Below, piece by piece: positions 1-64,000 of a stretch of DNA of 64,000 nucleotides. Position numbers and translations under genes: made by a program. This DNA comes from Anaerolinea sp. Its GTDB lineage: Bacteria; Chloroflexota; Limnocylindria; Limnocylindrales; CSP1-4. The stretch covers positions 62,001 through 126,000 of the forward strand of contig PNKK01000002.1 of assembly GCA_013822395.1 (NCBI GenBank). Reading direction: 5' to 3'. Numbering within the stretch: position 1 is the stretch's first letter; every line of letters starts with the position of its first letter. The notes beneath the pieces are model-generated. The model was not told the origin of the DNA, ran no database searches, and saw only the letters and a list, made by a program, of their open reading frames with translations.

Positions 1-143
1 GGGGTCAACATCGATCTCGCCTATCGCGAGATCCCTCCGGAGTGATCTCGCACTCCTCGCGAAGACCGCACGGGCTCCCGACCGGAGGCCCGCGCAGTTC
101 GGTCGGGGTCGATTAGCACAGCCGTCCGTCTTCGGAGTCGATC

Positions 144-1115
144 ATGCCGTTCTGGAACCGCTCTTCGACACGGCGCTACAGCCTGTTCTACGTCGCGGAT
201 CTCCACGGGTCGGAGAAGTGTTTCCGCAAGTTCGTGAACGCCGGGAAGTTCTACCGGGTAGACGCGCTCATCCTCGGCGGCGACGTCACGGGCAAGGCGC
301 TCGTGCCCCTCGTGCGCCTCGAAGACGGATCGTACGAGGCGCGATTCCTCGGCCGAACGGAGATCGCCCGTGACGAGAAGGAGCTCGCGATCGTGGAGGG
401 GCAGATCCGCTTCAATGGCTTTTACCCATTCCGGACCGACGCGGAGGAGCTCGGTCAGATTGCGGCTGATCCTGTCCGTCGCGAGAAGCACTTTCAGGGG
501 GTCATCAGCGCGGCAGTCCGTCATTGGGTGACCCTGGCCGACGAACGACTCGATGGCACAGGGATCGCATGCCTCGTGATGCCCGGCAATGACGATGGCG
601 AATTCGTGGGTGAGATTCTCTCGGAAGGGAGGAACCTCATCAACCCGGAAAGCCGCACGATCGAGCTTGGGCCGTATCAGATGCTCAGCTACGGCTGGTC
701 GAACATCACCCCCTGGAAGAGCCCCCGCGAACTGCCAGAAGATCAGCTCGAGGCACGGATCGAGGCCCTCGCGTCCGACCTCGAATCCGGTCGGCCTGCG
801 ATCTACAACCTCCACGTGCCCCCATACGGGACCCGGATCGATGATGCGCCCGAGATCAGGGAGGATCTCTCGCTCGTCGGGGGGTCGAGCGCGACCATGG
901 TGCCGGTCGGGAGCACTGCCGTCCGACGCGTCCTCGAGCGCCGAACCCCGATGCTCGGCCTTCACGGGCATATCCACGAATCGAGGGGGAGCGCCCGGCT
1001 GGGCCCGACCGTGTGCCTCAATCCCGGCAGCGACTACAACACAGGGATCCTGAAGGGCGTGATCGTCCGCCTGCGCGGATCGGACGTCGAGGACGTTCAG
1101 TTCGTTGCAGCCTGA
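144..1115 (+). CDS. Calcineurin-like metallophosphoesterase
   Basis: YVADLHGSEKC, GGDVTGK, PGNDD and LHGHIHESRG metallophosphoesterase motifs. Confidence 0.85.
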   Translation: MPFWNRSSTRRYSLFYVADLHGSEKCFRKFVNAGKFYRVDALILGGDVTGKALVPLVRLEDGSYEARFLGRTEIARDEKELAIVEGQIRFNGFYPFRTDAEELGQIAADPVRREKHFQGVISAAVRHWVTLADERLDGTGIACLVMPGNDDGEFVGEILSEGRNLINPESRTIELGPYQMLSYGWSNITPWKSPRELPEDQLEARIEALASDLESGRPAIYNLHVPPYGTRIDDAPEIREDLSLVGGSSATMVPVGSTAVRRVLERRTPMLGLHGHIHESRGSARLGPTVCLNPGSDYNTGILKGVIVRLRGSDVEDVQFVAA

Positions 1116-1172
1116 GCGCAACGACGTCATCTCGAGGCCTATGCCAGGCGCGACTTCCCCAACGGCTCGGGC

Positions 1173-2381
1173 GTGAGCCCGGCACCATCGGAGGTATCCA
1201 TGACCTCGTGGCCCCAGTACGACGCCCCGGCCCTCCGCGCCGCCCGTGCCGAGCGGGTCACTGGATTCATGCGCGCGCGTCATCTCGACCACCTCCTGTT
1301 GACCGGGTTCGACTCGATCCGATACGCCCTCGATGCCCGATTCCAGATCATCTCCGAGGGCTTCGACTGGTTCGTCGCCATCGTTGACGGATCTGGCGAA
1401 GGCGAGGTGTTCGTGCCCTGGGTGGACGAGGACGTCATCGGCCCGGACCCGGACGCGCCCGCGGTCCGGATCGCGCATCCGCTTCCGTCATGGGCGCCCG
1501 CGCTTTCGCAGACCGAGTACTGGTCGGAGGCTGTCGCCGCCGCGCTCTCGCGCCTCGGGGCAAGGCGGGTCGGCTTTGACCTAGTGGATGGGACGCTCCT
1601 GGAAGCGCTGCGTGGAAGGTGCCCGAAGGTGGAGTTCGTGGGCGTCGCTCGAGACCTGTACGACCTCCGGGCGATCAAGCTCCCGTCCGAAGTCGCGCTC
1701 CTGGAGGCCGCATCGACCGTGAACTGCGTGGCCGCCGACGCGGCGATCGATGGTGCGCGTTCCGGGATGACCGACTACGACGTCCTCTCAATCGCGATGG
1801 CATCGCTTCAGTCGGCCGGGGTCGAGTACCTCACGCACTCGCTGTGCAACATCCGGCGCGGGACCGGGACCTGGTTCGCCGTGGGCCAAACGCTCCGGGA
1901 GGGGGACGCCTACTTCTTCGACATCGGTTGTTACGGCCGGGGCGGGTATGCATCCGACATCGCGCGCGTCGGATTCGTCGGAGAGCCGCCCGCCCGAGTC
2001 TCGCAGGCATACCACCATCTCCTGGAGGCTCATCGAGTCGGCGAAGAGGCAGCTCGACCGGGAGTGAGGGTTGCCGACGCGCACGCTGCCATCAACGGAT
2101 ACCTGCACCGCCAGGGGTTCCCGATCACGCCGTACGGGACCGGCCACGGGATCGGGCTCCGGGCGTGCGAGCCGCCGACGATCCACCGCCGCGATCGAAC
2201 GTCGCGCGACGAGACGCTGATCGAAGGGATGACCATCGCACTTGAGCCAGAGACACAAGTCGAGCTCGACGGAGTCTCGATCCTCCTCAAGGTCGAGGAC
2301 AACTACGTCGTGGAGTCGAGTGGCCTTCGCCGCCTGACCTCGGCGCCACGGCCCATGCCGACGAGCGCGATCGTATCCTGA
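1173..2381 (+). CDS. M24 family metallopeptidase (Xaa-Pro peptidase-like)
   Basis: FFDIGCYGRGGYASDIAR, GTGHGIGL and EPETQ metal-ligand motifs of the creatinase/prolidase fold. Confidence 0.85.
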   Translation: MSPAPSEVSMTSWPQYDAPALRAARAERVTGFMRARHLDHLLLTGFDSIRYALDARFQIISEGFDWFVAIVDGSGEGEVFVPWVDEDVIGPDPDAPAVRIAHPLPSWAPALSQTEYWSEAVAAALSRLGARRVGFDLVDGTLLEALRGRCPKVEFVGVARDLYDLRAIKLPSEVALLEAASTVNCVAADAAIDGARSGMTDYDVLSIAMASLQSAGVEYLTHSLCNIRRGTGTWFAVGQTLREGDAYFFDIGCYGRGGYASDIARVGFVGEPPARVSQAYHHLLEAHRVGEEAARPGVRVADAHAAINGYLHRQGFPITPYGTGHGIGLRACEPPTIHRRDRTSRDETLIEGMTIALEPETQVELDGVSILLKVEDNYVVESSGLRRLTSAPRPMPTSAIVS

Positions 2382-2558
2382 GTCCCAAGGCCGGATCGCA
2401 CGGCCGACCTTCGGCCGGCGTCAGCCGGAATACTCGCTACTCGATCGAGCGGTGTTCTCCTCGGGCGGACGGGCATCGGCGCCCGATCGGCCGGGAATAT
2501 CGGCGCAGCGACTGCCATGCGCGAGCAGGAATGGACGGGCAGACTGGGACGGGCCGAC

Positions 2559-3008
2559 CTACTCGTCGCGAACCCGCCCGAACGGGCGCGCGCGGATCTC
2601 CACCCAGACGCCGTTGCGCATGTAGACGTCCTCGCGAAAGAGATCGATCGCGTCCTGTTCCGACGCGGCACGGACGATCGCCACCGTCGCCGATACGTCG
2701 AGGAACGCTCCGACCTCGAGCACGACCCCGGCCGCCTTGAGCGCCTGCATTCGGGCGATGTGCTCGGCTCGGAACGGCGCCCGGGTCTCGGCGGCGTCTG
2801 GCGCGTATGTCGCCTGGACGTGCCAGACAGTCTCGATCGGGGTGGGTGCGGTAGGCTCGGGCACGTTCACTCCAGTGGCGGTGGTGCTCACCCACAGGGT
2901 ACCGGTCCGGTGGTCATCAACTGTCGCCACGTCAACGGTCGCCACGCCGGAACACTGGCACGCCGGAACACTGGCACGCCGGGGGCAACCGTCACGTACG
3001 GGCGCCAC
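2559..3008 (-). CDS. YciI-like / EthD-like small protein (start uncertain)
   Basis: Alpha/beta barrel-like pattern HIARMQALKAAGVVLEVGAFLD...AIDLFREDVYMRNGVW. Confidence 0.55.
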   Translation of the reverse strand: MAPVRDGCPRRASVPACQCSGVATVDVATVDDHRTGTLWVSTTATGVNVPEPTAPTPIETVWHVQATYAPDAAETRAPFRAEHIARMQALKAAGVVLEVGAFLDVSATVAIVRAASEQDAIDLFREDVYMRNGVWVEIRARPFGRVRDE

Positions 3009-3858
3009 CCGCGATCATCGTGATGGCGACCGCGGCAAGGACGATCCCCGCCGCGTGCGAGCGCGTGACGCGCTCGCGCAGGATCGTCGCCGCGAGGAGC
3101 ACCGTCACGACCGGGTAGAGCGACGAGACGACCGCGGCGGTCGCCAGCGCGCCGCGCGCCGCAGTCAGGAACGCCACGTTTCCGATCAGGTCCACCGCCC
3201 CGATGCCGATCGCCAGAGCCCATGACGCCCGCGGCAACCGCCAGGCGCGCCGCCCGGCGACGATGACCGCGGCGAAGACGGCGACCTGGACGCCGCGAAT
3301 GCCGGCCAGCGGCGCGAGCAGGTAGGCGCCATCGACGCGCGAAAGCACGAAGCTGAGAGCCCCGAGCGACAGCCCGGCGAGGATCCCCAGCGGAAGCCCG
3401 GACGGACGATTCGAGCCGTGATCCGGGACCGCTGAGACGATGACGACGGCGATGAGGGCCAGGCCCATGCCGCTCAGGGTGACCGCCGACGGGACGCCCT
3501 CCAGGGCGATCCCGATGAGCGCCGGCGTCATTGCCGTGAGGATCGCCGCGACGGGTGCCACGATGCCCATCCGGCCGACCGCGAGACCTCGATACAGGGA
3601 CGACACCCCCGCGCATGCGAGCAGGCCTGCACCGAGCACAAGGGCAAGGTCACGGACGCCCAGGACCGGCTCTGCCCGGACGACGGTGGCCGCCAGCGCG
3701 ATGAGGAAACCGACGCCCTGGGTCACGACGAGCACTCCGACGACGGGCGACCGCCGGCCGAGCAACCCGCCGCCAAAGTCGGACATGCCCCATGCCGCCG
3801 CCGAGGCGAGCGCGAGCAGTACCACGCTGAGCGACTGCGACAAGACGATCTCGGGCAT
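2992..3858 (-). CDS. EamA/DMT-family transporter
   Basis: About 10 TM segments, two EamA-like halves. Confidence 0.8.
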   Translation of the reverse strand: MPEIVLSQSLSVVLLALASAAAWGMSDFGGGLLGRRSPVVGVLVVTQGVGFLIALAATVVRAEPVLGVRDLALVLGAGLLACAGVSSLYRGLAVGRMGIVAPVAAILTAMTPALIGIALEGVPSAVTLSGMGLALIAVVIVSAVPDHGSNRPSGLPLGILAGLSLGALSFVLSRVDGAYLLAPLAGIRGVQVAVFAAVIVAGRRAWRLPRASWALAIGIGAVDLIGNVAFLTAARGALATAAVVSSLYPVVTVLLAATILRERVTRSHAAGIVLAAVAITMIAGGART

Positions 3859-3886
3859 GCGCGACGCGACGAGGGGACGGCGCCGG

Positions 3887-6058
3887 TCAGGCGACCCCGA
3901 CGGGCTCCCGGTCCACGGCGCTGGGACCATCGAGGACCCGGACCGCGTCCGCGGCGGCGTCGTACCGCTCCGAGGTCGTCAGGTAGATGACCTGGAAGTC
4001 GGCGCTGATGGTACGGAGGAGCTCGAGGGCGCGCTGGGCGCGCTCGTCGTCCAGCGTCACGAACGGGTCGTCGAGCACGAGCGGCGGCCGCCGATCGCCG
4101 GTCACGAGCCGCACCAGTCCGATCCGCGCGGCGAGGTAGACGAGGTCCAACGTGCCCTGGCTGAGTGCGCTGACATCCACCCAGTCGTCGCGCTCCGGGG
4201 CGAAGACCTCGATCCCGAGCGTCGCGTCGTCGACGCGGACGCGCCGGTACCGGCCGCCGGTGACCTGCTCGAGGTCTCCGACCATGTGCTTCTCCAGGTA
4301 GCGGGTGGCGGTGCGCATGGTCGCCCGCTCGGCGGCATCGATCGCCTTGAGCGTGAGGTCATAGACGCGGGCTCGCCGCTGGAGCGTCGCGAGCTGCTCT
4401 TGCCAGAGCGCGAACCGCTCGGCCTGGCCGGCGACCTCCTCGGCGTCCACGGTGTTCTGCTCCACCTTCGCCCGGGCGTTCGCCTCCTCGTCCCGTGCCG
4501 TCTCGACGGCACGCTCGGCATCCTTGACCTCGACCTCGAGCCGCTCTCGGGCGCGCGGCTCCCTGGCGATCGGGCCAAGCTGCTCCAGGGCGCCGCTCTT
4601 CTGGTCGATCTCGAGCGCCGCGGCGTCGCGCAACGACGGCAGGACGTCCGGCGGCTCCCGTCCCACGAGCCCTTCGAGCTGCGCCGAGAGCACGTCGATC
4701 TTCGCGACGTGGGCCTCCTCGGCGGCGAGCAGCGCCTCGGCGGCGGCCATGTCCGGCAGGTCGAGGCTGGACAGTTGGTTGGCCATCGCCAGCTCCGCCT
4801 CCCGGAGCTCCTGCTCGAGCAGCGATCGGCCGCGCAGCCGCCGATCGATCTCGACGTCCCGGAGCTCCTTCTGGCGTGCAAAGCTGGTGGCCGAGATCCG
4901 CTGACGTCGGCCGACGAGCGCCAGCACCAGTCCGACGAGGACGAGCCCGAGCGGGACCCCGAAGCCGCCGGGGAGCGCCAGGACTTCGAACTGGCCGGCG
5001 GCTGCGATTGCTGCGCCCGCGACGATGAAGGCGATCGCCGCAATCGCGGTCGGACGCCACGAGCGCGGCTGCGGGACCTCGAGGTCGTACTTGACCTCGA
5101 CCTCGCCGGACAGGATCGCGCGGAGCTCGCGCATCCGCATGTCCAGTTCGCGGAGCCGGGCGATCACCGACCGCAGGACCGGTAGCGGATCGCGCGCCGG
5201 GTGGGCGTCCTGGAGTCTGGCGATCTCGTCCGAGACCTGGACCGCGGTGCGGTAGCGCTCGAATCGCTCCTGGGCTGCGTCGCGGTCGGCGATGAGGCGC
5301 TCCGCCTGGCGCGCTTTGTCGAGAAGCGACCGGCGCTCGGTGAGCGCCGCGTCCGCCTCTGCCCGCTGTCCGCGCGCGAAAGCCAGCCGGTCCCGATCCC
5401 GCTCCAGCCGCGCGAGTGCGGCCTCGCCCTGCTCCAGGGCCGCGCCCGCCTGCGCCACCGCGGCCTCGGCGACCTTCAGTCGCCCGGGATTCTTCTCGCC
5501 GCGCGTGCTCAGCTCATACAGCGCCTTGTCCAGCTTCTTCCGGGCTCGGCTCGTGCCGCGATCGGCGCCGGAGATCGATGCCTGGAGTCGATCTCGCAGG
5601 GCGCCCTCGTCCCGGGCAAGGTCGGCCACCTCGTGGTGGCGGACCGACGCGGTTGAACGGAAGAACGCCTCGGTCGGGACGCCGGTGAGCTCGGCGAGCA
5701 CCTGGTCCGCGAGCGCCGGGTCATTGATGGCCTGGCCGTCGTACTCCATCCGGACGGTGCCCTTCACGCCCCGGAACGCCTTCTCGACGAAGCCGGTGTG
5801 GACGCCGTCCTCCTCGTCCTGCTCGAATTCGATCCGCACCACCGGTCTGGCGTCCTCGGCAGCGCCCCATGTTCGGAGCCCCTCGATGTCCGCCGACGCC
5901 GACGTGACCCGCCGCGTGAGCCCGAGCTCGACGGCTCGCTGGAGCGTCGTCTTCCCCGACTCGTTGGGGCCACGCACGATCGTGAGGCCGCGAGCCAGCT
6001 CGAGGTCGAGGTCCCCGTGCCGACGCAGGTCCTGGAGGCGAAGGCGGGTGATCCTCAC
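3887..6058 (-). CDS. SbcC/YhaN-like AAA ATPase with coiled coil
   Basis: N-terminal GPNESGKTTLQRAVE Walker A, coiled coil, C-terminal LVLDDPFVTLDDERA Walker B; overlaps the SbcD-like gene stop/start. Confidence 0.85.
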   Translation of the reverse strand: MRITRLRLQDLRRHGDLDLELARGLTIVRGPNESGKTTLQRAVELGLTRRVTSASADIEGLRTWGAAEDARPVVRIEFEQDEEDGVHTGFVEKAFRGVKGTVRMEYDGQAINDPALADQVLAELTGVPTEAFFRSTASVRHHEVADLARDEGALRDRLQASISGADRGTSRARKKLDKALYELSTRGEKNPGRLKVAEAAVAQAGAALEQGEAALARLERDRDRLAFARGQRAEADAALTERRSLLDKARQAERLIADRDAAQERFERYRTAVQVSDEIARLQDAHPARDPLPVLRSVIARLRELDMRMRELRAILSGEVEVKYDLEVPQPRSWRPTAIAAIAFIVAGAAIAAAGQFEVLALPGGFGVPLGLVLVGLVLALVGRRQRISATSFARQKELRDVEIDRRLRGRSLLEQELREAELAMANQLSSLDLPDMAAAEALLAAEEAHVAKIDVLSAQLEGLVGREPPDVLPSLRDAAALEIDQKSGALEQLGPIAREPRARERLEVEVKDAERAVETARDEEANARAKVEQNTVDAEEVAGQAERFALWQEQLATLQRRARVYDLTLKAIDAAERATMRTATRYLEKHMVGDLEQVTGGRYRRVRVDDATLGIEVFAPERDDWVDVSALSQGTLDLVYLAARIGLVRLVTGDRRPPLVLDDPFVTLDDERAQRALELLRTISADFQVIYLTTSERYDAAADAVRVLDGPSAVDREPVGVA

Positions 6059-7218
6059 AGGGTCACCTCCTCGCCGGCGAGCAGGAGTCGGCCCAGACGG
6101 AGCGCGTCCCGCAGCTCGCCGGCCGCCGTTTCGTCGTCCGCAGCTTCCAGCTCCGCCACCTGCGCTTCGACGTCGCGGATGAACGCGCCGAGGACGGTGT
6201 CAGGCGGCGGGATCGCGCCCTCCGTGAGCGCGGGTACCGAACGATCCCGGACGCGGACCTTGAGAAATCGACCGCCGATCGCAGCTTCGATCTCCTCCAC
6301 GTGGAGGTCCAGCTCGTCCGGGCGCACGCCGATGAGCCGGACGTCGAGGACGAGGTCCGGATCGGCGCGGGTCGCGAGCAGGTCGATGAGCGCCGGTTGC
6401 GAGGCCACCCCCGCCGCGTCCAGCTCCACCTTCTCGAACCGCGTCCGGCCGACCTGCCGCTCGTCGAGCTCCACCTTCTTCTTCCCGTTGTGCTCGTCGA
6501 GCGTCACGAGGAGCACCTTGCCGGCACGATCCTGATCCAGCGCCACCGGCTCCGGGGCACCGGAGTACGCGTATACGGTGGAGCCGGCACGTCCGCGGCT
6601 CGTGGAGTGCCAGTGCCCCAACGCCAGGTAGTCCAGGCCGGTCGCGGCGATCTCCTCGGTCGTGACGACGACCTCGTCCCCGTCCGTCTGACCGGGAATC
6701 GCGACGGAGCCGTGGACCATCCCGATATGCCACGTCGCGCTGGCATCCCTGCGGACGTCCATGCCCTGGAGGGGCGAGTGCGGCGCACGCTTGGCGGCGA
6801 AGACGCGGCCGTGGACGACGACGTCGAGCGCCTCGAGGACAACGGACTCGCGGTCCGGCGTCAGGACGGTGAGCAGGTCAGACCCGACCGCGCCGGCGAG
6901 GGCGGGGAGGTCGTACGAGCGGTAGATCGACGCCCGGTCGTACACGTCGTGCGTCCCGGGGATGATGACGGTCCGGATCCGGGCGTCGACGAGCCGGCGC
7001 AACTCGCCCACCACGCGCTCCACGGAGCGGCGCGGCTGGACGTTGGAATCGAAGAGATCCCCGGCGACGAGCACCAGGTCGACCGGCTCCGCGAGGGCGA
7101 GGTCGATCGTGGCACGGAAGGCCGCGAACTGGCGCTCGCGCTGTGCGGCTGCCTGCTCGCCGAGGTCCGCGTGGCGGGCACCCAGGTGAACATCGGCCGT
7201 GTGGAGCACTCGGAGCAT
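6055..7218 (-). CDS. SbcD/Mre11-like DNA repair exonuclease
   Basis: HTADVHLGARH, VAGDLFDSN, GTHD, LALGHWHS motifs; adjacent SbcC-like gene. Confidence 0.85.
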   Translation of the reverse strand: MLRVLHTADVHLGARHADLGEQAAAQRERQFAAFRATIDLALAEPVDLVLVAGDLFDSNVQPRRSVERVVGELRRLVDARIRTVIIPGTHDVYDRASIYRSYDLPALAGAVGSDLLTVLTPDRESVVLEALDVVVHGRVFAAKRAPHSPLQGMDVRRDASATWHIGMVHGSVAIPGQTDGDEVVVTTEEIAATGLDYLALGHWHSTSRGRAGSTVYAYSGAPEPVALDQDRAGKVLLVTLDEHNGKKKVELDERQVGRTRFEKVELDAAGVASQPALIDLLATRADPDLVLDVRLIGVRPDELDLHVEEIEAAIGGRFLKVRVRDRSVPALTEGAIPPPDTVLGAFIRDVEAQVAELEAADDETAAGELRDALRLGRLLLAGEEVTL

Positions 7219-7625
7219 TCGGTGTGCCGGCCCTCCAGGTGGATCCCGATTCGAGGAACGCTCCCGGGTGCCCGACCCGTTTCGGGCCGCGGGTGCCACC
7301 GGATCGGCGACGCCAGCGAGCCACGGGTCCCGATGAACGAAGCGGCCTCAGTGTATCCGTCCGTCGTCCGGAACTGTCGCCGAGCATTGTGACAGGTCGC
7401 CTGCCACAACTGGGCCGCTTCCCCGCGAATCCGGGGCGGCGGGCACCCGGCGGGCCCTCCGGCGATCCGGTGTATCCTCCGACGAACGAACATCGGTGCG
7501 CCCCGCCCAAGGGACTCCACATCGGCACCACGGGTTGCGGCCCCGGCTTCATGCCGTCCCCGCGATCTCGTCGTCGATCCTGGCGGAGCGCACCCAGCGG
7601 ACATCGCGCCTGGGAGGCAAACCCT

Positions 7626-7955
7626 GTGACCTATGTGGATCGGACGCTCACCTGCGTCGACTGCGGCGTTGGATTCATCCACTCCGCCGACGATCAGAAG
7701 TACTACGCCGAGAAGGGGTTCTCCTCGGATCCAAAGCGCTGCGTGAGCTGTCGGGCCAGCCGGCGGGCGGCCCGCGACGGCGGCCCTGACGCCCGCGACC
7801 TCGGCGGCCCACGCGGCTACGAGACCGGCGGGAGCCGCGAATACTTCGCGGTCCTCTGTTCCGAATGCGGCAACCAGGCCCAGGTCCCGTTCAAGCCGCG
7901 GATGGATCGGCCGGTCTATTGCTCGGACTGCTTCCGGAAGATCCGCCCCGAGTAG
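7626..7955 (+). CDS. Double zinc-ribbon (CxxC) protein
   Basis: LTCVDCGVGF...CVSCRASR...VLCSECGNQAQVPFKP...VYCSDCFRKIRPE. Confidence 0.75.
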   Translation: MTYVDRTLTCVDCGVGFIHSADDQKYYAEKGFSSDPKRCVSCRASRRAARDGGPDARDLGGPRGYETGGSREYFAVLCSECGNQAQVPFKPRMDRPVYCSDCFRKIRPE

Positions 7956-8007
7956 GCGGCCCACGACCGCCGGATCGGGACGGCCCCTCGTCCCGGGCTG
8001 CCCGTGG

Positions 8008-8715
8008 TCAGAGCCTGAAGGCCTCTCCGCGCCGGTAGCGCTCCCGGTGCCGCCCGCGCCAGATGGTGACCCTCGCGCGACCGTGGACCTGCCAGACCCC
8101 GTCTCGACCCACGACCGCCGTGTCCTCGTCCAGGCCGAGGACGGCCACGCCCCGCGGCGCCTGGAGCGCCATGAGCGCGATGACGGGCTCCGGCCACGCA
8201 TCGTAGTGCGGTAGAACGGCAAGGCCTCCCACGAGGCCGAGCCCGTCGGGCCACCGGAGCGGCCAGGGCAGACGGCCGCGGCGGAACTCCGGCTGACACT
8301 CGGCCAGCACCATCGCACCGGCCGAGCAACCGGCGATCACCGCTCCGCGCTCGTGGGCGTCGCGCAGGGCGGTGCCGACGCGGCTGCCGTCGAGCACGTG
8401 CCGGAGGTGGCCGGGCTTGCCGCCTGACACGTAGATGAGGTCAGCCTCGCCGATCGCCTGGGTGGCGCCGTCGTCGCCCGCCTCCTCGCGGGTCCGGACG
8501 AGGACCGGCTCTACCTCCGCCCCGAGGGCCGCGAAGTGCTGGACGCCCATGTCCGCCCAGCGCCGGAAGACGGACTCCCCATCCGGGGCGGACGCGGTCG
8601 GGAGAATCACGACCCGGGGACGGGCGCGGCCGATCGACGCCAAAAGATCGCGGTCGAAGGCCGCCATCCCCGGCAGGAACTCACCGGCGCCGACGAGCGT
8701 CACGGGTCCGGGCAC
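8008..8715 (-). CDS. Peptidase S51 / cyanophycinase-like hydrolase
   Basis: GCSAGAM nucleophile elbow, YVSGGKPGHL. Confidence 0.75.
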   Translation of the reverse strand: MPGPVTLVGAGEFLPGMAAFDRDLLASIGRARPRVVILPTASAPDGESVFRRWADMGVQHFAALGAEVEPVLVRTREEAGDDGATQAIGEADLIYVSGGKPGHLRHVLDGSRVGTALRDAHERGAVIAGCSAGAMVLAECQPEFRRGRLPWPLRWPDGLGLVGGLAVLPHYDAWPEPVIALMALQAPRGVAVLGLDEDTAVVGRDGVWQVHGRARVTIWRGRHRERYRRGEAFRL

Positions 8716-8898
8716 GGCGAGGAGTCTAGCGCCTGTGGCGTTCGGGTCCGCCTCCCCTCTCCACTCGACGGATGACCTCGACGCAGCGCGGGTCGACCGC
8801 ATCCGTGACGGCAGGTCGCCGACCCCATTGACCTGCGTCGCCGCGGCCGCGCATCATCAGGGCGGGAGGGGCCGCCATGGCCCCGGAAGGAGGAAGCG

Positions 8899-9666
8899 GT
8901 GGGACTGTACGGTGGACGCGCGGGTGCGCAGCTCACGATCACGGATGCGCTGACCACGGGCTACCGGTTTCTCCTGAAACCGGCGTTCTCGATCCCGATC
9001 CTCGTCATCGGGGTCGTCATCAACCTGATCGTCATCGCCGCGTTCGTCCCGTTGATCGTGGGACTCGTGGGTGGGGACGTGACCGACGCGACCGTCGCGA
9101 TCGGCGGGCTCGTGGCGGGACTCTTCGGTGCCGTCATCGCCGCCATTATCGGCGGCATCGTCCTGAACCTGTACGGGCAGATCTGGGCGGTCATGGCCAG
9201 CACCGGTGAGCCGCCCACGATCGAGCAGGCCCTGTCGCGGGTTCGCGATCGGTGGATCAGCGTCCTGGGTGCCGGGATCATCGTCGGGGCGATCACGCTC
9301 GGCTCCCTCATCGTTGTCGGCAGCGTCGCCGCGGCCCTCGGCGGGATCGGCGTGCTCCTTCTTCTGGTGGGCATCGTCGTGATCATCTACATCGGCATCC
9401 GGCTCTCGCTGGCGGGCTGGATCGCAGCCGAGGGAACGAATGCACTGGACAGCGTCAAGTCGTCCTGGGAGATCACGAACCGGAAGATGCTCCTGATCGT
9501 CGGCTGGAGCATCGTCATCGCGCTCGTCATCTTCGTCATCACGTTCGTCGTCGGCCTGGCGCTGAATCTCATCCCGTTGGTCGGCCCGGCGCTCACGCAG
9601 ACGCTCGGGTCGGCGTTCGGCTTCGGCGCGGGCGTGACCCTCTACCGCCGCGTCAAAGACGTCTGA
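8899..9666 (+). CDS. Multi-pass membrane protein
   Basis: Repeated hydrophobic segments; single long ORF in a plausible gene slot. Confidence 0.65.
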   Translation: MGLYGGRAGAQLTITDALTTGYRFLLKPAFSIPILVIGVVINLIVIAAFVPLIVGLVGGDVTDATVAIGGLVAGLFGAVIAAIIGGIVLNLYGQIWAVMASTGEPPTIEQALSRVRDRWISVLGAGIIVGAITLGSLIVVGSVAAALGGIGVLLLLVGIVVIIYIGIRLSLAGWIAAEGTNALDSVKSSWEITNRKMLLIVGWSIVIALVIFVITFVVGLALNLIPLVGPALTQTLGSAFGFGAGVTLYRRVKDV

Positions 9667-9769
9667 GCGATTCCCATTCCGGTCGGCCCGAGCTCGACCG
9701 CCAGGCACCCGACGACCCCGCCGGCGCGGGGTCGTTCGATTCCGGTGCCGTCGGCCGTGGCCCTCGATC

Positions 9770-10327
9770 TCAGTCGCGGACGCGAAACGGCTCGCCGTGA
9801 CCCGGGATGACGATGTCGGCCGCGGCGAGGACCCGCTCGCGGCCGCGCTCGAGGGCAGCCTGGTCCCAGGCCAGCGGGTCGACGACCGGGGTCCGGTCGC
9901 CGCGCCACCAGAGGTGCGTCAGGGCGTACGTCGCGTCGTCAGCCTCGACGATGAGCGTTGCGTCCTCCTCGGTATGCCCGGGCGTCAGCCAGAGCCGGCT
10001 GTGTGGGGCGAAGAGGTGGCCGTCGCCCTCGTGGTCCAGCCAAAGGTCGTCACGATAGCGGGCCCAGAAGTCCACGACCTCGGCGTTCGGAAAGAGCGCG
10101 ATGTTCATGGTGTGATCGGGGTGGTGATGGCTCAGGAAGACGTGGGTGACGGCCTCGGGTGAAACGCCGAGCGCCGCCAGCGGATCGAGGATCGCCCGGC
10201 GCGACGCGACCATCCCGGGGTCGGCCACGATGAGGGCGTCGCCGTCGCGGATCAGGCTGACGGAGCCGCCGACTCGACCGCCGTCGCGGACGTACCCGGC
10301 GTGGAGCAGGTGGACGGCGGTCCGCAT
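9770..10327 (-). CDS. MBL-fold metallo-hydrolase
   Basis: FLSHHHPDHTMN, TPGHTEEDA, IPGHGEPF. Confidence 0.85.
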   Translation of the reverse strand: MRTAVHLLHAGYVRDGGRVGGSVSLIRDGDALIVADPGMVASRRAILDPLAALGVSPEAVTHVFLSHHHPDHTMNIALFPNAEVVDFWARYRDDLWLDHEGDGHLFAPHSRLWLTPGHTEEDATLIVEADDATYALTHLWWRGDRTPVVDPLAWDQAALERGRERVLAAADIVIPGHGEPFRVRD

Positions 10328-10376
10328 GACGGGATCGTAGCGCCCGGGAGTCGTGGCGGGCCGTAGGATGCTGCCG

Positions 10377-12065
10377 ATGACTTCCTCGATCCAGATCCCC
10401 GATCTCATCCTCCACGGCGGTCGCGTCCGGACGATGAGCCCGGAGGGCACCGTCACCGAAGCCGTCGCGATCGTCGGCGACCGGATCGTCGCGCTCGGCG
10501 CGGATCAGGACGTGCTGGCCCGTCGCGGCCTGCGGACCCGGCTGGTGGACCTCCGCGGCCGGTCGGTCGTGCCCGGCTTCACCGACGCCCACACGCACCC
10601 TGTCTCGGGCGGGCTCCGCCACGTGGAGTGCGACCTCGACCGATTCGACACGGAGGCCGGCTATCTCGCCGCGGTCGCTGCGTACGCCGCGGCGCATCCG
10701 GAGCACGAGTGGATCGTCGGCGACGGCTGGTCGATGGAGACCTTCCCCGGCGGGATCCCGCGGCGCGAGGCGCTCGACGGGGTGGTTCCCGACCGGCCGG
10801 TCCTCCTGTCCAACCGGGACGGCCATGGGGCGTGGGTGAACAGCCGCGCCCTGGAGCTCGCCGGGATCACGGCCGGGACGCCGGATCCTCAGCTCGGCCG
10901 GATCGAGCGCGACCCCGACGGGACGCCGGTGGGCACGCTCCAGGAGGCGGCGATGTCGCTCGTGGAGCGGCTCATCCCGCCCCACGACGGGGAGACCCTG
11001 GAACAGGCGATCCTCGATGCGCAGGCAGAGTTGCACGCCCTCGGAATCGTCGGCTGGCAGGACGCGAACGTCCGTCCGGCGGCGTTGGCCGCGTACCGGG
11101 CCGTCGCGGAACGCGGGGCGCTCACCGCGCGCGTGGTGCTTGCGCTCGGGGCCGACGATCTCGATGCCTTCGGCGGGATCGACGGGCTGGTCGCCGTCCG
11201 CGAGGCGGTCGCCGCGGCGGCGCGGAAGTCCCCGGCCGGCGCTCCGGGGCCGGCACGGCTGACGGCTTCGGCCGTGAAGTTCTTCGTCGACGGCGTTCTC
11301 GAGAACCGGACCGGCGCGTTACTGCAGCCGTACCTGGACACCGACGGGCGCCCAACCGGCGAGACCGGGATCTCGAACCGGGACCCGGGGGAGCTGAACC
11401 GGCTGGCCGTCGAGCTCGACGCGCGCGGCTTCCAGCTCCATTACCACGCGATCGGCGACCGGGCCGTCCGCGAGGCGCTCGACGCGATCGAGGCGGCACG
11501 ACGCTCGAACGGACCGCGAGATGCGCGCCACCACATCGCCCACATCCAGCTCATTCACCCCGACGATCTGCCGCGGTTCGCGGAGCTGGATGCGGTGGCG
11601 AACGCCCAGCCGCTGTGGGCCGTCCACGAGGCGCAGATGGACGAGCTCACGATCCCGATCCTCGGGCCGGAGCGGGCGGCGTGGCAGTACCCGTTCGGGT
11701 CGCTGCTCCGGGCGGGGGGGCGGCTTGCGTTCGGGTCGGACTGGACCGTGAGCACCGCCGATCCCTTCCCCCAGATCGAAGTCGCCGTCCGGCGAATCTG
11801 GCCGGGGAACCGGGACGCCGAGCCATTCCTGCCCTCGGAGCGAATCTCCCTCGAGGAGGCGTTCCGCGCCGCGACGGTCGGCTCGGCGTTCGTGAACCGC
11901 CAGGACGAGGCTGGCTGGCTGGGCGTCGGTCGGCTGGCCGATCTCGCGGTGCTGGACCGGGACATCGACGCCCCCGATGGCGGCCCGATCGGCGACACGC
12001 GCGTCGTGGCGGCGACGGTCGGCGGCAAGCTCGTGTTCGAGTCGCCAGCCCTCGAGGCCGGCTGA
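10377..12065 (+). CDS. Amidohydrolase (YtcJ-like)
   Basis: GFTDAHTHP, HYHAIGDRAVREALDA, FGSDWTVS. Confidence 0.88.
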   Translation: MTSSIQIPDLILHGGRVRTMSPEGTVTEAVAIVGDRIVALGADQDVLARRGLRTRLVDLRGRSVVPGFTDAHTHPVSGGLRHVECDLDRFDTEAGYLAAVAAYAAAHPEHEWIVGDGWSMETFPGGIPRREALDGVVPDRPVLLSNRDGHGAWVNSRALELAGITAGTPDPQLGRIERDPDGTPVGTLQEAAMSLVERLIPPHDGETLEQAILDAQAELHALGIVGWQDANVRPAALAAYRAVAERGALTARVVLALGADDLDAFGGIDGLVAVREAVAAAARKSPAGAPGPARLTASAVKFFVDGVLENRTGALLQPYLDTDGRPTGETGISNRDPGELNRLAVELDARGFQLHYHAIGDRAVREALDAIEAARRSNGPRDARHHIAHIQLIHPDDLPRFAELDAVANAQPLWAVHEAQMDELTIPILGPERAAWQYPFGSLLRAGGRLAFGSDWTVSTADPFPQIEVAVRRIWPGNRDAEPFLPSERISLEEAFRAATVGSAFVNRQDEAGWLGVGRLADLAVLDRDIDAPDGGPIGDTRVVAATVGGKLVFESPALEAG

Positions 12066-12298
12066 GCGATCGGGTAGGGGGCGGCGTCACACCGCCCCTC
12101 CCACACCACCGGACGCGCGGGCCCGCATCCGGCGGTTCGTCAGCGCCCCCCGAGGCGACGAGCTCGATCGCCAAAGCCGACCAGACCGAGCCCGCGTGGA
12201 GCAGGTGGACGGTCGTGGTCATCTGGGAACTCCTCCAGGCGGTGGGGCCCCGAGCCGCACCCTCAATGGGACAACGGATCCGGGGAATGAGCGATGGG

Positions 12299-13003
12299 TC
12301 AGCTGAACGTGGCGCGGGCTATCGCACCGGTCCCGGGCCCGGCCCGTGCAACCTCCGACCCATCCGCGCCCCAGATGCCCGAGCGGCCGGCGGCCTGATC
12401 GTATCCCCCGCCGGTCGACCCCGCGAAACTGGCGATCGCGACCCAGACCCCGAGGTCGGTGGCGACGCGGCGGGCGCGCGCCTCCGGGACGGCAACGTCG
12501 GCGGCCGCCTCGAGGACGCCGGCGACGTAGGCGTCGATCCCCAGGCCGGCCGTGTCCGATGCGTGCTCTGGGATTCCGGTGTCGCGGCAGATCGCGAGGC
12601 CCAGGCGCCAACCGTCGACGTCGATGACGGCGGGCCCGTTGCCGGGGCTGAACCGGTCGGCTTCCGCCCCGCCCAGCCACAGCTTGCGGTAGGCCAGGCT
12701 GGCGCCCGCGTCATCGATGGCCAGCATCGCGATGTGGGACCGGCCGGCCTCGCCCTCCACGGGAGCGCCGACGAGCGCCAGCGACCCCGTCTCGGCGCAG
12801 GCTTCGACGATGGGCGCGATTCTCGGATCGGTGAGGCTGACCGCCGGGGCATCCAGCTCGTAGCCCGTGAGCGAGAGCTCCGGAAAGACCACCACCCGAG
12901 CATCCGCCGCGCGAACGATCGCCGCGTGCGTCGCCGCGTTCGCCGCGACGTCGTACGGCACGCACGGCGGCTGGGCAACGGCGATGGTCAGCGGCTCGCG
13001 CAT
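12299..13003 (-). CDS. Carbon-nitrogen hydrolase (nitrilase superfamily)
   Basis: VVFPELSLTGYELDAP, YRKLWLGGAEA, GLAICRDTGIPE. Confidence 0.8.
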   Translation of the reverse strand: MREPLTIAVAQPPCVPYDVAANAATHAAIVRAADARVVVFPELSLTGYELDAPAVSLTDPRIAPIVEACAETGSLALVGAPVEGEAGRSHIAMLAIDDAGASLAYRKLWLGGAEADRFSPGNGPAVIDVDGWRLGLAICRDTGIPEHASDTAGLGIDAYVAGVLEAAADVAVPEARARRVATDLGVWVAIASFAGSTGGGYDQAAGRSGIWGADGSEVARAGPGTGAIARATFS

Positions 13004-13093
13004 CGGCAATCCCCACTCTCGGCGACCGACCGGGCCGGCCCCCGGAGGGTCGATCATAGGCACGTGGAGCCCGCTCGTGACTTGGCGGTCGCT

Positions 13094-13813
13094 TCAATCC
13101 GACGAGGCGGAATCGCGATCCGCGGCAAGGTCGGCGGGGCGGTCGATGTCGGCGATGGTGGCGGCCACGGGATCCAGGCTGAGCCAGACGGGCGCGGGGA
13201 TCGAGGCGACGACGAGGTCGCGGAGCAGGTCGCGGAGGGAGCGGCCGCCACGATCGAGGATTTCGTCGGCGACCGCGCGGGCGACCCGGGCATCGAGCGC
13301 CATCGGCAGCGGCTGGAGCCGCCCGGGGACCTCGAGAACGGCGGCGCCGCGACCCGGTCCGACGGTCACCACGAGGCGATGGAGGACGGCCGGGACCATC
13401 CGGGGCATGTCCCCGCCGGCGACGAGGGCCGTGGGTGTTTCGACGTTGGCGAGTGCGGCCACGAGGCCCACGAGCGGGCCGCCGAACGGCTCCGGATCGT
13501 GGACGACTCGAACGCGGGTCGCGAGCTCGCCTGGGATCGGCGGTTCGACGCCGGGCGCGGCCACGACCAGGATCCGGCTCGCCACGGTGGCGACGGCCTC
13601 GATGGCGTGGTGGAGGAGCGGTCGGCCGTCGAGATCGACCGCCAGCTTGTCCGACCCGAAGCGGGACGAGCGCCCTCCGGCGAGGAGAATCCCGGTGACA
13701 CCGTCGAGCAGGAATGCACGACGAGCGGGCAGCGGAGCGTCGCGGGGGGTGACGATGGTATCGGCCCGCCGTCCCGCCGTATCGAGACCTGCGCCGCCAC
13801 ATCGCCGATTCAT
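13094..13813 (-). CDS. MobA-like NTP transferase (molybdenum cofactor guanylyltransferase family)
   Basis: GILLAGGRSSRFGSDKLAVDLDGRPLLHHAI; ATG at 13813 adjoins a palindrome. Confidence 0.75.
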   Translation of the reverse strand: MNRRCGGAGLDTAGRRADTIVTPRDAPLPARRAFLLDGVTGILLAGGRSSRFGSDKLAVDLDGRPLLHHAIEAVATVASRILVVAAPGVEPPIPGELATRVRVVHDPEPFGGPLVGLVAALANVETPTALVAGGDMPRMVPAVLHRLVVTVGPGRGAAVLEVPGRLQPLPMALDARVARAVADEILDRGGRSLRDLLRDLVVASIPAPVWLSLDPVAATIADIDRPADLAADRDSASSD

Positions 13814-14043
13814 TGCAGCGGGAGCAAAGGGCAGGATCGCCGTTGCATCGAGTGCAACCAACTCCCGATTCCGGACCCGGTCGGCGTCGTTCGTTGCATC
13901 GGATGCCAAGAACGGGCGACCGAGGGGCCCGGGGGTGCTCGCCGAATGCCGAACCGAGGGCCATCGTGGCAGCAGATGCAAGAAACCGACGAGTTGCCGG
14001 GTGGACGACCGGTCGACCTCGAAGTTGGTTGCACCGGGTGCAA
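13813..14043. repeat. Cluster of five TTGCA-N5-TGCAA-type palindromes
   Basis: 13813-13827, 13843-13857, 13894-13908, 13967-13981, 14029-14043. Confidence 0.85.
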
Positions 14044-14082
14044 CGGCCGGTCGCCGGGCCGGCAACCGGGGGCGGACCGGGG

Positions 14083-16062
14083 TCACGGGGGACCTCCCGG
14101 CTCGCGTGGCGCGCGCGGACCCAGGACGTGGCCTGCCGGGGTTCGAGCCAGGATTCCGCGCCGGTTGAGATCCTCGAGGAGCGGCATGACGACCCGCCGG
14201 CTCGTCCCGGTCGCGTCACGGAGCACGGCCGGCGCCAGCGGTCCCCGGCGTGCCAACGCGACGGCCGTGCCCATGAGACGGTCGAACGCCGGCGCGGCCC
14301 AGGCCAGGTCGGCCTCAACTCTGACGATCCGCCCCCCATCCGCGAGGACGCGGATCCCCTCCGGTGGGCAGCCGGCGGCCCGAGCGGCATCCGCGAGGTC
14401 CGGCGGCGCGGGCACGTCGAGCAGGGCGACGAGGCGGTCCATCGCGGCAGTGAGCGCCGGCGGCGGACCGGCGTCGCGCGCGGGATCGCGGAGGCGGTCG
14501 CCATCGCGAACGACCCGGCGGCGCGCCACCAGATCCTCGATGACGACCCCGATCGCGGCATCGACGGCATCGGCGTCCTCACGGCGGATCTGGACGAGGC
14601 GCCGAAGTGCCGTCCGGAGCACGGGCCGGAGCGTCGCCAACGGAAGGCCTGACTCGATCGGATGGTCGCGATGGAACGCCTCCACCACCCCCAGGGCCGC
14701 GGCCTCCAGGACGTCCCGAACGTCGGGCGCCAGCACGAGACCGTGGCCCATCGTGGGGAGCTCGGTCCGTGGACGTGCCAATGTGACCGTGACGGCCGCG
14801 ACGGCGCGCTCGGTCACCGCCCCGTGCAGCCCGACGAGCGCGTCGGCGGCCACGTCGACGTCACCCTCGCCGACGGCCGCGGCCAGGGCGGCCAGTCGCT
14901 CCGGCGTGGCCCGTCGCCGCACGGCCCCCGAGGCGGGCCGCGGGTCCAGCACGATCAGGCCCGCCGCCACGTCGCCCGGCGAGGGCCGCCGGAGCACCCC
15001 CCGATCGCCGCTGAACGTCGCGACCGGCTCCGCGAGGCGGAGGATCGAGCAGACACGGCCATCCGGCAGCTCGACGCCCTCGCGCCCGCGGCGGCCGACC
15101 GTCCCGTCCACCTGCGCCGTCCCGAGGTGCAGTCGGACATGCGCACCGTCCGCCGGCGGCCAGCCCCGGCGGCCGTCCCTCGGGCCGGGAGCGCCGAGAT
15201 CCGCCGGGCGCGACAGCGCCACGAGGAGCCGGCTGGAGGCCGTGATGCCCGGCCCCGACGTGAGAACGGCGCTGCGCGCCAGGCGGTCGAGCTCCACGCC
15301 TGCCAGGTTCACCGCTGTCCGGCCGCCCGCCGCGGCTTCGACCGCGCCATGGTGGACCTGGAGGCCCCGAACTCGGACATCGAGCCCGCCCGGCTCGAGC
15401 CTGAGGACGTCGCCCGTTCGGATCTCGCCGCCGCGAAGCGACCCGGTCACCACCGCGCCCCGCCCTCGGACGGCGAACGCGCGATCGATCGCGAGTCGCC
15501 GCGGTCCCGCCGGGAGCGTCGACGTCCGAACAGCGACGCGATCCCGGAGCCGGATGACCGCGTCGCGAACCGCCGCGATCCCCTCCCCGCTCGTCGCCGA
15601 GGCGACGAGGATCGGCCCCCCCGCGAGCGAGGTTCGTGCCAGGAGCTCGGCCACGGTACGTGCGACCTCGGCCGCCCGCTCCTCCCCCGCGACGTCAACC
15701 TTCGTCACGACGGCGAGGCCGTCCCGGATTCCCAGCGCGTCGAGGAGCTCGAGGTGCTCCAGCGTCTGCGCCCGCGGTCCATCATCCGCCGCCACGACGA
15801 GCATCGCCGCGTCGATCTCGCCCGCGCCGACGAGCATGTTGCCGATCAGCGCGTCGTGACCCGGCACGTCGACGAAGTCGATCGAGGTCCCGTCCTCGAG
15901 ATCGAGGTGCGCATACCCGACGTCGATCGTCATCCCCCGCCGCTTCTCCTCGGGGAGGCGATCGGCGTCAATCCCGGTCAGGGCGCGCAGGAGCGTCGTC
16001 TTACCGTGGTCGATGTGCCCAGCCGTGCCGACGACGACGGTCATCGGCCGCTCAGCGGTCAT
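14083..16062 (-). CDS. selB: Selenocysteine-specific elongation factor SelB
   Basis: [42 protein letters not shown]...[13 protein letters not shown]; winged-helix-like C-terminus; next to selA and tRNA-Sec. Confidence 0.95.
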
Positions 16063-17473
16063 CGGCGGGTCGGCGTGCGAGGGCGCACGCCACGGCTCCC
16101 GCGAGCGCGGCGTCGTCCTCGGGTGGAACCGTCCGGAGGTCGATGACCACTCGATCCCGCTCGATTCGGGCGATCACGCACGGATCGCCGGCGCGAAGGC
16201 GGGCGAGGAGATCCGTTGCGGCGCGGCCAGCCGCTGCCCCCAGCGCGACACCTCGGGAAGGCAGCGTCTCGCCCGGAACGGATCCCCCTCCTACGGTCGA
16301 CTCGAGCTCGATGCCCTCGGCCGATCCCTCGGAGAGCGTGACCAGAAGCGCCTCGGACCGCCGTCGCAGGTCATCGACCGGCGTGGCGAGCATCCGCCAG
16401 ACGGGGATCTCGGTCATCGCTCGTCCGGCGCGGTAGAGCGCGAGCGTGGCCGCGACCGCCGCGAGGATCGTCTTGTCCGGGCGCATCGCCCGCGCCAGCG
16501 GGTCCTTCCGGAGCCGCGCGATCGGATCGTGCCGGCCCACGATCAGCCCGGCCTGCGGGCCGCCGACGAGCTTGTCGCCGGAGAACGTGACGAGGTCCGC
16601 CCCGGCTGCGAGCCGCTCGCGTGGGGTCGGCTCGTGGGCGAGGCCCACCCGCTCCGTCGGGAGGAGCGCGCCACTCCCGAGATCGTCGATCACGATCGCG
16701 CCGTGCCGATGCGTGACCTCGGCGAGCGCCGCCAGATCCGGCGACTCCACGAAGCCCGCCTGCACGAAGTTCGAGGGATGGACCCGGAGGACGATGCGGA
16801 TGCGAGCCTTCGGGTCGGCGAGGGCCGCCTCGAAGTCGGCGACGCGGGTCCGGTTCGTGGTTCCGACCTCGACCAGGCGGACGCCGGCTCGGCGCAGGAT
16901 CTCCGGGATCCGCACGCCGCCGCCGATCTCCACGAGCTCCCCGCGCGAGACGGCCACGCCTCCCCCGCGCCCCGTCAACCCGACGGCGAGGGCGACCGCC
17001 GCCGCGTTGTTCGTGACGACGAGGGCATCCTCGGCGCCGGTCAGCGCCACGAGATGATCCTCGGCGGCGCGGTACCTGACGCCGCGGCGTCCGGTGGCCC
17101 GGTCCAGCTCGAGGAGGATGGAGCCCTCGGCCGCCCGCCGGGCGGCCTCGCTTGCAGCACGAGGCCACGCGGCCCGACCGAGGTTGGTGTGGATGATCAC
17201 CCCGGTGGCGTTGATGACCCTCGTGGGGCCCGCGTCCGGCACTCGCCCGGCGCCGACGGACCCATCGAAGGCTTCGAGCGTCGCCACCGTCGCCGCCCCG
17301 AGCGCGGCGACGTCCCGCGGCGCCCCCCCGGATGCCAGCCGCGCCCGCTCCCCGTCCACGACCTCGCGTGCGACCGCGAGCACGGCGTCCGGATCCCGGT
17401 CGCCGGCGGCCCGTCGCGCCACAGCGAGCACCCGCTCGACGCTCGGCGGCCTCGGCCGGTCGCTCGCGGACAC
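16052..17473 (-). CDS. selA: L-seryl-tRNA(Sec) selenium transferase SelA (likely GTG start at 17473)
   Basis: [45 protein letters not shown] (PLP lysine motif). Confidence 0.95.
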
Positions 17474-17497
17474 TCGCCCTCCTCGTCTCGATGCTGC

Positions 17498-17594
17498 TGG
17501 CGGGAGCGCATGGGAGTCGAACCCACCGCGCGACGCCGGGCGCCGCGCCACCGGTTTTGAAGACCGGGAGGCCCACCGGGACCCACCCGCTCCC
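17498..17594 (-). tRNA. selC: tRNA-Sec (anticodon UCA; CCA encoded)
   Basis: GGGAGCG/CGCTCCC acceptor, CTTCAAA anticodon loop (TCA at 17558-17560), long variable arm, GGTTCGACTCC T-loop; 25 nt upstream of selA. Confidence 0.93.
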
Positions 17595-17607
17595 ACGATC
17601 GTGAAAC

Positions 17608-17623
17608 GGGCTCCCAGGAGCCC
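17608..17623 (-). terminator. Short hairpin between integrase stop and tRNA-Sec
   Basis: minus strand GGGCTC-CTGG-GAGCCC followed by GTTTC. Confidence 0.4.
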
Positions 17624-18760
17624 CTACGGGACCTGATCGCCCCCCATTCTGCTGCGCGTTCTGCTGCGCGCCAACATCGCCTCCACGCCGCCAGCCACCT
17701 CTCGCAGCCGCTCCGCGACGGGGTGGGAGTAGGTGTCCGAGGTGAGGGCGATGGTGGAGTGGCCGAGCATCTGCTTCACGTCCTCCAGACTGTGCCCCGC
17801 GGCGAGCATGAGGGTCGCCGCGGTGTGCCGCAGGTCGTGGAAGCGGACACGCGGCAGGCCAAGGCGGTCGAGCGTCGCGTGCCACTCCAGGCTCAGTTCT
17901 CGGCGGTGCAGCGGCATCCCCCGCTGGGAGGTGAACACGAGGCCCTCCGGGGCGCCGTTCCGCTCCGCGGCCTGGCGGAGCCGGTGCGCGTGCAGGGCCT
18001 CCACCGCAATGGGGGTCAGGGGGATGACGTGGCGCGAGCCGGCCGTCTTGGGCGCCACCAGCCGCCACTCACCCGCGACCCGGGCGAGGGCACGCTCGAC
18101 CCGCATCGTCGCCCCGTCCAGATCGAGCTCTGTCCAGGCGAGCCCCAGGAGCTCCGACTGTCGCTGGCCGCTGGTGACGGCCAGGGTCCAGAGGGCGTGG
18201 AGCCGATCCTCTCGACTGCCCTCGATAAGGGCCGCGGCCTGATCCGCCGTCAGCGTGGAGAGCGAAGGCTTCTCCACCCGTGGGGACCGCGAGAGGGCGG
18301 CCACGTTGCGCGCCACGAGGCCGTGGCGCATCGCGTCGTTGAGGGCGTTGCGCAGGACCGCGCGATGGTGAGCCACGGTCCGCGGCGCCGCCTGGAGGGA
18401 GCGGAGGTAGTCGTTGACGGCGAACACCGAGAGGGTGGAGAGCCGCTGTCGGCCCAGCTCCGCGGTCAGGTGGCGGACGATAAGGAGGTAGTGCTCGTAG
18501 GTCCGGGGCCGCACGGTCGGCCGGATGTCAGCGAGCCACCTCGCGAGGTAGCTGCCAAGGCTGTAGTTGCCCCGCGGGTCGAGCCCGGCGTCGCGCGCCC
18601 GAAGCAGCTCGACCAGCTTCGCCTTCGCCTCCTTCTCGGTCGCGGCGTAGGCGGTGCGCCGACCGTAGGGCGTGGACACAGCGGCGACCCAGCACCTCGT
18701 CGTCCGCGTCTTGCGCCGGATGGTCCGCCCGTAGATGCTGCCCTCGTGGTGACCGCGCAT
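17624..18760 (-). CDS. Tyrosine site-specific recombinase (phage integrase)
   Basis: SGQRQSELLGLAW, FHDLRHTAATLMLAAG, LGHSTIALTSDTYSH catalytic boxes. Confidence 0.95.
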   Translation of the reverse strand: MRGHHEGSIYGRTIRRKTRTTRCWVAAVSTPYGRRTAYAATEKEAKAKLVELLRARDAGLDPRGNYSLGSYLARWLADIRPTVRPRTYEHYLLIVRHLTAELGRQRLSTLSVFAVNDYLRSLQAAPRTVAHHRAVLRNALNDAMRHGLVARNVAALSRSPRVEKPSLSTLTADQAAALIEGSREDRLHALWTLAVTSGQRQSELLGLAWTELDLDGATMRVERALARVAGEWRLVAPKTAGSRHVIPLTPIAVEALHAHRLRQAAERNGAPEGLVFTSQRGMPLHRRELSLEWHATLDRLGLPRVRFHDLRHTAATLMLAAGHSLEDVKQMLGHSTIALTSDTYSHPVAERLREVAGGVEAMLARSRTRSRMGGDQVP

Positions 18761-18929
18761 CGCCGGAGAGTCTACTCCGGGCGAGGAACTCGTCGAGGTC
18801 GCGGTCGCTCACGCGCACCGCGCGCCCCAGGCGGTAGTGGGCCAGGTCCCCCGAGGCGCAGCGCGCCCGGACGAACTTGGGGCTCATCCCCAGCCGTCGG
18901 GCGGCGTCGGCGACGGTCAGCAGGGTCAC
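18528..18929 (-). CDS. Excisionase/MerR-like HTH protein overlapping integrase 5' end
   Basis: LLTVADAARRLGMSPKFVRARCASGDLAHYRLGRAVRVSDRDLDEFL. Confidence 0.7.
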   Translation of the reverse strand: MTLLTVADAARRLGMSPKFVRARCASGDLAHYRLGRAVRVSDRDLDEFLARSRLSGDARSPRGQHLRADHPAQDADDEVLGRRCVHALRSAHRLRRDREGGEGEAGRAASGARRRARPAGQLQPWQLPREVAR

Positions 18930-18988
18930 GTCCTTGAGATTACCACGAGCAGGAGGCAGAGGCAGTGCGAGCGTATTAGGCTGGCGGG

Positions 18989-19222
18989 CTACCTCGGGCG
19001 GTCATCGTTCGGCGGGTAGACAACCAGGAACCGCGCGCGCTCGATGGTCAGGGTATGCCGCCACGCCCGAGCATGACGGCGGGCCGCGCGCAGGGCGCGC
19101 GAATAGGTCACGTTCGACACAACTAGCTCACAGCCGTCCTCACACTCGACCGTGCTGCTTTCGCCCTCGTGCCATCGCCCGAGGTCGCTGCCGCGCGCCG
19201 ACTTCATGCCCGCGCCATCCAC
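18989..19222 (-). CDS. Hypothetical phage protein
   Basis: ORF on the phage coding strand, downstream of a second short ORF. Confidence 0.4.
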   Translation of the reverse strand: MDGAGMKSARGSDLGRWHEGESSTVECEDGCELVVSNVTYSRALRAARRHARAWRHTLTIERARFLVVYPPNDDRPR

Positions 19223-19433
19223 GCCTCATCGTCAAGGAGCCAGTCGTTGACCGCGGCATAGAGGTCGCTGCGGAACAGATCGCCACCGTCAACGGTCGTG
19301 AGATCGACCTCGTGATCAAGGCTGCCCCACTCGGCATCTGCATTCGACGCGATCCCAATCCGGGCCGATGTCTGCGACGGCGAGGTGTGTGACGGCTGCG
19401 ATTGTGACTAGAGGGTGAGGCCGGCGCCCCGGC

Positions 19434-20228
19434 CTAGTAGTCAGAGGGCAGCATCAGGGTCAACCCGGCCCCGTCGATGACGCCCCAGATAGTCACGAGA
19501 TCCGCTTGGCATGGCCGGTTCGCGAACAGCACCTTGATGTTCGTCCTCATCCTGTCGCCCGGGTCACCCGAGCGGAAGCAGTAGCTGGCAATCCAGAGCA
19601 CGTCCCAGAGGCGGCCAGTGTAGTCCTGGAGGCCCTCCATGCCCTCGGGGACTTCGACCTCGCGATTGAGGGCCGCGGTCAGGAGCACCGGCACCTTGAA
19701 GCCAGCCTCCTTCGCCATGTGGTCGGGCACCCGGACCAGCAGCCCGTCCCTAACCGCCCGGTCGGCGGTGTGGGCGTAAACGAGTTCGTGGTCCATTGGG
19801 CCCTCCGTTCGGGTGTCCCTGATGGACAGGTGCGGGATGACCTCGCCCATCAGATGGCTCCCATCGCGCGGCCCCAGCGCAACGCCAGGGCCATCGTCTC
19901 GACTGGACTCACGTCGCCTCAGCCCCTCGACCACCGTGAGCCGAGCCGTCGGCCGGCGGTAGCGGTAGGTCGCGGCCTCGAAGCCCGGCAGGTCGTCCGT
20001 CGGGCCGTCCGTGTAGCGGTAGCGGACGCTGCGGATGTTCTCCGCGAGAAGCATCCGGCCGATCGCATCGGGGTCCTCACGCGTGTGGATACTGCGGTAG
20101 CCGGCCGATGAGGTCGCGTCTGCCACCACGTAGTAGACGCTCCAGTTGGGGTGAAAGCCCTTCGGTCCATTGACCGCGAGGTCCACGAGCACATCGATGT
20201 GGGCACGGCCGACGATGAAAGCGCTCAT
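19434..20228 (-). CDS. Two-part phage protein: MSAFIV...IGRMLLAENIRSV N-domain and DUF6573-like C-domain (possible internal start at MDHEL)
   Basis: Single ORF; internal ATG preceded by GGAGGG. Confidence 0.5.
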   Translation of the reverse strand: MSAFIVGRAHIDVLVDLAVNGPKGFHPNWSVYYVVADATSSAGYRSIHTREDPDAIGRMLLAENIRSVRYRYTDGPTDDLPGFEAATYRYRRPTARLTVVEGLRRRESSRDDGPGVALGPRDGSHLMGEVIPHLSIRDTRTEGPMDHELVYAHTADRAVRDGLLVRVPDHMAKEAGFKVPVLLTAALNREVEVPEGMEGLQDYTGRLWDVLWIASYCFRSGDPGDRMRTNIKVLFANRPCQADLVTIWGVIDGAGLTLMLPSDY

Positions 20229-20899
20229 TCAGCCCTCCTGTCTGTCTGGGCACCGTCGACTAGGCTGTAGTCGCGGTTGCGAAGCCCGCCCACCCGGTAG
20301 CGGAGGCTCCGGTACTCGGGGTGGCGGAAGGTCGAGCCATTCTCGAACACCAGCTCGCTCAGCTCGTCGCCGTTGGAGAACGTGAGGGGCTCCGCGAACC
20401 GGACCAGCATCCCTGGCCGGAGCTTCGGCTTGGCGGCCTGCCGGGCGAGGTAGGCCCGGCACTCGGCGCGCCACTTGTTGCGGTACTCGTCGTCGGTGGG
20501 GGTGAGCAGGGCGAGGATGCGCGCGGGGCACTCGGCGACCGGGCCCATGCTCTCCTCCATCTCCTTGTACGTCACCTGCCCGCCGCCCTGATTGACCATG
20601 CACACCCCCGCCCACACCTCGCCCGTGGCGATGGTCTGGACGGCCAGGTAGGCGGTTCCGCCGGACCTCGCGTAGTCCATGACCCGGTAGGTCGGGGTGC
20701 GCGGCTCGAAGTCGTGGGGCTCGTCCGGGGCACGATCCGATGGCCCGTAGAGCGCGTCGTACTCGGAGAAGCGGACGCGCGGGTGCGACTCCTGGTGCCA
20801 GCCGCACGACGCGCAGCCCAGCGGGTCGCCCTCGTACGCGCGGATGACCAGCGAGCGGACGGTCTCGCCCGGTTGCAGCGTGGTCCCGGTCCAGCCCAT
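20225..20899 (-). CDS. DUF6927-like phage protein (MGWTGT N-terminus)
   Basis: MGWTGTTLQPGE...YRVMDYARSGGTAYLAVQTIATGEVWAGVCM. Confidence 0.5.
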   Translation of the reverse strand: MGWTGTTLQPGETVRSLVIRAYEGDPLGCASCGWHQESHPRVRFSEYDALYGPSDRAPDEPHDFEPRTPTYRVMDYARSGGTAYLAVQTIATGEVWAGVCMVNQGGGQVTYKEMEESMGPVAECPARILALLTPTDDEYRNKWRAECRAYLARQAAKPKLRPGMLVRFAEPLTFSNGDELSELVFENGSTFRHPEYRSLRYRVGGLRNRDYSLVDGAQTDRRAE

Positions 20900-20902
20900 G
20901 CC

Positions 20903-21187
20903 CTACCTCCAGATGACGCTGGCATCGGCGCGGGCCAGGCGGCGGACCTCGTCGGGGTCGTGGCGCCAGCCGCCGCGGCGCTCGATGACGCGGATGCGGT
21001 CCGTGGCGCAGACGGGCTCGGCCGGCAACGGCCACTCGCGGCCGTCTTGGCCGATGGGCCGGATGACGTGGCGCTCGCGGTAGGCGGCCATCTGGTCGCG
21101 GGGGTCGGGCTCAGGTACCCACACCGAACCGCGTGGCGAGGCCCATGCGTTCCTCCTCGCCTCGCCGGATGCTGCACGGTCGATCAT
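20903..21187 (-). CDS. Hypothetical phage protein
   Basis: ATG at 21187 preceded by GGAGG and the promoter at 21220-21248. Confidence 0.55.
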   Translation of the reverse strand: MIDRAASGEARRNAWASPRGSVWVPEPDPRDQMAAYRERHVIRPIGQDGREWPLPAEPVCATDRIRVIERRGGWRHDPDEVRRLARADASVIWR

Positions 21188-21219
21188 TGGCGTCCTCCGT
21201 GTGGTGATCTGTTGTGCAC

Positions 21220-21260
21220 AGACTACCACCGATGGGCGGCAATGTCAATACGTATGTATT
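21220..21260 (-). promoter_or_regulatory. sigma70-like promoter with overlapping palindromic operator
   Basis: minus strand AATACATACGTATTGACA-N17-TAGTCT; TTGACA 21243-21248, TAGTCT 21220-21225, palindrome 21247-21260. Confidence 0.7.
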
Positions 21261-21275
21261 AGCAAAGCGAGGCGA

Positions 21276-22328
21276 TCACCAGCCCTCGGCGGCCCGATCC
21301 TGGAGCTCGATCGGCATCGCGAGCGTCTTGCCGCGCTCAGGAGTCGTGATCCACATCGCCTGCCGGGCGGGCTCCGGCCGAAGGTTCAGGCCGAACGCAT
21401 ATTCGTCGTAGCCCTTCATCGAGCCGCCGACCACGACACCCGGCAGGTCGAGCAGTTGATGGAAGTGGCCCATGACCATGAGGTCCATCGGCATCCGCGT
21501 CGCCGCCTGGCGCTGGCCCTTGCGATGCGTGCCGAGCATGAGCGGGGCGAGCACGCCCGAGATCCCCGTGCCGCCCTTGAACTGATCGCCGTGGGTGATG
21601 AGGTGGTTGCGACCGTAGATCGGGACGTTGAGGTCCATCGCGCTCGACACCTCGACGCTGACCTTCGAGCCCCGGTCGGCGAGCCGGTTGCGGACGTTGG
21701 TCCAGAACAGCCACTCGACGTTCGAGTGCGCGCGGCCCTTGAACACGGGCTTGATCGTCGTGCGGCCGTGGTTGCCGACCACGGCATGGACCGAGACGTG
21801 GCCCGCGTACTCACGCTCGAGGAGCTCCAGAGCGGCGAGCACCTGCTCCTCCCAGAACAGGAGGGACACGAGCAGCTTCTCCTCGTTCGACTCCCGCAGC
21901 TCGGCGTGAATATCGCCCGAGAAGACATCTCCGGTGGCGAGGATCACGAGGCCCTCGATGCGCACGCCCGAGAAGTAGTCGCGAGGCAGGGACACCACCT
22001 TCTCTGCCCAGGTCCGGAAGCGGACGAGCGCGATCTCGCGGTTGTAAGCGTTGAGCTCGAAAATCTCCTCCGGCCTGACCACCTCATCGAAGTGGGTGTC
22101 GGTGAGCTGGGCGACGACAAGCCCGGCGTGCCCGCCCTTGCGCGGACGGACCGTCCACGTCGGCGGTCGGACCGTCGCCCGTTCGGTGGAACTGTAGAAA
22201 CCAACGAACCGGCGCAGCTCCTTGATCTCGTCGGTCTGGGAGGCCACCTGCGAGCGGAGGTAGCGCGTCTGGCGCTCGACCTCCGCCTGGAGCTGTGCGT
22301 CGGCGTGGAGATCGTCCCGGACGCTCAT
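21276..22328 (-). CDS. Phage metallophosphoesterase
   Basis: LTDTHFDEV, TGDVFSGDIH, VGNHGR, MGHFHQ. Confidence 0.75.
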   Translation of the reverse strand: MSVRDDLHADAQLQAEVERQTRYLRSQVASQTDEIKELRRFVGFYSSTERATVRPPTWTVRPRKGGHAGLVVAQLTDTHFDEVVRPEEIFELNAYNREIALVRFRTWAEKVVSLPRDYFSGVRIEGLVILATGDVFSGDIHAELRESNEEKLLVSLLFWEEQVLAALELLEREYAGHVSVHAVVGNHGRTTIKPVFKGRAHSNVEWLFWTNVRNRLADRGSKVSVEVSSAMDLNVPIYGRNHLITHGDQFKGGTGISGVLAPLMLGTHRKGQRQAATRMPMDLMVMGHFHQLLDLPGVVVGGSMKGYDEYAFGLNLRPEPARQAMWITTPERGKTLAMPIELQDRAAEGW

Positions 22329-22717
22329 GTCGCGTGGCTGTTCTTGCGGTGGCTCTCGACCGAGCCCGGACCACCAGCGTAGCCGCGCTTGCGGGCAGCC
22401 CGCACCAGACTCATGTGTGTGAACGAGCGGTCGCCGACCGCATCGGCCCATTCGGCGCGCTCACCATTGGGCCGGCCCGCCAGCCAGGCGCAGAACTTGC
22501 ACTGAGCGCGCGGGTCCTGGTCGGCCCGCAACTCGTCGATCAACCCCACCCCAGACCCCTTCCCTGCTGGCACGACCCGGTTACGGAGCTGCCGCTTGAT
22601 CCGCCAGCCGTCATAGCTGCGCTCTGGATAGATGGCGTGAAACTCCGCCCAGCCGAGCGAGCGGGCCGCGGCCCGCTCGTCGTCGGACCACGGCACGATG
22701 ACCCGTTCCCTGACCAC
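22325..22717 (-). CDS. Phage DNA-binding (HTH-like) protein
   Basis: SDDERAAARSLGWAEFHAIYPERSYDGWRIKRQ; ATGA overlap with metallophosphoesterase. Confidence 0.45.
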   Translation of the reverse strand: MVRERVIVPWSDDERAAARSLGWAEFHAIYPERSYDGWRIKRQLRNRVVPAGKGSGVGLIDELRADQDPRAQCKFCAWLAGRPNGERAEWADAVGDRSFTHMSLVRAARKRGYAGGPGSVESHRKNSHAT

Positions 22718-23131
22718 CTACGGGGCGAGCTCCAGGGGTACGAGGCCCTTGGTCGTCTCGGTATAGACCGCGGCCTCGATGACCGCCCGGAGCTGCTCGC
22801 TCGTCACGCGGAGGCCGTAGCTGGCGAGGAGTGCGTCGGCCGCCTCCTGCGCCTTCGCGAGCCGCGCCGGACCGTCGAGGTCCCGGTACGTCTGCTCGAC
22901 GTAGGTGACCGCGATCGACGCGATCTGGCGCAGGAGCGCGAGCTCCCGCTCGTCGAGCTGGCGGAGGATGTTGCGCCGGACGACGAGTCCGACCCAGCCG
23001 ACCAGCGCGGTCACGGCGGTCGTGAACGTGGCGATGATGAGGGCCGTGAACTCAGGGCTCCCGAGCGTGTCGCGAGCCCAGCCGATGAGGATGTCCAAGT
23101 CAGAGCACCTCCCTGATTGTCCCGGTGTCAC
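22718..23131 (-). CDS. Holin (LLH-type-like), start uncertain
   Basis: One TM plus C-terminal QEAADALLASYGLRVTSEQLRAVIEAAVYTE pattern; next to endolysin. Confidence 0.65.
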   Translation of the reverse strand: MTPGQSGRCSDLDILIGWARDTLGSPEFTALIIATFTTAVTALVGWVGLVVRRNILRQLDERELALLRQIASIAVTYVEQTYRDLDGPARLAKAQEAADALLASYGLRVTSEQLRAVIEAAVYTETTKGLVPLELAP

Positions 23132-24383
23132 TCAGAAGGTCGGTGTGGCCGGCGGGGTCGATGACGACCCAGCGGCCCGGGTGACCGGCCTTATTGAGCG
23201 CGATGACCATCGCTTGGCCCTCCTCGACGGTCGTCACCATGTCACCACTGCCGACGATGACCGAGACAGGGATCGCGTTGGCGCCATACAGGGCGCGCGG
23301 GTTGGGCGGCTGCGTGGGTTGCGGCCAGTTTCCAACCTGATCGTCAGCCGCGATGTAGACGACTCGATCAGGTACCGGTCCGGCCTGTACGCTGAAAGCC
23401 ACCAGTGACAGGAACAGTCCGCCCGCGGAATGGCCGACGAGTGTGACCCGCGCGCCGGTGGACCGACCCTTGGCGATCGCCGCCTGGATCGCACCGACGG
23501 CATCACGCCAAGACCCGTCCTCGGCCAGCATCGGGTATTTGACCGCTACGCCGATCCCGCCCTGGGTCGCGATCCAGGCCGCCAGACCGTCCATCCCGCC
23601 CAGGTTGTCGAGCCCTTGCGGTCCGCCATGGACGAGGACGTAGACGGCCGACTTGCTCGGCGGGGTAGGTAAGCCCGGAAGCGACACCGGCCTCGCGACC
23701 CACGCCCCATACGGGCTCCAGCCATCCTCCCAGGCGCCTGCGTAGGCGTACAGGGCGAACGAGCTGTCCGGCTGGCGAGACGGCAGGTGCTCGGGGACAA
23801 GATTGATCGCGGGGCTCGCGGTCGGCGGCGACGAAGGGGGTGACGCCGTCGGTGCCGGCTTCGGTGCCGTCGGTGCCGGCTTCGGTGGTGGAGGCGGCGT
23901 CGGCGGCTTGCCGCCCGCGCTATTGGCGATCCGAACGATGTTCGTGATGTATCCCGTGCCGACCCCACCGAGCCACTTCCGGCTCATCGCCTCGATGGAG
24001 CTAGCCCAGCCACGAACGCGATAGGTCGAAAGCAGCGCCGCATACGCGCGCGCGCCGTTGCGCCAGGTGGCGAACTTCGCGTACGTCCGCCCGTTTGGTG
24101 CCTTCCAGGGCGTCCCGCCGAAGGCCCGGGTCCAGTGCGGCAGGGCCGGGCGGCTGATGACGATGTTGCCCCAGTTCCGGGTGGTCTTCGCGTATCCCGC
24201 CGTCCCGAACGAGCTCTCGGCCCCGAACTGGCCGAGCGCCACGGAGGGATCGACCGCGCCGAGGGCGGTGAAGATGGCGGCCGCCTCGGAGGCCGCGGGG
24301 CTGCCCTTGGCGCGCAGGAACGCGCCGAACTGGGCGGCGGTGATGCTCTTGCCGAAGACCGGAGAGGACGGCGAGTAGGCCAT
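23100..24383 (-). CDS. Muramidase/glucosaminidase-like endolysin domain fused to alpha/beta-hydrolase esterase
   Basis: N-term GQFGAESSFGTAGYAKTTRNWGNI; Pro-rich linker; C-term VYVLVHGG...LVGHSAGGLFLS...GSGDMVTT...GHTDLL. Confidence 0.8.
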   Translation of the reverse strand: MAYSPSSPVFGKSITAAQFGAFLRAKGSPAASEAAAIFTALGAVDPSVALGQFGAESSFGTAGYAKTTRNWGNIVISRPALPHWTRAFGGTPWKAPNGRTYAKFATWRNGARAYAALLSTYRVRGWASSIEAMSRKWLGGVGTGYITNIVRIANSAGGKPPTPPPPPKPAPTAPKPAPTASPPSSPPTASPAINLVPEHLPSRQPDSSFALYAYAGAWEDGWSPYGAWVARPVSLPGLPTPPSKSAVYVLVHGGPQGLDNLGGMDGLAAWIATQGGIGVAVKYPMLAEDGSWRDAVGAIQAAIAKGRSTGARVTLVGHSAGGLFLSLVAFSVQAGPVPDRVVYIAADDQVGNWPQPTQPPNPRALYGANAIPVSVIVGSGDMVTTVEEGQAMVIALNKAGHPGRWVVIDPAGHTDLLSDTGTIREVL

Positions 24384-24447
24384 CAGGGTGCCTCCTGCGA
24401 CGTGCGCCCACCGAAGCGAGCCCACCAATGCGTAAGCATGATGACGG

Positions 24448-24711
24448 TCACGGAGAGATCCGTCCGCCCATGGCGAGCAGCGTGGCCGACACCCCCAGCA
24501 CGGTGGTGGCCACCGACACCGCGAGTGCGATGCCCGCCGCCTTGCCCGTCCACAGCCGCTGCTGATCCTCGACGGCGCTCAGGCGCTCATCGAGCTTCTG
24601 GGACATGATGATGTCCACGTGCCGCCCGATCGCCTTCACGTCGGCCCGGACCTCGAGCAGGACATCCTTGGCCGTGAGGATCGGGGCGGAGCCGCGCAGG
24701 TCATCGCTCAT
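24448..24711 (-). CDS. Small membrane protein (possible second holin/spanin-like)
   Basis: N-terminal helix, C-terminal TM; lysis cassette position. Confidence 0.5.
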   Translation of the reverse strand: MSDDLRGSAPILTAKDVLLEVRADVKAIGRHVDIIMSQKLDERLSAVEDQQRLWTGKAAGIALAVSVATTVLGVSATLLAMGGRISP

Positions 24712-24768
24712 CGAGCGTGATTGTCACCGCGGATCGCGGAGCAGTCGATGGAACCACCATCTGCGCGC

Positions 24769-25065
24769 CTACTGATCCTGGAGCCCGAGGGCGATGGCGA
24801 GCGCCTGCATCGCCTCGTTCTTGACGAGCGCTGGGGCGGCGGCCCACTTCGCTCGGGCTGCCGCAAGGCGATCCGCGACCGGGGCGGGAGCGGCGGGCGG
24901 TGCGAATGCCGCCCCATCGTAGCCCCAGCCCGGCCCGGGCCTGACGGGCAGGACATCCACCCGGACGACGCCATCGAACTCCGCGCCGATCGACGCAGCG
25001 AACGCGGCATCGGCGACGATGACGTTGACGACCCTGCCGCCCCTGACGAGCGCGTACTCAGCCAT
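24769..25065 (-). CDS. Tail fibre-associated small protein
   Basis: MAEYALVRGGRVVNVIVADAAFA...VGWGYDGAAF-like pattern. Confidence 0.5.
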   Translation of the reverse strand: MAEYALVRGGRVVNVIVADAAFAASIGAEFDGVVRVDVLPVRPGPGWGYDGAAFAPPAAPAPVADRLAAARAKWAAAPALVKNEAMQALAIALGLQDQ

Positions 25066-25069
25066 TTCC

Positions 25070-25879
25070 CTACTCCCACCAGAACACGATGACCTTGCCG
25101 GAGCCGCCTGCGCCACCAGCGCCCGACGCGACGGCAGGGTTGGAGTTCACGCCGCCGCCGCCTCCGCCACCGCAGCCAGTGTTGGCGCCGGCGCTCGTCC
25201 CGGCGCCGGGGGTGTTATCGGCGACGTTGCCGGCACCGCCGGTGCCGCTGCTGCCAGTGGGGGTTCCGGCTGCTCCTCCATCCCCCGAGCGGGGCTGCGT
25301 AAAGTCAGCCCCCCCGGCTCCGCCCCCACCCTGGATTTGCAACAGCGCCTGTTGGCCTATGTTGTTCGCCGTGGAGGTGAAGCCATAACTCCCCGAGGCT
25401 CCCCCCGACGCGGCACCGCCGGCGCCGCCCGAGGCGCCTCCGGCCGCATTGGCGCCGCTGCCGGGCGTGCTGCCGCCCGGCGACCCTCCGCCGCCCCCGT
25501 TGCCACCATTGGCCCGAACATTCCCGAACGCCGATTGCCCTCCATCTCCCCCGTTCCCGCCAGCGGCGCTGGGAACAGACGCCGCGCCAGCCGTCCCGCC
25601 CGCGCCAATCGTCACGGTGGTGTCCCCGGTGACGCGCACATGAGTGGCGAACGTCACGTACCCACTTCCGCCCCCACCACCACCAAAGATGTAGTAGGAC
25701 CCCCCGGTGATGTTGTTTGAGCCGCCGCCGCCCCCACCACCACCCCCGCCGATGACGAGCACGTCCACGTAATCCACGTTGGCGGGCTTGGTCCACGTGC
25801 CCGAGGAGGTGAACTCCTGGTACTTCTGCTTTCGCACCTTGGCGGCGATGCCGGGAGCGAGAAGGTCTGCAAGGCCCAT
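25070..25879 (-). CDS. Glycine-rich tail tip/adhesin protein
   Basis: FTSSGTWTKPANVDYVDVLVIGGGGGGGGGG... and multiple poly-Gly tracts, C-term KVIVFWWE. Confidence 0.75.
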   Translation of the reverse strand: MGLADLLAPGIAAKVRKQKYQEFTSSGTWTKPANVDYVDVLVIGGGGGGGGGGSNNITGGSYYIFGGGGGGSGYVTFATHVRVTGDTTVTIGAGGTAGAASVPSAAGGNGGDGGQSAFGNVRANGGNGGGGGSPGGSTPGSGANAAGGASGGAGGAASGGASGSYGFTSTANNIGQQALLQIQGGGGAGGADFTQPRSGDGGAAGTPTGSSGTGGAGNVADNTPGAGTSAGANTGCGGGGGGGVNSNPAVASGAGGAGGSGKVIVFWWE

Positions 25880-26592
25880 CAGGAGACTCCTGTGAGGATG
25901 CCGGATGAGTAGGTGAGCGTCCGGGTGTTTCGAAAGACGCCGACGTACTCGCGCACGTCGGTGAGCGTCCCCGTTCCGTCGTAGGTCAGCTCCGTCCAGC
26001 GAGCGCCAGAGTCCTCCGACGCGGCGACCAGCAGCCCCGTCGCGCCGGCGAACACCCGGTGGAGGAGCTGCGTGGCGGTCGCGCCCCAGGTCGTCCCGTT
26101 CGTGCTCGTCTTGAGGACCGGCGCGGCTGCGCCCGAGGCCCCAAAGAGGGCGCGGTTCGTGGCATCGCCGGCAGCAGTCGTCACGATCCAGTACGTCGCG
26201 CCGTTCGTGAGCCCCGAGGCGCGGAGCGGAAGGTCCACCCAGCGTGCCGTCCCCGAGACGAACTCCGTCGGTAGCACGATAGAGGCGAGCGACGCCGCTG
26301 ACGGGTTGCCGGCGTTGTTGGCACGCAGGCTGACGGTGACATCCGCGCCCGCGCCTGCATCGGCAACCCACAGCCGCACCCGGTCAACAGCCGTGCCGGT
26401 CGCGAGGACGAACGGCTGGGCGAGGTACTGACCGTTCGAGCCGTACTGGCTCGCCTGGGCGACCGTGTTGCCGGTCGCGACCGCGCTGCCCTCGTAGACA
26501 AGCTGGGTCGGGTGGGTCCCTAGGAGCTGGTTGAGCTGATCCGCGGCAGCCTGCCCGCCAGCGACCGCCGGAGCCCACGTTGGAGTCGGCAT
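25879..26592 (-). CDS. Tail/receptor-binding beta-sandwich protein
   Basis: FVLATGTAVDRVRLWVADAG...ATYWIVTTAAGD; tail operon position. Confidence 0.6.
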   Translation of the reverse strand: MPTPTWAPAVAGGQAAADQLNQLLGTHPTQLVYEGSAVATGNTVAQASQYGSNGQYLAQPFVLATGTAVDRVRLWVADAGAGADVTVSLRANNAGNPSAASLASIVLPTEFVSGTARWVDLPLRASGLTNGATYWIVTTAAGDATNRALFGASGAAAPVLKTSTNGTTWGATATQLLHRVFAGATGLLVAASEDSGARWTELTYDGTGTLTDVREYVGVFRNTRTLTYSSGILTGVS

Positions 26593-26593
26593 C

Positions 26594-27526
26594 TCAGCCT
26601 CCGATCATGGTCACCGACCAGGTGACCGACAGGGTGTAGTTGGGCGGCTTCGTGTACGACAGCGGGAGGACAGCGGCGAGGGTTGCCCCGCCATTCCCGT
26701 ACAGCCCGACGATGTAGAACGTCCCGGCCAGCTCATTCGCGCTCCAGTAGGCAGAGGCCGTCACGAGGCCCGGCGAGGTGAAGGAGAGCGTCGAGAGGGC
26801 CTGCTTGGACTTCTCGTTCGCCACGCTCGTCGCGGTCTGGGTAGCGAGGGCACTGATCGACGGCGGATAGACGCGCAGGTCATCGAAGTTGAGCGTCGCG
26901 GTCCCGGTGCCGTTCGCCGTCACCACGAAGCCCGCCCCGGTCACCTGCGCCCAGGATGGCGATCCGATGGCCGTGAAGCTCGTGATGGGGATGCGTGCGG
27001 CCACCTTCCAGGTTCCGTCCTGGAACGTCGAGCCCACCGCCGTCTCAATGCCGGCGAAGCTCACCTCGTAGTAGTTAGCCGTGGAGCCCCCGGTGTAGAT
27101 GCGCAACCGCGAGGCGGCGAGGTCGAACGTGCCCCGAGCGGCCAGGCGCATCGCGACCTCGATCGAGGTGCCCGAGGCGGAGGCATCGTACGCGGCGATG
27201 AGGGTCGGATTGGCGTAGGTGCCGGTCGTCGAGGCTCCCTGAGACGCCTTCAGGGAGGCTGTCCCGGTCGTGTACGTCGCGGCATCAAGAGTGGGCGCAG
27301 CGGCCCATCCCGTGGCGCTCTCGCAGTCGCTGATGGTCGCCCCCCCGGTCCCGAGCCCGATGTGGCTCACGGGCACCGAGGGCACAGGGTTCGCATACGC
27401 CGCGAGGGCCTGCGCGAGGATGTCAGCATAGGCGTCGGTGAAGGCGTTGCGCAGGCTGAACCGCCGAGAGATGCGACCCGACGGGTCGCGCTCCTCGAAC
27501 GTCACCAGACCGCTCGGCGGCCTCAT
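26594..27526 (-). CDS. Tail protein with carbohydrate-binding-like domain
   Basis: Tail operon position; beta-rich. Confidence 0.55.
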   Translation of the reverse strand: MRPPSGLVTFEERDPSGRISRRFSLRNAFTDAYADILAQALAAYANPVPSVPVSHIGLGTGGATISDCESATGWAAAPTLDAATYTTGTASLKASQGASTTGTYANPTLIAAYDASASGTSIEVAMRLAARGTFDLAASRLRIYTGGSTANYYEVSFAGIETAVGSTFQDGTWKVAARIPITSFTAIGSPSWAQVTGAGFVVTANGTGTATLNFDDLRVYPPSISALATQTATSVANEKSKQALSTLSFTSPGLVTASAYWSANELAGTFYIVGLYGNGGATLAAVLPLSYTKPPNYTLSVTWSVTMIGG

Positions 27527-29166
27527 CCCCAGTCGGAGTACGTCCACACGAGCACCTGCGATGCGGTCGGTCCCCAATACCACGGCGGCACCTGATTGCC
27601 GCCCGTCACCGGAGCGCCGGGCGATGGGGTCGGGATGACCTGTGAGACGACCTGCTCGTTCGTCGGCAGGGCGGGCGCGGTCGTGAGCGCGCAGCGGTAG
27701 CCATCGCTCTCCGAGACGCGCCACTCGTTGCGCAGCACCTGGAGGAAGTAGCGCACCGTCGGGCTCTGTGAGTCGTCATCGATGGCGAGGCAGTCGAAGG
27801 CCCGCAGGAACGGCATCCCGTCGATGTCGGGGAGGTTGACCGTGGCGAGCTGGCCTGATCGGAAGAACAGCTCGGTCGCCGCCTGCTCCGCGGCAACATC
27901 GGTAGACGGCAGGTAGGCGTTCGTCATCTTCTGCTCGACCGGAGCCCTGGCCGGATCGGCGGTCGGATCGTCAGCCACGACGCTGTACGGCGCCACTGAC
28001 CGCTGTGGCTTGCCGTTCAGCCGCAGGACGGTCACCGCCGCTCCGGTCACGCTGTCCGTCCAGAGCTTCAGGACGCCGGTCGGACCAGAGGCAGTCCAGG
28101 TGTAGTAGAGGTTCGATCCAGGGCTCACCGTTCCGTTCCGCGGCGGCGCCGCTGCGACATTCGCGAGCGTTGCCCCGGACCCATCGCTACCGGCCTTCGC
28201 GGTGAGCGTGTTGACTGTGGTGAACTGGACCGGCAGGTAGCGCTCCCAGCGGGTCATATCCATCGCCCGCAGCTCCAGCGTCAACGGCGCGGCGAAGATG
28301 ACCTTGCCGGCCGCGTCAAGCCCGGGGGCCGCGAGCACGATGTTCTGCTTCTGGTCATAGACGATCTCGTCCACCGCCACGCTCTCCCGGGTGTCGTACT
28401 CCAGAACGAAGCGGGTAATGGTGTCCTCGTTGCGGCGCGGGTAGGCGATGTCGTAGACGTGGGCGCTCCGGGTGAGGGTGATGAGCGGCGTCCGCAGGGC
28501 CGCGACGTGGTGCTCGGCGTTCCAGAACTGGAGAACCCCGTTCCCATCGACGAAGATGCGCCCCCCCTCGGCCTGGGCGAGCTGCATGAGCTCGCCAATC
28601 GCCCGCTCCGCCCCAGCGACGACGTAGGCGACCGTCCGCGTCCCGGTGTCGTAGCCATACTCCGACGCGGCGAGGCCGGCCGCCGCGCACATCGAGACGA
28701 ACACCGCACTGGTGAGCTTGTTGGCATCTGGGGCCAGGGAGATGCGCACGTCCCCGAGCTGGCCCACCCGGTCGAGGAGGCGCATAGTTGCCTCCTTCCT
28801 GGTCGTGGCCGTGTCGAGCTTCTCGATCCAGTACGTCCCGATGCGCGCCACGACGCCGTTGTAGCCAAGCTCGACGTACGCCTTCTGGCCGGTCCGGGTC
28901 AGGTAGGCGTAGATGGGGCTCGACTGGTTATCCGCGCCGTACCGCCCGGTGCTGTTGTCGAGCTCGATGACGACCTCCGAGGCGGACAGGTAGCGGGTCT
29001 GCGTGTCGGCGGCCTCGATGCCCCGCATCTCGGTGACGTAGGCCGACTCATCGGTGAACACCCCGTCGCCGTCCCAGTCAACCCACAGCTTCGCGGTGAC
29101 GGTCCGCACGGCGGCCTTCGCAGCCACCACGAGCGCCGGCGCCGGGATTGGCAAGGCGTAGGTCAT
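27523..29166 (-). CDS. Minor tail protein (tail hub/spike-like)
   Basis: AKLWVDWDGDGVFTDESAYV...YVELGYNGVVARIGTYWIEKLDT. Confidence 0.7.
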   Translation of the reverse strand: MTYALPIPAPALVVAAKAAVRTVTAKLWVDWDGDGVFTDESAYVTEMRGIEAADTQTRYLSASEVVIELDNSTGRYGADNQSSPIYAYLTRTGQKAYVELGYNGVVARIGTYWIEKLDTATTRKEATMRLLDRVGQLGDVRISLAPDANKLTSAVFVSMCAAAGLAASEYGYDTGTRTVAYVVAGAERAIGELMQLAQAEGGRIFVDGNGVLQFWNAEHHVAALRTPLITLTRSAHVYDIAYPRRNEDTITRFVLEYDTRESVAVDEIVYDQKQNIVLAAPGLDAAGKVIFAAPLTLELRAMDMTRWERYLPVQFTTVNTLTAKAGSDGSGATLANVAAAPPRNGTVSPGSNLYYTWTASGPTGVLKLWTDSVTGAAVTVLRLNGKPQRSVAPYSVVADDPTADPARAPVEQKMTNAYLPSTDVAAEQAATELFFRSGQLATVNLPDIDGMPFLRAFDCLAIDDDSQSPTVRYFLQVLRNEWRVSESDGYRCALTTAPALPTNEQVVSQVIPTPSPGAPVTGGNQVPPWYWGPTASQVLVWTYSDWG

Positions 29167-29528
29167 CGTGGGTTCACCTCGGTGAGCACGAGCGTCGTGC
29201 GCACGAGATCCGCGTAGGCGTTGTCCTGTGACCCGAGCTCGGCCGACACGAGCACCCCGCCAGCCGTCTCGGCCCACCAGTCGGCCCACGCGAACGTCAG
29301 CCACGACCCGCCCGCGCGCGCGCTCACCCAGAGGTCGCGGATCGCGTCGTACTCCGCCGGGGCGAGGGGCTCCAGGGTCAACGAGTAGCGGTACTTGCGC
29401 CACAGGAGCCCAAGCCGCCGGTAACCGCCAAGCGTCTCACGCTCGACCTGGCTCGCCACCTCGACCTTCGAGGGCGACTCGGGCCGGAGGGTGATGGTCG
29501 TGGGGCCGTAGGCGATGGTTGCGGCCAC
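29163..29528 (-). CDS. Distal tail-type protein
   Basis: Downstream of tape measure; RYSLTLEPLAPAEYDAIRDLWVSARAG. Confidence 0.55.
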   Translation of the reverse strand: MAATIAYGPTTITLRPESPSKVEVASQVERETLGGYRRLGLLWRKYRYSLTLEPLAPAEYDAIRDLWVSARAGGSWLTFAWADWWAETAGGVLVSAELGSQDNAYADLVRTTLVLTEVNPR

Positions 29529-29529
29529 G

Positions 29530-32394
29530 TCAGCCCCCAATCCTCGCTGCCGCGAGCGTCTGCTGACCCTGCCGGTAGAGCTCCTCCTGCATGAGCCGCA
29601 TCGCACCACGCACAAAGTTGCGCTGCTCACCCTCGGTCGCGATGACCGTTCCGGCGTGGAGATGGGCGTGGAGGTGGACTTCCCGGCCACCCGGCCCCGG
29701 AGCGCTGACCGGCGCCGGTCCACGTGATCCCTGCATCGTCTCGGCGATGACCGAGAGGCCCGGCAGGGTCACGTTCGAGAGCCCGCTCGAGAGCCCACGG
29801 AGCCACGAGGACGCCAGGTTCGCTCCCCACGCCGACTGATCCTCGGCCAGCGGACCGGCCTCCGCGGGGCTCTTGACCTTCAGGAACTTCGTCGCAGCCG
29901 CCGCGAGCGCGGCTGCTGCGGCGGCGACGGCCTTGGCCTGCGAGCGCAGGCCCTCGGCGAACGCCTCGCCGAGCGTCGCTCCGCTGTTGTAGAAGCTGAT
30001 GCCGTACTTATCGAGCAGCTCCAGCACCTGCGCGTTCGTCTTGCGCCACTCCTCGGGGTGCTTCGAGAGGTACTGCTGGAGCAACAGGAGCTCCTTGTCG
30101 AACGCCTTGACCTGGGCCTCGTATCGCTTGGCCTCGGCCTCCTCCTGTATCCTCGCGAGGTCATCGTTGGCCTTGCGCTGCTGTTCGAGACGGTCGATCT
30201 GGGACCGCGCCTCCTCCTCCATCCGGCGCAGCCGCTGGTCGTCGTAGAAGTCCGAGAGCGCCAGCTCCGCCTCCTCGATGGCGCGCTGGCTGTCGCGCAC
30301 CGCGTTCGGGTCCGAGGGGTCCACCTGTGCGCCACGAGCATCGGCGACCCCGCGCTGAAGGCGCTCCTCCTCGCGAGCGCGCCGCTTCTCCTCGATGGCC
30401 CGACGCGCCTCTGACAGAGGGCCCTCGATGGCGGCGATCTGAGCGTCGATCTGGGCGTTCGCAAGGTCGCGGGCAGCGCGGATCGCTCGCAGGTTCTCCT
30501 CGTTGAGCTTCTTGAAGAAGACGGCAGCGCGTTCGCGCACCGCATCGAATGCCCGCGAGAGCCGGTCCTTCATGTCGGTCGCGAGCTCACGCAGCTTCGT
30601 CTTGGCGCCGGCCGCGCCCTTCCCCACCCCGTCGAGGCTGACGCGATACTGGTCGGCCTTCTTGCTGGCCCTGTCTGTGTCGCCCGTGGCGCCACCGACC
30701 TGACCCCGGAGCCCCACCATGTCATCCTTGAGGCGCCCGGCCTGGCTGGCCAACTGCGCGGTACTCCGGACCGCTCCGTCCATCCCCACCCGCCACTTGC
30801 GGATGTCGTCGTCCTTGAGCGCACCAGCCATCTTGCGGACGGACTCGTCGACCCAGCGGGCGAGCTTGGGGATGTCATCGAAGGGCAGCATGTTGTAGCC
30901 CGCGATGAGGGTGTTGATGCCGTCGATGAAGGCGTTGACGATGCCACGGACGACGACGCCGACCGCCCTGAAGGCCCACTCCACGACCCCGGGAAGCGCC
31001 CCGACGACATCGGCGACGCGACCGAACGCGGCTCCGATGAGATCCGCTACCGCGCCCAGGGCCGCCATGAGCACCTTGTTCGAGGTGATCCAGCCGACGA
31101 ACGCGGCGAGCTTCCCGATGAGCCAGCCAACGAGTTCGCCGACGGCGCGCAGAGCCTTGCCGAGTCCGCCGTCGAAGACCCGCTTCGCGAGGTCGACCAC
31201 GATCGGAATGACCGTCTTGATGATGACCGCCGCGAACCCGGCGAGCGCGGACGTGATGCGGAGCACGACCGGACCGAGGGTCTTCACGATCGACGCGCCG
31301 AGGTCAGCGAGCGTGGCGGCGACAGCCCCGATCGCCGGGGCCACGTCCCGCGCGAAGGCGACACCGATCCCGACCAGCTTGCCCACGAAGCCACCGATGA
31401 GTGCGGCATTGCGAGCGAGCGCCGGACCGAGGGTGGCGCCGAGGCTCCGCGCGACATCCGCAAGCGTCGGCACGACGGCCCGGACAAGCGACCCGAACTG
31501 GCGGGCGATGCCGGCGACCGAACTCCCGATCCGCGCCGCACCCGCCTGGAACTCCGACGATGAGAGGGCCTGGCCGAGGCCGTCAACGCCCTTGCTGATC
31601 TCCTCGAAGAACGGCTTGAACGCGGTCGCCAGGGCGTTGTTGAGCGAGTCCTTGACGGTGCTCATCGCGCCCTGGAAGGTGCGCGACTGCTTGGCCATCA
31701 TCCCGCCGAACCGCTGCTCCATGCCGGTCGTGATCGCTGCAATCGCCTGGTCGGCGGGGATCAACCCCTGCTCGGCGAGCTTGCGCGTCTGGGCCACCGA
31801 GGCCCCGATCGCATCGGCGAGCATCTGCCAGGCCGGGATGCCAGCGTTCGTGAGCTGCATCATGTCCTGGGCGTTCACCCGGCCCGCCGTCTTCATCTGG
31901 CCGAGGGCGTAGGTCACCCGGTTGAGTGTCTCGCCGCTGCCCCCGAGGGCCGCCACGGCATCGCCGACCGCGGTCAGCTTGGGCAGCACCTCCTCGGACG
32001 AGAAGCCCATCGCGAGCATCCGCTGCGCGGCGTCCTGGAGGCCCGGGAACTCGAACGGCGTGCGGGCCGCGAAGTCCTTCATCTCGGCGATGAACGCGGT
32101 CGCCTTCGAGCTCGAGCCGAGCAGGGTGGTGAACCCGATCTGCGCCTGTTCGAGCCGACTGTTGAAGTCGATGAACGCGCCCTTGAGGAAGCCGACCGCA
32201 TCGCCCATCGCGTTGAGCCCGAGCGTCGCGGCGCCGAAGCCGATCGCCGTCCCGAGGGCGGTCTTGAGCACCCCGCCGGTCGCCCGCGCAGAGTCGGAGA
32301 AGCCGCGCAGCTCGTTCTTGCTGGCGGCCAGCGTCGAACTAAGCTGACTCCGGTCGCCGCGCAGGCGGACGACGAGGTTGCCGACCTCGGCCAT
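29530..32394 (-). CDS. Tail tape measure protein
   Basis: 954 aa, AQIGFTTLLGSSSKATAFIAEMKDFAARTPFEFPGLQDAAQRMLAMGF, long hydrophobic/coiled regions, after tail chaperones. Confidence 0.92.
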   Translation of the reverse strand: MAEVGNLVVRLRGDRSQLSSTLAASKNELRGFSDSARATGGVLKTALGTAIGFGAATLGLNAMGDAVGFLKGAFIDFNSRLEQAQIGFTTLLGSSSKATAFIAEMKDFAARTPFEFPGLQDAAQRMLAMGFSSEEVLPKLTAVGDAVAALGGSGETLNRVTYALGQMKTAGRVNAQDMMQLTNAGIPAWQMLADAIGASVAQTRKLAEQGLIPADQAIAAITTGMEQRFGGMMAKQSRTFQGAMSTVKDSLNNALATAFKPFFEEISKGVDGLGQALSSSEFQAGAARIGSSVAGIARQFGSLVRAVVPTLADVARSLGATLGPALARNAALIGGFVGKLVGIGVAFARDVAPAIGAVAATLADLGASIVKTLGPVVLRITSALAGFAAVIIKTVIPIVVDLAKRVFDGGLGKALRAVGELVGWLIGKLAAFVGWITSNKVLMAALGAVADLIGAAFGRVADVVGALPGVVEWAFRAVGVVVRGIVNAFIDGINTLIAGYNMLPFDDIPKLARWVDESVRKMAGALKDDDIRKWRVGMDGAVRSTAQLASQAGRLKDDMVGLRGQVGGATGDTDRASKKADQYRVSLDGVGKGAAGAKTKLRELATDMKDRLSRAFDAVRERAAVFFKKLNEENLRAIRAARDLANAQIDAQIAAIEGPLSEARRAIEEKRRAREEERLQRGVADARGAQVDPSDPNAVRDSQRAIEEAELALSDFYDDQRLRRMEEEARSQIDRLEQQRKANDDLARIQEEAEAKRYEAQVKAFDKELLLLQQYLSKHPEEWRKTNAQVLELLDKYGISFYNSGATLGEAFAEGLRSQAKAVAAAAAALAAAATKFLKVKSPAEAGPLAEDQSAWGANLASSWLRGLSSGLSNVTLPGLSVIAETMQGSRGPAPVSAPGPGGREVHLHAHLHAGTVIATEGEQRNFVRGAMRLMQEELYRQGQQTLAAARIGG

Positions 32395-32652
32395 CTAGAG
32401 CCGCCCCCCGGCGAGCGCCGCCCGGGACGCCTCGTCGCCGAACATCGCGACGAGCTCGTCGAGCGAGTTGACGCTCCCGCCGCCGGCCGGCCCTGCGCGC
32501 CCGCGGTCGGTCCGCTCAGCCTGGCGCGAGAGGTAGCCGGAGAACGCGGCCAGTTGCGGCAGCGTCAATCGCATGAACTGGGCCGGCGTGTAGCCGTACG
32601 TCCCGGCGACGGCGGCCATCATCTCGCCCCAATCGATGCTCGCCCAGCTCAC
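32395..32652 (-). CDS. Tail assembly chaperone, -1 frame segment (T part of G-T fusion)
   Basis: PRRGGGVSWASIDWGEMMAAVAGTYGYTPAQFMRLTLPQL; reached from upstream frame by the slippery site. Confidence 0.75.
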   Translation of the reverse strand: MSWASIDWGEMMAAVAGTYGYTPAQFMRLTLPQLAAFSGYLSRQAERTDRGRAGPAGGGSVNSLDELVAMFGDEASRAALAGGRL

Positions 32653-32966
32653 CCCGCCTCCGCGGCGGGGACCGGGTTTCCCGGGTCCTGCTCCTCTCCG
32701 ATCACCCCGCTCTTGGTCAGCACCCGCCGAGACGTGGCGAGCAGGTTGCGGACCGTGAACCGCCGGCCGACCTCGGTGATGGTGATCTCCGGCTCCTCGT
32801 GCCGGGCGACGAGCCACAGGACGCAGCGGACCACCGCGAGCCGGCTCCAGTCGATCTTGTCGAGGTCGCCGAACGACTCCTCCAGGTCGGCCAGGTCGTT
32901 GAGGTCCAGCACCTCGGCATCCATCTCCGAGGGCCGGATTTCAGTGAGCCGCTTGGCTCCTGCCAC
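32649..32966 (-). CDS. Tail assembly chaperone G
   Basis: Between tail tube and tape measure genes; GTG start with AGAGGAG. Confidence 0.75.
   Translation of the reverse strand: MAGAKRLTEIRPSEMDAEVLDLNDLADLEESFGDLDKIDWSRLAVVRCVLWLVARHEEPEITITEVGRRFTVRNLLATSRRVLTKSGVIGEEQDPGNPVPAAEAG
32652..32682 (-). other. Programmed -1 ribosomal frameshift signal
   Basis: G GGA AAC heptamer (32676-32682) in zero frame, 5-nt spacer, hairpin CCCCGCC-GCGGA-GGCGGGG (32652-32670). Confidence 0.82.
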
Positions 32967-32983
32967 GCTCCACTCCTCTCTGC

Positions 32984-33018
32984 GATGGGGGCAGGCCCAT
33001 TGACGGCCTGCCCCCATC
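32984..33018 (-). terminator. Strong hairpin after tail tube gene
   Basis: GATGGGGGCAGGCC-N7-GGCCTGCCCCCATC, 14-bp perfect stem. Confidence 0.6.
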
Positions 33019-33039
33019 GGCTACACACCGGTTGTCGGA

Positions 33040-33876
33040 TTACTGGGTCGCCTTGACCGTCAAGAGGCTGTTCGACAGGCTGGTATCGACGATCAGGTCG
33101 AACTCGAGGTCCCGCGTGCTGATGTCCTCGCGGCTGAACGGGAAGGCGAGCTGCTTGCAGGACGCCTTGAACGCCTCGACCACGACGGTCTTGCCGGTCG
33201 CATCAGAGCGCTGGTGGGTGAACACGACGTAGAGGAAGGCCGGCCCGACAGACGATCCGACCGCGTACACGTCAGTGCCCGAGCCGAGCGTGCCCGACTG
33301 ACTGAACTGCGCCGCGGCGAGCAGGTGCTCGATGACTTCGAGGCGCAGCTCGACCTTCTTGGCCCGGACCGTCGCCTTGCCGCCGTAGAACGCGCGGGCG
33401 ACCGGGAACAGGCTCTGGCCGTAGAAATCCTTGTCTTGGTACGTGATGTCGAACTCGGCGTCACCGCCGATCTCGCCGATCGTGACCAGCCCGACGAAGC
33501 GGGCCTGCGCGCCCGCCGTGGAGAGCGCTCCGGTCTGGTTGTATGGGCTCGCGGCGGTCGTGCCCTGGGCGGTCGCAAAGCCGGACACGGTCCCGATGTA
33601 GATCCGGTAGCCGGTCGGGGCCGGGCCGGACGCGGGCGCGGTGAAGGTCACCGTGATGCGCTGGGTGGCGGTTCCGCCGTTGAGGACGATCGTCTGCTCG
33701 GCGGTCGGGGTGCTCTCGCCCGCCGCGTTGTAGGCGGTCACCTGCACGACATACGTGCCGTTGGAGAGCGCCCCGCCTGTGGATGCCTGGGCGAGCACCA
33801 CGCCGGTGGGCGGCTGGACCTGCCCGCCGGCATACCAGGGAGCGGCCGAGATCGCGCCGGAACCGAGGGTAAGCAT
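33040..33876 (-). CDS. Major tail (tube) protein paralog 1 with inserted Fn3/Ig-like domain
   Basis: ITIGEIGGDAEFDITYQDKDFYGQSLFPVARAFYGGK and LAFPFSRED shared with paralog 2; insertion GTYVVQVTAYNAAGESTPTAEQT. Confidence 0.8.
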   Translation of the reverse strand: MLTLGSGAISAAPWYAGGQVQPPTGVVLAQASTGGALSNGTYVVQVTAYNAAGESTPTAEQTIVLNGGTATQRITVTFTAPASGPAPTGYRIYIGTVSGFATAQGTTAASPYNQTGALSTAGAQARFVGLVTIGEIGGDAEFDITYQDKDFYGQSLFPVARAFYGGKATVRAKKVELRLEVIEHLLAAAQFSQSGTLGSGTDVYAVGSSVGPAFLYVVFTHQRSDATGKTVVVEAFKASCKQLAFPFSREDISTRDLEFDLIVDTSLSNSLLTVKATQ

Positions 33877-33877
33877 G

Positions 33878-34402
33878 TTACTGGGTCGCCTCCACGCGCA
33901 TCACGTCCTTGGCGGCCATCGAGGCATCGGCGAGCGCGGTGAACTCCCAGTCCTGGGTCCCGATGTCCTCGCGGCTGAACGGGAAGGCGAGCTGGACGCT
34001 GTATGCCTTGAACAGGTGGACGTTGACGACCTTGCCGGTCGCGTCGCTCCGGGCGTGAACGAACTTCACGTAGACCGGCACGGGCTTGCTCGCATTCGTC
34101 ACCGACCAGATGTCATTCCCGCCGCCCGAGCTCTGGACGATGTTCGTGAGGGCCGCCAGGTTGGCCGGATAGAGCTCGACCTTCTTGGCCCGGATGGCGA
34201 CCTTGCCGCCGTAGAACCCGCGGGCAAGCGCGAAGACGCTCTGGCCGAAGAAGTCCTTGTCCTGGAAGCTGATGTCGAACTCGATGTCGCCACCGACCTC
34301 GCCGATCGTGATCGGCGACGGATACGAGGTGGCGATGCTCGCCGGGTTTACGCCGGCGACGTAGGCGGCGATCTGGATGGTGCCCGAGCCGAGGGTGAGC
34401 AT
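33878..34402 (-). CDS. Major tail (tube) protein paralog 2
   Basis: MLTLGSG..., ITIGEVGGDIEFDISFQDKDFFGQSVFALARGFYGGK, LAFPFSREDI. Confidence 0.8.
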   Translation of the reverse strand: MLTLGSGTIQIAAYVAGVNPASIATSYPSPITIGEVGGDIEFDISFQDKDFFGQSVFALARGFYGGKVAIRAKKVELYPANLAALTNIVQSSGGGNDIWSVTNASKPVPVYVKFVHARSDATGKVVNVHLFKAYSVQLAFPFSREDIGTQDWEFTALADASMAAKDVMRVEATQ

Positions 34403-34415
34403 GTGACCCGTCTCC

Positions 34416-34811
34416 TTACTGCGCGATGAGCCGGTACCGAACGTCGCGGACGAACTCGCGCGCGTCGGGGTCGAAGTCGTCGGTGTCGTTGTCCTTGAGG
34501 CACAGGTGGACGAGCCGTCCGTTGCCCGCCAGTCGCTTGCGGTTGAGCAGCGCCTCGACCCGCGAGGCGATGGCCACGACCTCGGTCGCGCTCACGGCGC
34601 TCGCGATCGTCAGCACGAGCGTCGGCCGATCGACGCCGAAGGCGACGTCGGATGGCCCGGCCACGACGGCCACCGCGATGGCCGGCGGCGCCACGCGACC
34701 GAGATCCTCGACCGGGTAGACCTTGCGGTCCGAGGCGCTACCGCCGAGCAGGGCCTGGAGCGTCGGGTCGCCGGCGAGCAGGCTGAAGGTGAGGTCATAC
34801 AGTCCATCCAT
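34416..34811 (-). CDS. Tail terminator-like protein
   Basis: Position upstream of tail tube; LLAGDPTLQALLGG...VYPVEDLGRVAPPAIAV. Confidence 0.6.
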   Translation of the reverse strand: MDGLYDLTFSLLAGDPTLQALLGGSASDRKVYPVEDLGRVAPPAIAVAVVAGPSDVAFGVDRPTLVLTIASAVSATEVVAIASRVEALLNRKRLAGNGRLVHLCLKDNDTDDFDPDAREFVRDVRYRLIAQ

Positions 34812-34868
34812 CTTGGTCCCACCATCGTATTGGCGGCAGAGCGCCTGTCCAGATCGCGCCCGTCTGCG

Positions 34869-35372
34869 CTAGCGGAGCGACTCGAACTCCCGGCGCAGCA
34901 CCGGCAGGGCGGCCGGGATCGCCTCGTTGAGGGCCGGGCGCAGGAACGGGCCGTGGCGACCGTTGCCGGTCCGGCGCCTGTTGCTGCGGCTGCCCGTGCG
35001 CGCCGCGTCCGCGGCGAGTTCGCGCACCGCACGCGTGCCCCGGCGCCGGCCACCACTGCGGCGCGTCCCGAACTCGATGATCGAGGCATAGATGACGTTC
35101 GAGCCCACCAGCACCTCGAACTCGCGGCCCCGCTCGCGCCGCTCGAACACCGCATCGCCGGGGCGCATGGGTCGGGGCGCGAGCTGTCCGCCGATCGAAC
35201 TCTTGAGCCGGCCCGTGACGACCGGCACGTACTTGTCCTTGGCCAGGCGCTCGATGAGGAGGGCCAGGCGAAGTATCGAGCGCTCCATGGCGGCCGCCGC
35301 GTCGCCATCGCGGCGATCGACCGCCGAGAGCAGCCGGTCCAGTCCCTCGACGCTGATCTCGACGCCGATCAC
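34869..35372 (-). CDS. HK97 gp10-like head-tail component
   Basis: VEGLDRLLSAVDR...VTGRLKSSIGG...ASIIEFGTRRSGG...FLRPALNEA. Confidence 0.75.
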   Translation of the reverse strand: MIGVEISVEGLDRLLSAVDRRDGDAAAAMERSILRLALLIERLAKDKYVPVVTGRLKSSIGGQLAPRPMRPGDAVFERRERGREFEVLVGSNVIYASIIEFGTRRSGGRRRGTRAVRELAADAARTGSRSNRRRTGNGRHGPFLRPALNEAIPAALPVLRREFESLR

Positions 35373-35713
35373 GGTCCTCGCCGGATGATCCGCGCCGTCA
35401 CGATGAGCTGCGTCCGCCAGCCATCTGCGGACACCGCCTCGACGAGGTAGCCCGTGCCGGCCACGGTGAGGATGTCCTGCGAGACCGGGCGCAGGGCACC
35501 TCCCAGATACGGCAGGTAGACCGTTACCCGCTCCTCCCCGGTCGGCCCGACGGGCTCGTAGCGCGTGCGCGACCCGCCGCGCTCGGCATCAACCTTGGCC
35601 CGCACGGTGCGGCCGGCCCACGGGAACGTGTCGGTGAAGGTCGGGCTGCCGTCTGACGCGTTGCCGGCGCGCGTCTTGCGGGTCAGCGTGGCCGACTCGC
35701 GCAGGCCGATCAC
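35369..35713 (-). CDS. Head-tail stopper-like protein
   Basis: Position and size; GYLVEAVSADGWRTQLIVTA. Confidence 0.6.
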   Translation of the reverse strand: MIGLRESATLTRKTRAGNASDGSPTFTDTFPWAGRTVRAKVDAERGGSRTRYEPVGPTGEERVTVYLPYLGGALRPVSQDILTVAGTGYLVEAVSADGWRTQLIVTARIIRRGP

Positions 35714-36609
35714 CGCAGCGTCAGCCGCTGGCTCGACCACTCCGCGAGCAGCGCCTGCGCGGCGGCCGGCACGTCGAGCTGGTCGCGGGTGAGGCTCGCG
35801 TCCCCGGCACGGGCGCTCTTGAGGCCGCCGAAGCCCTGCTTGCGCAGCTTGACATCCGCGAGCACCTCCGCGGTCGTGAGCGCGGCGGCGGTCCGGATGG
35901 CCTCCGGGATGCGCGCCAGGCCGTGGGTGTAGGTGAGCTCCCAGACGGGCTCGCCGAGCGGGATGAGCGCGGGCGTCACGACGTACGTGGAGGCGAGCGA
36001 ATAGGTGACCTCGAAGTAGCCCAGCCGGTCGGCGACGAACACGCTGGCGGGCGGCACCTGGACCTTCGCGGTCGTGCCGACGTACAGCGTCAGGGCCACC
36101 ACCGCGACGATCGGCCGGCGGGCCGGATAGAGGCGCCCGTTGTCGCGCCAGCGGTGGCGCTCGGTCCGCTGCGTAAGCACGGGCGACCAGCCGAGATGCG
36201 CATCCACCAGTCGGCTCGCGGTCAGGATGTGGCGGTCGAGCTGGTCGTTCGTGAGCAGGCTTCCATCGATATCGGTGAGGTCGGTGAGGTCGTAGTCGCG
36301 GAACTCCACGGCGCTCAGGTAGCCCATCGCGTCGCCCGCGAACGGGTCGCTCCAGCCGCCCGGGTTGGGCGGCGACCCGGCGGCGCGCACATAGCGGGTC
36401 ACGTACCACTGGCCCGAGGCGCCGGTGAGATCGGTGTAGCTGTACGCCTCGACACCCGCGGTGAGCACGACGACGTTGCCCAGCGAGGTGAACGTGCCCG
36501 ACTGGGCGGCGGCGTCCGCGCTGGTCGCCGCCCGCCCGACCTCGACCCGGTCGTAGCCCTGGGCGAGGACCGTCGCGATGTCGCTGACGAAGATCCGGAG
36601 CTTGATCAC
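35710..36609 (-). CDS. Head-tail connector/adaptor
   Basis: LTNDQLDRHILTASRLVDAHLGW...LYPARRPIVAVVALTLY. Confidence 0.65.
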   Translation of the reverse strand: MIKLRIFVSDIATVLAQGYDRVEVGRAATSADAAAQSGTFTSLGNVVVLTAGVEAYSYTDLTGASGQWYVTRYVRAAGSPPNPGGWSDPFAGDAMGYLSAVEFRDYDLTDLTDIDGSLLTNDQLDRHILTASRLVDAHLGWSPVLTQRTERHRWRDNGRLYPARRPIVAVVALTLYVGTTAKVQVPPASVFVADRLGYFEVTYSLASTYVVTPALIPLGEPVWELTYTHGLARIPEAIRTAAALTTAEVLADVKLRKQGFGGLKSARAGDASLTRDQLDVPAAAQALLAEWSSQRLTLR

Positions 36610-36664
36610 GTGTCCATCCTCGCCACGCCCGGCGCGGGTGTCGATGGCGCGCCGGTCTGCGCCT

Positions 36665-38464
36665 CTAGCCGACCCTCGGCCGCCCCACGTTGCCGGCCCG
36701 CCCGGCGGGCGTCAGCGAGCCGCCCGAGCCGGCGAGGGCATCGCCTGACCCGACCCCGGCCGACTCCTCGACGACCGCCCGACCACGCCCGAGTCCCGTC
36801 GCGGCCCAGCCGATCGCGGGCCGCAGGAGCGCCTCCCGGATGCCGGCGGTGGCGCCGGCGGCCGCCAGCGAGGTCCGTGCGCCGCCGGAGGTGAACCGGA
36901 CGCCGGAGGCCCGGGCCGCCGCGACGGTGACGGCCTGCGCCGCGCCGGTGGCGGCCGGCGCCTGCCGGCTGATAGACGTCCAGGTGACGCCCACCCCGCG
37001 GGAGAGCCCGAGCTTGGCCGCGGTCCCGATCGAGGCGCGCCGGCCGACGACGGTAGCGATCGCCGGCCCGATGACCGTCTTGCTGCCTGACGCGGAGCCG
37101 CGCACGACCGCCCCGGCCGCGGTCGCCCCGGTTGCGGCCGGGGCGCCTGCGCCGGCCCCGCCCGCCGGCTGCGCGCCGGCCGAGCCGCCCGAGCGCGAGC
37201 TGGCACCCGTGTCGACGCCGCCCGCCGGCCGCAGCTCGGCGCTCGACCCCGACCGGGCCGGTGAGCCCGCGGCTGTGGCGCGCGTGACCACAGCGCCCCG
37301 GGCCGAGCCCGAGAGGCCGGCCGACAGGCCCATCGTGGAGGCGGCGATAACCTGGCCGGCGATGGCCGCTCCGGAGGCGCCCCGCTGTCCCTGCGCCGAG
37401 CCGCGGACCGCGACCGCGGCGGCCGCTGCCCGGGACGGGGACTTGCCGCCCGAGGCGGCCGCGCGGGGGACGACCGCGGCCGCGCTCGATCGCGCGGGAG
37501 ACTTGCCGCCGGACACGGACGATCGGCCGATCGGGGCCGTCGTGGCCGCTCCGGTGGTGCCCCTAGTGCCGGAAGCCGCGGCGCCCTGCGGTACGCCCGT
37601 GGTGGCCACTCCAGTGGCGGTCATGGTGCCGGCAGCGAGGGCGCGCGCGACGACCGCGGTGGCGGACGGGCGGCTGATCGCGATCGCCGAGCTTACGACC
37701 CCTCGCGCGACCGGGGCGGCGCTGCCCGGGCCGGTGGCGGACTTCGCCCCCGACGCCGCGGCCCCGACGGGCCGGCGGGCGACCGAGCCGGAGGAGGCCA
37801 TTCGGGCGCCGGCCGTCTCGGCGCGTGATGCCTGGGCCGCGGCGCTCGCCCTCGCAGGTGACTTGCCGCCCGAGGCGGCCGCGCTGGGAGCGATCGCCGA
37901 GACGGACGCCCGGGCCGGGCTCTTGCCGCCGAGCGCCGACGCCCGGCTGACGGCTGCGGCCGCGGCCGCGCCCGAGAGGTTCTGCGGCACCGAGTAGTCG
38001 ACTTCGAGGTACACGAAGTCGAGCCGCGCGGTGGACGCGGTCGTGGTGTTGCCGCGGCTGTACCGGACGCGCGCCTTGAGGAGCGTCGAGGCGGACCGCA
38101 GGTCGGCGAGGGTGACGCCCGAGAGCGTCGTCGTGATCGTCGTCTGCGCGGTCGCGCCCGACGTCGCCTCGGTGCCCGAAGTGGCGCCGTTGTTGCGCCC
38201 CTGGATGCCGAGCACGAGGCCGGTGATCGCGGCGGTGGCGCCGATCCGGCAGAACATCCGGACGGCGGTGATCGTCGCCCCGTCCGGGATGTCGGACGCG
38301 GCGAGGTCCGGGAAGCCGAAGTCGCCCGAGAGGGTGGTGTTCTTCGTGCTCGACGCGATCGTGGCATAGACCGCGTCGGCCGTCAGCGCGTAGGCGTTGG
38401 CCGGGTTCGTCCAGCCGGTCGCGACGACGGCGTGGGCGTTAGCGGCCTTCTGGACGGTCGGCAT
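36665..38464 (-). CDS. Virion-associated repetitive Ala/Gly/Ser/Arg-rich protein with beta-rich N-domain
   Basis: N-terminal ~165 aa beta-rich domain then ~400 aa imperfect GGKSPARASAAA-type repeats. Confidence 0.65.
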   Translation of the reverse strand: MPTVQKAANAHAVVATGWTNPANAYALTADAVYATIASSTKNTTLSGDFGFPDLAASDIPDGATITAVRMFCRIGATAAITGLVLGIQGRNNGATSGTEATSGATAQTTITTTLSGVTLADLRSASTLLKARVRYSRGNTTTASTARLDFVYLEVDYSVPQNLSGAAAAAAVSRASALGGKSPARASVSAIAPSAAASGGKSPARASAAAQASRAETAGARMASSGSVARRPVGAAASGAKSATGPGSAAPVARGVVSSAIAISRPSATAVVARALAAGTMTATGVATTGVPQGAAASGTRGTTGAATTAPIGRSSVSGGKSPARSSAAAVVPRAAASGGKSPSRAAAAAVAVRGSAQGQRGASGAAIAGQVIAASTMGLSAGLSGSARGAVVTRATAAGSPARSGSSAELRPAGGVDTGASSRSGGSAGAQPAGGAGAGAPAATGATAAGAVVRGSASGSKTVIGPAIATVVGRRASIGTAAKLGLSRGVGVTWTSISRQAPAATGAAQAVTVAAARASGVRFTSGGARTSLAAAGATAGIREALLRPAIGWAATGLGRGRAVVEESAGVGSGDALAGSGGSLTPAGRAGNVGRPRVG

Positions 38465-38690
38465 GGGCCAGCTCCGGGCGCATCAGGCTGTGGTTCCACG
38501 CCCGGGCCGGGTGCCGCCCGAGGGACAGGCCGAAGGGGCCCAGGTGGAGGTCCAGATACGGGCCGTAGGGCCCGGCTTCGGCGACGCGCGTGCAAGGGTC
38601 GACGTGGACGCCCAGGCTGAGCGTCCGGTCGAAGGCGTACTGGACCATCCACCACGGTCCGTAGGCCACGCCCCAGCGGCGGGTGAACAT
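38439..38690 (-). CDS. Small phage protein
   Basis: ORF in compact operon; WGVAYGPWWMVQYAFDRTLSLGVHVDP. Confidence 0.55.
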   Translation of the reverse strand: MFTRRWGVAYGPWWMVQYAFDRTLSLGVHVDPCTRVAEAGPYGPYLDLHLGPFGLSLGRHPARAWNHSLMRPELAHADRPEGR

Positions 38691-38717
38691 GGCCGCCCTC
38701 CTCGCCCGGAGGGCCGG

Positions 38718-39317
38718 CTACGCGGGCAGCGCGACGTCCAGGTCAGAGACGGTGTACGTGCCCTGGGCTCCGAACGTCTCGGGGGTGATCTTCTGGACCG
38801 TCGCGTGGCCGATCGAGGTGATGTCGATCGCCGCGCCGCCGCTGGTCGCGGCGAGCGTGAACGAGTCAGTCAGGACATCGCGGACGTAGTAGATCGTGCC
38901 GGCCGTCAGGCCGCCCGGGATCGACCCGCCGTCCGGGAACACGACGACCGGCTGGTTGAGCGTGTAGCCGTGGGCCGGACAGTCGATCACGTTGGTCGCG
39001 ATGTCGTCGACGCTCATTCGCTTCGGGGTGTCGGACCCGAGCGGGATCATGCCGCCGAACGTCCCGCCGCTCGCGAGGGTCCAGAACCCGGCCCACGCGA
39101 TCGTCGCGCCCGCGGGCACGTCGAACACCGGGGCGTTGCTGTTGTCGAGGTTGCCGGCCGCGGCGGCGTTCCACGTGTGCGCCTTGCGCGCATACGCGGG
39201 GCTGCCGCCGGCGACTTCGTTCGCCCCGGTCGCCGAGTAGCCGGTGTGGAGCGAGAGGAAGCCGTAGGCCCCCGCGAAGGCATCGAGCATCGTGTTCTTG
39301 GCGGCGTCGGTGAGCAT
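38718..39317 (-). CDS. Virion protein (head decoration/fibre-like)
   Basis: MLTDAAKNTMLDAFAGAYGFLSLHTGYSATGANEV; capsid-connector interval. Confidence 0.6.
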   Translation of the reverse strand: MLTDAAKNTMLDAFAGAYGFLSLHTGYSATGANEVAGGSPAYARKAHTWNAAAAGNLDNSNAPVFDVPAGATIAWAGFWTLASGGTFGGMIPLGSDTPKRMSVDDIATNVIDCPAHGYTLNQPVVVFPDGGSIPGGLTAGTIYYVRDVLTDSFTLAATSGGAAIDITSIGHATVQKITPETFGAQGTYTVSDLDVALPA

Positions 39318-39406
39318 CGGGGAGTCCTTTCAGCGGGGCCCGTTGCGGGCGCCGATGGGGATGAGCAGGGCGAGTGCGGTGGCCAGCCCGAGGACACGCC
39401 GCATGC

Positions 39407-39706
39407 TCAGGCCGCTCCCCACGCGCACAGCGTGCCGGCGGTCGCGCCGTTGACGCCGATGCTGGTGATGGCCTGCCCGGTGAGGGTGAGCGGCACGTTG
39501 GCCGGCAGCGGGAAGCCGGTCGACCCGGCCGCGTTGGCTGCCGCGCCGTTGATCCGGATGAAGCAGGCGACGGTGGCGATGAGGGTCACCTGGCTCACCC
39601 CGCCACGCGTGGTGAACGCGAGCGAGGCGCCGACACCACCACCGGGGATGGCGACGGCGACCTGCTCGCCCGCGGGGTACGACGCCGACACCCGCAGGTA
39701 GCTCAC
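39407..39706 (-). CDS. Small virion beta protein
   Basis: ORF in compact operon. Confidence 0.5.
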   Translation of the reverse strand: MSYLRVSASYPAGEQVAVAIPGGGVGASLAFTTRGGVSQVTLIATVACFIRINGAAANAAGSTGFPLPANVPLTLTGQAITSIGVNGATAGTLCAWGAA

Positions 39707-40086
39707 AGGATGGTCGCTCCCCGGGTGGCCGCGAGTTCCTCGGCCTCCGCCTCAGAGCACGTCGCGATGCCATCGTCGACGCGCAGGAATGAGCCGTCGG
39801 CGAGTCCGACGGAGGTCACGTGGAATGGGAACCGGACCTGGACGGAGCCCGACGGCGGAGGAGCGACCTCGGGCTCGACCTCGGGCTCGACCTCGGGCTC
39901 GACCTCGGGCTCGACCTCGGGCTCGACCTCGGGCTCGACCTCGGGCTCGACCTCGGCAGGCGGGGCGATCTCCGGCTCAGCAGTGGCCTCCTGGGCCGCG
40001 GTCTCCTCGTCGGGCGTCTCGCCCGACTCGGGCTCGACCGCAGCCGAGGTCTCGTCAATGGGCGCAGCGGCCCGGCTGCGGCTCAC
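39703..40086 (-). CDS. Protein with (EPEV)n linker
   Basis: Acidic Pro/Val tandem repeat and C-terminal globular tail. Confidence 0.6.
   Translation of the reverse strand: MSRSRAAAPIDETSAAVEPESGETPDEETAAQEATAEPEIAPPAEVEPEVEPEVEPEVEPEVEPEVEPEVEPEVAPPPSGSVQVRFPFHVTSVGLADGSFLRVDDGIATCSEAEAEELAATRGATIL
39865..39948 (-). repeat. 12-bp tandem repeat (gacctcgggctc on plus strand), 7 perfect copies plus partial
   Basis: Direct count in sequence; encodes EPEV repeats. Confidence 0.97.
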
Positions 40087-40295
40087 TTGTTCACCGTGAC
40101 GCCGGCACTCGTCTGCGCGGCGGCCAGCACGGTCGGCACGCCGGTGTTGGCGCCGCCGGCCGTGACGCCGGAGTGGATGTGGGCGTTGAGCTTGCTGCGG
40201 AGCTCGGTCACGTCGGCGACGAGCGCGTTCACCTGCGCCACGAGGACGCTGATCACGCGGCTCGGGCTATCCGAGACGACTGGCGTCGGAGGCAT
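40083..40295 (-). CDS. Small phage structural protein
   Basis: ALVADVTELRSKLNAHIHSGVTAGG pattern. Confidence 0.5.
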   Translation of the reverse strand: MPPTPVVSDSPSRVISVLVAQVNALVADVTELRSKLNAHIHSGVTAGGANTGVPTVLAAAQTSAGVTVNK

Positions 40296-40325
40296 CTTTT
40301 CTGGTGCTCCTTTGTGTCATGCGTC

Positions 40326-40362
40326 CGTCTGGGGGCGGGGAGGAGGTGCCCGCCCCCAGACG
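40326..40362 (-). terminator. Hairpin immediately after major capsid gene
   Basis: CGTCTGGGGGCGGG...CCCGCCCCCAGACG 14-bp inverted repeat. Confidence 0.6.
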
Positions 40363-40375
40363 ACATTGAGGAGGG

Positions 40376-41608
40376 TTAGATGCGCACCTTGGCGTTGAAC
40401 AGCGGCGCCTTCACGGCGAGGCCGAACATCGCGAACATGACGTACAGCCGGGTGAGGGCGCCGTTCACCCCGACCGGGATCTCCAGGGTCGTGATGCTGT
40501 CCGAGCCAAGCCACGGCGCGGACAGGGTGTCCTCGTCGAGGACGTAGATGTCCTCGCGGCTGGGGGACACGAGGGTGTACGTGCCGATCCCGTTGCCGGG
40601 CACCGTCACGATCGGCAGCGGGCCGGCGGCCGTGAGGACGCTCCCGAAGTCGAGGCCCTGCGCACCGGCGGCGCCGGGGTTCTGGCGGATCGTCGCGAGC
40701 AGCTCGTTGACCCAGTCGCTGTAGCGACCCGGCCGCATCGCGATCGCGGTCGGCAGGCCGCCGTTGTCGAGCACGCCCGCGATGGCGGTGTTGAAGGCGG
40801 CGATGTAGCTGCTGCCGCCCTTCTCGACGACGACCGGGTTGGCCGCCGCGTTCGGGGTGCCGAGCAGGAAGCGCAGGCCGGTGAAGCTGTTGGCGTCGTA
40901 GGCGCCTTCCTCATCGGCCGCCGTCTTGGCCGCGGTCGTGGCGTTGCCCTGGAAGATCGTCCGCTGGAGCTTCGAGCTGATGGCGATCACGCCACCGTTC
41001 AGCTCCTGGGCGAGGCTGTTGTACGGGGCGCCGCCCTGGGAGACCGCGAACTGCTGCTTGAGCGACACGCCGCGCCGGGTGGCGATGACGCCGATGTTGC
41101 TCGTCTTCTGGACGTAGGCTGACGTGTCGTCCGTCACGGTGCCCGTCTCGGTGATGAAGGCGGCGTCACCGTAGGACGTGATCTGGTTGTAGGCGTGGAC
41201 GAGGCCGTTCGCCGGCTCCTTCTGGATGCGGTCCCAGAACGGGAAGCGCTTGACGAACAGCGCGTAGAGGAGCGGCTCGAGGTCCTGCCGGATGAGCGCC
41301 GCGCCGCCGGTCGTGTCGAGCAGCTTGCGGATGCCCGGGTCGGACGCGGCGACCATGTTGAGGAGGCCGCTGTCGGCCTGCTTGCCAGCCTCGGCACCGG
41401 CCTGGACCTGGAGCATCTCCATGATCTGGTTCGTCGGCAGCGCCTTGAACTTGCTGCGGAGCTCGAGCTGCTTCATGCGCACGGCGCCGGCGTCGATCTC
41501 GGCCTGCGCGGCGGCACCATCCTTGCCCACGACGCCCTGCGGCGTGGCGGTCACCTTCTCGGTGTTCAGCGACTCCAGGGCCTTGGCGATGTCCTGGAGC
41601 TTCTCCAT
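40376..41608 (-). CDS. Major capsid protein (HK97 fold-like); start approximate
   Basis: N-terminal scaffold-like helix, LEPLLYALFVKRFPFWDRIQKEPANGLVHAYNQITSYGDAAF...TRLYVMFAMFGLAVKAPLFNAKVRI; follows protease. Confidence 0.85.
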   Translation of the reverse strand: MEKLQDIAKALESLNTEKVTATPQGVVGKDGAAAQAEIDAGAVRMKQLELRSKFKALPTNQIMEMLQVQAGAEAGKQADSGLLNMVAASDPGIRKLLDTTGGAALIRQDLEPLLYALFVKRFPFWDRIQKEPANGLVHAYNQITSYGDAAFITETGTVTDDTSAYVQKTSNIGVIATRRGVSLKQQFAVSQGGAPYNSLAQELNGGVIAISSKLQRTIFQGNATTAAKTAADEEGAYDANSFTGLRFLLGTPNAAANPVVVEKGGSSYIAAFNTAIAGVLDNGGLPTAIAMRPGRYSDWVNELLATIRQNPGAAGAQGLDFGSVLTAAGPLPIVTVPGNGIGTYTLVSPSREDIYVLDEDTLSAPWLGSDSITTLEIPVGVNGALTRLYVMFAMFGLAVKAPLFNAKVRI

Positions 41609-41616
41609 GATTGCGC

Positions 41617-42846
41617 TCACTTGACGTTCTCCTTCGGGGTGTGGGCGGCGTCGAGCGCGGCCGCCACGGCCGGCGCGAGCCACGGATAGGCGGTGGCCTT
41701 CTGGGTCACTGCCGCCACCGCCGCCTTGCGCCCGACAGGGAGCCTCAGCGCCTCAGTGAGCAGTTCCAGCGCCTTGCCGAGCTCGGCCGACCGCGCCTCC
41801 AGATCACCCTCCAGCTCACCGACCCGCTTGCGCAGGTCGGCGTTCGTGGAGAGGGCGGCCCGGAGCGCCTCGGTGGCCTTCTCGGTCACGGGCATGAGGC
41901 TGGCGAGCACAACGCTCGCCTCGTCCTCCTGATCGTCGGCAGCGGACTCGCCGCTGGCCGGCTCGTCGGCCGGTGTCTCAGCCGGCTCTGTCGCGGTCTC
42001 CCCGGTGGGGGCAGCGGACTCCGCGGGTTCGGTCGCCTGACCCTCCGCGGACTCCACGCTGGCCTCGGGTGCCTCGGTTTCGGTTTCGGTTTCGGTGGTC
42101 TCCTCGGGCGCCTCGCCCGAGTCAGTGGCCGTCTTGTCCACGTCGCCCTCCGCGCTGATCGGCTTGTCAGTCGCAGCGGCCATCAGGCGCTCCCGGGCGG
42201 CAGCCTCGTTGCGGAGGATGCCGGCCCGAATGCGGTCACCGAGCCCGCGCTCCTCGAGGTCGGCGGCGACGCCTTCCTCGGATGCATCGGCGGGCTGCCC
42301 ACGGAGCGCCTTGAGCGCCCGCGTCAGGACGTAGCTGCGTTGATTGGCCGGGATGCCCACGACGCTCGACTCGAGGAGCCGCACGCCATCGATGACGAAC
42401 GTCTCCTCGCCGCCCTTTGAGCTCCGACTGGCGCTCGTGACGTAGGCGCCGATCGAGAGCCCGAGCTTGCGGCCGGCCGCGATCGAGCGGTAGACCTTGC
42501 CGGCGCGCGGGTTCTCGTCGTCGCCGGCGACCCGGACCGTGATGTCGAGGTCATAGACATCGCCCGCCTCCGGGTCGGCGCGCTGCACGATCGCGGCACC
42601 GGTGACCGATCCGAAGATGTCCTCCGGCACGCTCGTACCGTGGTTGAGGAAGACGGTCATGTTGTCGAGGGCGCTCTGGCGCATGGACTCCAGCGCGTTG
42701 AGCGTCAGCTCGTCACCCTGGAGGTCGCGGATCGTGCTCGACGTGGTCCCCGACACGAACCGCTCGCCGGTCTGCTCGTCCTGCCAGGACTTCAGAACTC
42801 CGGTGAACAGCCGGAACTGGGCGTGCTTTGCGGTGTGGTCGCTCAT
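41617..42846 (-). CDS. Prohead protease, possibly with C-terminal scaffold-like region
   Basis: LKSWQDEQTGERFVSGTTSSTIRDLQGDELTLNALESMRQSALDNMTVFLNHGTSVPEDIFGSV; Glu/Ala-rich C-term. Confidence 0.85.
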   Translation of the reverse strand: MSDHTAKHAQFRLFTGVLKSWQDEQTGERFVSGTTSSTIRDLQGDELTLNALESMRQSALDNMTVFLNHGTSVPEDIFGSVTGAAIVQRADPEAGDVYDLDITVRVAGDDENPRAGKVYRSIAAGRKLGLSIGAYVTSASRSSKGGEETFVIDGVRLLESSVVGIPANQRSYVLTRALKALRGQPADASEEGVAADLEERGLGDRIRAGILRNEAAARERLMAAATDKPISAEGDVDKTATDSGEAPEETTETETETEAPEASVESAEGQATEPAESAAPTGETATEPAETPADEPASGESAADDQEDEASVVLASLMPVTEKATEALRAALSTNADLRKRVGELEGDLEARSAELGKALELLTEALRLPVGRKAAVAAVTQKATAYPWLAPAVAAALDAAHTPKENVK

Positions 42847-42859
42847 ACCAGCGTATGAG
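42842..42859. promoter_or_regulatory. Palindromic operator over the protease start codon
   Basis: CTCATAC-N4-GTATGAG perfect 7-bp arms. Confidence 0.65.
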
Positions 42860-42880
42860 GCACCATCCGCGACGACGGGT

Positions 42881-42918
42881 CAACAGGCCCGCAGTCTGCG
42901 CGAGTGACGGGCCTGTTG
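42881..42918 (-). terminator. Inverted repeat upstream of capsid operon
   Basis: caacaggcccg ... cgggcctgttg (11-bp arms). Confidence 0.5.
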
Positions 42919-42940
42919 CGGAGTCGAGACGCCTAGAGCG

Positions 42941-43324
42941 TTAGCCGCGGACGAAGTCGATCAGCCAGGGCCGCAGGATCGTCCACCGCGAGACGCCCCC
43001 CTCCGCGGCATCATTGCGGCGCCGCAGTTCGACCAGCACTTCTCGGCTGTAGTCAGGCCGGCGGAACAGGAGCCAGGCGATGACGAGCCAGCCAACGATC
43101 GGCACGAACAGCAGGGCGATGCCGAGAAAGCCCAGCCGGAGAGCTCCCGCCACCACGGCGCCGGCGGCCCTGACCAGCCACAGCGCCGCCCACCAGAGGA
43201 TGACCAGCGGTACCCAGAGGCCGTACTGGACGATCCATACGGGAACCGCGATCGCGACTCGCACGGCGCGGTTGCCCTTGATGGCGAGGAACAGGTCCCG
43301 GGCGCGGGGTGCGGCTTGATCCAT
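42941..43324 (-). CDS. Small membrane protein
   Basis: Two or more TM segments. Confidence 0.6.
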   Translation of the reverse strand: MDQAAPRARDLFLAIKGNRAVRVAIAVPVWIVQYGLWVPLVILWWAALWLVRAAGAVVAGALRLGFLGIALLFVPIVGWLVIAWLLFRRPDYSREVLVELRRRNDAAEGGVSRWTILRPWLIDFVRG

Positions 43325-43518
43325 CACTCTCCCTCCGATGGTGGTGCCTGCTCATCATAGGGATCTCGTCGGCCGCCGCGCAGGAGTCTGAGCGCGATCC
43401 GCTGGAGCCGAAGCCTGGTGGCGAGCCGTCCGCCGCAGTGGTAGCAGCGGGCGGCCACGAGCGCGCCCAGGAAGTGCACCTCACGCCCGCAGCGGGGACA
43501 GCGTGCCCACGGCATCAC
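43324..43518 (-). CDS. Zinc-ribbon protein
   Basis: MMPWARCPRCGREVHFLGALVAARCYHCGGRLA. Confidence 0.6.
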   Translation of the reverse strand: MMPWARCPRCGREVHFLGALVAARCYHCGGRLATRLRLQRIALRLLRGGRRDPYDEQAPPSEGE

Positions 43519-43749
43519 TCATTGCTCCTGGGTCACGCTTACGCGCCGGCCGGCTTGCCAGACCGAGCGCGTCGCCGGCTGCCCGTTCGGGGCCTCCCGG
43601 ACGAGGCGCGTCGGGATGCCGCGGACGAATGCCGTCGCCTCGCCGCTGCCGCAGTTACGACAACAGATGACTCGCCAGCGCGTCGGATCACCGGCCCGGT
43701 ACCGCATCGTGGACTCGATGTCTCCGCTACTACAGACGGAGCAGATCAC
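43519..43749 (-). CDS. Zinc-binding protein
   Basis: ICSVCSSGD...ICCRNCGSGE. Confidence 0.55.
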   Translation of the reverse strand: MICSVCSSGDIESTMRYRAGDPTRWRVICCRNCGSGEATAFVRGIPTRLVREAPNGQPATRSVWQAGRRVSVTQEQ

Positions 43750-43755
43750 GGTGCC

Positions 43756-44049
43756 TTACCCGCGGGGCTCTGTGTCAACGACCGGACCTGCGGCCGCGAT
43801 CCCGATTTCCTCGGGCTGGACGTGAAAGGCCGCGCAGATCTCGCGGGCCAGCTCGCCTGCGGCCGCCGCGCCATGGACCGCCCGCGCGTAGGCGAAATGC
43901 CGCGCCACGACCCGTGGCGGAAGGTGGTGCTTGGCGGCCAGGGCCGCCAGCTCCTCGCAGACCCACTCGATCTCGGCCGGGTCGACCGTGCTCGTGTCGA
44001 GCCCGAGCAGCAGCAGTTCATCGCGGACGGCGGCGGCCTTCTTCCTCAT
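43756..44049 (-). CDS. Small protein carrying a portal-like segment
   Basis: AREICAAFHVQPEEIGIA versus portal ARKICAVFHVQPQDIGIA. Confidence 0.6.
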   Translation of the reverse strand: MRKKAAAVRDELLLLGLDTSTVDPAEIEWVCEELAALAAKHHLPPRVVARHFAYARAVHGAAAAGELAREICAAFHVQPEEIGIAAAGPVVDTEPRG

Positions 44050-44264
44050 TGTCGCCAGTGGTCATTCTCGCTGTGGGCGAAGGGCGCTGGCAGGTCGATC
44101 CAGCGCCGGCAGATGGTACAGCGCGGGAACGACGTGCAGCGCTCGCACCTGATGCGACCGTCATCACCGACGGCCAGGCGCGCCGGGTCCGGGTTGCCGC
44201 ACGGGCACGGTGAGGTGTCGCCCCACCGGTCGCGGAGGAAGTCTACGTCGAGCTTAGTGTCCAT
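44046..44264 (-). CDS. Zinc-finger small protein, predicted leaderless mRNA
   Basis: CPCGNPDP...CERCTSFPRCTICRR; ATG six nt after TAGGCT -10. Confidence 0.6.
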   Translation of the reverse strand: MDTKLDVDFLRDRWGDTSPCPCGNPDPARLAVGDDGRIRCERCTSFPRCTICRRWIDLPAPFAHSENDHWRQ

Positions 44265-44270
44265 GAGCAA

Positions 44271-44311
44271 AGCCTACCACCATCAGGTGGTGGTGTCAAT
44301 ACTATTGTATG
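44271..44311 (-). promoter_or_regulatory. sigma70-like promoter with overlapping operator
   Basis: CATACAATAGTATTGACA-N17-TAGGCT on minus strand. Confidence 0.7.
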
Positions 44312-44775
44312 ACCACGGACACACGGCAGAGCCCCCGCGCCAGCTCGCCGCAGACCGCAGCGAACGTCTCGTCTGAGAGGTCGATGATCCGCCCAGAACA
44401 GGCGCACCAGTCGTCGAGGGCCACCGTTGCCGTGCCGGCCCGACCCGTCACGAGGGCCGTCGACCCGCGCCACGCGCCGATACGGAGTGGCGGGCCAGCC
44501 GCGGCATGCGCGCCGTCAGGACCGGTGGCGTACCAGGACGCGACACCCTGCACAGACACCGCTATAGGCGGAGGGCTGAGGGAAGGGGCGCCGCCGGGCA
44601 CTGGGTCAGGGTAGGGATGCCATTCCGGTCGGGCTGGATGCCGCTCGGACGGCGGCGCCCCGCTCTGTACCTGCTGCACAGCAGCATCAGGGACAGAGCG
44701 CGGAGCCGCGTCGGCCTGGCCGGCGACGTAGCCCGCGAAAAAGGCGGCGAGGATGACGATGGCGAGGCGTCTCAT
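44302..44775 (-). CDS. Secreted RlpA-like double-psi beta-barrel protein
   Basis: Signal peptide; GVASWYATGPDGAHAAAGPPLRIGAWRGSTALVTG...DWCACSGRIIDLSDETFAAV. Confidence 0.7.
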   Translation of the reverse strand: MRRLAIVILAAFFAGYVAGQADAAPRSVPDAAVQQVQSGAPPSERHPARPEWHPYPDPVPGGAPSLSPPPIAVSVQGVASWYATGPDGAHAAAGPPLRIGAWRGSTALVTGRAGTATVALDDWCACSGRIIDLSDETFAAVCGELARGLCRVSVVIQ

Positions 44776-44874
44776 ACCAAGTACGCCAATGTCACCCGCG
44801 CCACGGACATGGCGCTAGGCGTCCTTCCGCGGTCTGCCGGTCCTGACGCTCACGGCTCGGCCTCCTCTCGCCCA

Positions 44875-45120
44875 TCATGTGCTGCGAACCCCCACGCGGG
44901 CCAGGACCCGAACCATGCGCCGGAGCAACGGCACGATCAGTTCGCGCTCGATCGCATGCGTCCAAAGGTCATGGCCGGCTACACTGAGTCGCACTGCGTC
45001 AATCCGCTGACGACGCCGGTAGCGGTGGGTGATGACCACATGCTGAGCCGTCCGCCACGGCCCGGTGTAGCGCCGCTGGAAGCGGTCGGCTCGTTCCTCG
45101 ACGGTGAACCGGGGCTTCAC
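44875..45120 (-). CDS. Hypothetical phage protein
   Basis: ORF on coding strand. Confidence 0.45.
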   Translation of the reverse strand: MKPRFTVEERADRFQRRYTGPWRTAQHVVITHRYRRRQRIDAVRLSVAGHDLWTHAIERELIVPLLRRMVRVLARVGVRST

Positions 45121-45221
45121 GCCGATCTACCTCCTCGCTTGCGCGCTTCCTCCTCGCTCAGCGGTGTCGGCTCAGTCACTGTCGGATCTCCATGTAGGCG
45201 CTTTGTAGGTCATATGTCCGC

Positions 45222-45677
45222 TCACCTCCCGGCCTCCTCTCGCCCATCCTGTGTTGCAACCGGATATGGCACGCCGCTCGTCGGGATCAGCGACCAGTCG
45301 CGGACGCCCATCGCGTTTCGCGCGGTCGGGAACGCCTCCGTTTCAGCGCCGCACTGGACCTGGAAGTCGATCGGCAGACCCGTCTCTTGCCGACCCCACA
45401 CGGACAGCGCGCGGTTGAGAAACCTGATCGAGTCGAGCCGCCCACGTGACAGTGCGGCGAACCGATCAGCGGCGAGCACCACGCGCACGTCCACGTCGCG
45501 GTAATCGGCGCGCTCGGTCGCAGAGCCGACGAGATAGGGCGTCGAACCGAAGATCACCCGGACCATCCGGCACCAGTCCTCCAGCCGGTCGAAGTCGGGC
45601 TGGATGAGAAACGTCACGCGGTCAGCCATCTCGGCCACCCTGTGCCGCGAGTAGGGCCGGGTTGAGTTGGCCGCCAC
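45222..45677 (-). CDS. Minimal nucleotidyltransferase-like protein
   Basis: YLVGSATERADYRDVDVRVVL (GS...DxD) and LPIDFQVQ. Confidence 0.65.
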   Translation of the reverse strand: MAANSTRPYSRHRVAEMADRVTFLIQPDFDRLEDWCRMVRVIFGSTPYLVGSATERADYRDVDVRVVLAADRFAALSRGRLDSIRFLNRALSVWGRQETGLPIDFQVQCGAETEAFPTARNAMGVRDWSLIPTSGVPYPVATQDGREEAGR

Positions 45678-45695
45678 TTGCCGTCGCGATGCGGA

Positions 45696-45914
45696 TCATG
45701 ACAAGTGGCGCGGTGGCTCGGCCGGCTCGGGGATGATCTCGGCAGAGCCCTGCGACACGTATACCGTTGGCGGGACGGTCCGATCGTCACGCACCGGCGG
45801 TTGGACAATGACTGACGGCGAATCGGTCACCCACGTGACAATCCCCACCACGCGGCCGACGAGCCCACTCCTCCGATCGCGGACGAGACGACCGAGCAGG
45901 GACATGTCGTTCAT
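45696..45914 (-). CDS. Small phage protein
   Basis: LGRLVRDRRSGLVGRVVGIVTWVTDSPSVIVQ. Confidence 0.5.
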   Translation of the reverse strand: MNDMSLLGRLVRDRRSGLVGRVVGIVTWVTDSPSVIVQPPVRDDRTVPPTVYVSQGSAEIIPEPAEPPRHLS

Positions 45915-46150
45915 GCGCCCATCAACCTCGGGTCGAACCCCGTCCCGTTGTCAGCCCTGCTGGTCACGGAGTAGGGGGAGCTGGTGGAATAGCGCCGTTG
46001 CCACGCGGCCATCCACTCGGCGGCCTCCGCTGCACCGATAGGACCTGCCCTCTTTGGCTCCTCCCAGCGCCACTTCGGGCGGAGGACGTAGGCTACGGCG
46101 GCGAGGAACACGGCGAGGAAGGCGAGGACGAGTGCCGCGAGGCGAGTCAT
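45911..46150 (-). CDS. Small membrane protein
   Basis: MTRLAALVLAFLAVFLAAVAYVLRPKWRWEE; ATGA overlap. Confidence 0.5.
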   Translation of the reverse strand: MTRLAALVLAFLAVFLAAVAYVLRPKWRWEEPKRAGPIGAAEAAEWMAAWQRRYSTSSPYSVTSRADNGTGFDPRLMGA

Positions 46151-46458
46151 GCTCGCGCCACCCGGATCGTCGCGCTCCGCGCTGCCGCGCCGCTCAGTGC
46201 TCGGGCGTACTGCTCGGTCGCCCGTGCGATGGCGCGCTGTCGCCAGCCTCGGGCAAAGGGTCGCTCGCCGCGTTCGCCCTCTGGCGTCGGCTCGAGGCCA
46301 AGCTGACCGGAGACGCCGTAGTTGCGGAGTCCCCAATAGGGTGGCGAGGTCACGACACAGTTAACCGACTCGGTGGACAGGGCGGCGAGCACCGTCCGGG
46401 CGTCGCCCTGGTAGATGGTGAGCCAGCCGTCCGCATACCGGGGTGGCGTAGAGGTCAC
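46147..46458 (-). CDS. Truncated/mini DNA methyltransferase-like protein
   Basis: YQGDARTVLAALSTESVNCVVTSPPYWGLRNYGVSGQLGLEPTPE, then ends without the rest of the MTase domain. Confidence 0.6.
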   Translation of the reverse strand: MTSTPPRYADGWLTIYQGDARTVLAALSTESVNCVVTSPPYWGLRNYGVSGQLGLEPTPEGERGERPFARGWRQRAIARATEQYARALSGAAARSATIRVARA

Positions 46459-46937
46459 GCAGACACCTCGCCGGCCGGGACCGTCCGCCCGGTCAGCGGG
46501 TCGTACGACTCGTGGTCGAGCGGCTGGGCACGACACCACGACCGCCACGCCGCCGTCTCGCGGAGGGCCTCGCCATCCACGTCGGCCCGGTGGCGGTACT
46601 CCCCCATCGCGCCCGGCGGCGGGCAGATGATCATCCCCATGAGGCGCGCCGACTCGGCGCTCCACGTCGGCCCGGCCGTCTCGTAGACGTAGACGGCCTC
46701 GACCGGCCGCGGCGTATCGTGGAGCTGGTCGAGCAGGTCACGTGTGCCGTCGGTCCGCGACACGACAGCGCGGAGCCAATGCGGCGCGCGGCCCACGGAG
46801 TACCGCCCGGCCGCCGGTCCGTCGAGGAGCACGACGCCGCCCTTCGATCGCGTCATGGTTGCGCGTCCCGCTTCCTCGCCACCGGGGTCGGTGCTGGACT
46901 GGACGACCACCTTGCCCTCACGCCGAAGCTCGTCCAT
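46455..46937 (-). CDS. Hypothetical phage protein (start MDELRREG)
   Basis: RBS GGAGAGGAG before ATG; promoter at 46971-46999. Confidence 0.55.
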   Translation of the reverse strand: MDELRREGKVVVQSSTDPGGEEAGRATMTRSKGGVVLLDGPAAGRYSVGRAPHWLRAVVSRTDGTRDLLDQLHDTPRPVEAVYVYETAGPTWSAESARLMGMIICPPPGAMGEYRHRADVDGEALRETAAWRSWCRAQPLDHESYDPLTGRTVPAGEVSA

Positions 46938-46970
46938 CACTACTCCTCTCCGCGGCGCTCCCGCTCCACG

Positions 46971-47011
46971 AGCATACCACAATCGTACCGTAAGGACAAT
47001 ACGTTCGTATC
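46971..47011 (-). promoter_or_regulatory. sigma70-like promoter with overlapping operator
   Basis: GATACGAACGTATTGTCC-N17-TATGCT on minus strand. Confidence 0.65.
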
Positions 47012-47017
47012 GCCTGC

Positions 47018-47755
47018 CTAGACCTTCAGGCCACCCCGCTCGCCGTACTCCGGCAGGACGGGCAACGTCGCGCAACGACAGTCCGGGTGGGCCGGCGGCG
47101 CGTCGATGCCACCGGTGAACGGCCGATCCATCGGCCGCTGCTCACCATGGAGCGCCTGACACTGCGCGCACGTCCCCTCGCCGTCGGCGCTCCACTCCTT
47201 GTCGGTCACGCCCGCCTCGCGGTAGCGCTCCAGGGCGCCCGCGCTCGAGGCGCGGATCGTCTCGGTGCGCGCGATGACCGTCGCCCGCTCTCGGCTCATC
47301 GTGCCCTCGAACACGTCCCGCAGACGAGCGGCGATCCGGTCCATCGGCTCGCCGGCGTCGAGCCCGGCGGCGACCGCATCGCTGATTTCCCGCGCCCGCT
47401 CGGTGACCCACTCGTCGGCGAAGGTGCGCACGTAGCCCCGGATGAACGAGGCGACGGCCACCGGCAACGGCACCGACATTGTCGGCCGTGACCCGAGCTG
47501 CGCCTCGCCCCACTCGCCGCCGATGATCGCGGCGCGCGACATGTAGCGCTCCAGCTCGCGGGCGAAGTCCTCGTCGGCGTTCTGGGGGAGCCACTCGGAC
47601 GGCAGGGCCTTGAGGAGCCCGAGCCGGCCACCGGCGTGCATCCGCCAGGTCGCGAACAGCCCGTCGAGCGCCGCGATGAAGGCGCGCTCGGTGGCCGAGA
47701 GGGCGGCGACCTGCGGGAACGGGTCGTGTGCCTTCGCTAGCGGCGGCGGTAGAAC
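47018..47755 (-). CDS. SPP1 gp7-like head morphogenesis protein (start approximate)
   Basis: RATVIARTETIRASSAGALERYREAGV...CAQCQALHGEQ...PPAHPDCRCATLPV. Confidence 0.85.
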   Translation of the reverse strand, partial: VLPPPLAKAHDPFPQVAALSATERAFIAALDGLFATWRMHAGGRLGLLKALPSEWLPQNADEDFARELERYMSRAAIIGGEWGEAQLGSRPTMSVPLPVAVASFIRGYVRTFADEWVTERAREISDAVAAGLDAGEPMDRIAARLRDVFEGTMSRERATVIARTETIRASSAGALERYREAGVTDKEWSADGEGTCAQCQALHGEQRPMDRPFTGGIDAPPAHPDCRCATLPVLPEYGERGGLKV

Positions 47756-49173
47756 GCCGCGAGGTCGAAAGGGCGGGTGGCCTTGCCGGCCTCCGTCGCC
47801 ACGGCCTGGTCCTCTGCCCCCGCCTCCGTCGCCGCGGCCTCCTCGTCTGGCGCAGGCGGGCCGGACGCGACGGGAGCAGGCGGTGGGGCCTCGAGACCGG
47901 CGAGGTAGAGGCTCATCGGGACGGGTCCGGCCTTGGGCACGGGAACCCACAGCTCGTCGCCGTACCTGTCGAGCGGCGGATCGCCGCGCTCCGCGAGCGC
48001 ATCGTTGGGGCGCACCCAGGAGAGGCCACCGAGGGCCTTCGAGTAGTACTCGGCGGCCGCCTGGTTGCTGTGGCGGCCGAGGTCGCTGAACCGGAAGGTC
48101 AGGAGGGGGTGAAAGCTCGCCACGACCTCGCGCGTCAGGTACTCCGCAACGAGTTCCATGAGCGGCGCGTAGCCATGCTCCTCGGTGAACTCCGCGTTGA
48201 CCTGGCCCTGGCTGCGGTTGACGTCGAAGGCGATCCCGATGTCCTGGGGCTGGACGTGGAACACCGCGCAGATCTTGCGGGCGAGGTAGGTCAGCCACTC
48301 CATGTACTGCATGTCGCTGTTCGACTGGCTAAGCTGCGTCCACTTCGCGCCCTTGCCGCCGCCGATGATCGCGATCTGGCTGCGGCCGGCGATCTCGGCG
48401 TCCCAATACGCCCGGAAGCTGTCCACGGCGTCCGGGCGGATGCCCTCGCCGAGGTCGAGCAGGCCCGGCGGGGTCGCCTGGCGCACCGCCCGCCGGTTGT
48501 ACTCCGCCGCCGCGAGGTCCCCCTCGATCGTATCGGCGAGCACCTCGAGCGCGGAGAGCCCGAGCGGGCTGTACGTCACCGGGCGCTCCATCATGCAGAC
48601 GAGCTCATCGTTGCGGAAGCGCTGGACCTCGCGCCCCTGGAGGTCGAACTGGTAGTAGCGCGGCGCGCTCGTGTCGCTGCCGTCCCACTCCGGATCGAAG
48701 CGGATCGTGCCGCCATCGACGCCCCACAGGTAGGCGATCGGCTGCACGCCCCCGACCCGCAGTCGCCCGCCGACCGTGAGCTCCTTCTCGATGCAGCCCT
48801 GGTCGAGGACGAGCAGATCCTCGACCACCTGCTCGATCAGCGTCCGGAAGCTCTCGCCCTTCGGGTTGGGGTTGCGCAGGAGCGCCTTGGCGGCGGCGAT
48901 CGCCCCCTCTGGCACATCCACCCCGGACTCGACGGGCACGATGTCCCAGCGCCCGCGGCCCACCTGTGAGCGGCGCAGGTCGATCGCGGCGCGGACCCAC
49001 GGATTGCGCCGGGACCAGCGCCGGAGGTGCGCGACCGAGGGCTTGGGCAGCGGGCCGGTGAAGGCGGCGCCGCGGACGGCGATGTCGCCGTCCCAGCCGA
49101 ACAGGCCGCCATAGCGGGTGTGGTCGCGGGTGATGATCGGCGCCGCCCGCCGAGCGGCCCGGCGGGGACTCAC
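47737..49173 (-). CDS. Portal protein
   Basis: LARKICAVFHVQPQDIGIAFDVNRSQGQVNAEFTEEHGYAPLMELVAEYLTREV; downstream of terminase. Confidence 0.9.
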   Translation of the reverse strand: MSPRRAARRAAPIITRDHTRYGGLFGWDGDIAVRGAAFTGPLPKPSVAHLRRWSRRNPWVRAAIDLRRSQVGRGRWDIVPVESGVDVPEGAIAAAKALLRNPNPKGESFRTLIEQVVEDLLVLDQGCIEKELTVGGRLRVGGVQPIAYLWGVDGGTIRFDPEWDGSDTSAPRYYQFDLQGREVQRFRNDELVCMMERPVTYSPLGLSALEVLADTIEGDLAAAEYNRRAVRQATPPGLLDLGEGIRPDAVDSFRAYWDAEIAGRSQIAIIGGGKGAKWTQLSQSNSDMQYMEWLTYLARKICAVFHVQPQDIGIAFDVNRSQGQVNAEFTEEHGYAPLMELVAEYLTREVVASFHPLLTFRFSDLGRHSNQAAAEYYSKALGGLSWVRPNDALAERGDPPLDRYGDELWVPVPKAGPVPMSLYLAGLEAPPPAPVASGPPAPDEEAAATEAGAEDQAVATEAGKATRPFDLAAFYRRR

Positions 49174-49433
49174 CGGCGCGCCCGGTGCTCGGCGATGTAG
49201 CGCCCGATGACATCCGCCATGACGACTCGCTCAAGCTCCTTGTTGACGATCTCGCGCGCCTCGGCCAGCGTGAACGGCAGCGGCGGCGCGAGGTCGCCGT
49301 ACTCCGGTCCTCGCCGCAACGGCGCCAGTGAGGCCCACCAGCGCGGCACGACGAAGTCTCCGTCCGCGAACCGCATGACCAGCGTGTCGTACGTGTCCGG
49401 CGTCATCTCACGTCCGATTGGGCGCCGCGGCAA
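49170..49433 (-). CDS. Small phage protein
   Basis: Overlaps portal start. Confidence 0.5.
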   Translation of the reverse strand: MPRRPIGREMTPDTYDTLVMRFADGDFVVPRWWASLAPLRRGPEYGDLAPPLPFTLAEAREIVNKELERVVMADVIGRYIAEHRARR

Positions 49434-49830
49434 GCCCTCCGGCGTCTACGTCGTCCTCGGCGCCCGCATCGTCACCGAGCAGCTCGGCCTGGCTCACCTC
49501 GTAAGCCCGCTGCTGGGGCACGGAGCGCCGCGCAGCGTGGAGCCGGCGATAACAGCTCGCGCACACGTCGTAGCGCTTCTGCCCGCGCGCCCGCGGGCGC
49601 ATCGGCTCCGGGGCGAGTTGCTGTTCGTGGTGTGTCGGCCCAACGAGCACGCCGCACGCAGCGCAGCGCGGGTGGGCGAGTCGGAGGCGGCGGTAGTCCT
49701 TCGCGAGCGGCGCGAAGGCGGCCTGGAGACGGGCGATCTCACGGCCCACCGCCCGCAGGTCGCCGCCGACCGAGTCCACCTGCTGGCACGTCTCGCAATC
49801 GATCACGGCGTCTCGCACGGCGCCAGCCAA
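49408..49830 (-). CDS. Zinc-finger/HNH-like phage protein
   Basis: CETCQQ...HPRCAACGVLVGPTHHEQQ...YDVCASCYRRLH. Confidence 0.55.
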   Translation of the reverse strand: MAGAVRDAVIDCETCQQVDSVGGDLRAVGREIARLQAAFAPLAKDYRRLRLAHPRCAACGVLVGPTHHEQQLAPEPMRPRARGQKRYDVCASCYRRLHAARRSVPQQRAYEVSQAELLGDDAGAEDDVDAGGLAAAPNRT

Positions 49831-49866
49831 GGGTTCCGTACTCGGACCTCGACACGCACGGCTGCG

Positions 49867-50400
49867 CTACTCGCCGGCATGGACCACATCGAGGACATCG
49901 ACGACGGCCACCAGCCGATCGGCCGCCATCTCTGGTGTGTCGGCGGACGTGTCGACGGTCGCGTCGTAGCGAAACGCCGGCCAGTGGAACTCAGACTCGT
50001 GGTCGCGCTGCGGGCCCGCGCGACCGACGAGCCGGATGAACCGGAAGCCGTGCTCGCGGAGCGCGCGCTCCTCGTTCGGGAACCGGCAATCGTCCACGAC
50101 GTAGTGCCGCCCGGGCGCCAGCCGGCGGACGAGCGACTTGACCCAGAAATCCTCGTCGAGCTGCCGGCGGATCGCGTCTGTGCCCAGCGCCTGGAGCAGC
50201 TCGCGACCCGTGATCTCGACCGTCGCGCCCGACCGCCTGACCTCGTAGTGCGCCGCCTTGTCGATCGGGCCATACGCGCAGGCGGCGATCTCGCGCAGCG
50301 GGTCGGCGAACGAGAGGTGCTCCCAGCCGTACTGGCCGAGCGCCCGGGCGAGCGTCGTCTTGCCGCTCCCCTGTGGGCCGATGAGGGCGAGGCTCGTCAT
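49867..50400 (-). CDS. Deoxynucleoside monophosphate kinase-like P-loop protein
   Basis: LALIGPQGSGKTTLARALG...RHYVVDDCRFPNEERALREHGFRFIRLVGR. Confidence 0.75.
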   Translation of the reverse strand: MTSLALIGPQGSGKTTLARALGQYGWEHLSFADPLREIAACAYGPIDKAAHYEVRRSGATVEITGRELLQALGTDAIRRQLDEDFWVKSLVRRLAPGRHYVVDDCRFPNEERALREHGFRFIRLVGRAGPQRDHESEFHWPAFRYDATVDTSADTPEMAADRLVAVVDVLDVVHAGE

Positions 50401-50409
50401 GCTCGCTGC

Positions 50410-50438
50410 ATCATACGTGCGTATGAAGCGAGACGCAA
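50410..50438 (-). promoter_or_regulatory. sigma70-like promoter with operator over -10
   Basis: TTGCGT-N17-TATGAT; operator TCATAC-N4-GTATGA 50411-50426. Confidence 0.6.
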
Positions 50439-50443
50439 GTCTG

Positions 50444-51910
50444 TCACCGGCTCGCGCTCGTGAAGTAGAACTCGGTGCCGCCGAGGTCGGCGGCGTAGAC
50501 GGCGGCGTCCACGAGGTCGTCATGCTCGCCGTTGGGGAAGGCGAGCAGTTGCGAGGGCAGCTCGCCGAGGTCGGTCGGGCCGGTCCCGAGCCCCGGACCA
50601 CCGCGCAGGAACGAGACCTTGCGCCCCTCGAAACGCGCCGCCAGCGCCCGTGCCCGGGTCACCTTGTCCTTGTCCGGGTAGACCGGCATGGCCGGCAGGC
50701 GGGTGTTGCGCAGCACCTCGCGGACGAACGTGCCCTGGTGCTGGGTCGCCTCGATGTTGAGTGCCTGGAGCTCCCGGGCGCGCTCGGCGGCGACCGGGTG
50801 TGGTGCCCGCCAGCCGACGAACCCGGCCGGCAGCAGCTTCATCGGCCAGAGCAGGCGCGGGCCAGCCGGGTTGCTGCCGGCGGTCTCGACGTACGTCCCG
50901 TCGTCCTGCCGCCCGGTGAGCCACAGCCGGTGGCCCTCATCGAGGCGCGCCTGCCAGGCGCCGACGATGTAGAGGTCGCGCTCGGGCGTCTCGATCGCCT
51001 CGACCCCGGCGGTGTAGTCGGACCGCTCGGATGTCGAGCTGGCGAGGTCGAGCCCGAACCGCCGACCGCCCTCGGGCACGTTGTCAACCCAGCCGAACCA
51101 CTCGCGCTTGAAGATGTTGCCGCCCATCCCCGAGGGGTCGTTCTGATACTGGAGGTCATACAGCGCCGAGCCCATGTCGAGGCGCTTGGCGAGGAGCGCC
51201 TCCATCCCCCACAGCTCGGGCCACAGCGTCGAGCCGTCGTCCCCGAGCGCCTTGCGCACGAGGTGCGGCCATCCCTTGCGGATCAGCTCGGCGTAGAAAT
51301 CGTCCTCGTGCCAGCGGGTGCCGGCGAACCAGCGCACCCCGTCGGGTACGACCATCGGGTCGACGACCTGCCAGTACGCCTCCGACGCGCGCTGGCGCTG
51401 GCCGGCCGTCGTGTTCTCGGTCCGGCCCACGATGTCGTCGCCGATGAGGATGTCGAGGCGCGGCCCCGGCTTGGCCGACAGCAGGGCATCGGTCAGCATC
51501 GAGTGGTCCTTGCCGAGGGCCACGCCCTTGACGGTCCACTCGGCGTCGGTCCACTTGTCGCCCGTGACCCCGTCCTGCGCCCACTCGAACACCTCGGCGA
51601 ACTTCGGCGACTCGACCATGCTGCGGATGGCCCGTGAGCGCGCCATTGCATCGCCGCCGACCGAGGTCAGGACACCGATCCGCTTCTGTCCCCGGTGGAC
51701 GCCGACCAGCCGAGCCGCACGATGGAGCAGCGCCGTCGTCTTGGCATGGCCGCGCGGCTCCAGCACCACACCCTTCGGGTGCCGATCGAGGAACCGCGAC
51801 AGCTCCCACAGATGGGCCGGGAAGACGAGGTCGGAGACGTACTCTGCGAAGGCGGCGTCGCTGGTCATGGCGAGCCGGCGCAGCTCCCGCCGGTAGCTTA
51901 TGCGAGGCAC
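50444..51910 (-). CDS. Terminase large subunit
   Basis: PRGHAKTTALLHR Walker A, LDILIGDDIVG, GLDLASSTSERSDYTAGV nuclease motif, NGEHDDLVDA. Confidence 0.92.
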   Translation of the reverse strand: MPRISYRRELRRLAMTSDAAFAEYVSDLVFPAHLWELSRFLDRHPKGVVLEPRGHAKTTALLHRAARLVGVHRGQKRIGVLTSVGGDAMARSRAIRSMVESPKFAEVFEWAQDGVTGDKWTDAEWTVKGVALGKDHSMLTDALLSAKPGPRLDILIGDDIVGRTENTTAGQRQRASEAYWQVVDPMVVPDGVRWFAGTRWHEDDFYAELIRKGWPHLVRKALGDDGSTLWPELWGMEALLAKRLDMGSALYDLQYQNDPSGMGGNIFKREWFGWVDNVPEGGRRFGLDLASSTSERSDYTAGVEAIETPERDLYIVGAWQARLDEGHRLWLTGRQDDGTYVETAGSNPAGPRLLWPMKLLPAGFVGWRAPHPVAAERARELQALNIEATQHQGTFVREVLRNTRLPAMPVYPDKDKVTRARALAARFEGRKVSFLRGGPGLGTGPTDLGELPSQLLAFPNGEHDDLVDAAVYAADLGGTEFYFTSASR

Positions 51911-51920
51911 CCGACGTGCC

Positions 51921-52088
51921 TCACCGCCGCCACGCCGGACGAAGGATCAGCGCGCCGAACACCTTGGACATCGGCTCGCCACACAGCGCGCAGCGCGGCA
52001 CCGGTGGTGCGTAGCCGATCGGCGAGGTCGTGGTCCGCACAGCCGGCGGCTCGTGGCGGCGGCAGACGAACTCGTGGTCCACGCTCAT
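51921..52088 (-). CDS. 55-aa CxxC small protein between terminase subunits (not in supplied ORF track)
   Basis: MSVDHEFVCRRHEPPAVRTTTSPIGYAPPVPRCALCGEPMSKVFGALILRPAWRR; start overlaps upstream stop. Confidence 0.55.
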   Translation of the reverse strand: MSVDHEFVCRRHEPPAVRTTTSPIGYAPPVPRCALCGEPMSKVFGALILRPAWRR

Positions 52089-52612
52089 GCCTCCTCCGTG
52101 TCGTCCCGCGCGGCGGCCTCCAGCTCATCGGCGTGGAGCCGGAAGCGGCGCGCCTGCTCCTCGGGTGAGAGGGCGTCGAGCGGATGGCTGCTCTCGACCC
52201 GAACGGGCCCGCCAGCGGCGCCGGTCAGCTCGACCCTGCGCACGTCGATCCCCGCCAGTTCGGCGATCCGCTTGGCTGCGTCGAGGCGGAGCTTCTGGTT
52301 CGCGATCTCCAGGACGGTCCCGCGCTTGGCGGCAGCGCCCTGGGTGGCCTCGGCGAGCACGCTCCGGGCCTGGGCGATCATGTCCGCCCGGATGTCCTCA
52401 TTCGGACTGACATAGGCGAGGTGGCCATCGCGGATCGCCTTGATGTGCTCCCGCACCTGCCGCGCACCGATGTGGATGGGGTCAGGCTCGCCCTTCTCGT
52501 TCTTCGCGCCGGCCAGGAGCACACGGATGCGCTCGGCGGAGTAACCGGCGAGGTGGAAGCGCTCGATCAGCTCGCGGGTGCGGCGAAGCTTGGCCTCGGT
52601 CGGGCGAGCCAT
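52085..52612 (-). CDS. Terminase small subunit-like DNA-binding protein
   Basis: HTH-like N-terminus, coupled to TerL cluster. Confidence 0.7.
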   Translation of the reverse strand: MARPTEAKLRRTRELIERFHLAGYSAERIRVLLAGAKNEKGEPDPIHIGARQVREHIKAIRDGHLAYVSPNEDIRADMIAQARSVLAEATQGAAAKRGTVLEIANQKLRLDAAKRIAELAGIDVRRVELTGAAGGPVRVESSHPLDALSPEEQARRFRLHADELEAAARDDTEEA

Positions 52613-53052
52613 CAGGCGACCTCCCAACGGAGCTTCTCCTGGGTGGGGTGCATGTCGACGCGCGGGCGCCCATCGCGAGACCACGTGCCACCGCCCGCCT
52701 CGCCGATCAGCCGGAACCCCGCCGCGCGGAGCGACGAACCGCCCTCCTCGGGGAGCGTGTAGGTAACAAGCCGGCGGTAGCCCATCGCCCGCGCCGCGCG
52801 CCACGCGGCGCGGTAGAGCATCGAGCACGCGTTCCTGCTGCCGTCAGTGGCGAGACGCGTCACTTCGCACGTCCAATCGTCGTCGAGCACCCGCGCGACA
52901 GGGCGGCCGACGATCACGACACCTACAAGCGCGGGCGGCTCAGCGAGGCCAATGGCGAACAGCCCGCCTTGGGGCGCTCGATGATGGCGATGCATTCGAT
53001 CGACGTAGGCGCGCGCCTCGCGCAGGGTCAGCGGGACCAGCACGAGGGCCAT
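52612..53052 (-). CDS. XF1762-like GNAT-related protein
   Basis: LTLREARAYVDRMHRHHRAPQGGLFAIGL...VGVVIVGRPVARVLDDDWTCEVTRLATDGSRNACSMLYRAAWRAA. Confidence 0.7.
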   Translation of the reverse strand: MALVLVPLTLREARAYVDRMHRHHRAPQGGLFAIGLAEPPALVGVVIVGRPVARVLDDDWTCEVTRLATDGSRNACSMLYRAAWRAARAMGYRRLVTYTLPEEGGSSLRAAGFRLIGEAGGGTWSRDGRPRVDMHPTQEKLRWEVA

Positions 53053-53077
53053 CAGGCACCCCCCGCCACTGAGACGT

Positions 53078-53572
53078 TTAGAACTCCAGCGTGCCCTGCC
53101 TGAACGTGGGCGGCGGTGGCGTCGGGCGGTGCGACGGGGCGAACTCCCCGGCCGCGATCCGACGCAGGATGCCCGGGTCGCCAGGCGGGACCGAGTGCTG
53201 GAGCGAGCCCGGCGGCGGCGGCGCATCGGGGTGCCAGAGCATCTGCCGCACGTCGGCAAAGCCCTTCCACGCCGGCGCGACCGTCCATCCGGCCTCCAGC
53301 CACTCGACGTACCGCCAGAAGGTCCGAGCCCCGCTGAACCGGCAGTGGATGACCATGTGGCACCGGAAACACAGCTCGAACGCCCCAATATGAGGCCCGT
53401 ACGGCGCCGAGTAGTCCTCGCTGTGGGCCATGATCTGCCCGGCGGTCTGTCCGCACGCCTGGCAGCGGACCGGCCTCGCACGTCGCCCGGCGACGTACTC
53501 GCGCTTCAGCCAGTTGTAGGCGCGCATCCGCTGGTCGCCCGTGAAACCGTTGTACGTCGCGAGGATGCTCAT
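53078..53572 (-). CDS. Zinc-binding/HNH-like phage protein
   Basis: CQACGQTAGQIMAHSEDYSAPYGPHIGAFELCFRCHMVIH. Confidence 0.6.
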   Translation of the reverse strand: MSILATYNGFTGDQRMRAYNWLKREYVAGRRARPVRCQACGQTAGQIMAHSEDYSAPYGPHIGAFELCFRCHMVIHCRFSGARTFWRYVEWLEAGWTVAPAWKGFADVRQMLWHPDAPPPPGSLQHSVPPGDPGILRRIAAGEFAPSHRPTPPPPTFRQGTLEF

Positions 53573-53610
53573 ACGAATGTATCTTACCACACATGCCGGC
53601 GTCCTTCCAA
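53570..53610 (-). promoter_or_regulatory. Promoter with operator covering the start codon
   Basis: TTGGAA-N18-TAAGAT; operator GATACATTCGTATG 53570-53583. Confidence 0.55.
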
Positions 53611-53979
53611 GATGACGCGCGTCACGGTTGTCCCCGAGCGGGTCCGGCTCTCGCTCGCGCGGCGGAAGCCGAGCCGGTCGTAGATCCGGGGGTCGAGCGC
53701 GATGGCCTCGATCCGGGCCGGCGCGACCCGGTCGATCAGCCCGGTCAGGAGCATGGTGCCGTAGCCCTTGCCGCGCTCACCGGGCAGGGTGTAGGCGCCG
53801 CGGAAGCGGTAGCCGTTGCGGAGCGGGAGCAGCCCGGCGAAGGCCACCAGGCGGCCGCCGTCGAAGACGCCCCACCAGTCGGTCGGCGTGGCGCCCTCGG
53901 ACAGCGAGACGTGCTCCTTCGCCGCGCGCGAGGCGTACGGCCGGACATCGTCGTGGGCGATCGGGCGCAGCTCCATCAT
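53584..53979 (-). CDS. GNAT N-acetyltransferase
   Basis: GAYTLPGERGKGYGTMLLTGLIDR; IYDRLGFRRASESRTR. Confidence 0.75.
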   Translation of the reverse strand: MMELRPIAHDDVRPYASRAAKEHVSLSEGATPTDWWGVFDGGRLVAFAGLLPLRNGYRFRGAYTLPGERGKGYGTMLLTGLIDRVAPARIEAIALDPRIYDRLGFRRASESRTRSGTTVTRVILEGRRHVW

Positions 53980-54536
53980 TCGCCCTGCACGTCTTCGAGC
54001 CGCGCCCGCTTGCGGCCCTGCTGGTCGGTGCCCGACTCGACCGGATACCACGCCTTGCTGTACGTCCACTCGCCGACACGCTTCGCCGCGAACACGCCCT
54101 CGGCGTAGAGCGTCTCGATCTCCTCGCGCGTAGCCCCCAGCTCGATCCCGACGGCCTCGGCGCTCATGCCGAGGTCATCGATCAGCTCGCGCACGACGGC
54201 GTGCATCTTGACCGCACCATGGACGCCCTTCGCCCGGTTCATTCGCACCGTCAGCACGATGGCCTCGGCGCGATCGACGTTGAGCACAGCGCACGGCACC
54301 ATGCCGGCGTAGCGCCCTTGGAGGTAGGGGCTATCCTTCGACAGGCGGTACCGGTGATAGCCGTCGATGATCGTGCCATCCGGCGACACGAGTAGCGGCT
54401 GAGTCCACCCGGTCTCCAGGATCGAGCGCTCCAGGAGCCTCAGCTCGGGGCGCAGCACCACGTTCGGGTTGTACGAGTTAGGGTTGAGGCTGTCGACGTG
54501 TCGCCATTCGATGCGGTTGATCGGGTCGTCAAACAT
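53976..54536 (-). CDS. ParB/sulfiredoxin-fold protein, IbrB-like
   Basis: LNPNSYNPNVVLRPELRLLERSILETGWTQPLLVSPDGTIIDGYHRY. Confidence 0.75.
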   Translation of the reverse strand: MFDDPINRIEWRHVDSLNPNSYNPNVVLRPELRLLERSILETGWTQPLLVSPDGTIIDGYHRYRLSKDSPYLQGRYAGMVPCAVLNVDRAEAIVLTVRMNRAKGVHGAVKMHAVVRELIDDLGMSAEAVGIELGATREEIETLYAEGVFAAKRVGEWTYSKAWYPVESGTDQQGRKRARLEDVQGE

Positions 54537-55638
54537 CCTGGTCCCTCAGCATGGCGGCGGCCTGATCTCGGGCGAGGCTCACCGGGAAGATGCCCTTGTG
54601 GTACGAGCCGCCGACGAAGATGGCGAGCAGGTGATCGAGCGGGAAGTAGTCGGGCTGGGCCCGCACCCGAGGCTCGACGCCGCGCAGCTTCTTGAGCGCC
54701 TCGGAGCGGTCGAGCGGGTCCTCGATGCACTCCATGATGTAGCGCCGGATGCCCTCAATCGACTGGCCATACTCGGCCAGGAGCGCAGCCCGCCCGGCCT
54801 CCTGATTGAACTCGGACCAGTAGCGCGCCTGGACCGCGACCTCGGGGAAGACGCCGAGGATGGCGTCGAAGAACTCGGGGTCGTAGTCGCGCAGCACGTC
54901 GATCCGCTTGGCGCTCTGCGGGTGGAGCGGCGTCGAGACGCGGAGCGCGTTGCCTCCCCCACCCCATAGCTGGTGGTCGTAGGTCGGGGCGTAGTGGAGG
55001 TCGTGCTCCCACATGAACCGCCAGACGTCCATTTCCAGCCAGTCGTAGATGGGGCTCGCGGTGAACACCCGGGTGCCCTTGCGGGGCACGATGTAGTTGT
55101 CGTGCAGCCGCGAGACCACACCGCGGTAGCGGTAGATGCTCTCCTGGGCGCGCAGTCCCAGGAGCACCGCGACGCGGCCCCGGCCCGGCGCGAAGTGGTC
55201 GGCGATCAGCGGGTTGAGGTCGTGCTGCTCTAGGACCCGGGTATCTCCATCGGGCAGGGACCAGCTCCCCTCGGGCTTAGGGCGGACCCACTCGCGGGCC
55301 GGGTCCCACTGGACGTAGCGCATCGTCCGGCCGAGGATGAACTTGCGCGAGGCGAGCGGAACGGTCAGCCACAGCAGGTTCACCCAGGGCAGCGCCCGGT
55401 AGCGTTCGACCTGGCTGATGACGCCCGACGGGATGACCTCCTCGTCGTAGAACAGGACGTTGACCCGATCCTGCCCGCGCTCGATCGCCACCTCGTGCGC
55501 CAGCTCCAGGACCACCTGGCTGTCCTTGCCGCCGGAGAAGCTGACCACCACGCAGTCGGCGAGGTCGTAGATGTGGTGGAGCCGCCTGCGCGCCTCGGTC
55601 AGGATGTCGGTCTCCACGTACTGCTTGCGCCTACCCAT
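54529..55638 (-). CDS. PAPS reductase-family protein, IbrA-like
   Basis: CVVVSFSGGKDSQVVLELA PP-loop; RAQESIYRYRG; ASPIYDWLEMDVWRFMWE. Confidence 0.85.
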   Translation of the reverse strand: MGRRKQYVETDILTEARRRLHHIYDLADCVVVSFSGGKDSQVVLELAHEVAIERGQDRVNVLFYDEEVIPSGVISQVERYRALPWVNLLWLTVPLASRKFILGRTMRYVQWDPAREWVRPKPEGSWSLPDGDTRVLEQHDLNPLIADHFAPGRGRVAVLLGLRAQESIYRYRGVVSRLHDNYIVPRKGTRVFTASPIYDWLEMDVWRFMWEHDLHYAPTYDHQLWGGGGNALRVSTPLHPQSAKRIDVLRDYDPEFFDAILGVFPEVAVQARYWSEFNQEAGRAALLAEYGQSIEGIRRYIMECIEDPLDRSEALKKLRGVEPRVRAQPDYFPLDHLLAIFVGGSYHKGIFPVSLARDQAAAMLRDQDV

Positions 55639-56218
55639 CGAGCGCCTCCCGGACCAGGGCATCGAGCCGCTGGGGGAAGGTGTCGAGGTCCTCGTAGCGC
55701 GTCTTGAGCCATCGCCCGAACGCCCGCCAGCGCTGGAGCTGGACCGCGTCGTCCCACACGATCGTGTCGCTCACATTGACCGTCTGCATCGCCGGACGGG
55801 GCACGCCCTTGACCGACAGGACCACGTCGTCAACGTCCTCGCCGTCGTAGCCGGTCCCGGTCAGGTTGCGCGATTGGGCCTGCTCGGTGAGGAGGGAGGT
55901 CAGGACCTTGTTGTCATACCAGGCCAGCTCGGCGAGGCGGTTGTCGGCCACGAGGTAGGCGGCCGCCTCGACGTCGTCGAGATCGAGGACGTGCGCCGCG
56001 ATGTGCGTCCAAGCGAGCGCCCTGGCGGCGCGCAGGAGGTGGTTGCCAGCCACCACGTAGCCAGTCGAGCGCTGGACCACGATCGGGCGGAGCTGGCCGA
56101 ACCGCTTGAGGCTCTCGGACAGCGCCCCGACATCGCCCTGACGAGGATTGGATGGGTGAAGCTGGACGGACTCGATGGGCACCACCAGCCCGCGGAGATC
56201 ATCTGCGATCAGCGCCAT
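55631..56218 (-). CDS. ParB-like N-terminal domain protein
   Basis: LVVPIESVQLHPSNPRQGDVGALSESLKRFGQLRPIVVQRSTGYVVAGNHLLRAA. Confidence 0.8.
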   Translation of the reverse strand: MALIADDLRGLVVPIESVQLHPSNPRQGDVGALSESLKRFGQLRPIVVQRSTGYVVAGNHLLRAARALAWTHIAAHVLDLDDVEAAAYLVADNRLAELAWYDNKVLTSLLTEQAQSRNLTGTGYDGEDVDDVVLSVKGVPRPAMQTVNVSDTIVWDDAVQLQRWRAFGRWLKTRYEDLDTFPQRLDALVREALDG

Positions 56219-56655
56219 CAGGCCGCCCTGCCCTTCCGGTTCAGCTCACGGATGCGCTCGCCGATCCACCGTCGACGCTCGCGCACTTCCGGTGGGTAGC
56301 CGGCGCGACCCGGGTTGCGGGTCCCACGGGCCAGCTCCAGGGCCAGCTCGGCGCGCTCTCGCTTGCTCACGAGGTAGGGCAGCGCGGCCTCCAGCAGCGG
56401 TACCACCTGCTGCGTGTTCAGGTAGTAGTGCCACGTGTCCTTGACGCCCGGGCGGACCTGCACGCGGACTTTGCCGGGCCACCGCTCATTCACCCAGTCG
56501 ATGAGCCCTCGATCCGTGTTCGAGATGTCGACCCGCAGCTCTGACCACGTCGCAGGTGAGTGGCCTGGCCTGCGCTCGTGCTTCTGGTTCGCCATGATCG
56601 AGCCCTCGCCGTCGATCAGCCCCGCGAGGTAGGCGCAGTCGGTCGCCGCACTCAC
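56218..56655 (-). CDS. LAGLIDADG-family endonuclease-like protein
   Basis: AYLAGLIDGEGSIM near N-terminus. Confidence 0.75.
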   Translation of the reverse strand: MSAATDCAYLAGLIDGEGSIMANQKHERRPGHSPATWSELRVDISNTDRGLIDWVNERWPGKVRVQVRPGVKDTWHYYLNTQQVVPLLEAALPYLVSKRERAELALELARGTRNPGRAGYPPEVRERRRWIGERIRELNRKGRAA

Positions 56656-57488
56656 GACTCGGCCCTCGTCTTCACGCTGTGGTGGCTATGGCAGAGGCTC
56701 TGGAGGTTGTCCTCGTCGTCGGTCCCGCCGGCGCGCTTGGGAACGCGGTGGTCGACGTCGGTCGCGGGCTCGCCGCACCCCACCCCGTCGGTCTCCCACT
56801 GGCACGTCGGGTGGGCCTCCAACTGGCGCGCTCGGGGACCGCGGCGCCAGGCCGAGTCGTAGCCGCGGCTGTTGCTGTTGGGCCGGGGCTTGCCGGCGTC
56901 AGGTGCCGCCTGCTCGATGTAGGCACTGATCCGGGCCGCCATCGTCGGCGCGTCCGGGTCCCGGTTGCGGAGGTGGTTGAGAAAGGCGATCCAGCGCTCG
57001 TACTGCGCGATCGTCTCGAACCGGAGGGTCGAGGTGAACGACTCGGAGACCCACTGGTCAACCTCGACCTTGACCCGCTCAGCGATCAGCGCGTCGGCCT
57101 CGTCGGGCGCGTAGCCGGTGCCGGCAAGGGCATCGGTGTCGCGGAGCTGCCCCACCACCTCGGCGAGCGCGTCCCGGTCGTAGCTGCCAAGGTCGCTCGT
57201 GCGATTGTCGGCCAAGAGGTAGGCGACGGCGTCCTCGTCGGACAGCTCGACGACCGCCGCGGCGACCTTCTTCCAGCCGAGCGACTTGGCGGCCAGGAAG
57301 ACGTGGTTACCCGCGACCACGTAGCGGGTCGACGCCTGGACCACAACTGGCTTGACCTGCGAGAACCTCGTCAGGCTCTCGGCGATCCGCTCGACGTCGC
57401 CGTGACGGGCATTCTGTGGGTGGGGCCGGATGCTGTCGATCGGCACGACTAAGCCGGCCAACTCCTCGGCGATCCGCTCGACGCTCAT
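56652..57488 (-). CDS. ParB-like domain fused to HNH nuclease
   Basis: N-term LVVPIDSIRPHPQNARHGDVERIAESLTRF...YVVAGNH; C-term HPTCQWETDGVGCGEPATDVDHRVPKRAGGTDDEDNLQSLCHSHH. Confidence 0.85.
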   Translation of the reverse strand: MSVERIAEELAGLVVPIDSIRPHPQNARHGDVERIAESLTRFSQVKPVVVQASTRYVVAGNHVFLAAKSLGWKKVAAAVVELSDEDAVAYLLADNRTSDLGSYDRDALAEVVGQLRDTDALAGTGYAPDEADALIAERVKVEVDQWVSESFTSTLRFETIAQYERWIAFLNHLRNRDPDAPTMAARISAYIEQAAPDAGKPRPNSNSRGYDSAWRRGPRARQLEAHPTCQWETDGVGCGEPATDVDHRVPKRAGGTDDEDNLQSLCHSHHSVKTRAES

Positions 57489-57691
57489 CGCCTCGCCTCC
57501 AGATCGGCCGGCCCATTGCAGGGCTTGGCCGGGAACGTCTCCATCAGGCGGAGACCGCAGCGCAGGCAGACGAGCCGGAGGACATCGAAGTCATGGAGGG
57601 CGGCCGCCGCCTCCGCGAGATGAGGAACGGGGGCGGGCTCCGGCTCGGGCGGTGCGTCCACCGCCGACGCCAGCGCGATCCGCTCGCTCAT
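57485..57691 (-). CDS. Small phage protein
   Basis: LRLVCLRCGLRLMETFPAKPCNG. Confidence 0.5.
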   Translation of the reverse strand: MSERIALASAVDAPPEPEPAPVPHLAEAAAALHDFDVLRLVCLRCGLRLMETFPAKPCNGPADLEARR

Positions 57692-58176
57692 CGCCGCGCG
57701 CGGTTGCCCGACCAGCTCTCGATGAGGGCAACCGGGCGGTACGCCTCGGACGGACAGGCGTCCCAGGCCGCGGGCTCCTGCTCGCCCGTGTAGCGGATCT
57801 TGTATTGGGCGCGGAGCGCGTGCAGCCGGCGCACCCCGCCGAGGGCGCACACCTCGCACGTCACCGGAGCGTGGAGCACGTTCGGATCGCAGTGCGGGTA
57901 GGCCGGCAGATCGAGGCGCTCGGCGGCCGCCAGGTAGGTTTGCTGGCGCGTCGTCAGCCGGTCATCGCCGGCGCACCTGTAGCACAACTCGTCGGGTGAC
58001 GTGTTCAGGCGATGGGCACAGCGAACGCACTGGTAGCGCGGCGCTGGTGGTGGCGGAGTGAACCGCCGCTCAAAGCCGTCGCCGTACACCCGCCGCGCCC
58101 CCCCGACGCCGTACGCGACCCAGTGCGGCTTCCCGTGGCGCAGCCGGTCGTGGAGGCCGATCAGCCGCGCAATCAT
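57688..58176 (-). CDS. Zinc-finger phage protein
   Basis: YQCVRCAHRLNTSPDELCYRCAGDD...CEVCALGGVRRLH. Confidence 0.6.
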   Translation of the reverse strand: MIARLIGLHDRLRHGKPHWVAYGVGGARRVYGDGFERRFTPPPPAPRYQCVRCAHRLNTSPDELCYRCAGDDRLTTRQQTYLAAAERLDLPAYPHCDPNVLHAPVTCEVCALGGVRRLHALRAQYKIRYTGEQEPAAWDACPSEAYRPVALIESWSGNRARR

Positions 58177-58392
58177 CGCGCACCACCGCCGTACGGGACC
58201 GCCAGGCCAACCTCGTCGCGCCAGGCAGCGGACCGGACCGAGCGACGGCCCAGGACGAACCTGACCCCCACGAGGACGGCGAAGGCGAGCGCGAGGGCCA
58301 TCACCGGGCCCCTCCCGAGCAGGTGACGGCGAACCCGTCCTCGACCATCTGGTCGTTCACGTTCGTGCCGTCGGTCGGGTCGCGCAGTTCGG

Positions 58393-58767
58393 TCATGCCA
58401 CGATGTCCAGTCTTGGGCGTCCGAGATGGCCCTCACGCACACCACGAATGGCGTGGCAGTTCGCGCATCGGATTTCACACTTCGCGATTTCGGCGAGCAG
58501 CCGATCCCACGAGCAGGTCAGGGCCTTCGAGATGTCGAATGACTTGGTCGCTGGGTCCACATGGTCGAAGTGGAGAGCTGCCGAGTGTTCTCGGTATCCG
58601 CAATCGACGCACCCGCGCTCAAGCTTGATCCCGTTGATCGCCGTGAGCCTCTCGGCGCGAACTAGGGCAACCTTCTCGCGTGACTTCTTGCGACTGGCGA
58701 CTGGATCGCGCCAATAGGAAGCGCGAGCTGCATCCCGGTCGCGCTGCGCCTTCGCCGCGGTCCTCAT
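58393..58767 (-). CDS. HNH endonuclease
   Basis: GCVDCGYREHSAALHFDHVDPATKSF...CEIRCANCHAIR. Confidence 0.8.
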   Translation of the reverse strand: MRTAAKAQRDRDAARASYWRDPVASRKKSREKVALVRAERLTAINGIKLERGCVDCGYREHSAALHFDHVDPATKSFDISKALTCSWDRLLAEIAKCEIRCANCHAIRGVREGHLGRPRLDIVA

Positions 58768-59111
58768 GGCACCCTCGGACCGTGACCGTCGTAGGCGACC
58801 GCGTGACCGTCCGTGATCATCTGCGCATTGATGTCGAGCCCATCGGCCCGAATGAGAGTCGCCAGGTAGCGGCCATAGCGCTCGCGCTTGTCCTTCTGCG
58901 TGCGGATCATGACCTGCGAGTTCTCGGGGAGGCCGATGAGCCCGGCCAGATGCGCCTTCGCCGCCACACCCTCAACCGTTGGCAGCTCTGGCGCGTCAAT
59001 GCCGGCGAGCCGTAGCGTGAGCGTGGTCTGCACGTCGAGCCCGAGGTCAACCCGGGCATAGATCGTGTCGCCATCGAGGACGCGCAGGACCTCGGCGCGA
59101 TACTCATACAT
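58764..59111 (-). CDS. Thermonuclease (SNase-like)
   Basis: VLDGDTIYARVDLG...LRLAGIDAPEL...DKRERYGRYLA. Confidence 0.85.
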   Translation of the reverse strand: MYEYRAEVLRVLDGDTIYARVDLGLDVQTTLTLRLAGIDAPELPTVEGVAAKAHLAGLIGLPENSQVMIRTQKDKRERYGRYLATLIRADGLDINAQMITDGHAVAYDGHGPRVP

Positions 59112-59424
59112 GGTCGCCTCCCTCGGCGCATGAACAGCGCAGCCGCGCCGCGATGGCGTCGGCCAGGGCGGTGACGAACGTGTCGCGCGACTCGGCGCCC
59201 CCCAGAGCGTCGGTGGAGCTGACGCTGCGAGCCCCGCCGATGAGCGTCACCTGAAGCCCGGGGTGGCGGCCGCGAAGGAAGTTCACGAGCTGCTCGCCCT
59301 CGGCCTGAGGCAGCGTCACGGGCGACAGGACGATGATGCCGCCCGGGACTGGGAGAATGTCGAGCGTCGGCAGGCTAGCCATGGTCGGCCACCCGGAGCG
59401 CGAGGACATAGAGCGCCGCCGCAA
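59104..59424 (-). CDS. Hypothetical phage protein
   Basis: Overlapping compact operon ORF. Confidence 0.5.
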   Translation of the reverse strand: MRRRSMSSRSGWPTMASLPTLDILPVPGGIIVLSPVTLPQAEGEQLVNFLRGRHPGLQVTLIGGARSVSSTDALGGAESRDTFVTALADAIAARLRCSCAEGGDHV

Positions 59425-59665
59425 CGTACTGCCGTTCGTCCGCCGACAGGCCGGCCCCGTCCCAGCCGCGCCAGCTTGACTCGGGCGGGACGAACCCGGG
59501 CCCGCCGCCCTGCTCGTCGTCCATCCAGACCGCCAGGTTCAGGAGACCACCGCGGGCGCCATCGCTCGTCATGTAGAGCGTCGCTTGGACCCGCTGGTTG
59601 ACCACTGCATCTGGCAGGGCCTTAGTTCCGCCAATCGGAATGTCGGTCAGGTCAAGCTCAGTCAT
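59375..59665 (-). CDS. Hypothetical phage protein
   Basis: MTELDLTDIPIGGTKALPDAVVNQRVQATLYM. Confidence 0.55.
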   Translation of the reverse strand: MTELDLTDIPIGGTKALPDAVVNQRVQATLYMTSDGARGGLLNLAVWMDDEQGGGPGFVPPESSWRGWDGAGLSADERQYVAAALYVLALRVADHG

Positions 59666-60054
59666 CCCGCCACTCCATCCAGAGGACCAGCGCCATCGCG
59701 GACACGAGCATCGCCACGTAGAGCACCGGGAGCAGGCTGATCGGCATCGGGTGACTTCTCCTGGGTGGCTAGGTACGCTCGCAGTGCCGGGCGGTGGCCA
59801 GTCGCCCAGCCGTACAGGTGGTGCCACTCGCAGAGCGAGACGAGCGAGTTGGGCCGCGATGGGGCACGCTTGCCCATCGCCGGCGCCGCCTTGACGTGGT
59901 CGAGGGTGAGGCGACCACGGCACGTCGCCGGGTCCTCACCGAGCGCCACCGCCACGCAGCCGCGGTCGCGATCGAGGACCGCAAGCCGGAGCTCGGGGGT
60001 CACCGGGTCCGTTCGACGGGCGCCTGGAGAGCGCCGGAGCGGCGCCCTACGCAC
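59662..60054 (-). CDS. HNH endonuclease
   Basis: VLDRDRGCVAVAL...RLTLDHVKAAPAMGKRAPSRPNSLVSLCEWHHLYGW. Confidence 0.75.
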   Translation of the reverse strand: MRRAPLRRSPGARRTDPVTPELRLAVLDRDRGCVAVALGEDPATCRGRLTLDHVKAAPAMGKRAPSRPNSLVSLCEWHHLYGWATGHRPALRAYLATQEKSPDADQPAPGALRGDARVRDGAGPLDGVAG

Positions 60055-60135
60055 GCGCCGAACGGGGAACCCGCGGCGAGCCGGGGGGAGCGCACCGCGG
60101 GCTGTCGGGAGTCCATACCATCACAGGCATAGTCT

Positions 60136-60149
60136 CACACGGACGTATG
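60136..60149. promoter_or_regulatory. Imperfect operator-family site
   Basis: CACAC-GGAC-GTATG near a TTGACG. Confidence 0.45.
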
Positions 60150-60151
60150 TG

Positions 60152-60352
60152 TCACGTCAAGCCGGCGAGCGTCCCCGACTCCGCCTCGCGGGTCGTGAAG
60201 AAGGCCCGGGTCGGTGCCTCCTTGCCGCGACCGTCGTGCTCCTGGTGTGGGCAATACCAGCCCCAGCGTGGGCTCCCGAGCCAACCCAGCAGGACACCAT
60301 GCTCGGGCTTGACGGGGCAGCGCGGTCCGCGTTGCCGGCGCTCTGCTATCAT
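60152..60352 (-). CDS. Small phage protein
   Basis: MIAERRQRGPRCPVKPEHGVLLGWLGSPRWGWYCPHQEH. Confidence 0.5.
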   Translation of the reverse strand: MIAERRQRGPRCPVKPEHGVLLGWLGSPRWGWYCPHQEHDGRGKEAPTRAFFTTREAESGTLAGLT

Positions 60353-60365
60353 CGACGTCCTCCTC

Positions 60366-61232
60366 TCAGGCGACCGTGAGCTGGCGCGCCATGTGGTGCG
60401 CTCGATGGAAGTGGGCCTCGGACGCGACCCGCGACACCATTCCCTTGAGGGCCTCTGCCTTGGCGCCGACCAGCTCGGCGTTGCCGGCGTGGACGCCGGT
60501 CGGCAACAGCTCGGCCACCCGGCTGAGCGCCTGCGCGGCGCGATCCAGTTCGGCCAGCAGGTCCCGAGCGGAGCGCATCCGCTCCACCGACAGGGACTCG
60601 ACCTCGTCCTCGCCGAACATCGCGCCCTGCTGCTCCTGGAGCGCGAGGTGCCCGGTCAGCCGGTCGAGGTCATTCTGGTAGCGGAGATCGCCAGCGCTCA
60701 TGGCGCGCATGACCCGGAACTGGCCCTCGTGCGAGAGCCGAGAGATGTGGCCCGCGCTCCAGGCATCGAGCTGCCCACTGGCGACGAGATCACGGAGCTG
60801 GGGCGCGAGCCTGTGGAGCCTGAGCCGGGCGCGGATGGCGCTCTCGGACTTGCCGATCCGGGCAGCGAGTTCCTCAATGGTCATGCCCGTGTCCAGCAAC
60901 CGCTGATAGCCGTCGGCCTCCTCGACCGGGTTGAGGTCGTGTCGCAGGACGTTTTCGACGAGGGCCACCATGAAGGCGTCGGTGCCTTCGAGATCGCCCC
61001 TCACCACCACCGGCACCTCGGAAAGGCCGGCCATCCGCGCCGCGCGCCAGCGGCGTTCGCCGGCGATGAGCACGAACCGATCCCCGACCGGCCGCACGAC
61101 CAGCGGCTCGACCACCCCGAGGCTGGCGATGCTGTCGGCGAGCTCGGCCAGGGCCGCGCGGTCGAAGTGTCGACGCGGCTGATCCGGGTCGGGATCGATG
61201 GCGTCGAGCGGGAGCGCACGAAGGTCGGTCAC
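60366..61232 (-). CDS. ParB/Spo0J-family protein (GTG start)
   Basis: IDPDPDQPRRHFDRAALAELADSIASLGVVEPLVV...LIAGERRWRAARMAGL; HTH EELAARIGKSESAIRARLRL; no ParA nearby. Confidence 0.88.
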   Translation of the reverse strand: MTDLRALPLDAIDPDPDQPRRHFDRAALAELADSIASLGVVEPLVVRPVGDRFVLIAGERRWRAARMAGLSEVPVVVRGDLEGTDAFMVALVENVLRHDLNPVEEADGYQRLLDTGMTIEELAARIGKSESAIRARLRLHRLAPQLRDLVASGQLDAWSAGHISRLSHEGQFRVMRAMSAGDLRYQNDLDRLTGHLALQEQQGAMFGEDEVESLSVERMRSARDLLAELDRAAQALSRVAELLPTGVHAGNAELVGAKAEALKGMVSRVASEAHFHRAHHMARQLTVA

Positions 61233-61288
61233 GACTCGGTCTCCTCGTAGGGTGGGAAGTCTGTTGGCCGGCAGGCGGTTCCGTTCAT
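61229..61288 (-). CDS. 19-aa leaderless upstream peptide MNGTACRPTDFPPYEETES overlapping parB start
   Basis: ATG six nt after TAGTCT -10; stop TGA overlaps GTG of parB. Confidence 0.5.
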   Translation of the reverse strand: MNGTACRPTDFPPYEETES

Positions 61289-61294
61289 GTCCAA

Positions 61295-61336
61295 AGACTA
61301 CCACCATAGGGTGACTATGTCAATACGTTTGTATTG
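61295..61336 (-). promoter_or_regulatory. sigma70-like promoter with overlapping operator
   Basis: CAATACAAACGTATTGACA-N17-TAGTCT on minus strand. Confidence 0.72.
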
Positions 61337-61350
61337 GCAGGGCGGGCGGG

Positions 61351-61833
61351 CTACCCCGGCCGCGCCGGGTCGTACCGGGCGCCGGCGAGCTGGGCCGCGG
61401 CGTAGGCGACGGCGGCGGCGGCCGTGGCGAGGTCGGGATAGACGAACGCCACATTGGCCAGCGCGAACCGCCAGGACTCGCGGTCGGCCGGCGTCCCCGC
61501 GACCGGCAGCACGCGGATACCACGTGCGGTCGCGTAGCCGATCTCGAAGCCCGTGCCGCGGCCGCTCTCATCGGCCAGGAGGTAGGCGACCACGAGGTCG
61601 GCACGCCCGATCGACACGAGGTCCGCCGGCACGTAGAAATCGGGCCGGTCATCGGCCGCGGGCGCTCCCGGAATGTTCGCGCCCGGCCGGATGGTCAGCG
61701 GATACGGCCAGTTCAGCCCGCCATGCTGCCGCCACGCCGTGGACAGCGCCAACTCGAACTCGTCGCGCCACAGCGCGTTCGGTCCGCGCACCGGGCCGGC
61801 GAGGTAGACGGCCAGCCGATCATCGGTTGTCAC
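61351..61833 (-). CDS. Nucleoside 2-deoxyribosyltransferase-like protein
   Basis: VYLAGPVRGPN...ADLVVAYLLADESGRGTGFEIGYA. Confidence 0.75.
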   Translation of the reverse strand: MTTDDRLAVYLAGPVRGPNALWRDEFELALSTAWRQHGGLNWPYPLTIRPGANIPGAPAADDRPDFYVPADLVSIGRADLVVAYLLADESGRGTGFEIGYATARGIRVLPVAGTPADRESWRFALANVAFVYPDLATAAAAVAYAAAQLAGARYDPARPG

Positions 61834-62474
61834 TGTTCGTCCACCCGGGTGATGCTGGCCTCACTCGAGAAGCCCGCGCCGTACCGACGAGTGAGCTTCG
61901 CGGTGTTGTGGGCGGCGACCTCGGAGAGGGCGAGGCCGTACGCGTCGGCGAGGGCGGCGACGTACCAGAGGACATCGCCGAGCTCGGCGCGCATCCGGTC
62001 CCGGTCCTCCGGATGCCCGTGGCCGACCTCCTTCTTTACCAAGTCAGCGACCTCGCCAGCCTCGCCCGCGACGCCGAGCCCCAGGATGGTCCGGCGGAAG
62101 CCGAGATCCTCAGCGAGGGCCGCCGTCCGAAGCGCGTGGCGCTGGTAGTCGTCGAGGAGCCCCGCCGCGCGCAGCGCGTCGAGCTCCTTGCGGGTCACGA
62201 GCGCGAGCCCGGCATCCTCCACCGCCCGACAGAAACGGTCCGCCTCGGATCGGTAGAACCCTGCGCCGTCTTCATAGCTGCCGAGGCGGCGTGCCCCGAG
62301 GGTCCCGGCGAACAGGGCACGCGCCAGCGCCTCAGCGCTCACTTGACCAGCAGCCAGTACGTCCGGCGGTGGCACTGGTCGCAAGGACCCAGGCCGTACT
62401 TCGGATGGAGGGTCGGCGCGTCGGGCTGAAGCCGTCGCTCCGTCTGACATCGCGAGCACCGCCAGATGGGCCAT
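61830..62474 (-). CDS. MazG-like nucleotide pyrophosphohydrolase
   Basis: LGVAGEAGEVADLVKKEVGHGHPEDRDRMRAELGDVLWYVAALAD. Confidence 0.82.
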   Translation of the reverse strand: MAHLAVLAMSDGATASARRADPPSEVRPGSLRPVPPPDVLAAGQVSAEALARALFAGTLGARRLGSYEDGAGFYRSEADRFCRAVEDAGLALVTRKELDALRAAGLLDDYQRHALRTAALAEDLGFRRTILGLGVAGEAGEVADLVKKEVGHGHPEDRDRMRAELGDVLWYVAALADAYGLALSEVAAHNTAKLTRRYGAGFSSEASITRVDEQ

Positions 62475-62577
62475 GCCTTCTCCTTCTGTTCAGCCACCGG
62501 AGCCCACCACCAGGAACAGGACCAGCGCGGCCCAGGCGAGGGCAAGGGCGGCGGCCGCGGCGACCCACACCCGCCAG

Positions 62578-63165
62578 TCAGACAGTTCGTCCATCAGTGG
62601 CTACCTCCAATGCTTCATGGCCGCCGATCAGCGCCGCGAGCTCGCGCGCCTCGGCGAGGTGGAGTCGGGTGTCGGCGAGCGCGCGATGCGGCTTGGCGTC
62701 ACCCGCCCAACCGGCCCGCACCCCGGCGAGCCTGGCGAGCCGCCGCACGACCCCGATGTCGAGCACGTACCAGACCAGCCGGGCATCGAGCCCGGGCATC
62801 TGGGCCCGGAGGAACCGGCGGTCGAAGTGGCCGACCCCGGAGCCGGCGAGGATGACCCGCTCGTCCCCGGCGTGACGGTTGACCATGTCGAGCACGAGGC
62901 GCTCGGCCTCGTGGATGGAGACGCCTGCGCCGGCGTCGAGCTCAGCGAGCAGTCCATTCGAGGCGTGCATCACCAGGACTTCTCCGGACATCTGCGGCCG
63001 GAGCCAGGGGGCATAGTTGGTGACCACGAAGGAACACGACGCCAGCTCGGGGAAGGCCGGCGTCGTGCGGGTCAGGATGCAGCCGATCTCGATGATCGGG
63101 TCACGTCCCTCGTCGGTCCCCGTCGTCTCGAGGTCGAGAAAGAGGCAGTACGGCGGCAGGTCCAT
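62578..63165 (-). CDS. DEDDh exonuclease (DnaQ/oligoribonuclease-like)
   Basis: LFLDLETTGTDEGRDPIIEIGCI...HRALADTRLHLAEARELA. Confidence 0.82.
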   Translation of the reverse strand: MDLPPYCLFLDLETTGTDEGRDPIIEIGCILTRTTPAFPELASCSFVVTNYAPWLRPQMSGEVLVMHASNGLLAELDAGAGVSIHEAERLVLDMVNRHAGDERVILAGSGVGHFDRRFLRAQMPGLDARLVWYVLDIGVVRRLARLAGVRAGWAGDAKPHRALADTRLHLAEARELAALIGGHEALEVATDGRTV

Positions 63166-63167
63166 CG

Positions 63168-63776
63168 TCAGCCCGCCCGACGCCCGGCGGCGATGGCCCG
63201 CACACGACGCGCCCGCCACTCGGGATCGCGCCACAGCTCGGTCATGCGCGCCCGAGCCCCTGCCACCCGGCCCGGATTGCTCCAGCACGTCCTCCGCGGA
63301 CTGACCTCGGTGGCGCCGGCGGCCAGCGGCAGCGGACTCACCGGCCGGAGCGGACAGCCCGCGTCGCGACAGACCAGGGCGGGCTCGCAGGCCACGCAGA
63401 ACGACTCGACCGCCCCCTCGAGGAGGCCCAGTCGGCGCTCACCGAGCGAGGCCGTTTTCACGCGCCCGCGCAGCGCCAGGTTGATCGAGCCGCAGACCGG
63501 CCCGCAGAACCGACGCCTACGGTTCTCGGCCAGGAAGCTCCGGCCGCATGAGAGGCAGGCTCGCGTCCGTGCCTCTCGGCAGATGACCAGCAGGCTCTCG
63601 TCCGCCAACGCCTCCGCGAGCCGCGCCGCGTTGGCCACCGTCGGCAGGGCGCCGGTTGTCCACTCGCGCACCCGCTGGCGTGACACGCCGAGCGCCTCGC
63701 CGACCTGCGTATGGCTCGTCCCGCGCGCCGCGATGGCGGCGGTGAGCCGGCGGCTGAACTTGTACGCGGCGCTCAC
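63168..63776 (-). CDS. XRE-like HTH protein with zinc-finger region (candidate regulator)
   Basis: TQVGEALGVSRQRVREWTTGALPTVANAARLAEAL; CLSCGRSFLAENRRRRFCGPVCGSINL. Confidence 0.7.
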   Translation of the reverse strand: MSAAYKFSRRLTAAIAARGTSHTQVGEALGVSRQRVREWTTGALPTVANAARLAEALADESLLVICREARTRACLSCGRSFLAENRRRRFCGPVCGSINLALRGRVKTASLGERRLGLLEGAVESFCVACEPALVCRDAGCPLRPVSPLPLAAGATEVSPRRTCWSNPGRVAGARARMTELWRDPEWRARRVRAIAAGRRAG

Positions 63777-63997
63777 GCGGCGACCCGGCGAAGACGGCCT
63801 GTCTCGTCCACGCGGTACGGGCTCCTGACCACGTGGTAGTCCGCCAGGTGCCCGGCCGGCGCCCGGTTCTCGAGCACAAACCCCTCGGCCCGTAGGTCCA
63901 TCACCCGCGCCCCGAGCCGGGTGATGCTCGTTGGCGATCCGTCCGGATAGCGGAGCCGGAAGATCACCTCGAACCCGCCGAGGCTGCCGCGCTCCAC
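63773..63997 (-). CDS. Small phage protein
   Basis: ATGA overlap with HTH gene. Confidence 0.45.
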   Translation of the reverse strand: MERGSLGGFEVIFRLRYPDGSPTSITRLGARVMDLRAEGFVLENRAPAGHLADYHVVRSPYRVDETGRLRRVAA

Positions 63998-64000
63998 GAG

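Follow-up and report, generated by a model that had tools for sequence, protein, structure and literature searches.

The window analysed here, a stretch of 64,000 nucleotides from an Anaerolinea sp. assembly (contig PNKK01000002.1, positions 62,001 to 126,000), harbours a prophage in which a run of minus-strand genes leads to the large terminase subunit. From upstream to downstream, these genes are:

56652..57488, minus strand: ParB1a, an upstream-type ParB/Srx-fold protein that ends in an HNH nuclease domain (ParB_N 5.6e-7; HNH 6.2e-7; phrog_723 9e-37)
56218..56655, minus strand: LAGLIDADG homing-endonuclease-like gene (YLAGLIDGEGSI motif; weak Pfam match, 0.018; phrog_5046 3.5e-23)
55631..56218, minus strand: ParB1b, an upstream ParB/Srx-fold protein (ParB_N 1.3e-7; phrog_8071/723)
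54529..55638, minus strand: PP-loop ATPase of the 'PAPS reductase' family (PAPS_reduct 2.5e-11; phrog_2302 2.4e-95)
53976..54536, minus strand: ParB2, a downstream ParB/Srx-fold protein (IDGxHR and RxNRAKGxH motifs; phrog_2159 9e-67)
53584..53979, minus strand: slot 4, a GNAT acetyltransferase (Acetyltransf_1 9.9e-8)
53078..53590, minus strand: zinc/HNH-like small protein (CxxC ... HxEDY ... CxxCH ... H)
52612..53052, minus strand: XF1762-family/Mom-like gene adjoining the operon (NCBIfam XF1762 1.1e-58; phrog_1384 9e-37)
52085..52612, minus strand: putative small terminase subunit, named from its position directly before TerL and with no substantial family match
50444..51910, minus strand: large terminase subunit TerL, the anchor of the slot (phrog_38 5.5e-60)

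The original prediction placed five overlapping genes upstream of the terminase, and all five minus-strand ORFs between 57488 and 53976 were confirmed, with short overlaps between them. The GNAT, zinc/HNH-like and XF1762/Mom-like genes continue the same gene run past 53976. The ATG at 55638 chosen as start of the PP-loop gene agrees with its homologues, the open frame itself extending to 55662, and an ATG at 53572 provides an alternative start for the zinc/HNH-like gene.

We identified a conserved operon composed of ParB1, the PP-loop protein, ParB2, the slot-4 GNAT and the zinc/HNH-like protein, which occupies positions 56218 to 53078 of the window, a short way upstream of the terminase, and is present in dozens of unrelated phages. 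In viral and genome contigs, a single-sequence query gave no matches because its patterns were too specific, and the loci were retrieved with an alignment query. ParB1 is present in 50 of the 51 PP-loop loci with room upstream and ParB2 in all 43 with room downstream; in a control set of 80 viral loci retrieved with an unrelated query, the operon families were found in only 0-2. This co-occurrence is far beyond chance. Moreover, a query with the zinc protein, independent of the PP-loop query, retrieved the same operon (with a 5-row alignment, a 15-row alignment being too diverse): the PP-loop gene is found in 34 of these 40 loci, and five of the six others are contigs ending before that point. 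The sole intact zinc-protein locus without a PP-loop gene (L267) carries a helicase::N6/N4 DNA methylase there instead. The original prediction had named the absence of conserved co-occurrence beyond the IbrA/IbrB pair as an outcome that would count against it; since conservation extends far beyond that pair, this outcome did not arise.

Not all the genes first grouped together belong to this system. The ParB, PP-loop and ParB genes are conserved and the other two of the original five are passengers; the GNAT and the zinc/HNH-like protein, both true members, lie beyond the interval that had been proposed. The LAGLIDADG gene, for which only two matches were found among all the loci searched, namely the window itself and a copy in its own genome, probably represents a selfish element that inserted between two ParB genes in tandem. 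Relatives often have such ParB tandems upstream, and their fusion to HNH is uncommon, the ParB-fused HNH being a sporadic neighbour among the loci searched. This fusion matches ParB_N and HNH (PF01844) only, with no GmrSD domains of the DUF262/DUF1524 type. The idea of nucleases matching a modification is thus unsupported, as the LAGLIDADG gene is not conserved and the fused HNH is sporadic. We also considered the XF1762/Mom-like gene as a member and rejected it: although it adjoins the operon in the window and resembles the Mu Mom/XF1762 family, it lies near the PP-loop gene in only 1 of 43 loci, and the slot-4 GNAT belongs to a different family. Its score against the curated Pfam Mom model (27.1 bits) falls exactly on the cut-off and its XF1762 match is far stronger; it is a DNA-modification-related neighbour of the operon.

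The fourth position of the operon is exchangeable. In 59 non-redundant loci, slot 4 encodes a GNAT in 28, a SAM-dependent methyltransferase (MT) in 23 and both in none, so that the PP-loop gene is accompanied by one or the other in 51/59 (P = 5e-10 for the exclusion, ignoring kinship between loci). We counted at least 14 switches on a PP-loop tree of 58 proteins and 8 on a careful tree of 40. The exchange is best seen in two phage contigs (L271 and L281) whose PP-loop proteins are 97.7% identical and ParB2 proteins 99%, one having a GNAT and the other an MT: DNA homology breaks at the end of ParB2 and restarts inside the zinc gene, the two contigs differing only in slot 4 and in the initial part of the zinc gene. 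The two enzymes are not variants of one family (hhalign probability 0.2%). Among isolated phages, Arthrobacter phages Laroye and Shrooms and Bacillus phage 022DV001 carry the MT type of the operon, and Mycobacterium phages Phlyer and Obutu the core only. As far as gene neighbourhood tells, a protein or a small molecule could also be the substrate of the GNAT and MT. The zinc protein tracks the slot-4 type, with 5 changes versus about 20 in shuffles, and has invariant residues C43, C46, H56, Y60, C74, C77, H78 and H82. Its AF2 model (pLDDT 88) has no significant match in the PDB; the best is a Cas5-HNH chain (E 1.5), and because this match is weak, kinship with HNH proteins is proposed from the motif only.

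The location of the operon is also informative. ParB1a matches the gene-1 product of phage Kheth at 32% over 151 aa; Kheth is a member of the Rosebush group, belongs to the same species as Rosebush and stands in for it here. In Bclasvirinae and other actinophages, the slot between the homologous gene-1 ParB and TerL is filled by genes proven or recognised to act in DNA modification: a 7-deazaguanine operon, TET/JBP with ADDT (amino-acid:DNA transferase), ParB-fused MTase or DNA methyltransferases, or the PP-loop module. Kheth and Obutu share these flanking genes (ParB 49%, TerL 60%). In Rosebush, 28% of G is dPreQ0, and the product of the 7-deazaguanine operon shields DNA from restriction enzymes (PMC6884629). 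A second five-gene hypermodification slot, with ParB first, has also been reported (PMC11955845). The Rosebush-type cassette (gene-1 ParB, DpdA/TGT, QueC, QueD, QueE, FolE, TerL) occupies the same slot and combines a ParB with a PP-loop enzyme, QueC; in contrast, our operon has no TGT or Que genes and relies on another PP-loop family, a second ParB, a GNAT or MT and the zinc protein. Likewise, the TET/JBP cassettes for thymine/cytosine hypermodification of LilMcDreamy, KayaCho, JAMaL and Rhodococcus phage Tonitrus share the slot, the order of a ParB followed by modifying enzymes and a multi-step base decoration, but include an oxygenase, aGPT-Pplase, ADDT and kinase that the operon lacks. A ParB domain of the ParB1b type is also found fused to type II DNA methyltransferases (PADLOC MTase_II 6.6e-15).

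The operon thus has two hallmarks of a hypermodification cassette: its locus is used by proven modification genes in related phages, and it unites nucleotide-activating (PP-loop) and group-transfer (GNAT or MT) enzymes. From this gene content and position, we infer that DNA is the substrate and that the operon probably directs the hypermodification of a base in the DNA of the phage itself, most likely as a protection against host restriction. The nucleotide-binding ParB/Srx-fold proteins ParB1 and ParB2 would recruit the enzyme to DNA or drive its activity, by analogy with what has been proposed for DpdB, a ParB-superfamily protein that accompanies DpdA. Adenylation of the base, or of a carried precursor, would fall to the PP-loop ATPase, which would then install a nitrogen nucleophile, in a TilS- or QueC-like mode and not by persulfide sulfur transfer. 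Finally, the installed group would be capped by the slot-4 enzyme, by acetylation in the window (GNAT) or by methylation in other phages (MT), a step in which the co-inherited zinc/HNH-like protein may assist. We propose this chemistry, taken by itself, only tentatively.

The original prediction of a DNA sulfur or nucleotide modification is well supported as regards modification; its sulfur version, in which a DndC/IbrA-like PP-loop enzyme would add sulfur to the backbone or a base, is disfavoured by the cysteine content of the PP-loop proteins. Indeed, while SGGKDS and GxRxxESxxR are kept in all 58 relatives and the AF2 model (pLDDT 85) matches FAD synthase, CysH, TilS and TtuA in the PDB, neither CxxC, the cysteine dyad of DndC, nor the C-terminal ECGxH redox motif of CysH occurs in any of the 58. 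In 51/58, a lone cysteine is retained at position 225, so that sulfur chemistry with a sacrificial cysteine of the LarE type is conceivable for most; this residue is missing in the window protein and six others, and one PP-loop protein (L268) is devoid of cysteines although its operon is otherwise complete. The profiles of DndC and BrxP are matched only weakly (1e-7 to 1e-8). As in Dnd/Ssp (DndC) and type-4 BREX (BrxP), the operon has a PP-loop enzyme of PAPS-reductase fold, and in Dnd a ParB-superfamily protein (DndB) is likewise present; unlike them, it is phage-borne, adjoins the terminase and has no conserved cysteine pair, and no cysteine desulfurase, DndD or DndE was found among the operon proteins scanned. 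Furthermore, a finishing acetylation is unsuited to phosphorothioate. Although a link to DndC was suggested for PAPS-reductase-like proteins of M. abscessus prophages (PMC8092301), we consider sulfur modification unlikely.

Less likely still is that these proteins control transcription of prophage or host genes while DNA is left unmodified. In E. coli, the IbrA/IbrB pair acts as transcriptional activators of the eib genes, and such pairs of bacterial genomes and prophages consist of adjacent genes homologous to those of our PP-loop protein and ParB2. Pair-only loci predominate in cellular genomes (71/80), where full-length phage-type proteins are rare and ParB1, the GNAT or MT and the zinc protein are absent from the pairs. 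However, this explanation does not predict the GNAT/MT exchange, the linkage of the zinc protein or a slot common to modification cassettes, and regulation could itself result from a modification.

We regard as very improbable the proposal that the modification or the ParB-HNH protein tags phage DNA for the terminase. The operon does lie upstream of TerL and on the same strand in 19 of the 20 loci where TerL was found, and an HNH domain adjoins TerL in some loci. Nonetheless, the annotation of Rhizobium phage L338C shows no TerL within 6 kb of the operon, and that of Bacillus phage 022DV001 none next to the operon at the right end; and such marking is not needed, because the identical slot carries ordinary protective cassettes in related phages, including the 7-deazaguanine operon (PMC6884629). 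A role in sulfate assimilation, as implied by the PHROG category 'moron, auxiliary metabolic gene and host takeover', is the least probable reading of all, as the family has no CysH catalytic motif, no further sulfate-assimilation gene is present in the operon and its conserved partners are two ParBs, a GNAT or MT and a zinc/HNH-like protein.

Returning to hypermodification, it is conceivable, though we suggest it with reserve, that the operon represents an undescribed family in which a cysteine-independent PP-loop enzyme and two ParBs adenylate a base and attach an amine, which interchangeable finishers and their matched zinc protein then N-acetylate or N-methylate, giving a switchable end group against restriction; IbrA/IbrB pairs would be a cellular offshoot that also modifies DNA. 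More generally, the hypermodification reading assigns a specific and testable function to the 'PAPS reductase' genes and paired 'ParB-like nuclease' genes of phages, which the annotation of many sequenced phages places in metabolism or partition. Isolates from nature with one core and an acetyltransferase, a methyltransferase or neither offer a ready comparison, with predicted masses of +42, +14 and 0 relative to the core base, which would make the chemistry of the IbrA/IbrB family measurable.

The original prediction had named five genes (a ParB with HNH, a LAGLIDADG protein, a ParB, a PP-loop "PAPS-reductase" protein and a further ParB), all of which are indeed present and overlapping on the minus strand. 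The run continues downstream towards the terminase, and an integrase lies elsewhere in the window:

53979-53584, minus strand: GNAT, downstream continuation of the five-gene run
53590-53078, minus strand: small zinc/HNH-like protein, next after the GNAT
53052-52612, minus strand: XF1762/Mom-like protein, next after the zinc/HNH-like protein, adjoining the operon and the terminase side
51910-50444, minus strand: TerL, preceded by a putative TerS, both downstream of the XF1762/Mom-like gene
17624-18760: integrase (phrog_1, 8e-65), adjoining a tRNA-SeC gene (the pair spans 17498-18760)

The window lies on a 132.5 kb contig from a 2.9 Mb MAG that is 70% complete. With transketolase and other host genes to the left, an integrase adjoining tRNA-SeC, and genes for a tape measure, a major head protein and portal/head morphogenesis, the region is an integrated tailed-phage prophage. 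The tRNA-SeC gene, an uncommon tRNA as integration target, is likely the attachment site. Two short Cys/His-rich, HNH-looking ORFs without confident family match (58393-58767 and 59662-60054) lie just upstream of the operon on the same strand. Also upstream is a MazG nucleotide pyrophosphohydrolase (61830-62474, 4.8e-13), a type of enzyme that can trim nucleotide pools. A separate, genuine ParB (60366-61307; ParB_N 1.7e-27, HTH_ParB 2.7e-16) differs from the operon's short ParBs.

To define the module, PP-loop relatives were gathered from named phages, IMG/VR and GTDB genomes, and the zinc-protein alignment served as an independent second query. The recurrent arrangement starts with ParB1 in one or two copies, followed by PP-loop, ParB2, slot 4 (a GNAT or a SAM methyltransferase) and the zinc protein, then HNH and/or TerL, the latter being undercounted with the four seeds used; certain phages have ParB2 last, after PP-loop, slot 4 and the zinc protein. 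Among 59 non-redundant loci, scored with neighbour HMMs built from these same loci, ParB1 is present in 50/51 with room upstream and ParB2 in 43/43 with room downstream. The zinc-protein query newly recovered 40 loci, 34 of them with the PP-loop gene; in five of the other six the contig ends before that point. The sixth, L267, carries ParB1, a fusion of a SNF2-type helicase with an N6/N4 DNA methylase (1053-3242) in place of PP-loop, ParB2 and slot 4, then the zinc protein. As a background control, the operon families occur in 0-2 of 80 loci retrieved with a Mom-like query. A Mom-like gene (3555-4037) directly follows a PP-loop gene (2428-3558) in the IMG/VR locus L120. Thus, ParB1, PP-loop and ParB2 stand as members, while LAGLIDADG, whose two occurrences among the loci searched are the window and a copy in its own genome, and the sporadic HNH domain are passengers; two true members, the GNAT and the zinc protein, had been missed.

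Slot 4 holds either a GNAT (Acetyltransf_1/7) or a methyltransferase (phrog_11826, with Pfam methyltransferase matches below cut-off and a DxGxxxG-type motif in the alignment), and profile comparison detected no relation between the two. Of the 59 loci, 28 have the GNAT, 23 the methyltransferase, none both and eight neither (hypergeometric P = 5e-10, kinship ignored). Kinship was handled by PP-loop trees, which require at least 8 switches on a careful tree (40 proteins) and at least 14 on a quick one (58); the placement of the window protein is unsure because of its long branch. The cleanest swap is between loci L271 and L281, whose PP-loop, ParB2 and ParB1 proteins are 97.7%, 99% and 92% identical. 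Their DNA similarity is 93% up to the end of ParB2, breaks off, and returns at 84% within the zinc gene, indicating that slot 4 and the front of this gene were exchanged as a single piece (4712-5261 in L271, GNAT, versus 5456-6184 in L281, methyltransferase; flanks 84-93% identical, one breakpoint within the zinc-protein gene). The zinc-protein tree closely tracks slot-4 type (5 changes versus about 20 in shuffles), so this protein travels with the finishing enzyme and not with the PP-loop core. It has invariant CxxC, HxEDY and CxxCH...H residues, and comparison with PDB structures gave no significant match.

By the features tested, the operon does not belong to Dnd/Ssp, CysH or GmrSD. It contains an IbrA/IbrB-like pair, whose cellular relatives mostly have the pair only (71/80). 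For a related gene in M. abscessus prophages, a resemblance to DndC was remarked and no function assigned (PMC8092301). Our search of mainly freely accessible papers found no description of the operon or of the GNAT/methyltransferase exchange. The PP-loop model (pLDDT 85) resembles, in PDB comparison, FAD synthase (ranked first), CysH, TilS, CysD and TtuA. All 58 PP-loop proteins carry the SGGKDS and GxRxxESxxR motifs; none has a CxxC or the ECGxH motif of CysH. Cysteine 225, kept in 51/58, is an alanine in the window protein, and the L268 protein has no cysteine at all, yet belongs to a complete GNAT-type operon; persulfide chemistry on the PP-loop protein is thus unneeded in at least some members. 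The exchange pattern would be expected if the core yields one intermediate that slot 4 decorates alternatively. Since acetyl and methyl donors can both finish the product, this intermediate may carry an amine-like nucleophile.

Gene 1 of Bclasvirinae is a ParB homologous to ParB1, with TerL a few genes on. The slot between them holds DpdA/TGT-QueC-QueD-QueE-FolE in Kheth (of the Rosebush species) and PP-loop plus ParB2 in Obutu; its position is homologous, as both phages share ParB (49% over 139 aa) and TerL (60%). In other Bclasvirinae it holds TET/JBP-like (weak), ADDT and hydroxylase-like genes (LilMcDreamy), TET/JBP with ADDT (JAMaL) or TET/JBP alone (KayaCho), the TET/JBP matches being below the Pfam cut-off and the ADDT ones above. 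It is filled by a ParB-MTase with a second MTase in Gordonia phage Evaa, and by a 7-deazaguanine set in Marvinvirus Nadezda. In three Bclasvirinae loci (L298, L299, L173), genes beside the gene-1 ParB annotated 'hypothetical' or 'queuine tRNA-ribosyltransferase' match TET/JBP and ADDT, so some of these annotations look wrong. In Rosebush DNA about 28% of G is dPreQ0 and several restriction enzymes are resisted (PMC6884629), and ORF1 of Rosebush-type phages was proposed as a homologue of DpdB, of the ParB superfamily (PMC6392294). The genome of Rhodococcus phage Tonitrus opens with ParB, TET/JBP, aGPT-Pplase2, a kinase and a hypothetical gene, a set interpreted as thymidine hypermodification (PMC11955845), and phage cytosine carboxymethylation genes are also accompanied by ParB-domain proteins (PMC12783734). 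Moreover, PADLOC's model for type II methyltransferases aligns with the N-terminal ParB domain of ParB1. Altogether, the slot is a site at which DNA-modification cassettes are exchanged among phages, with ParB as constant companion, and by association with this slot the substrate of the operon is probably DNA.
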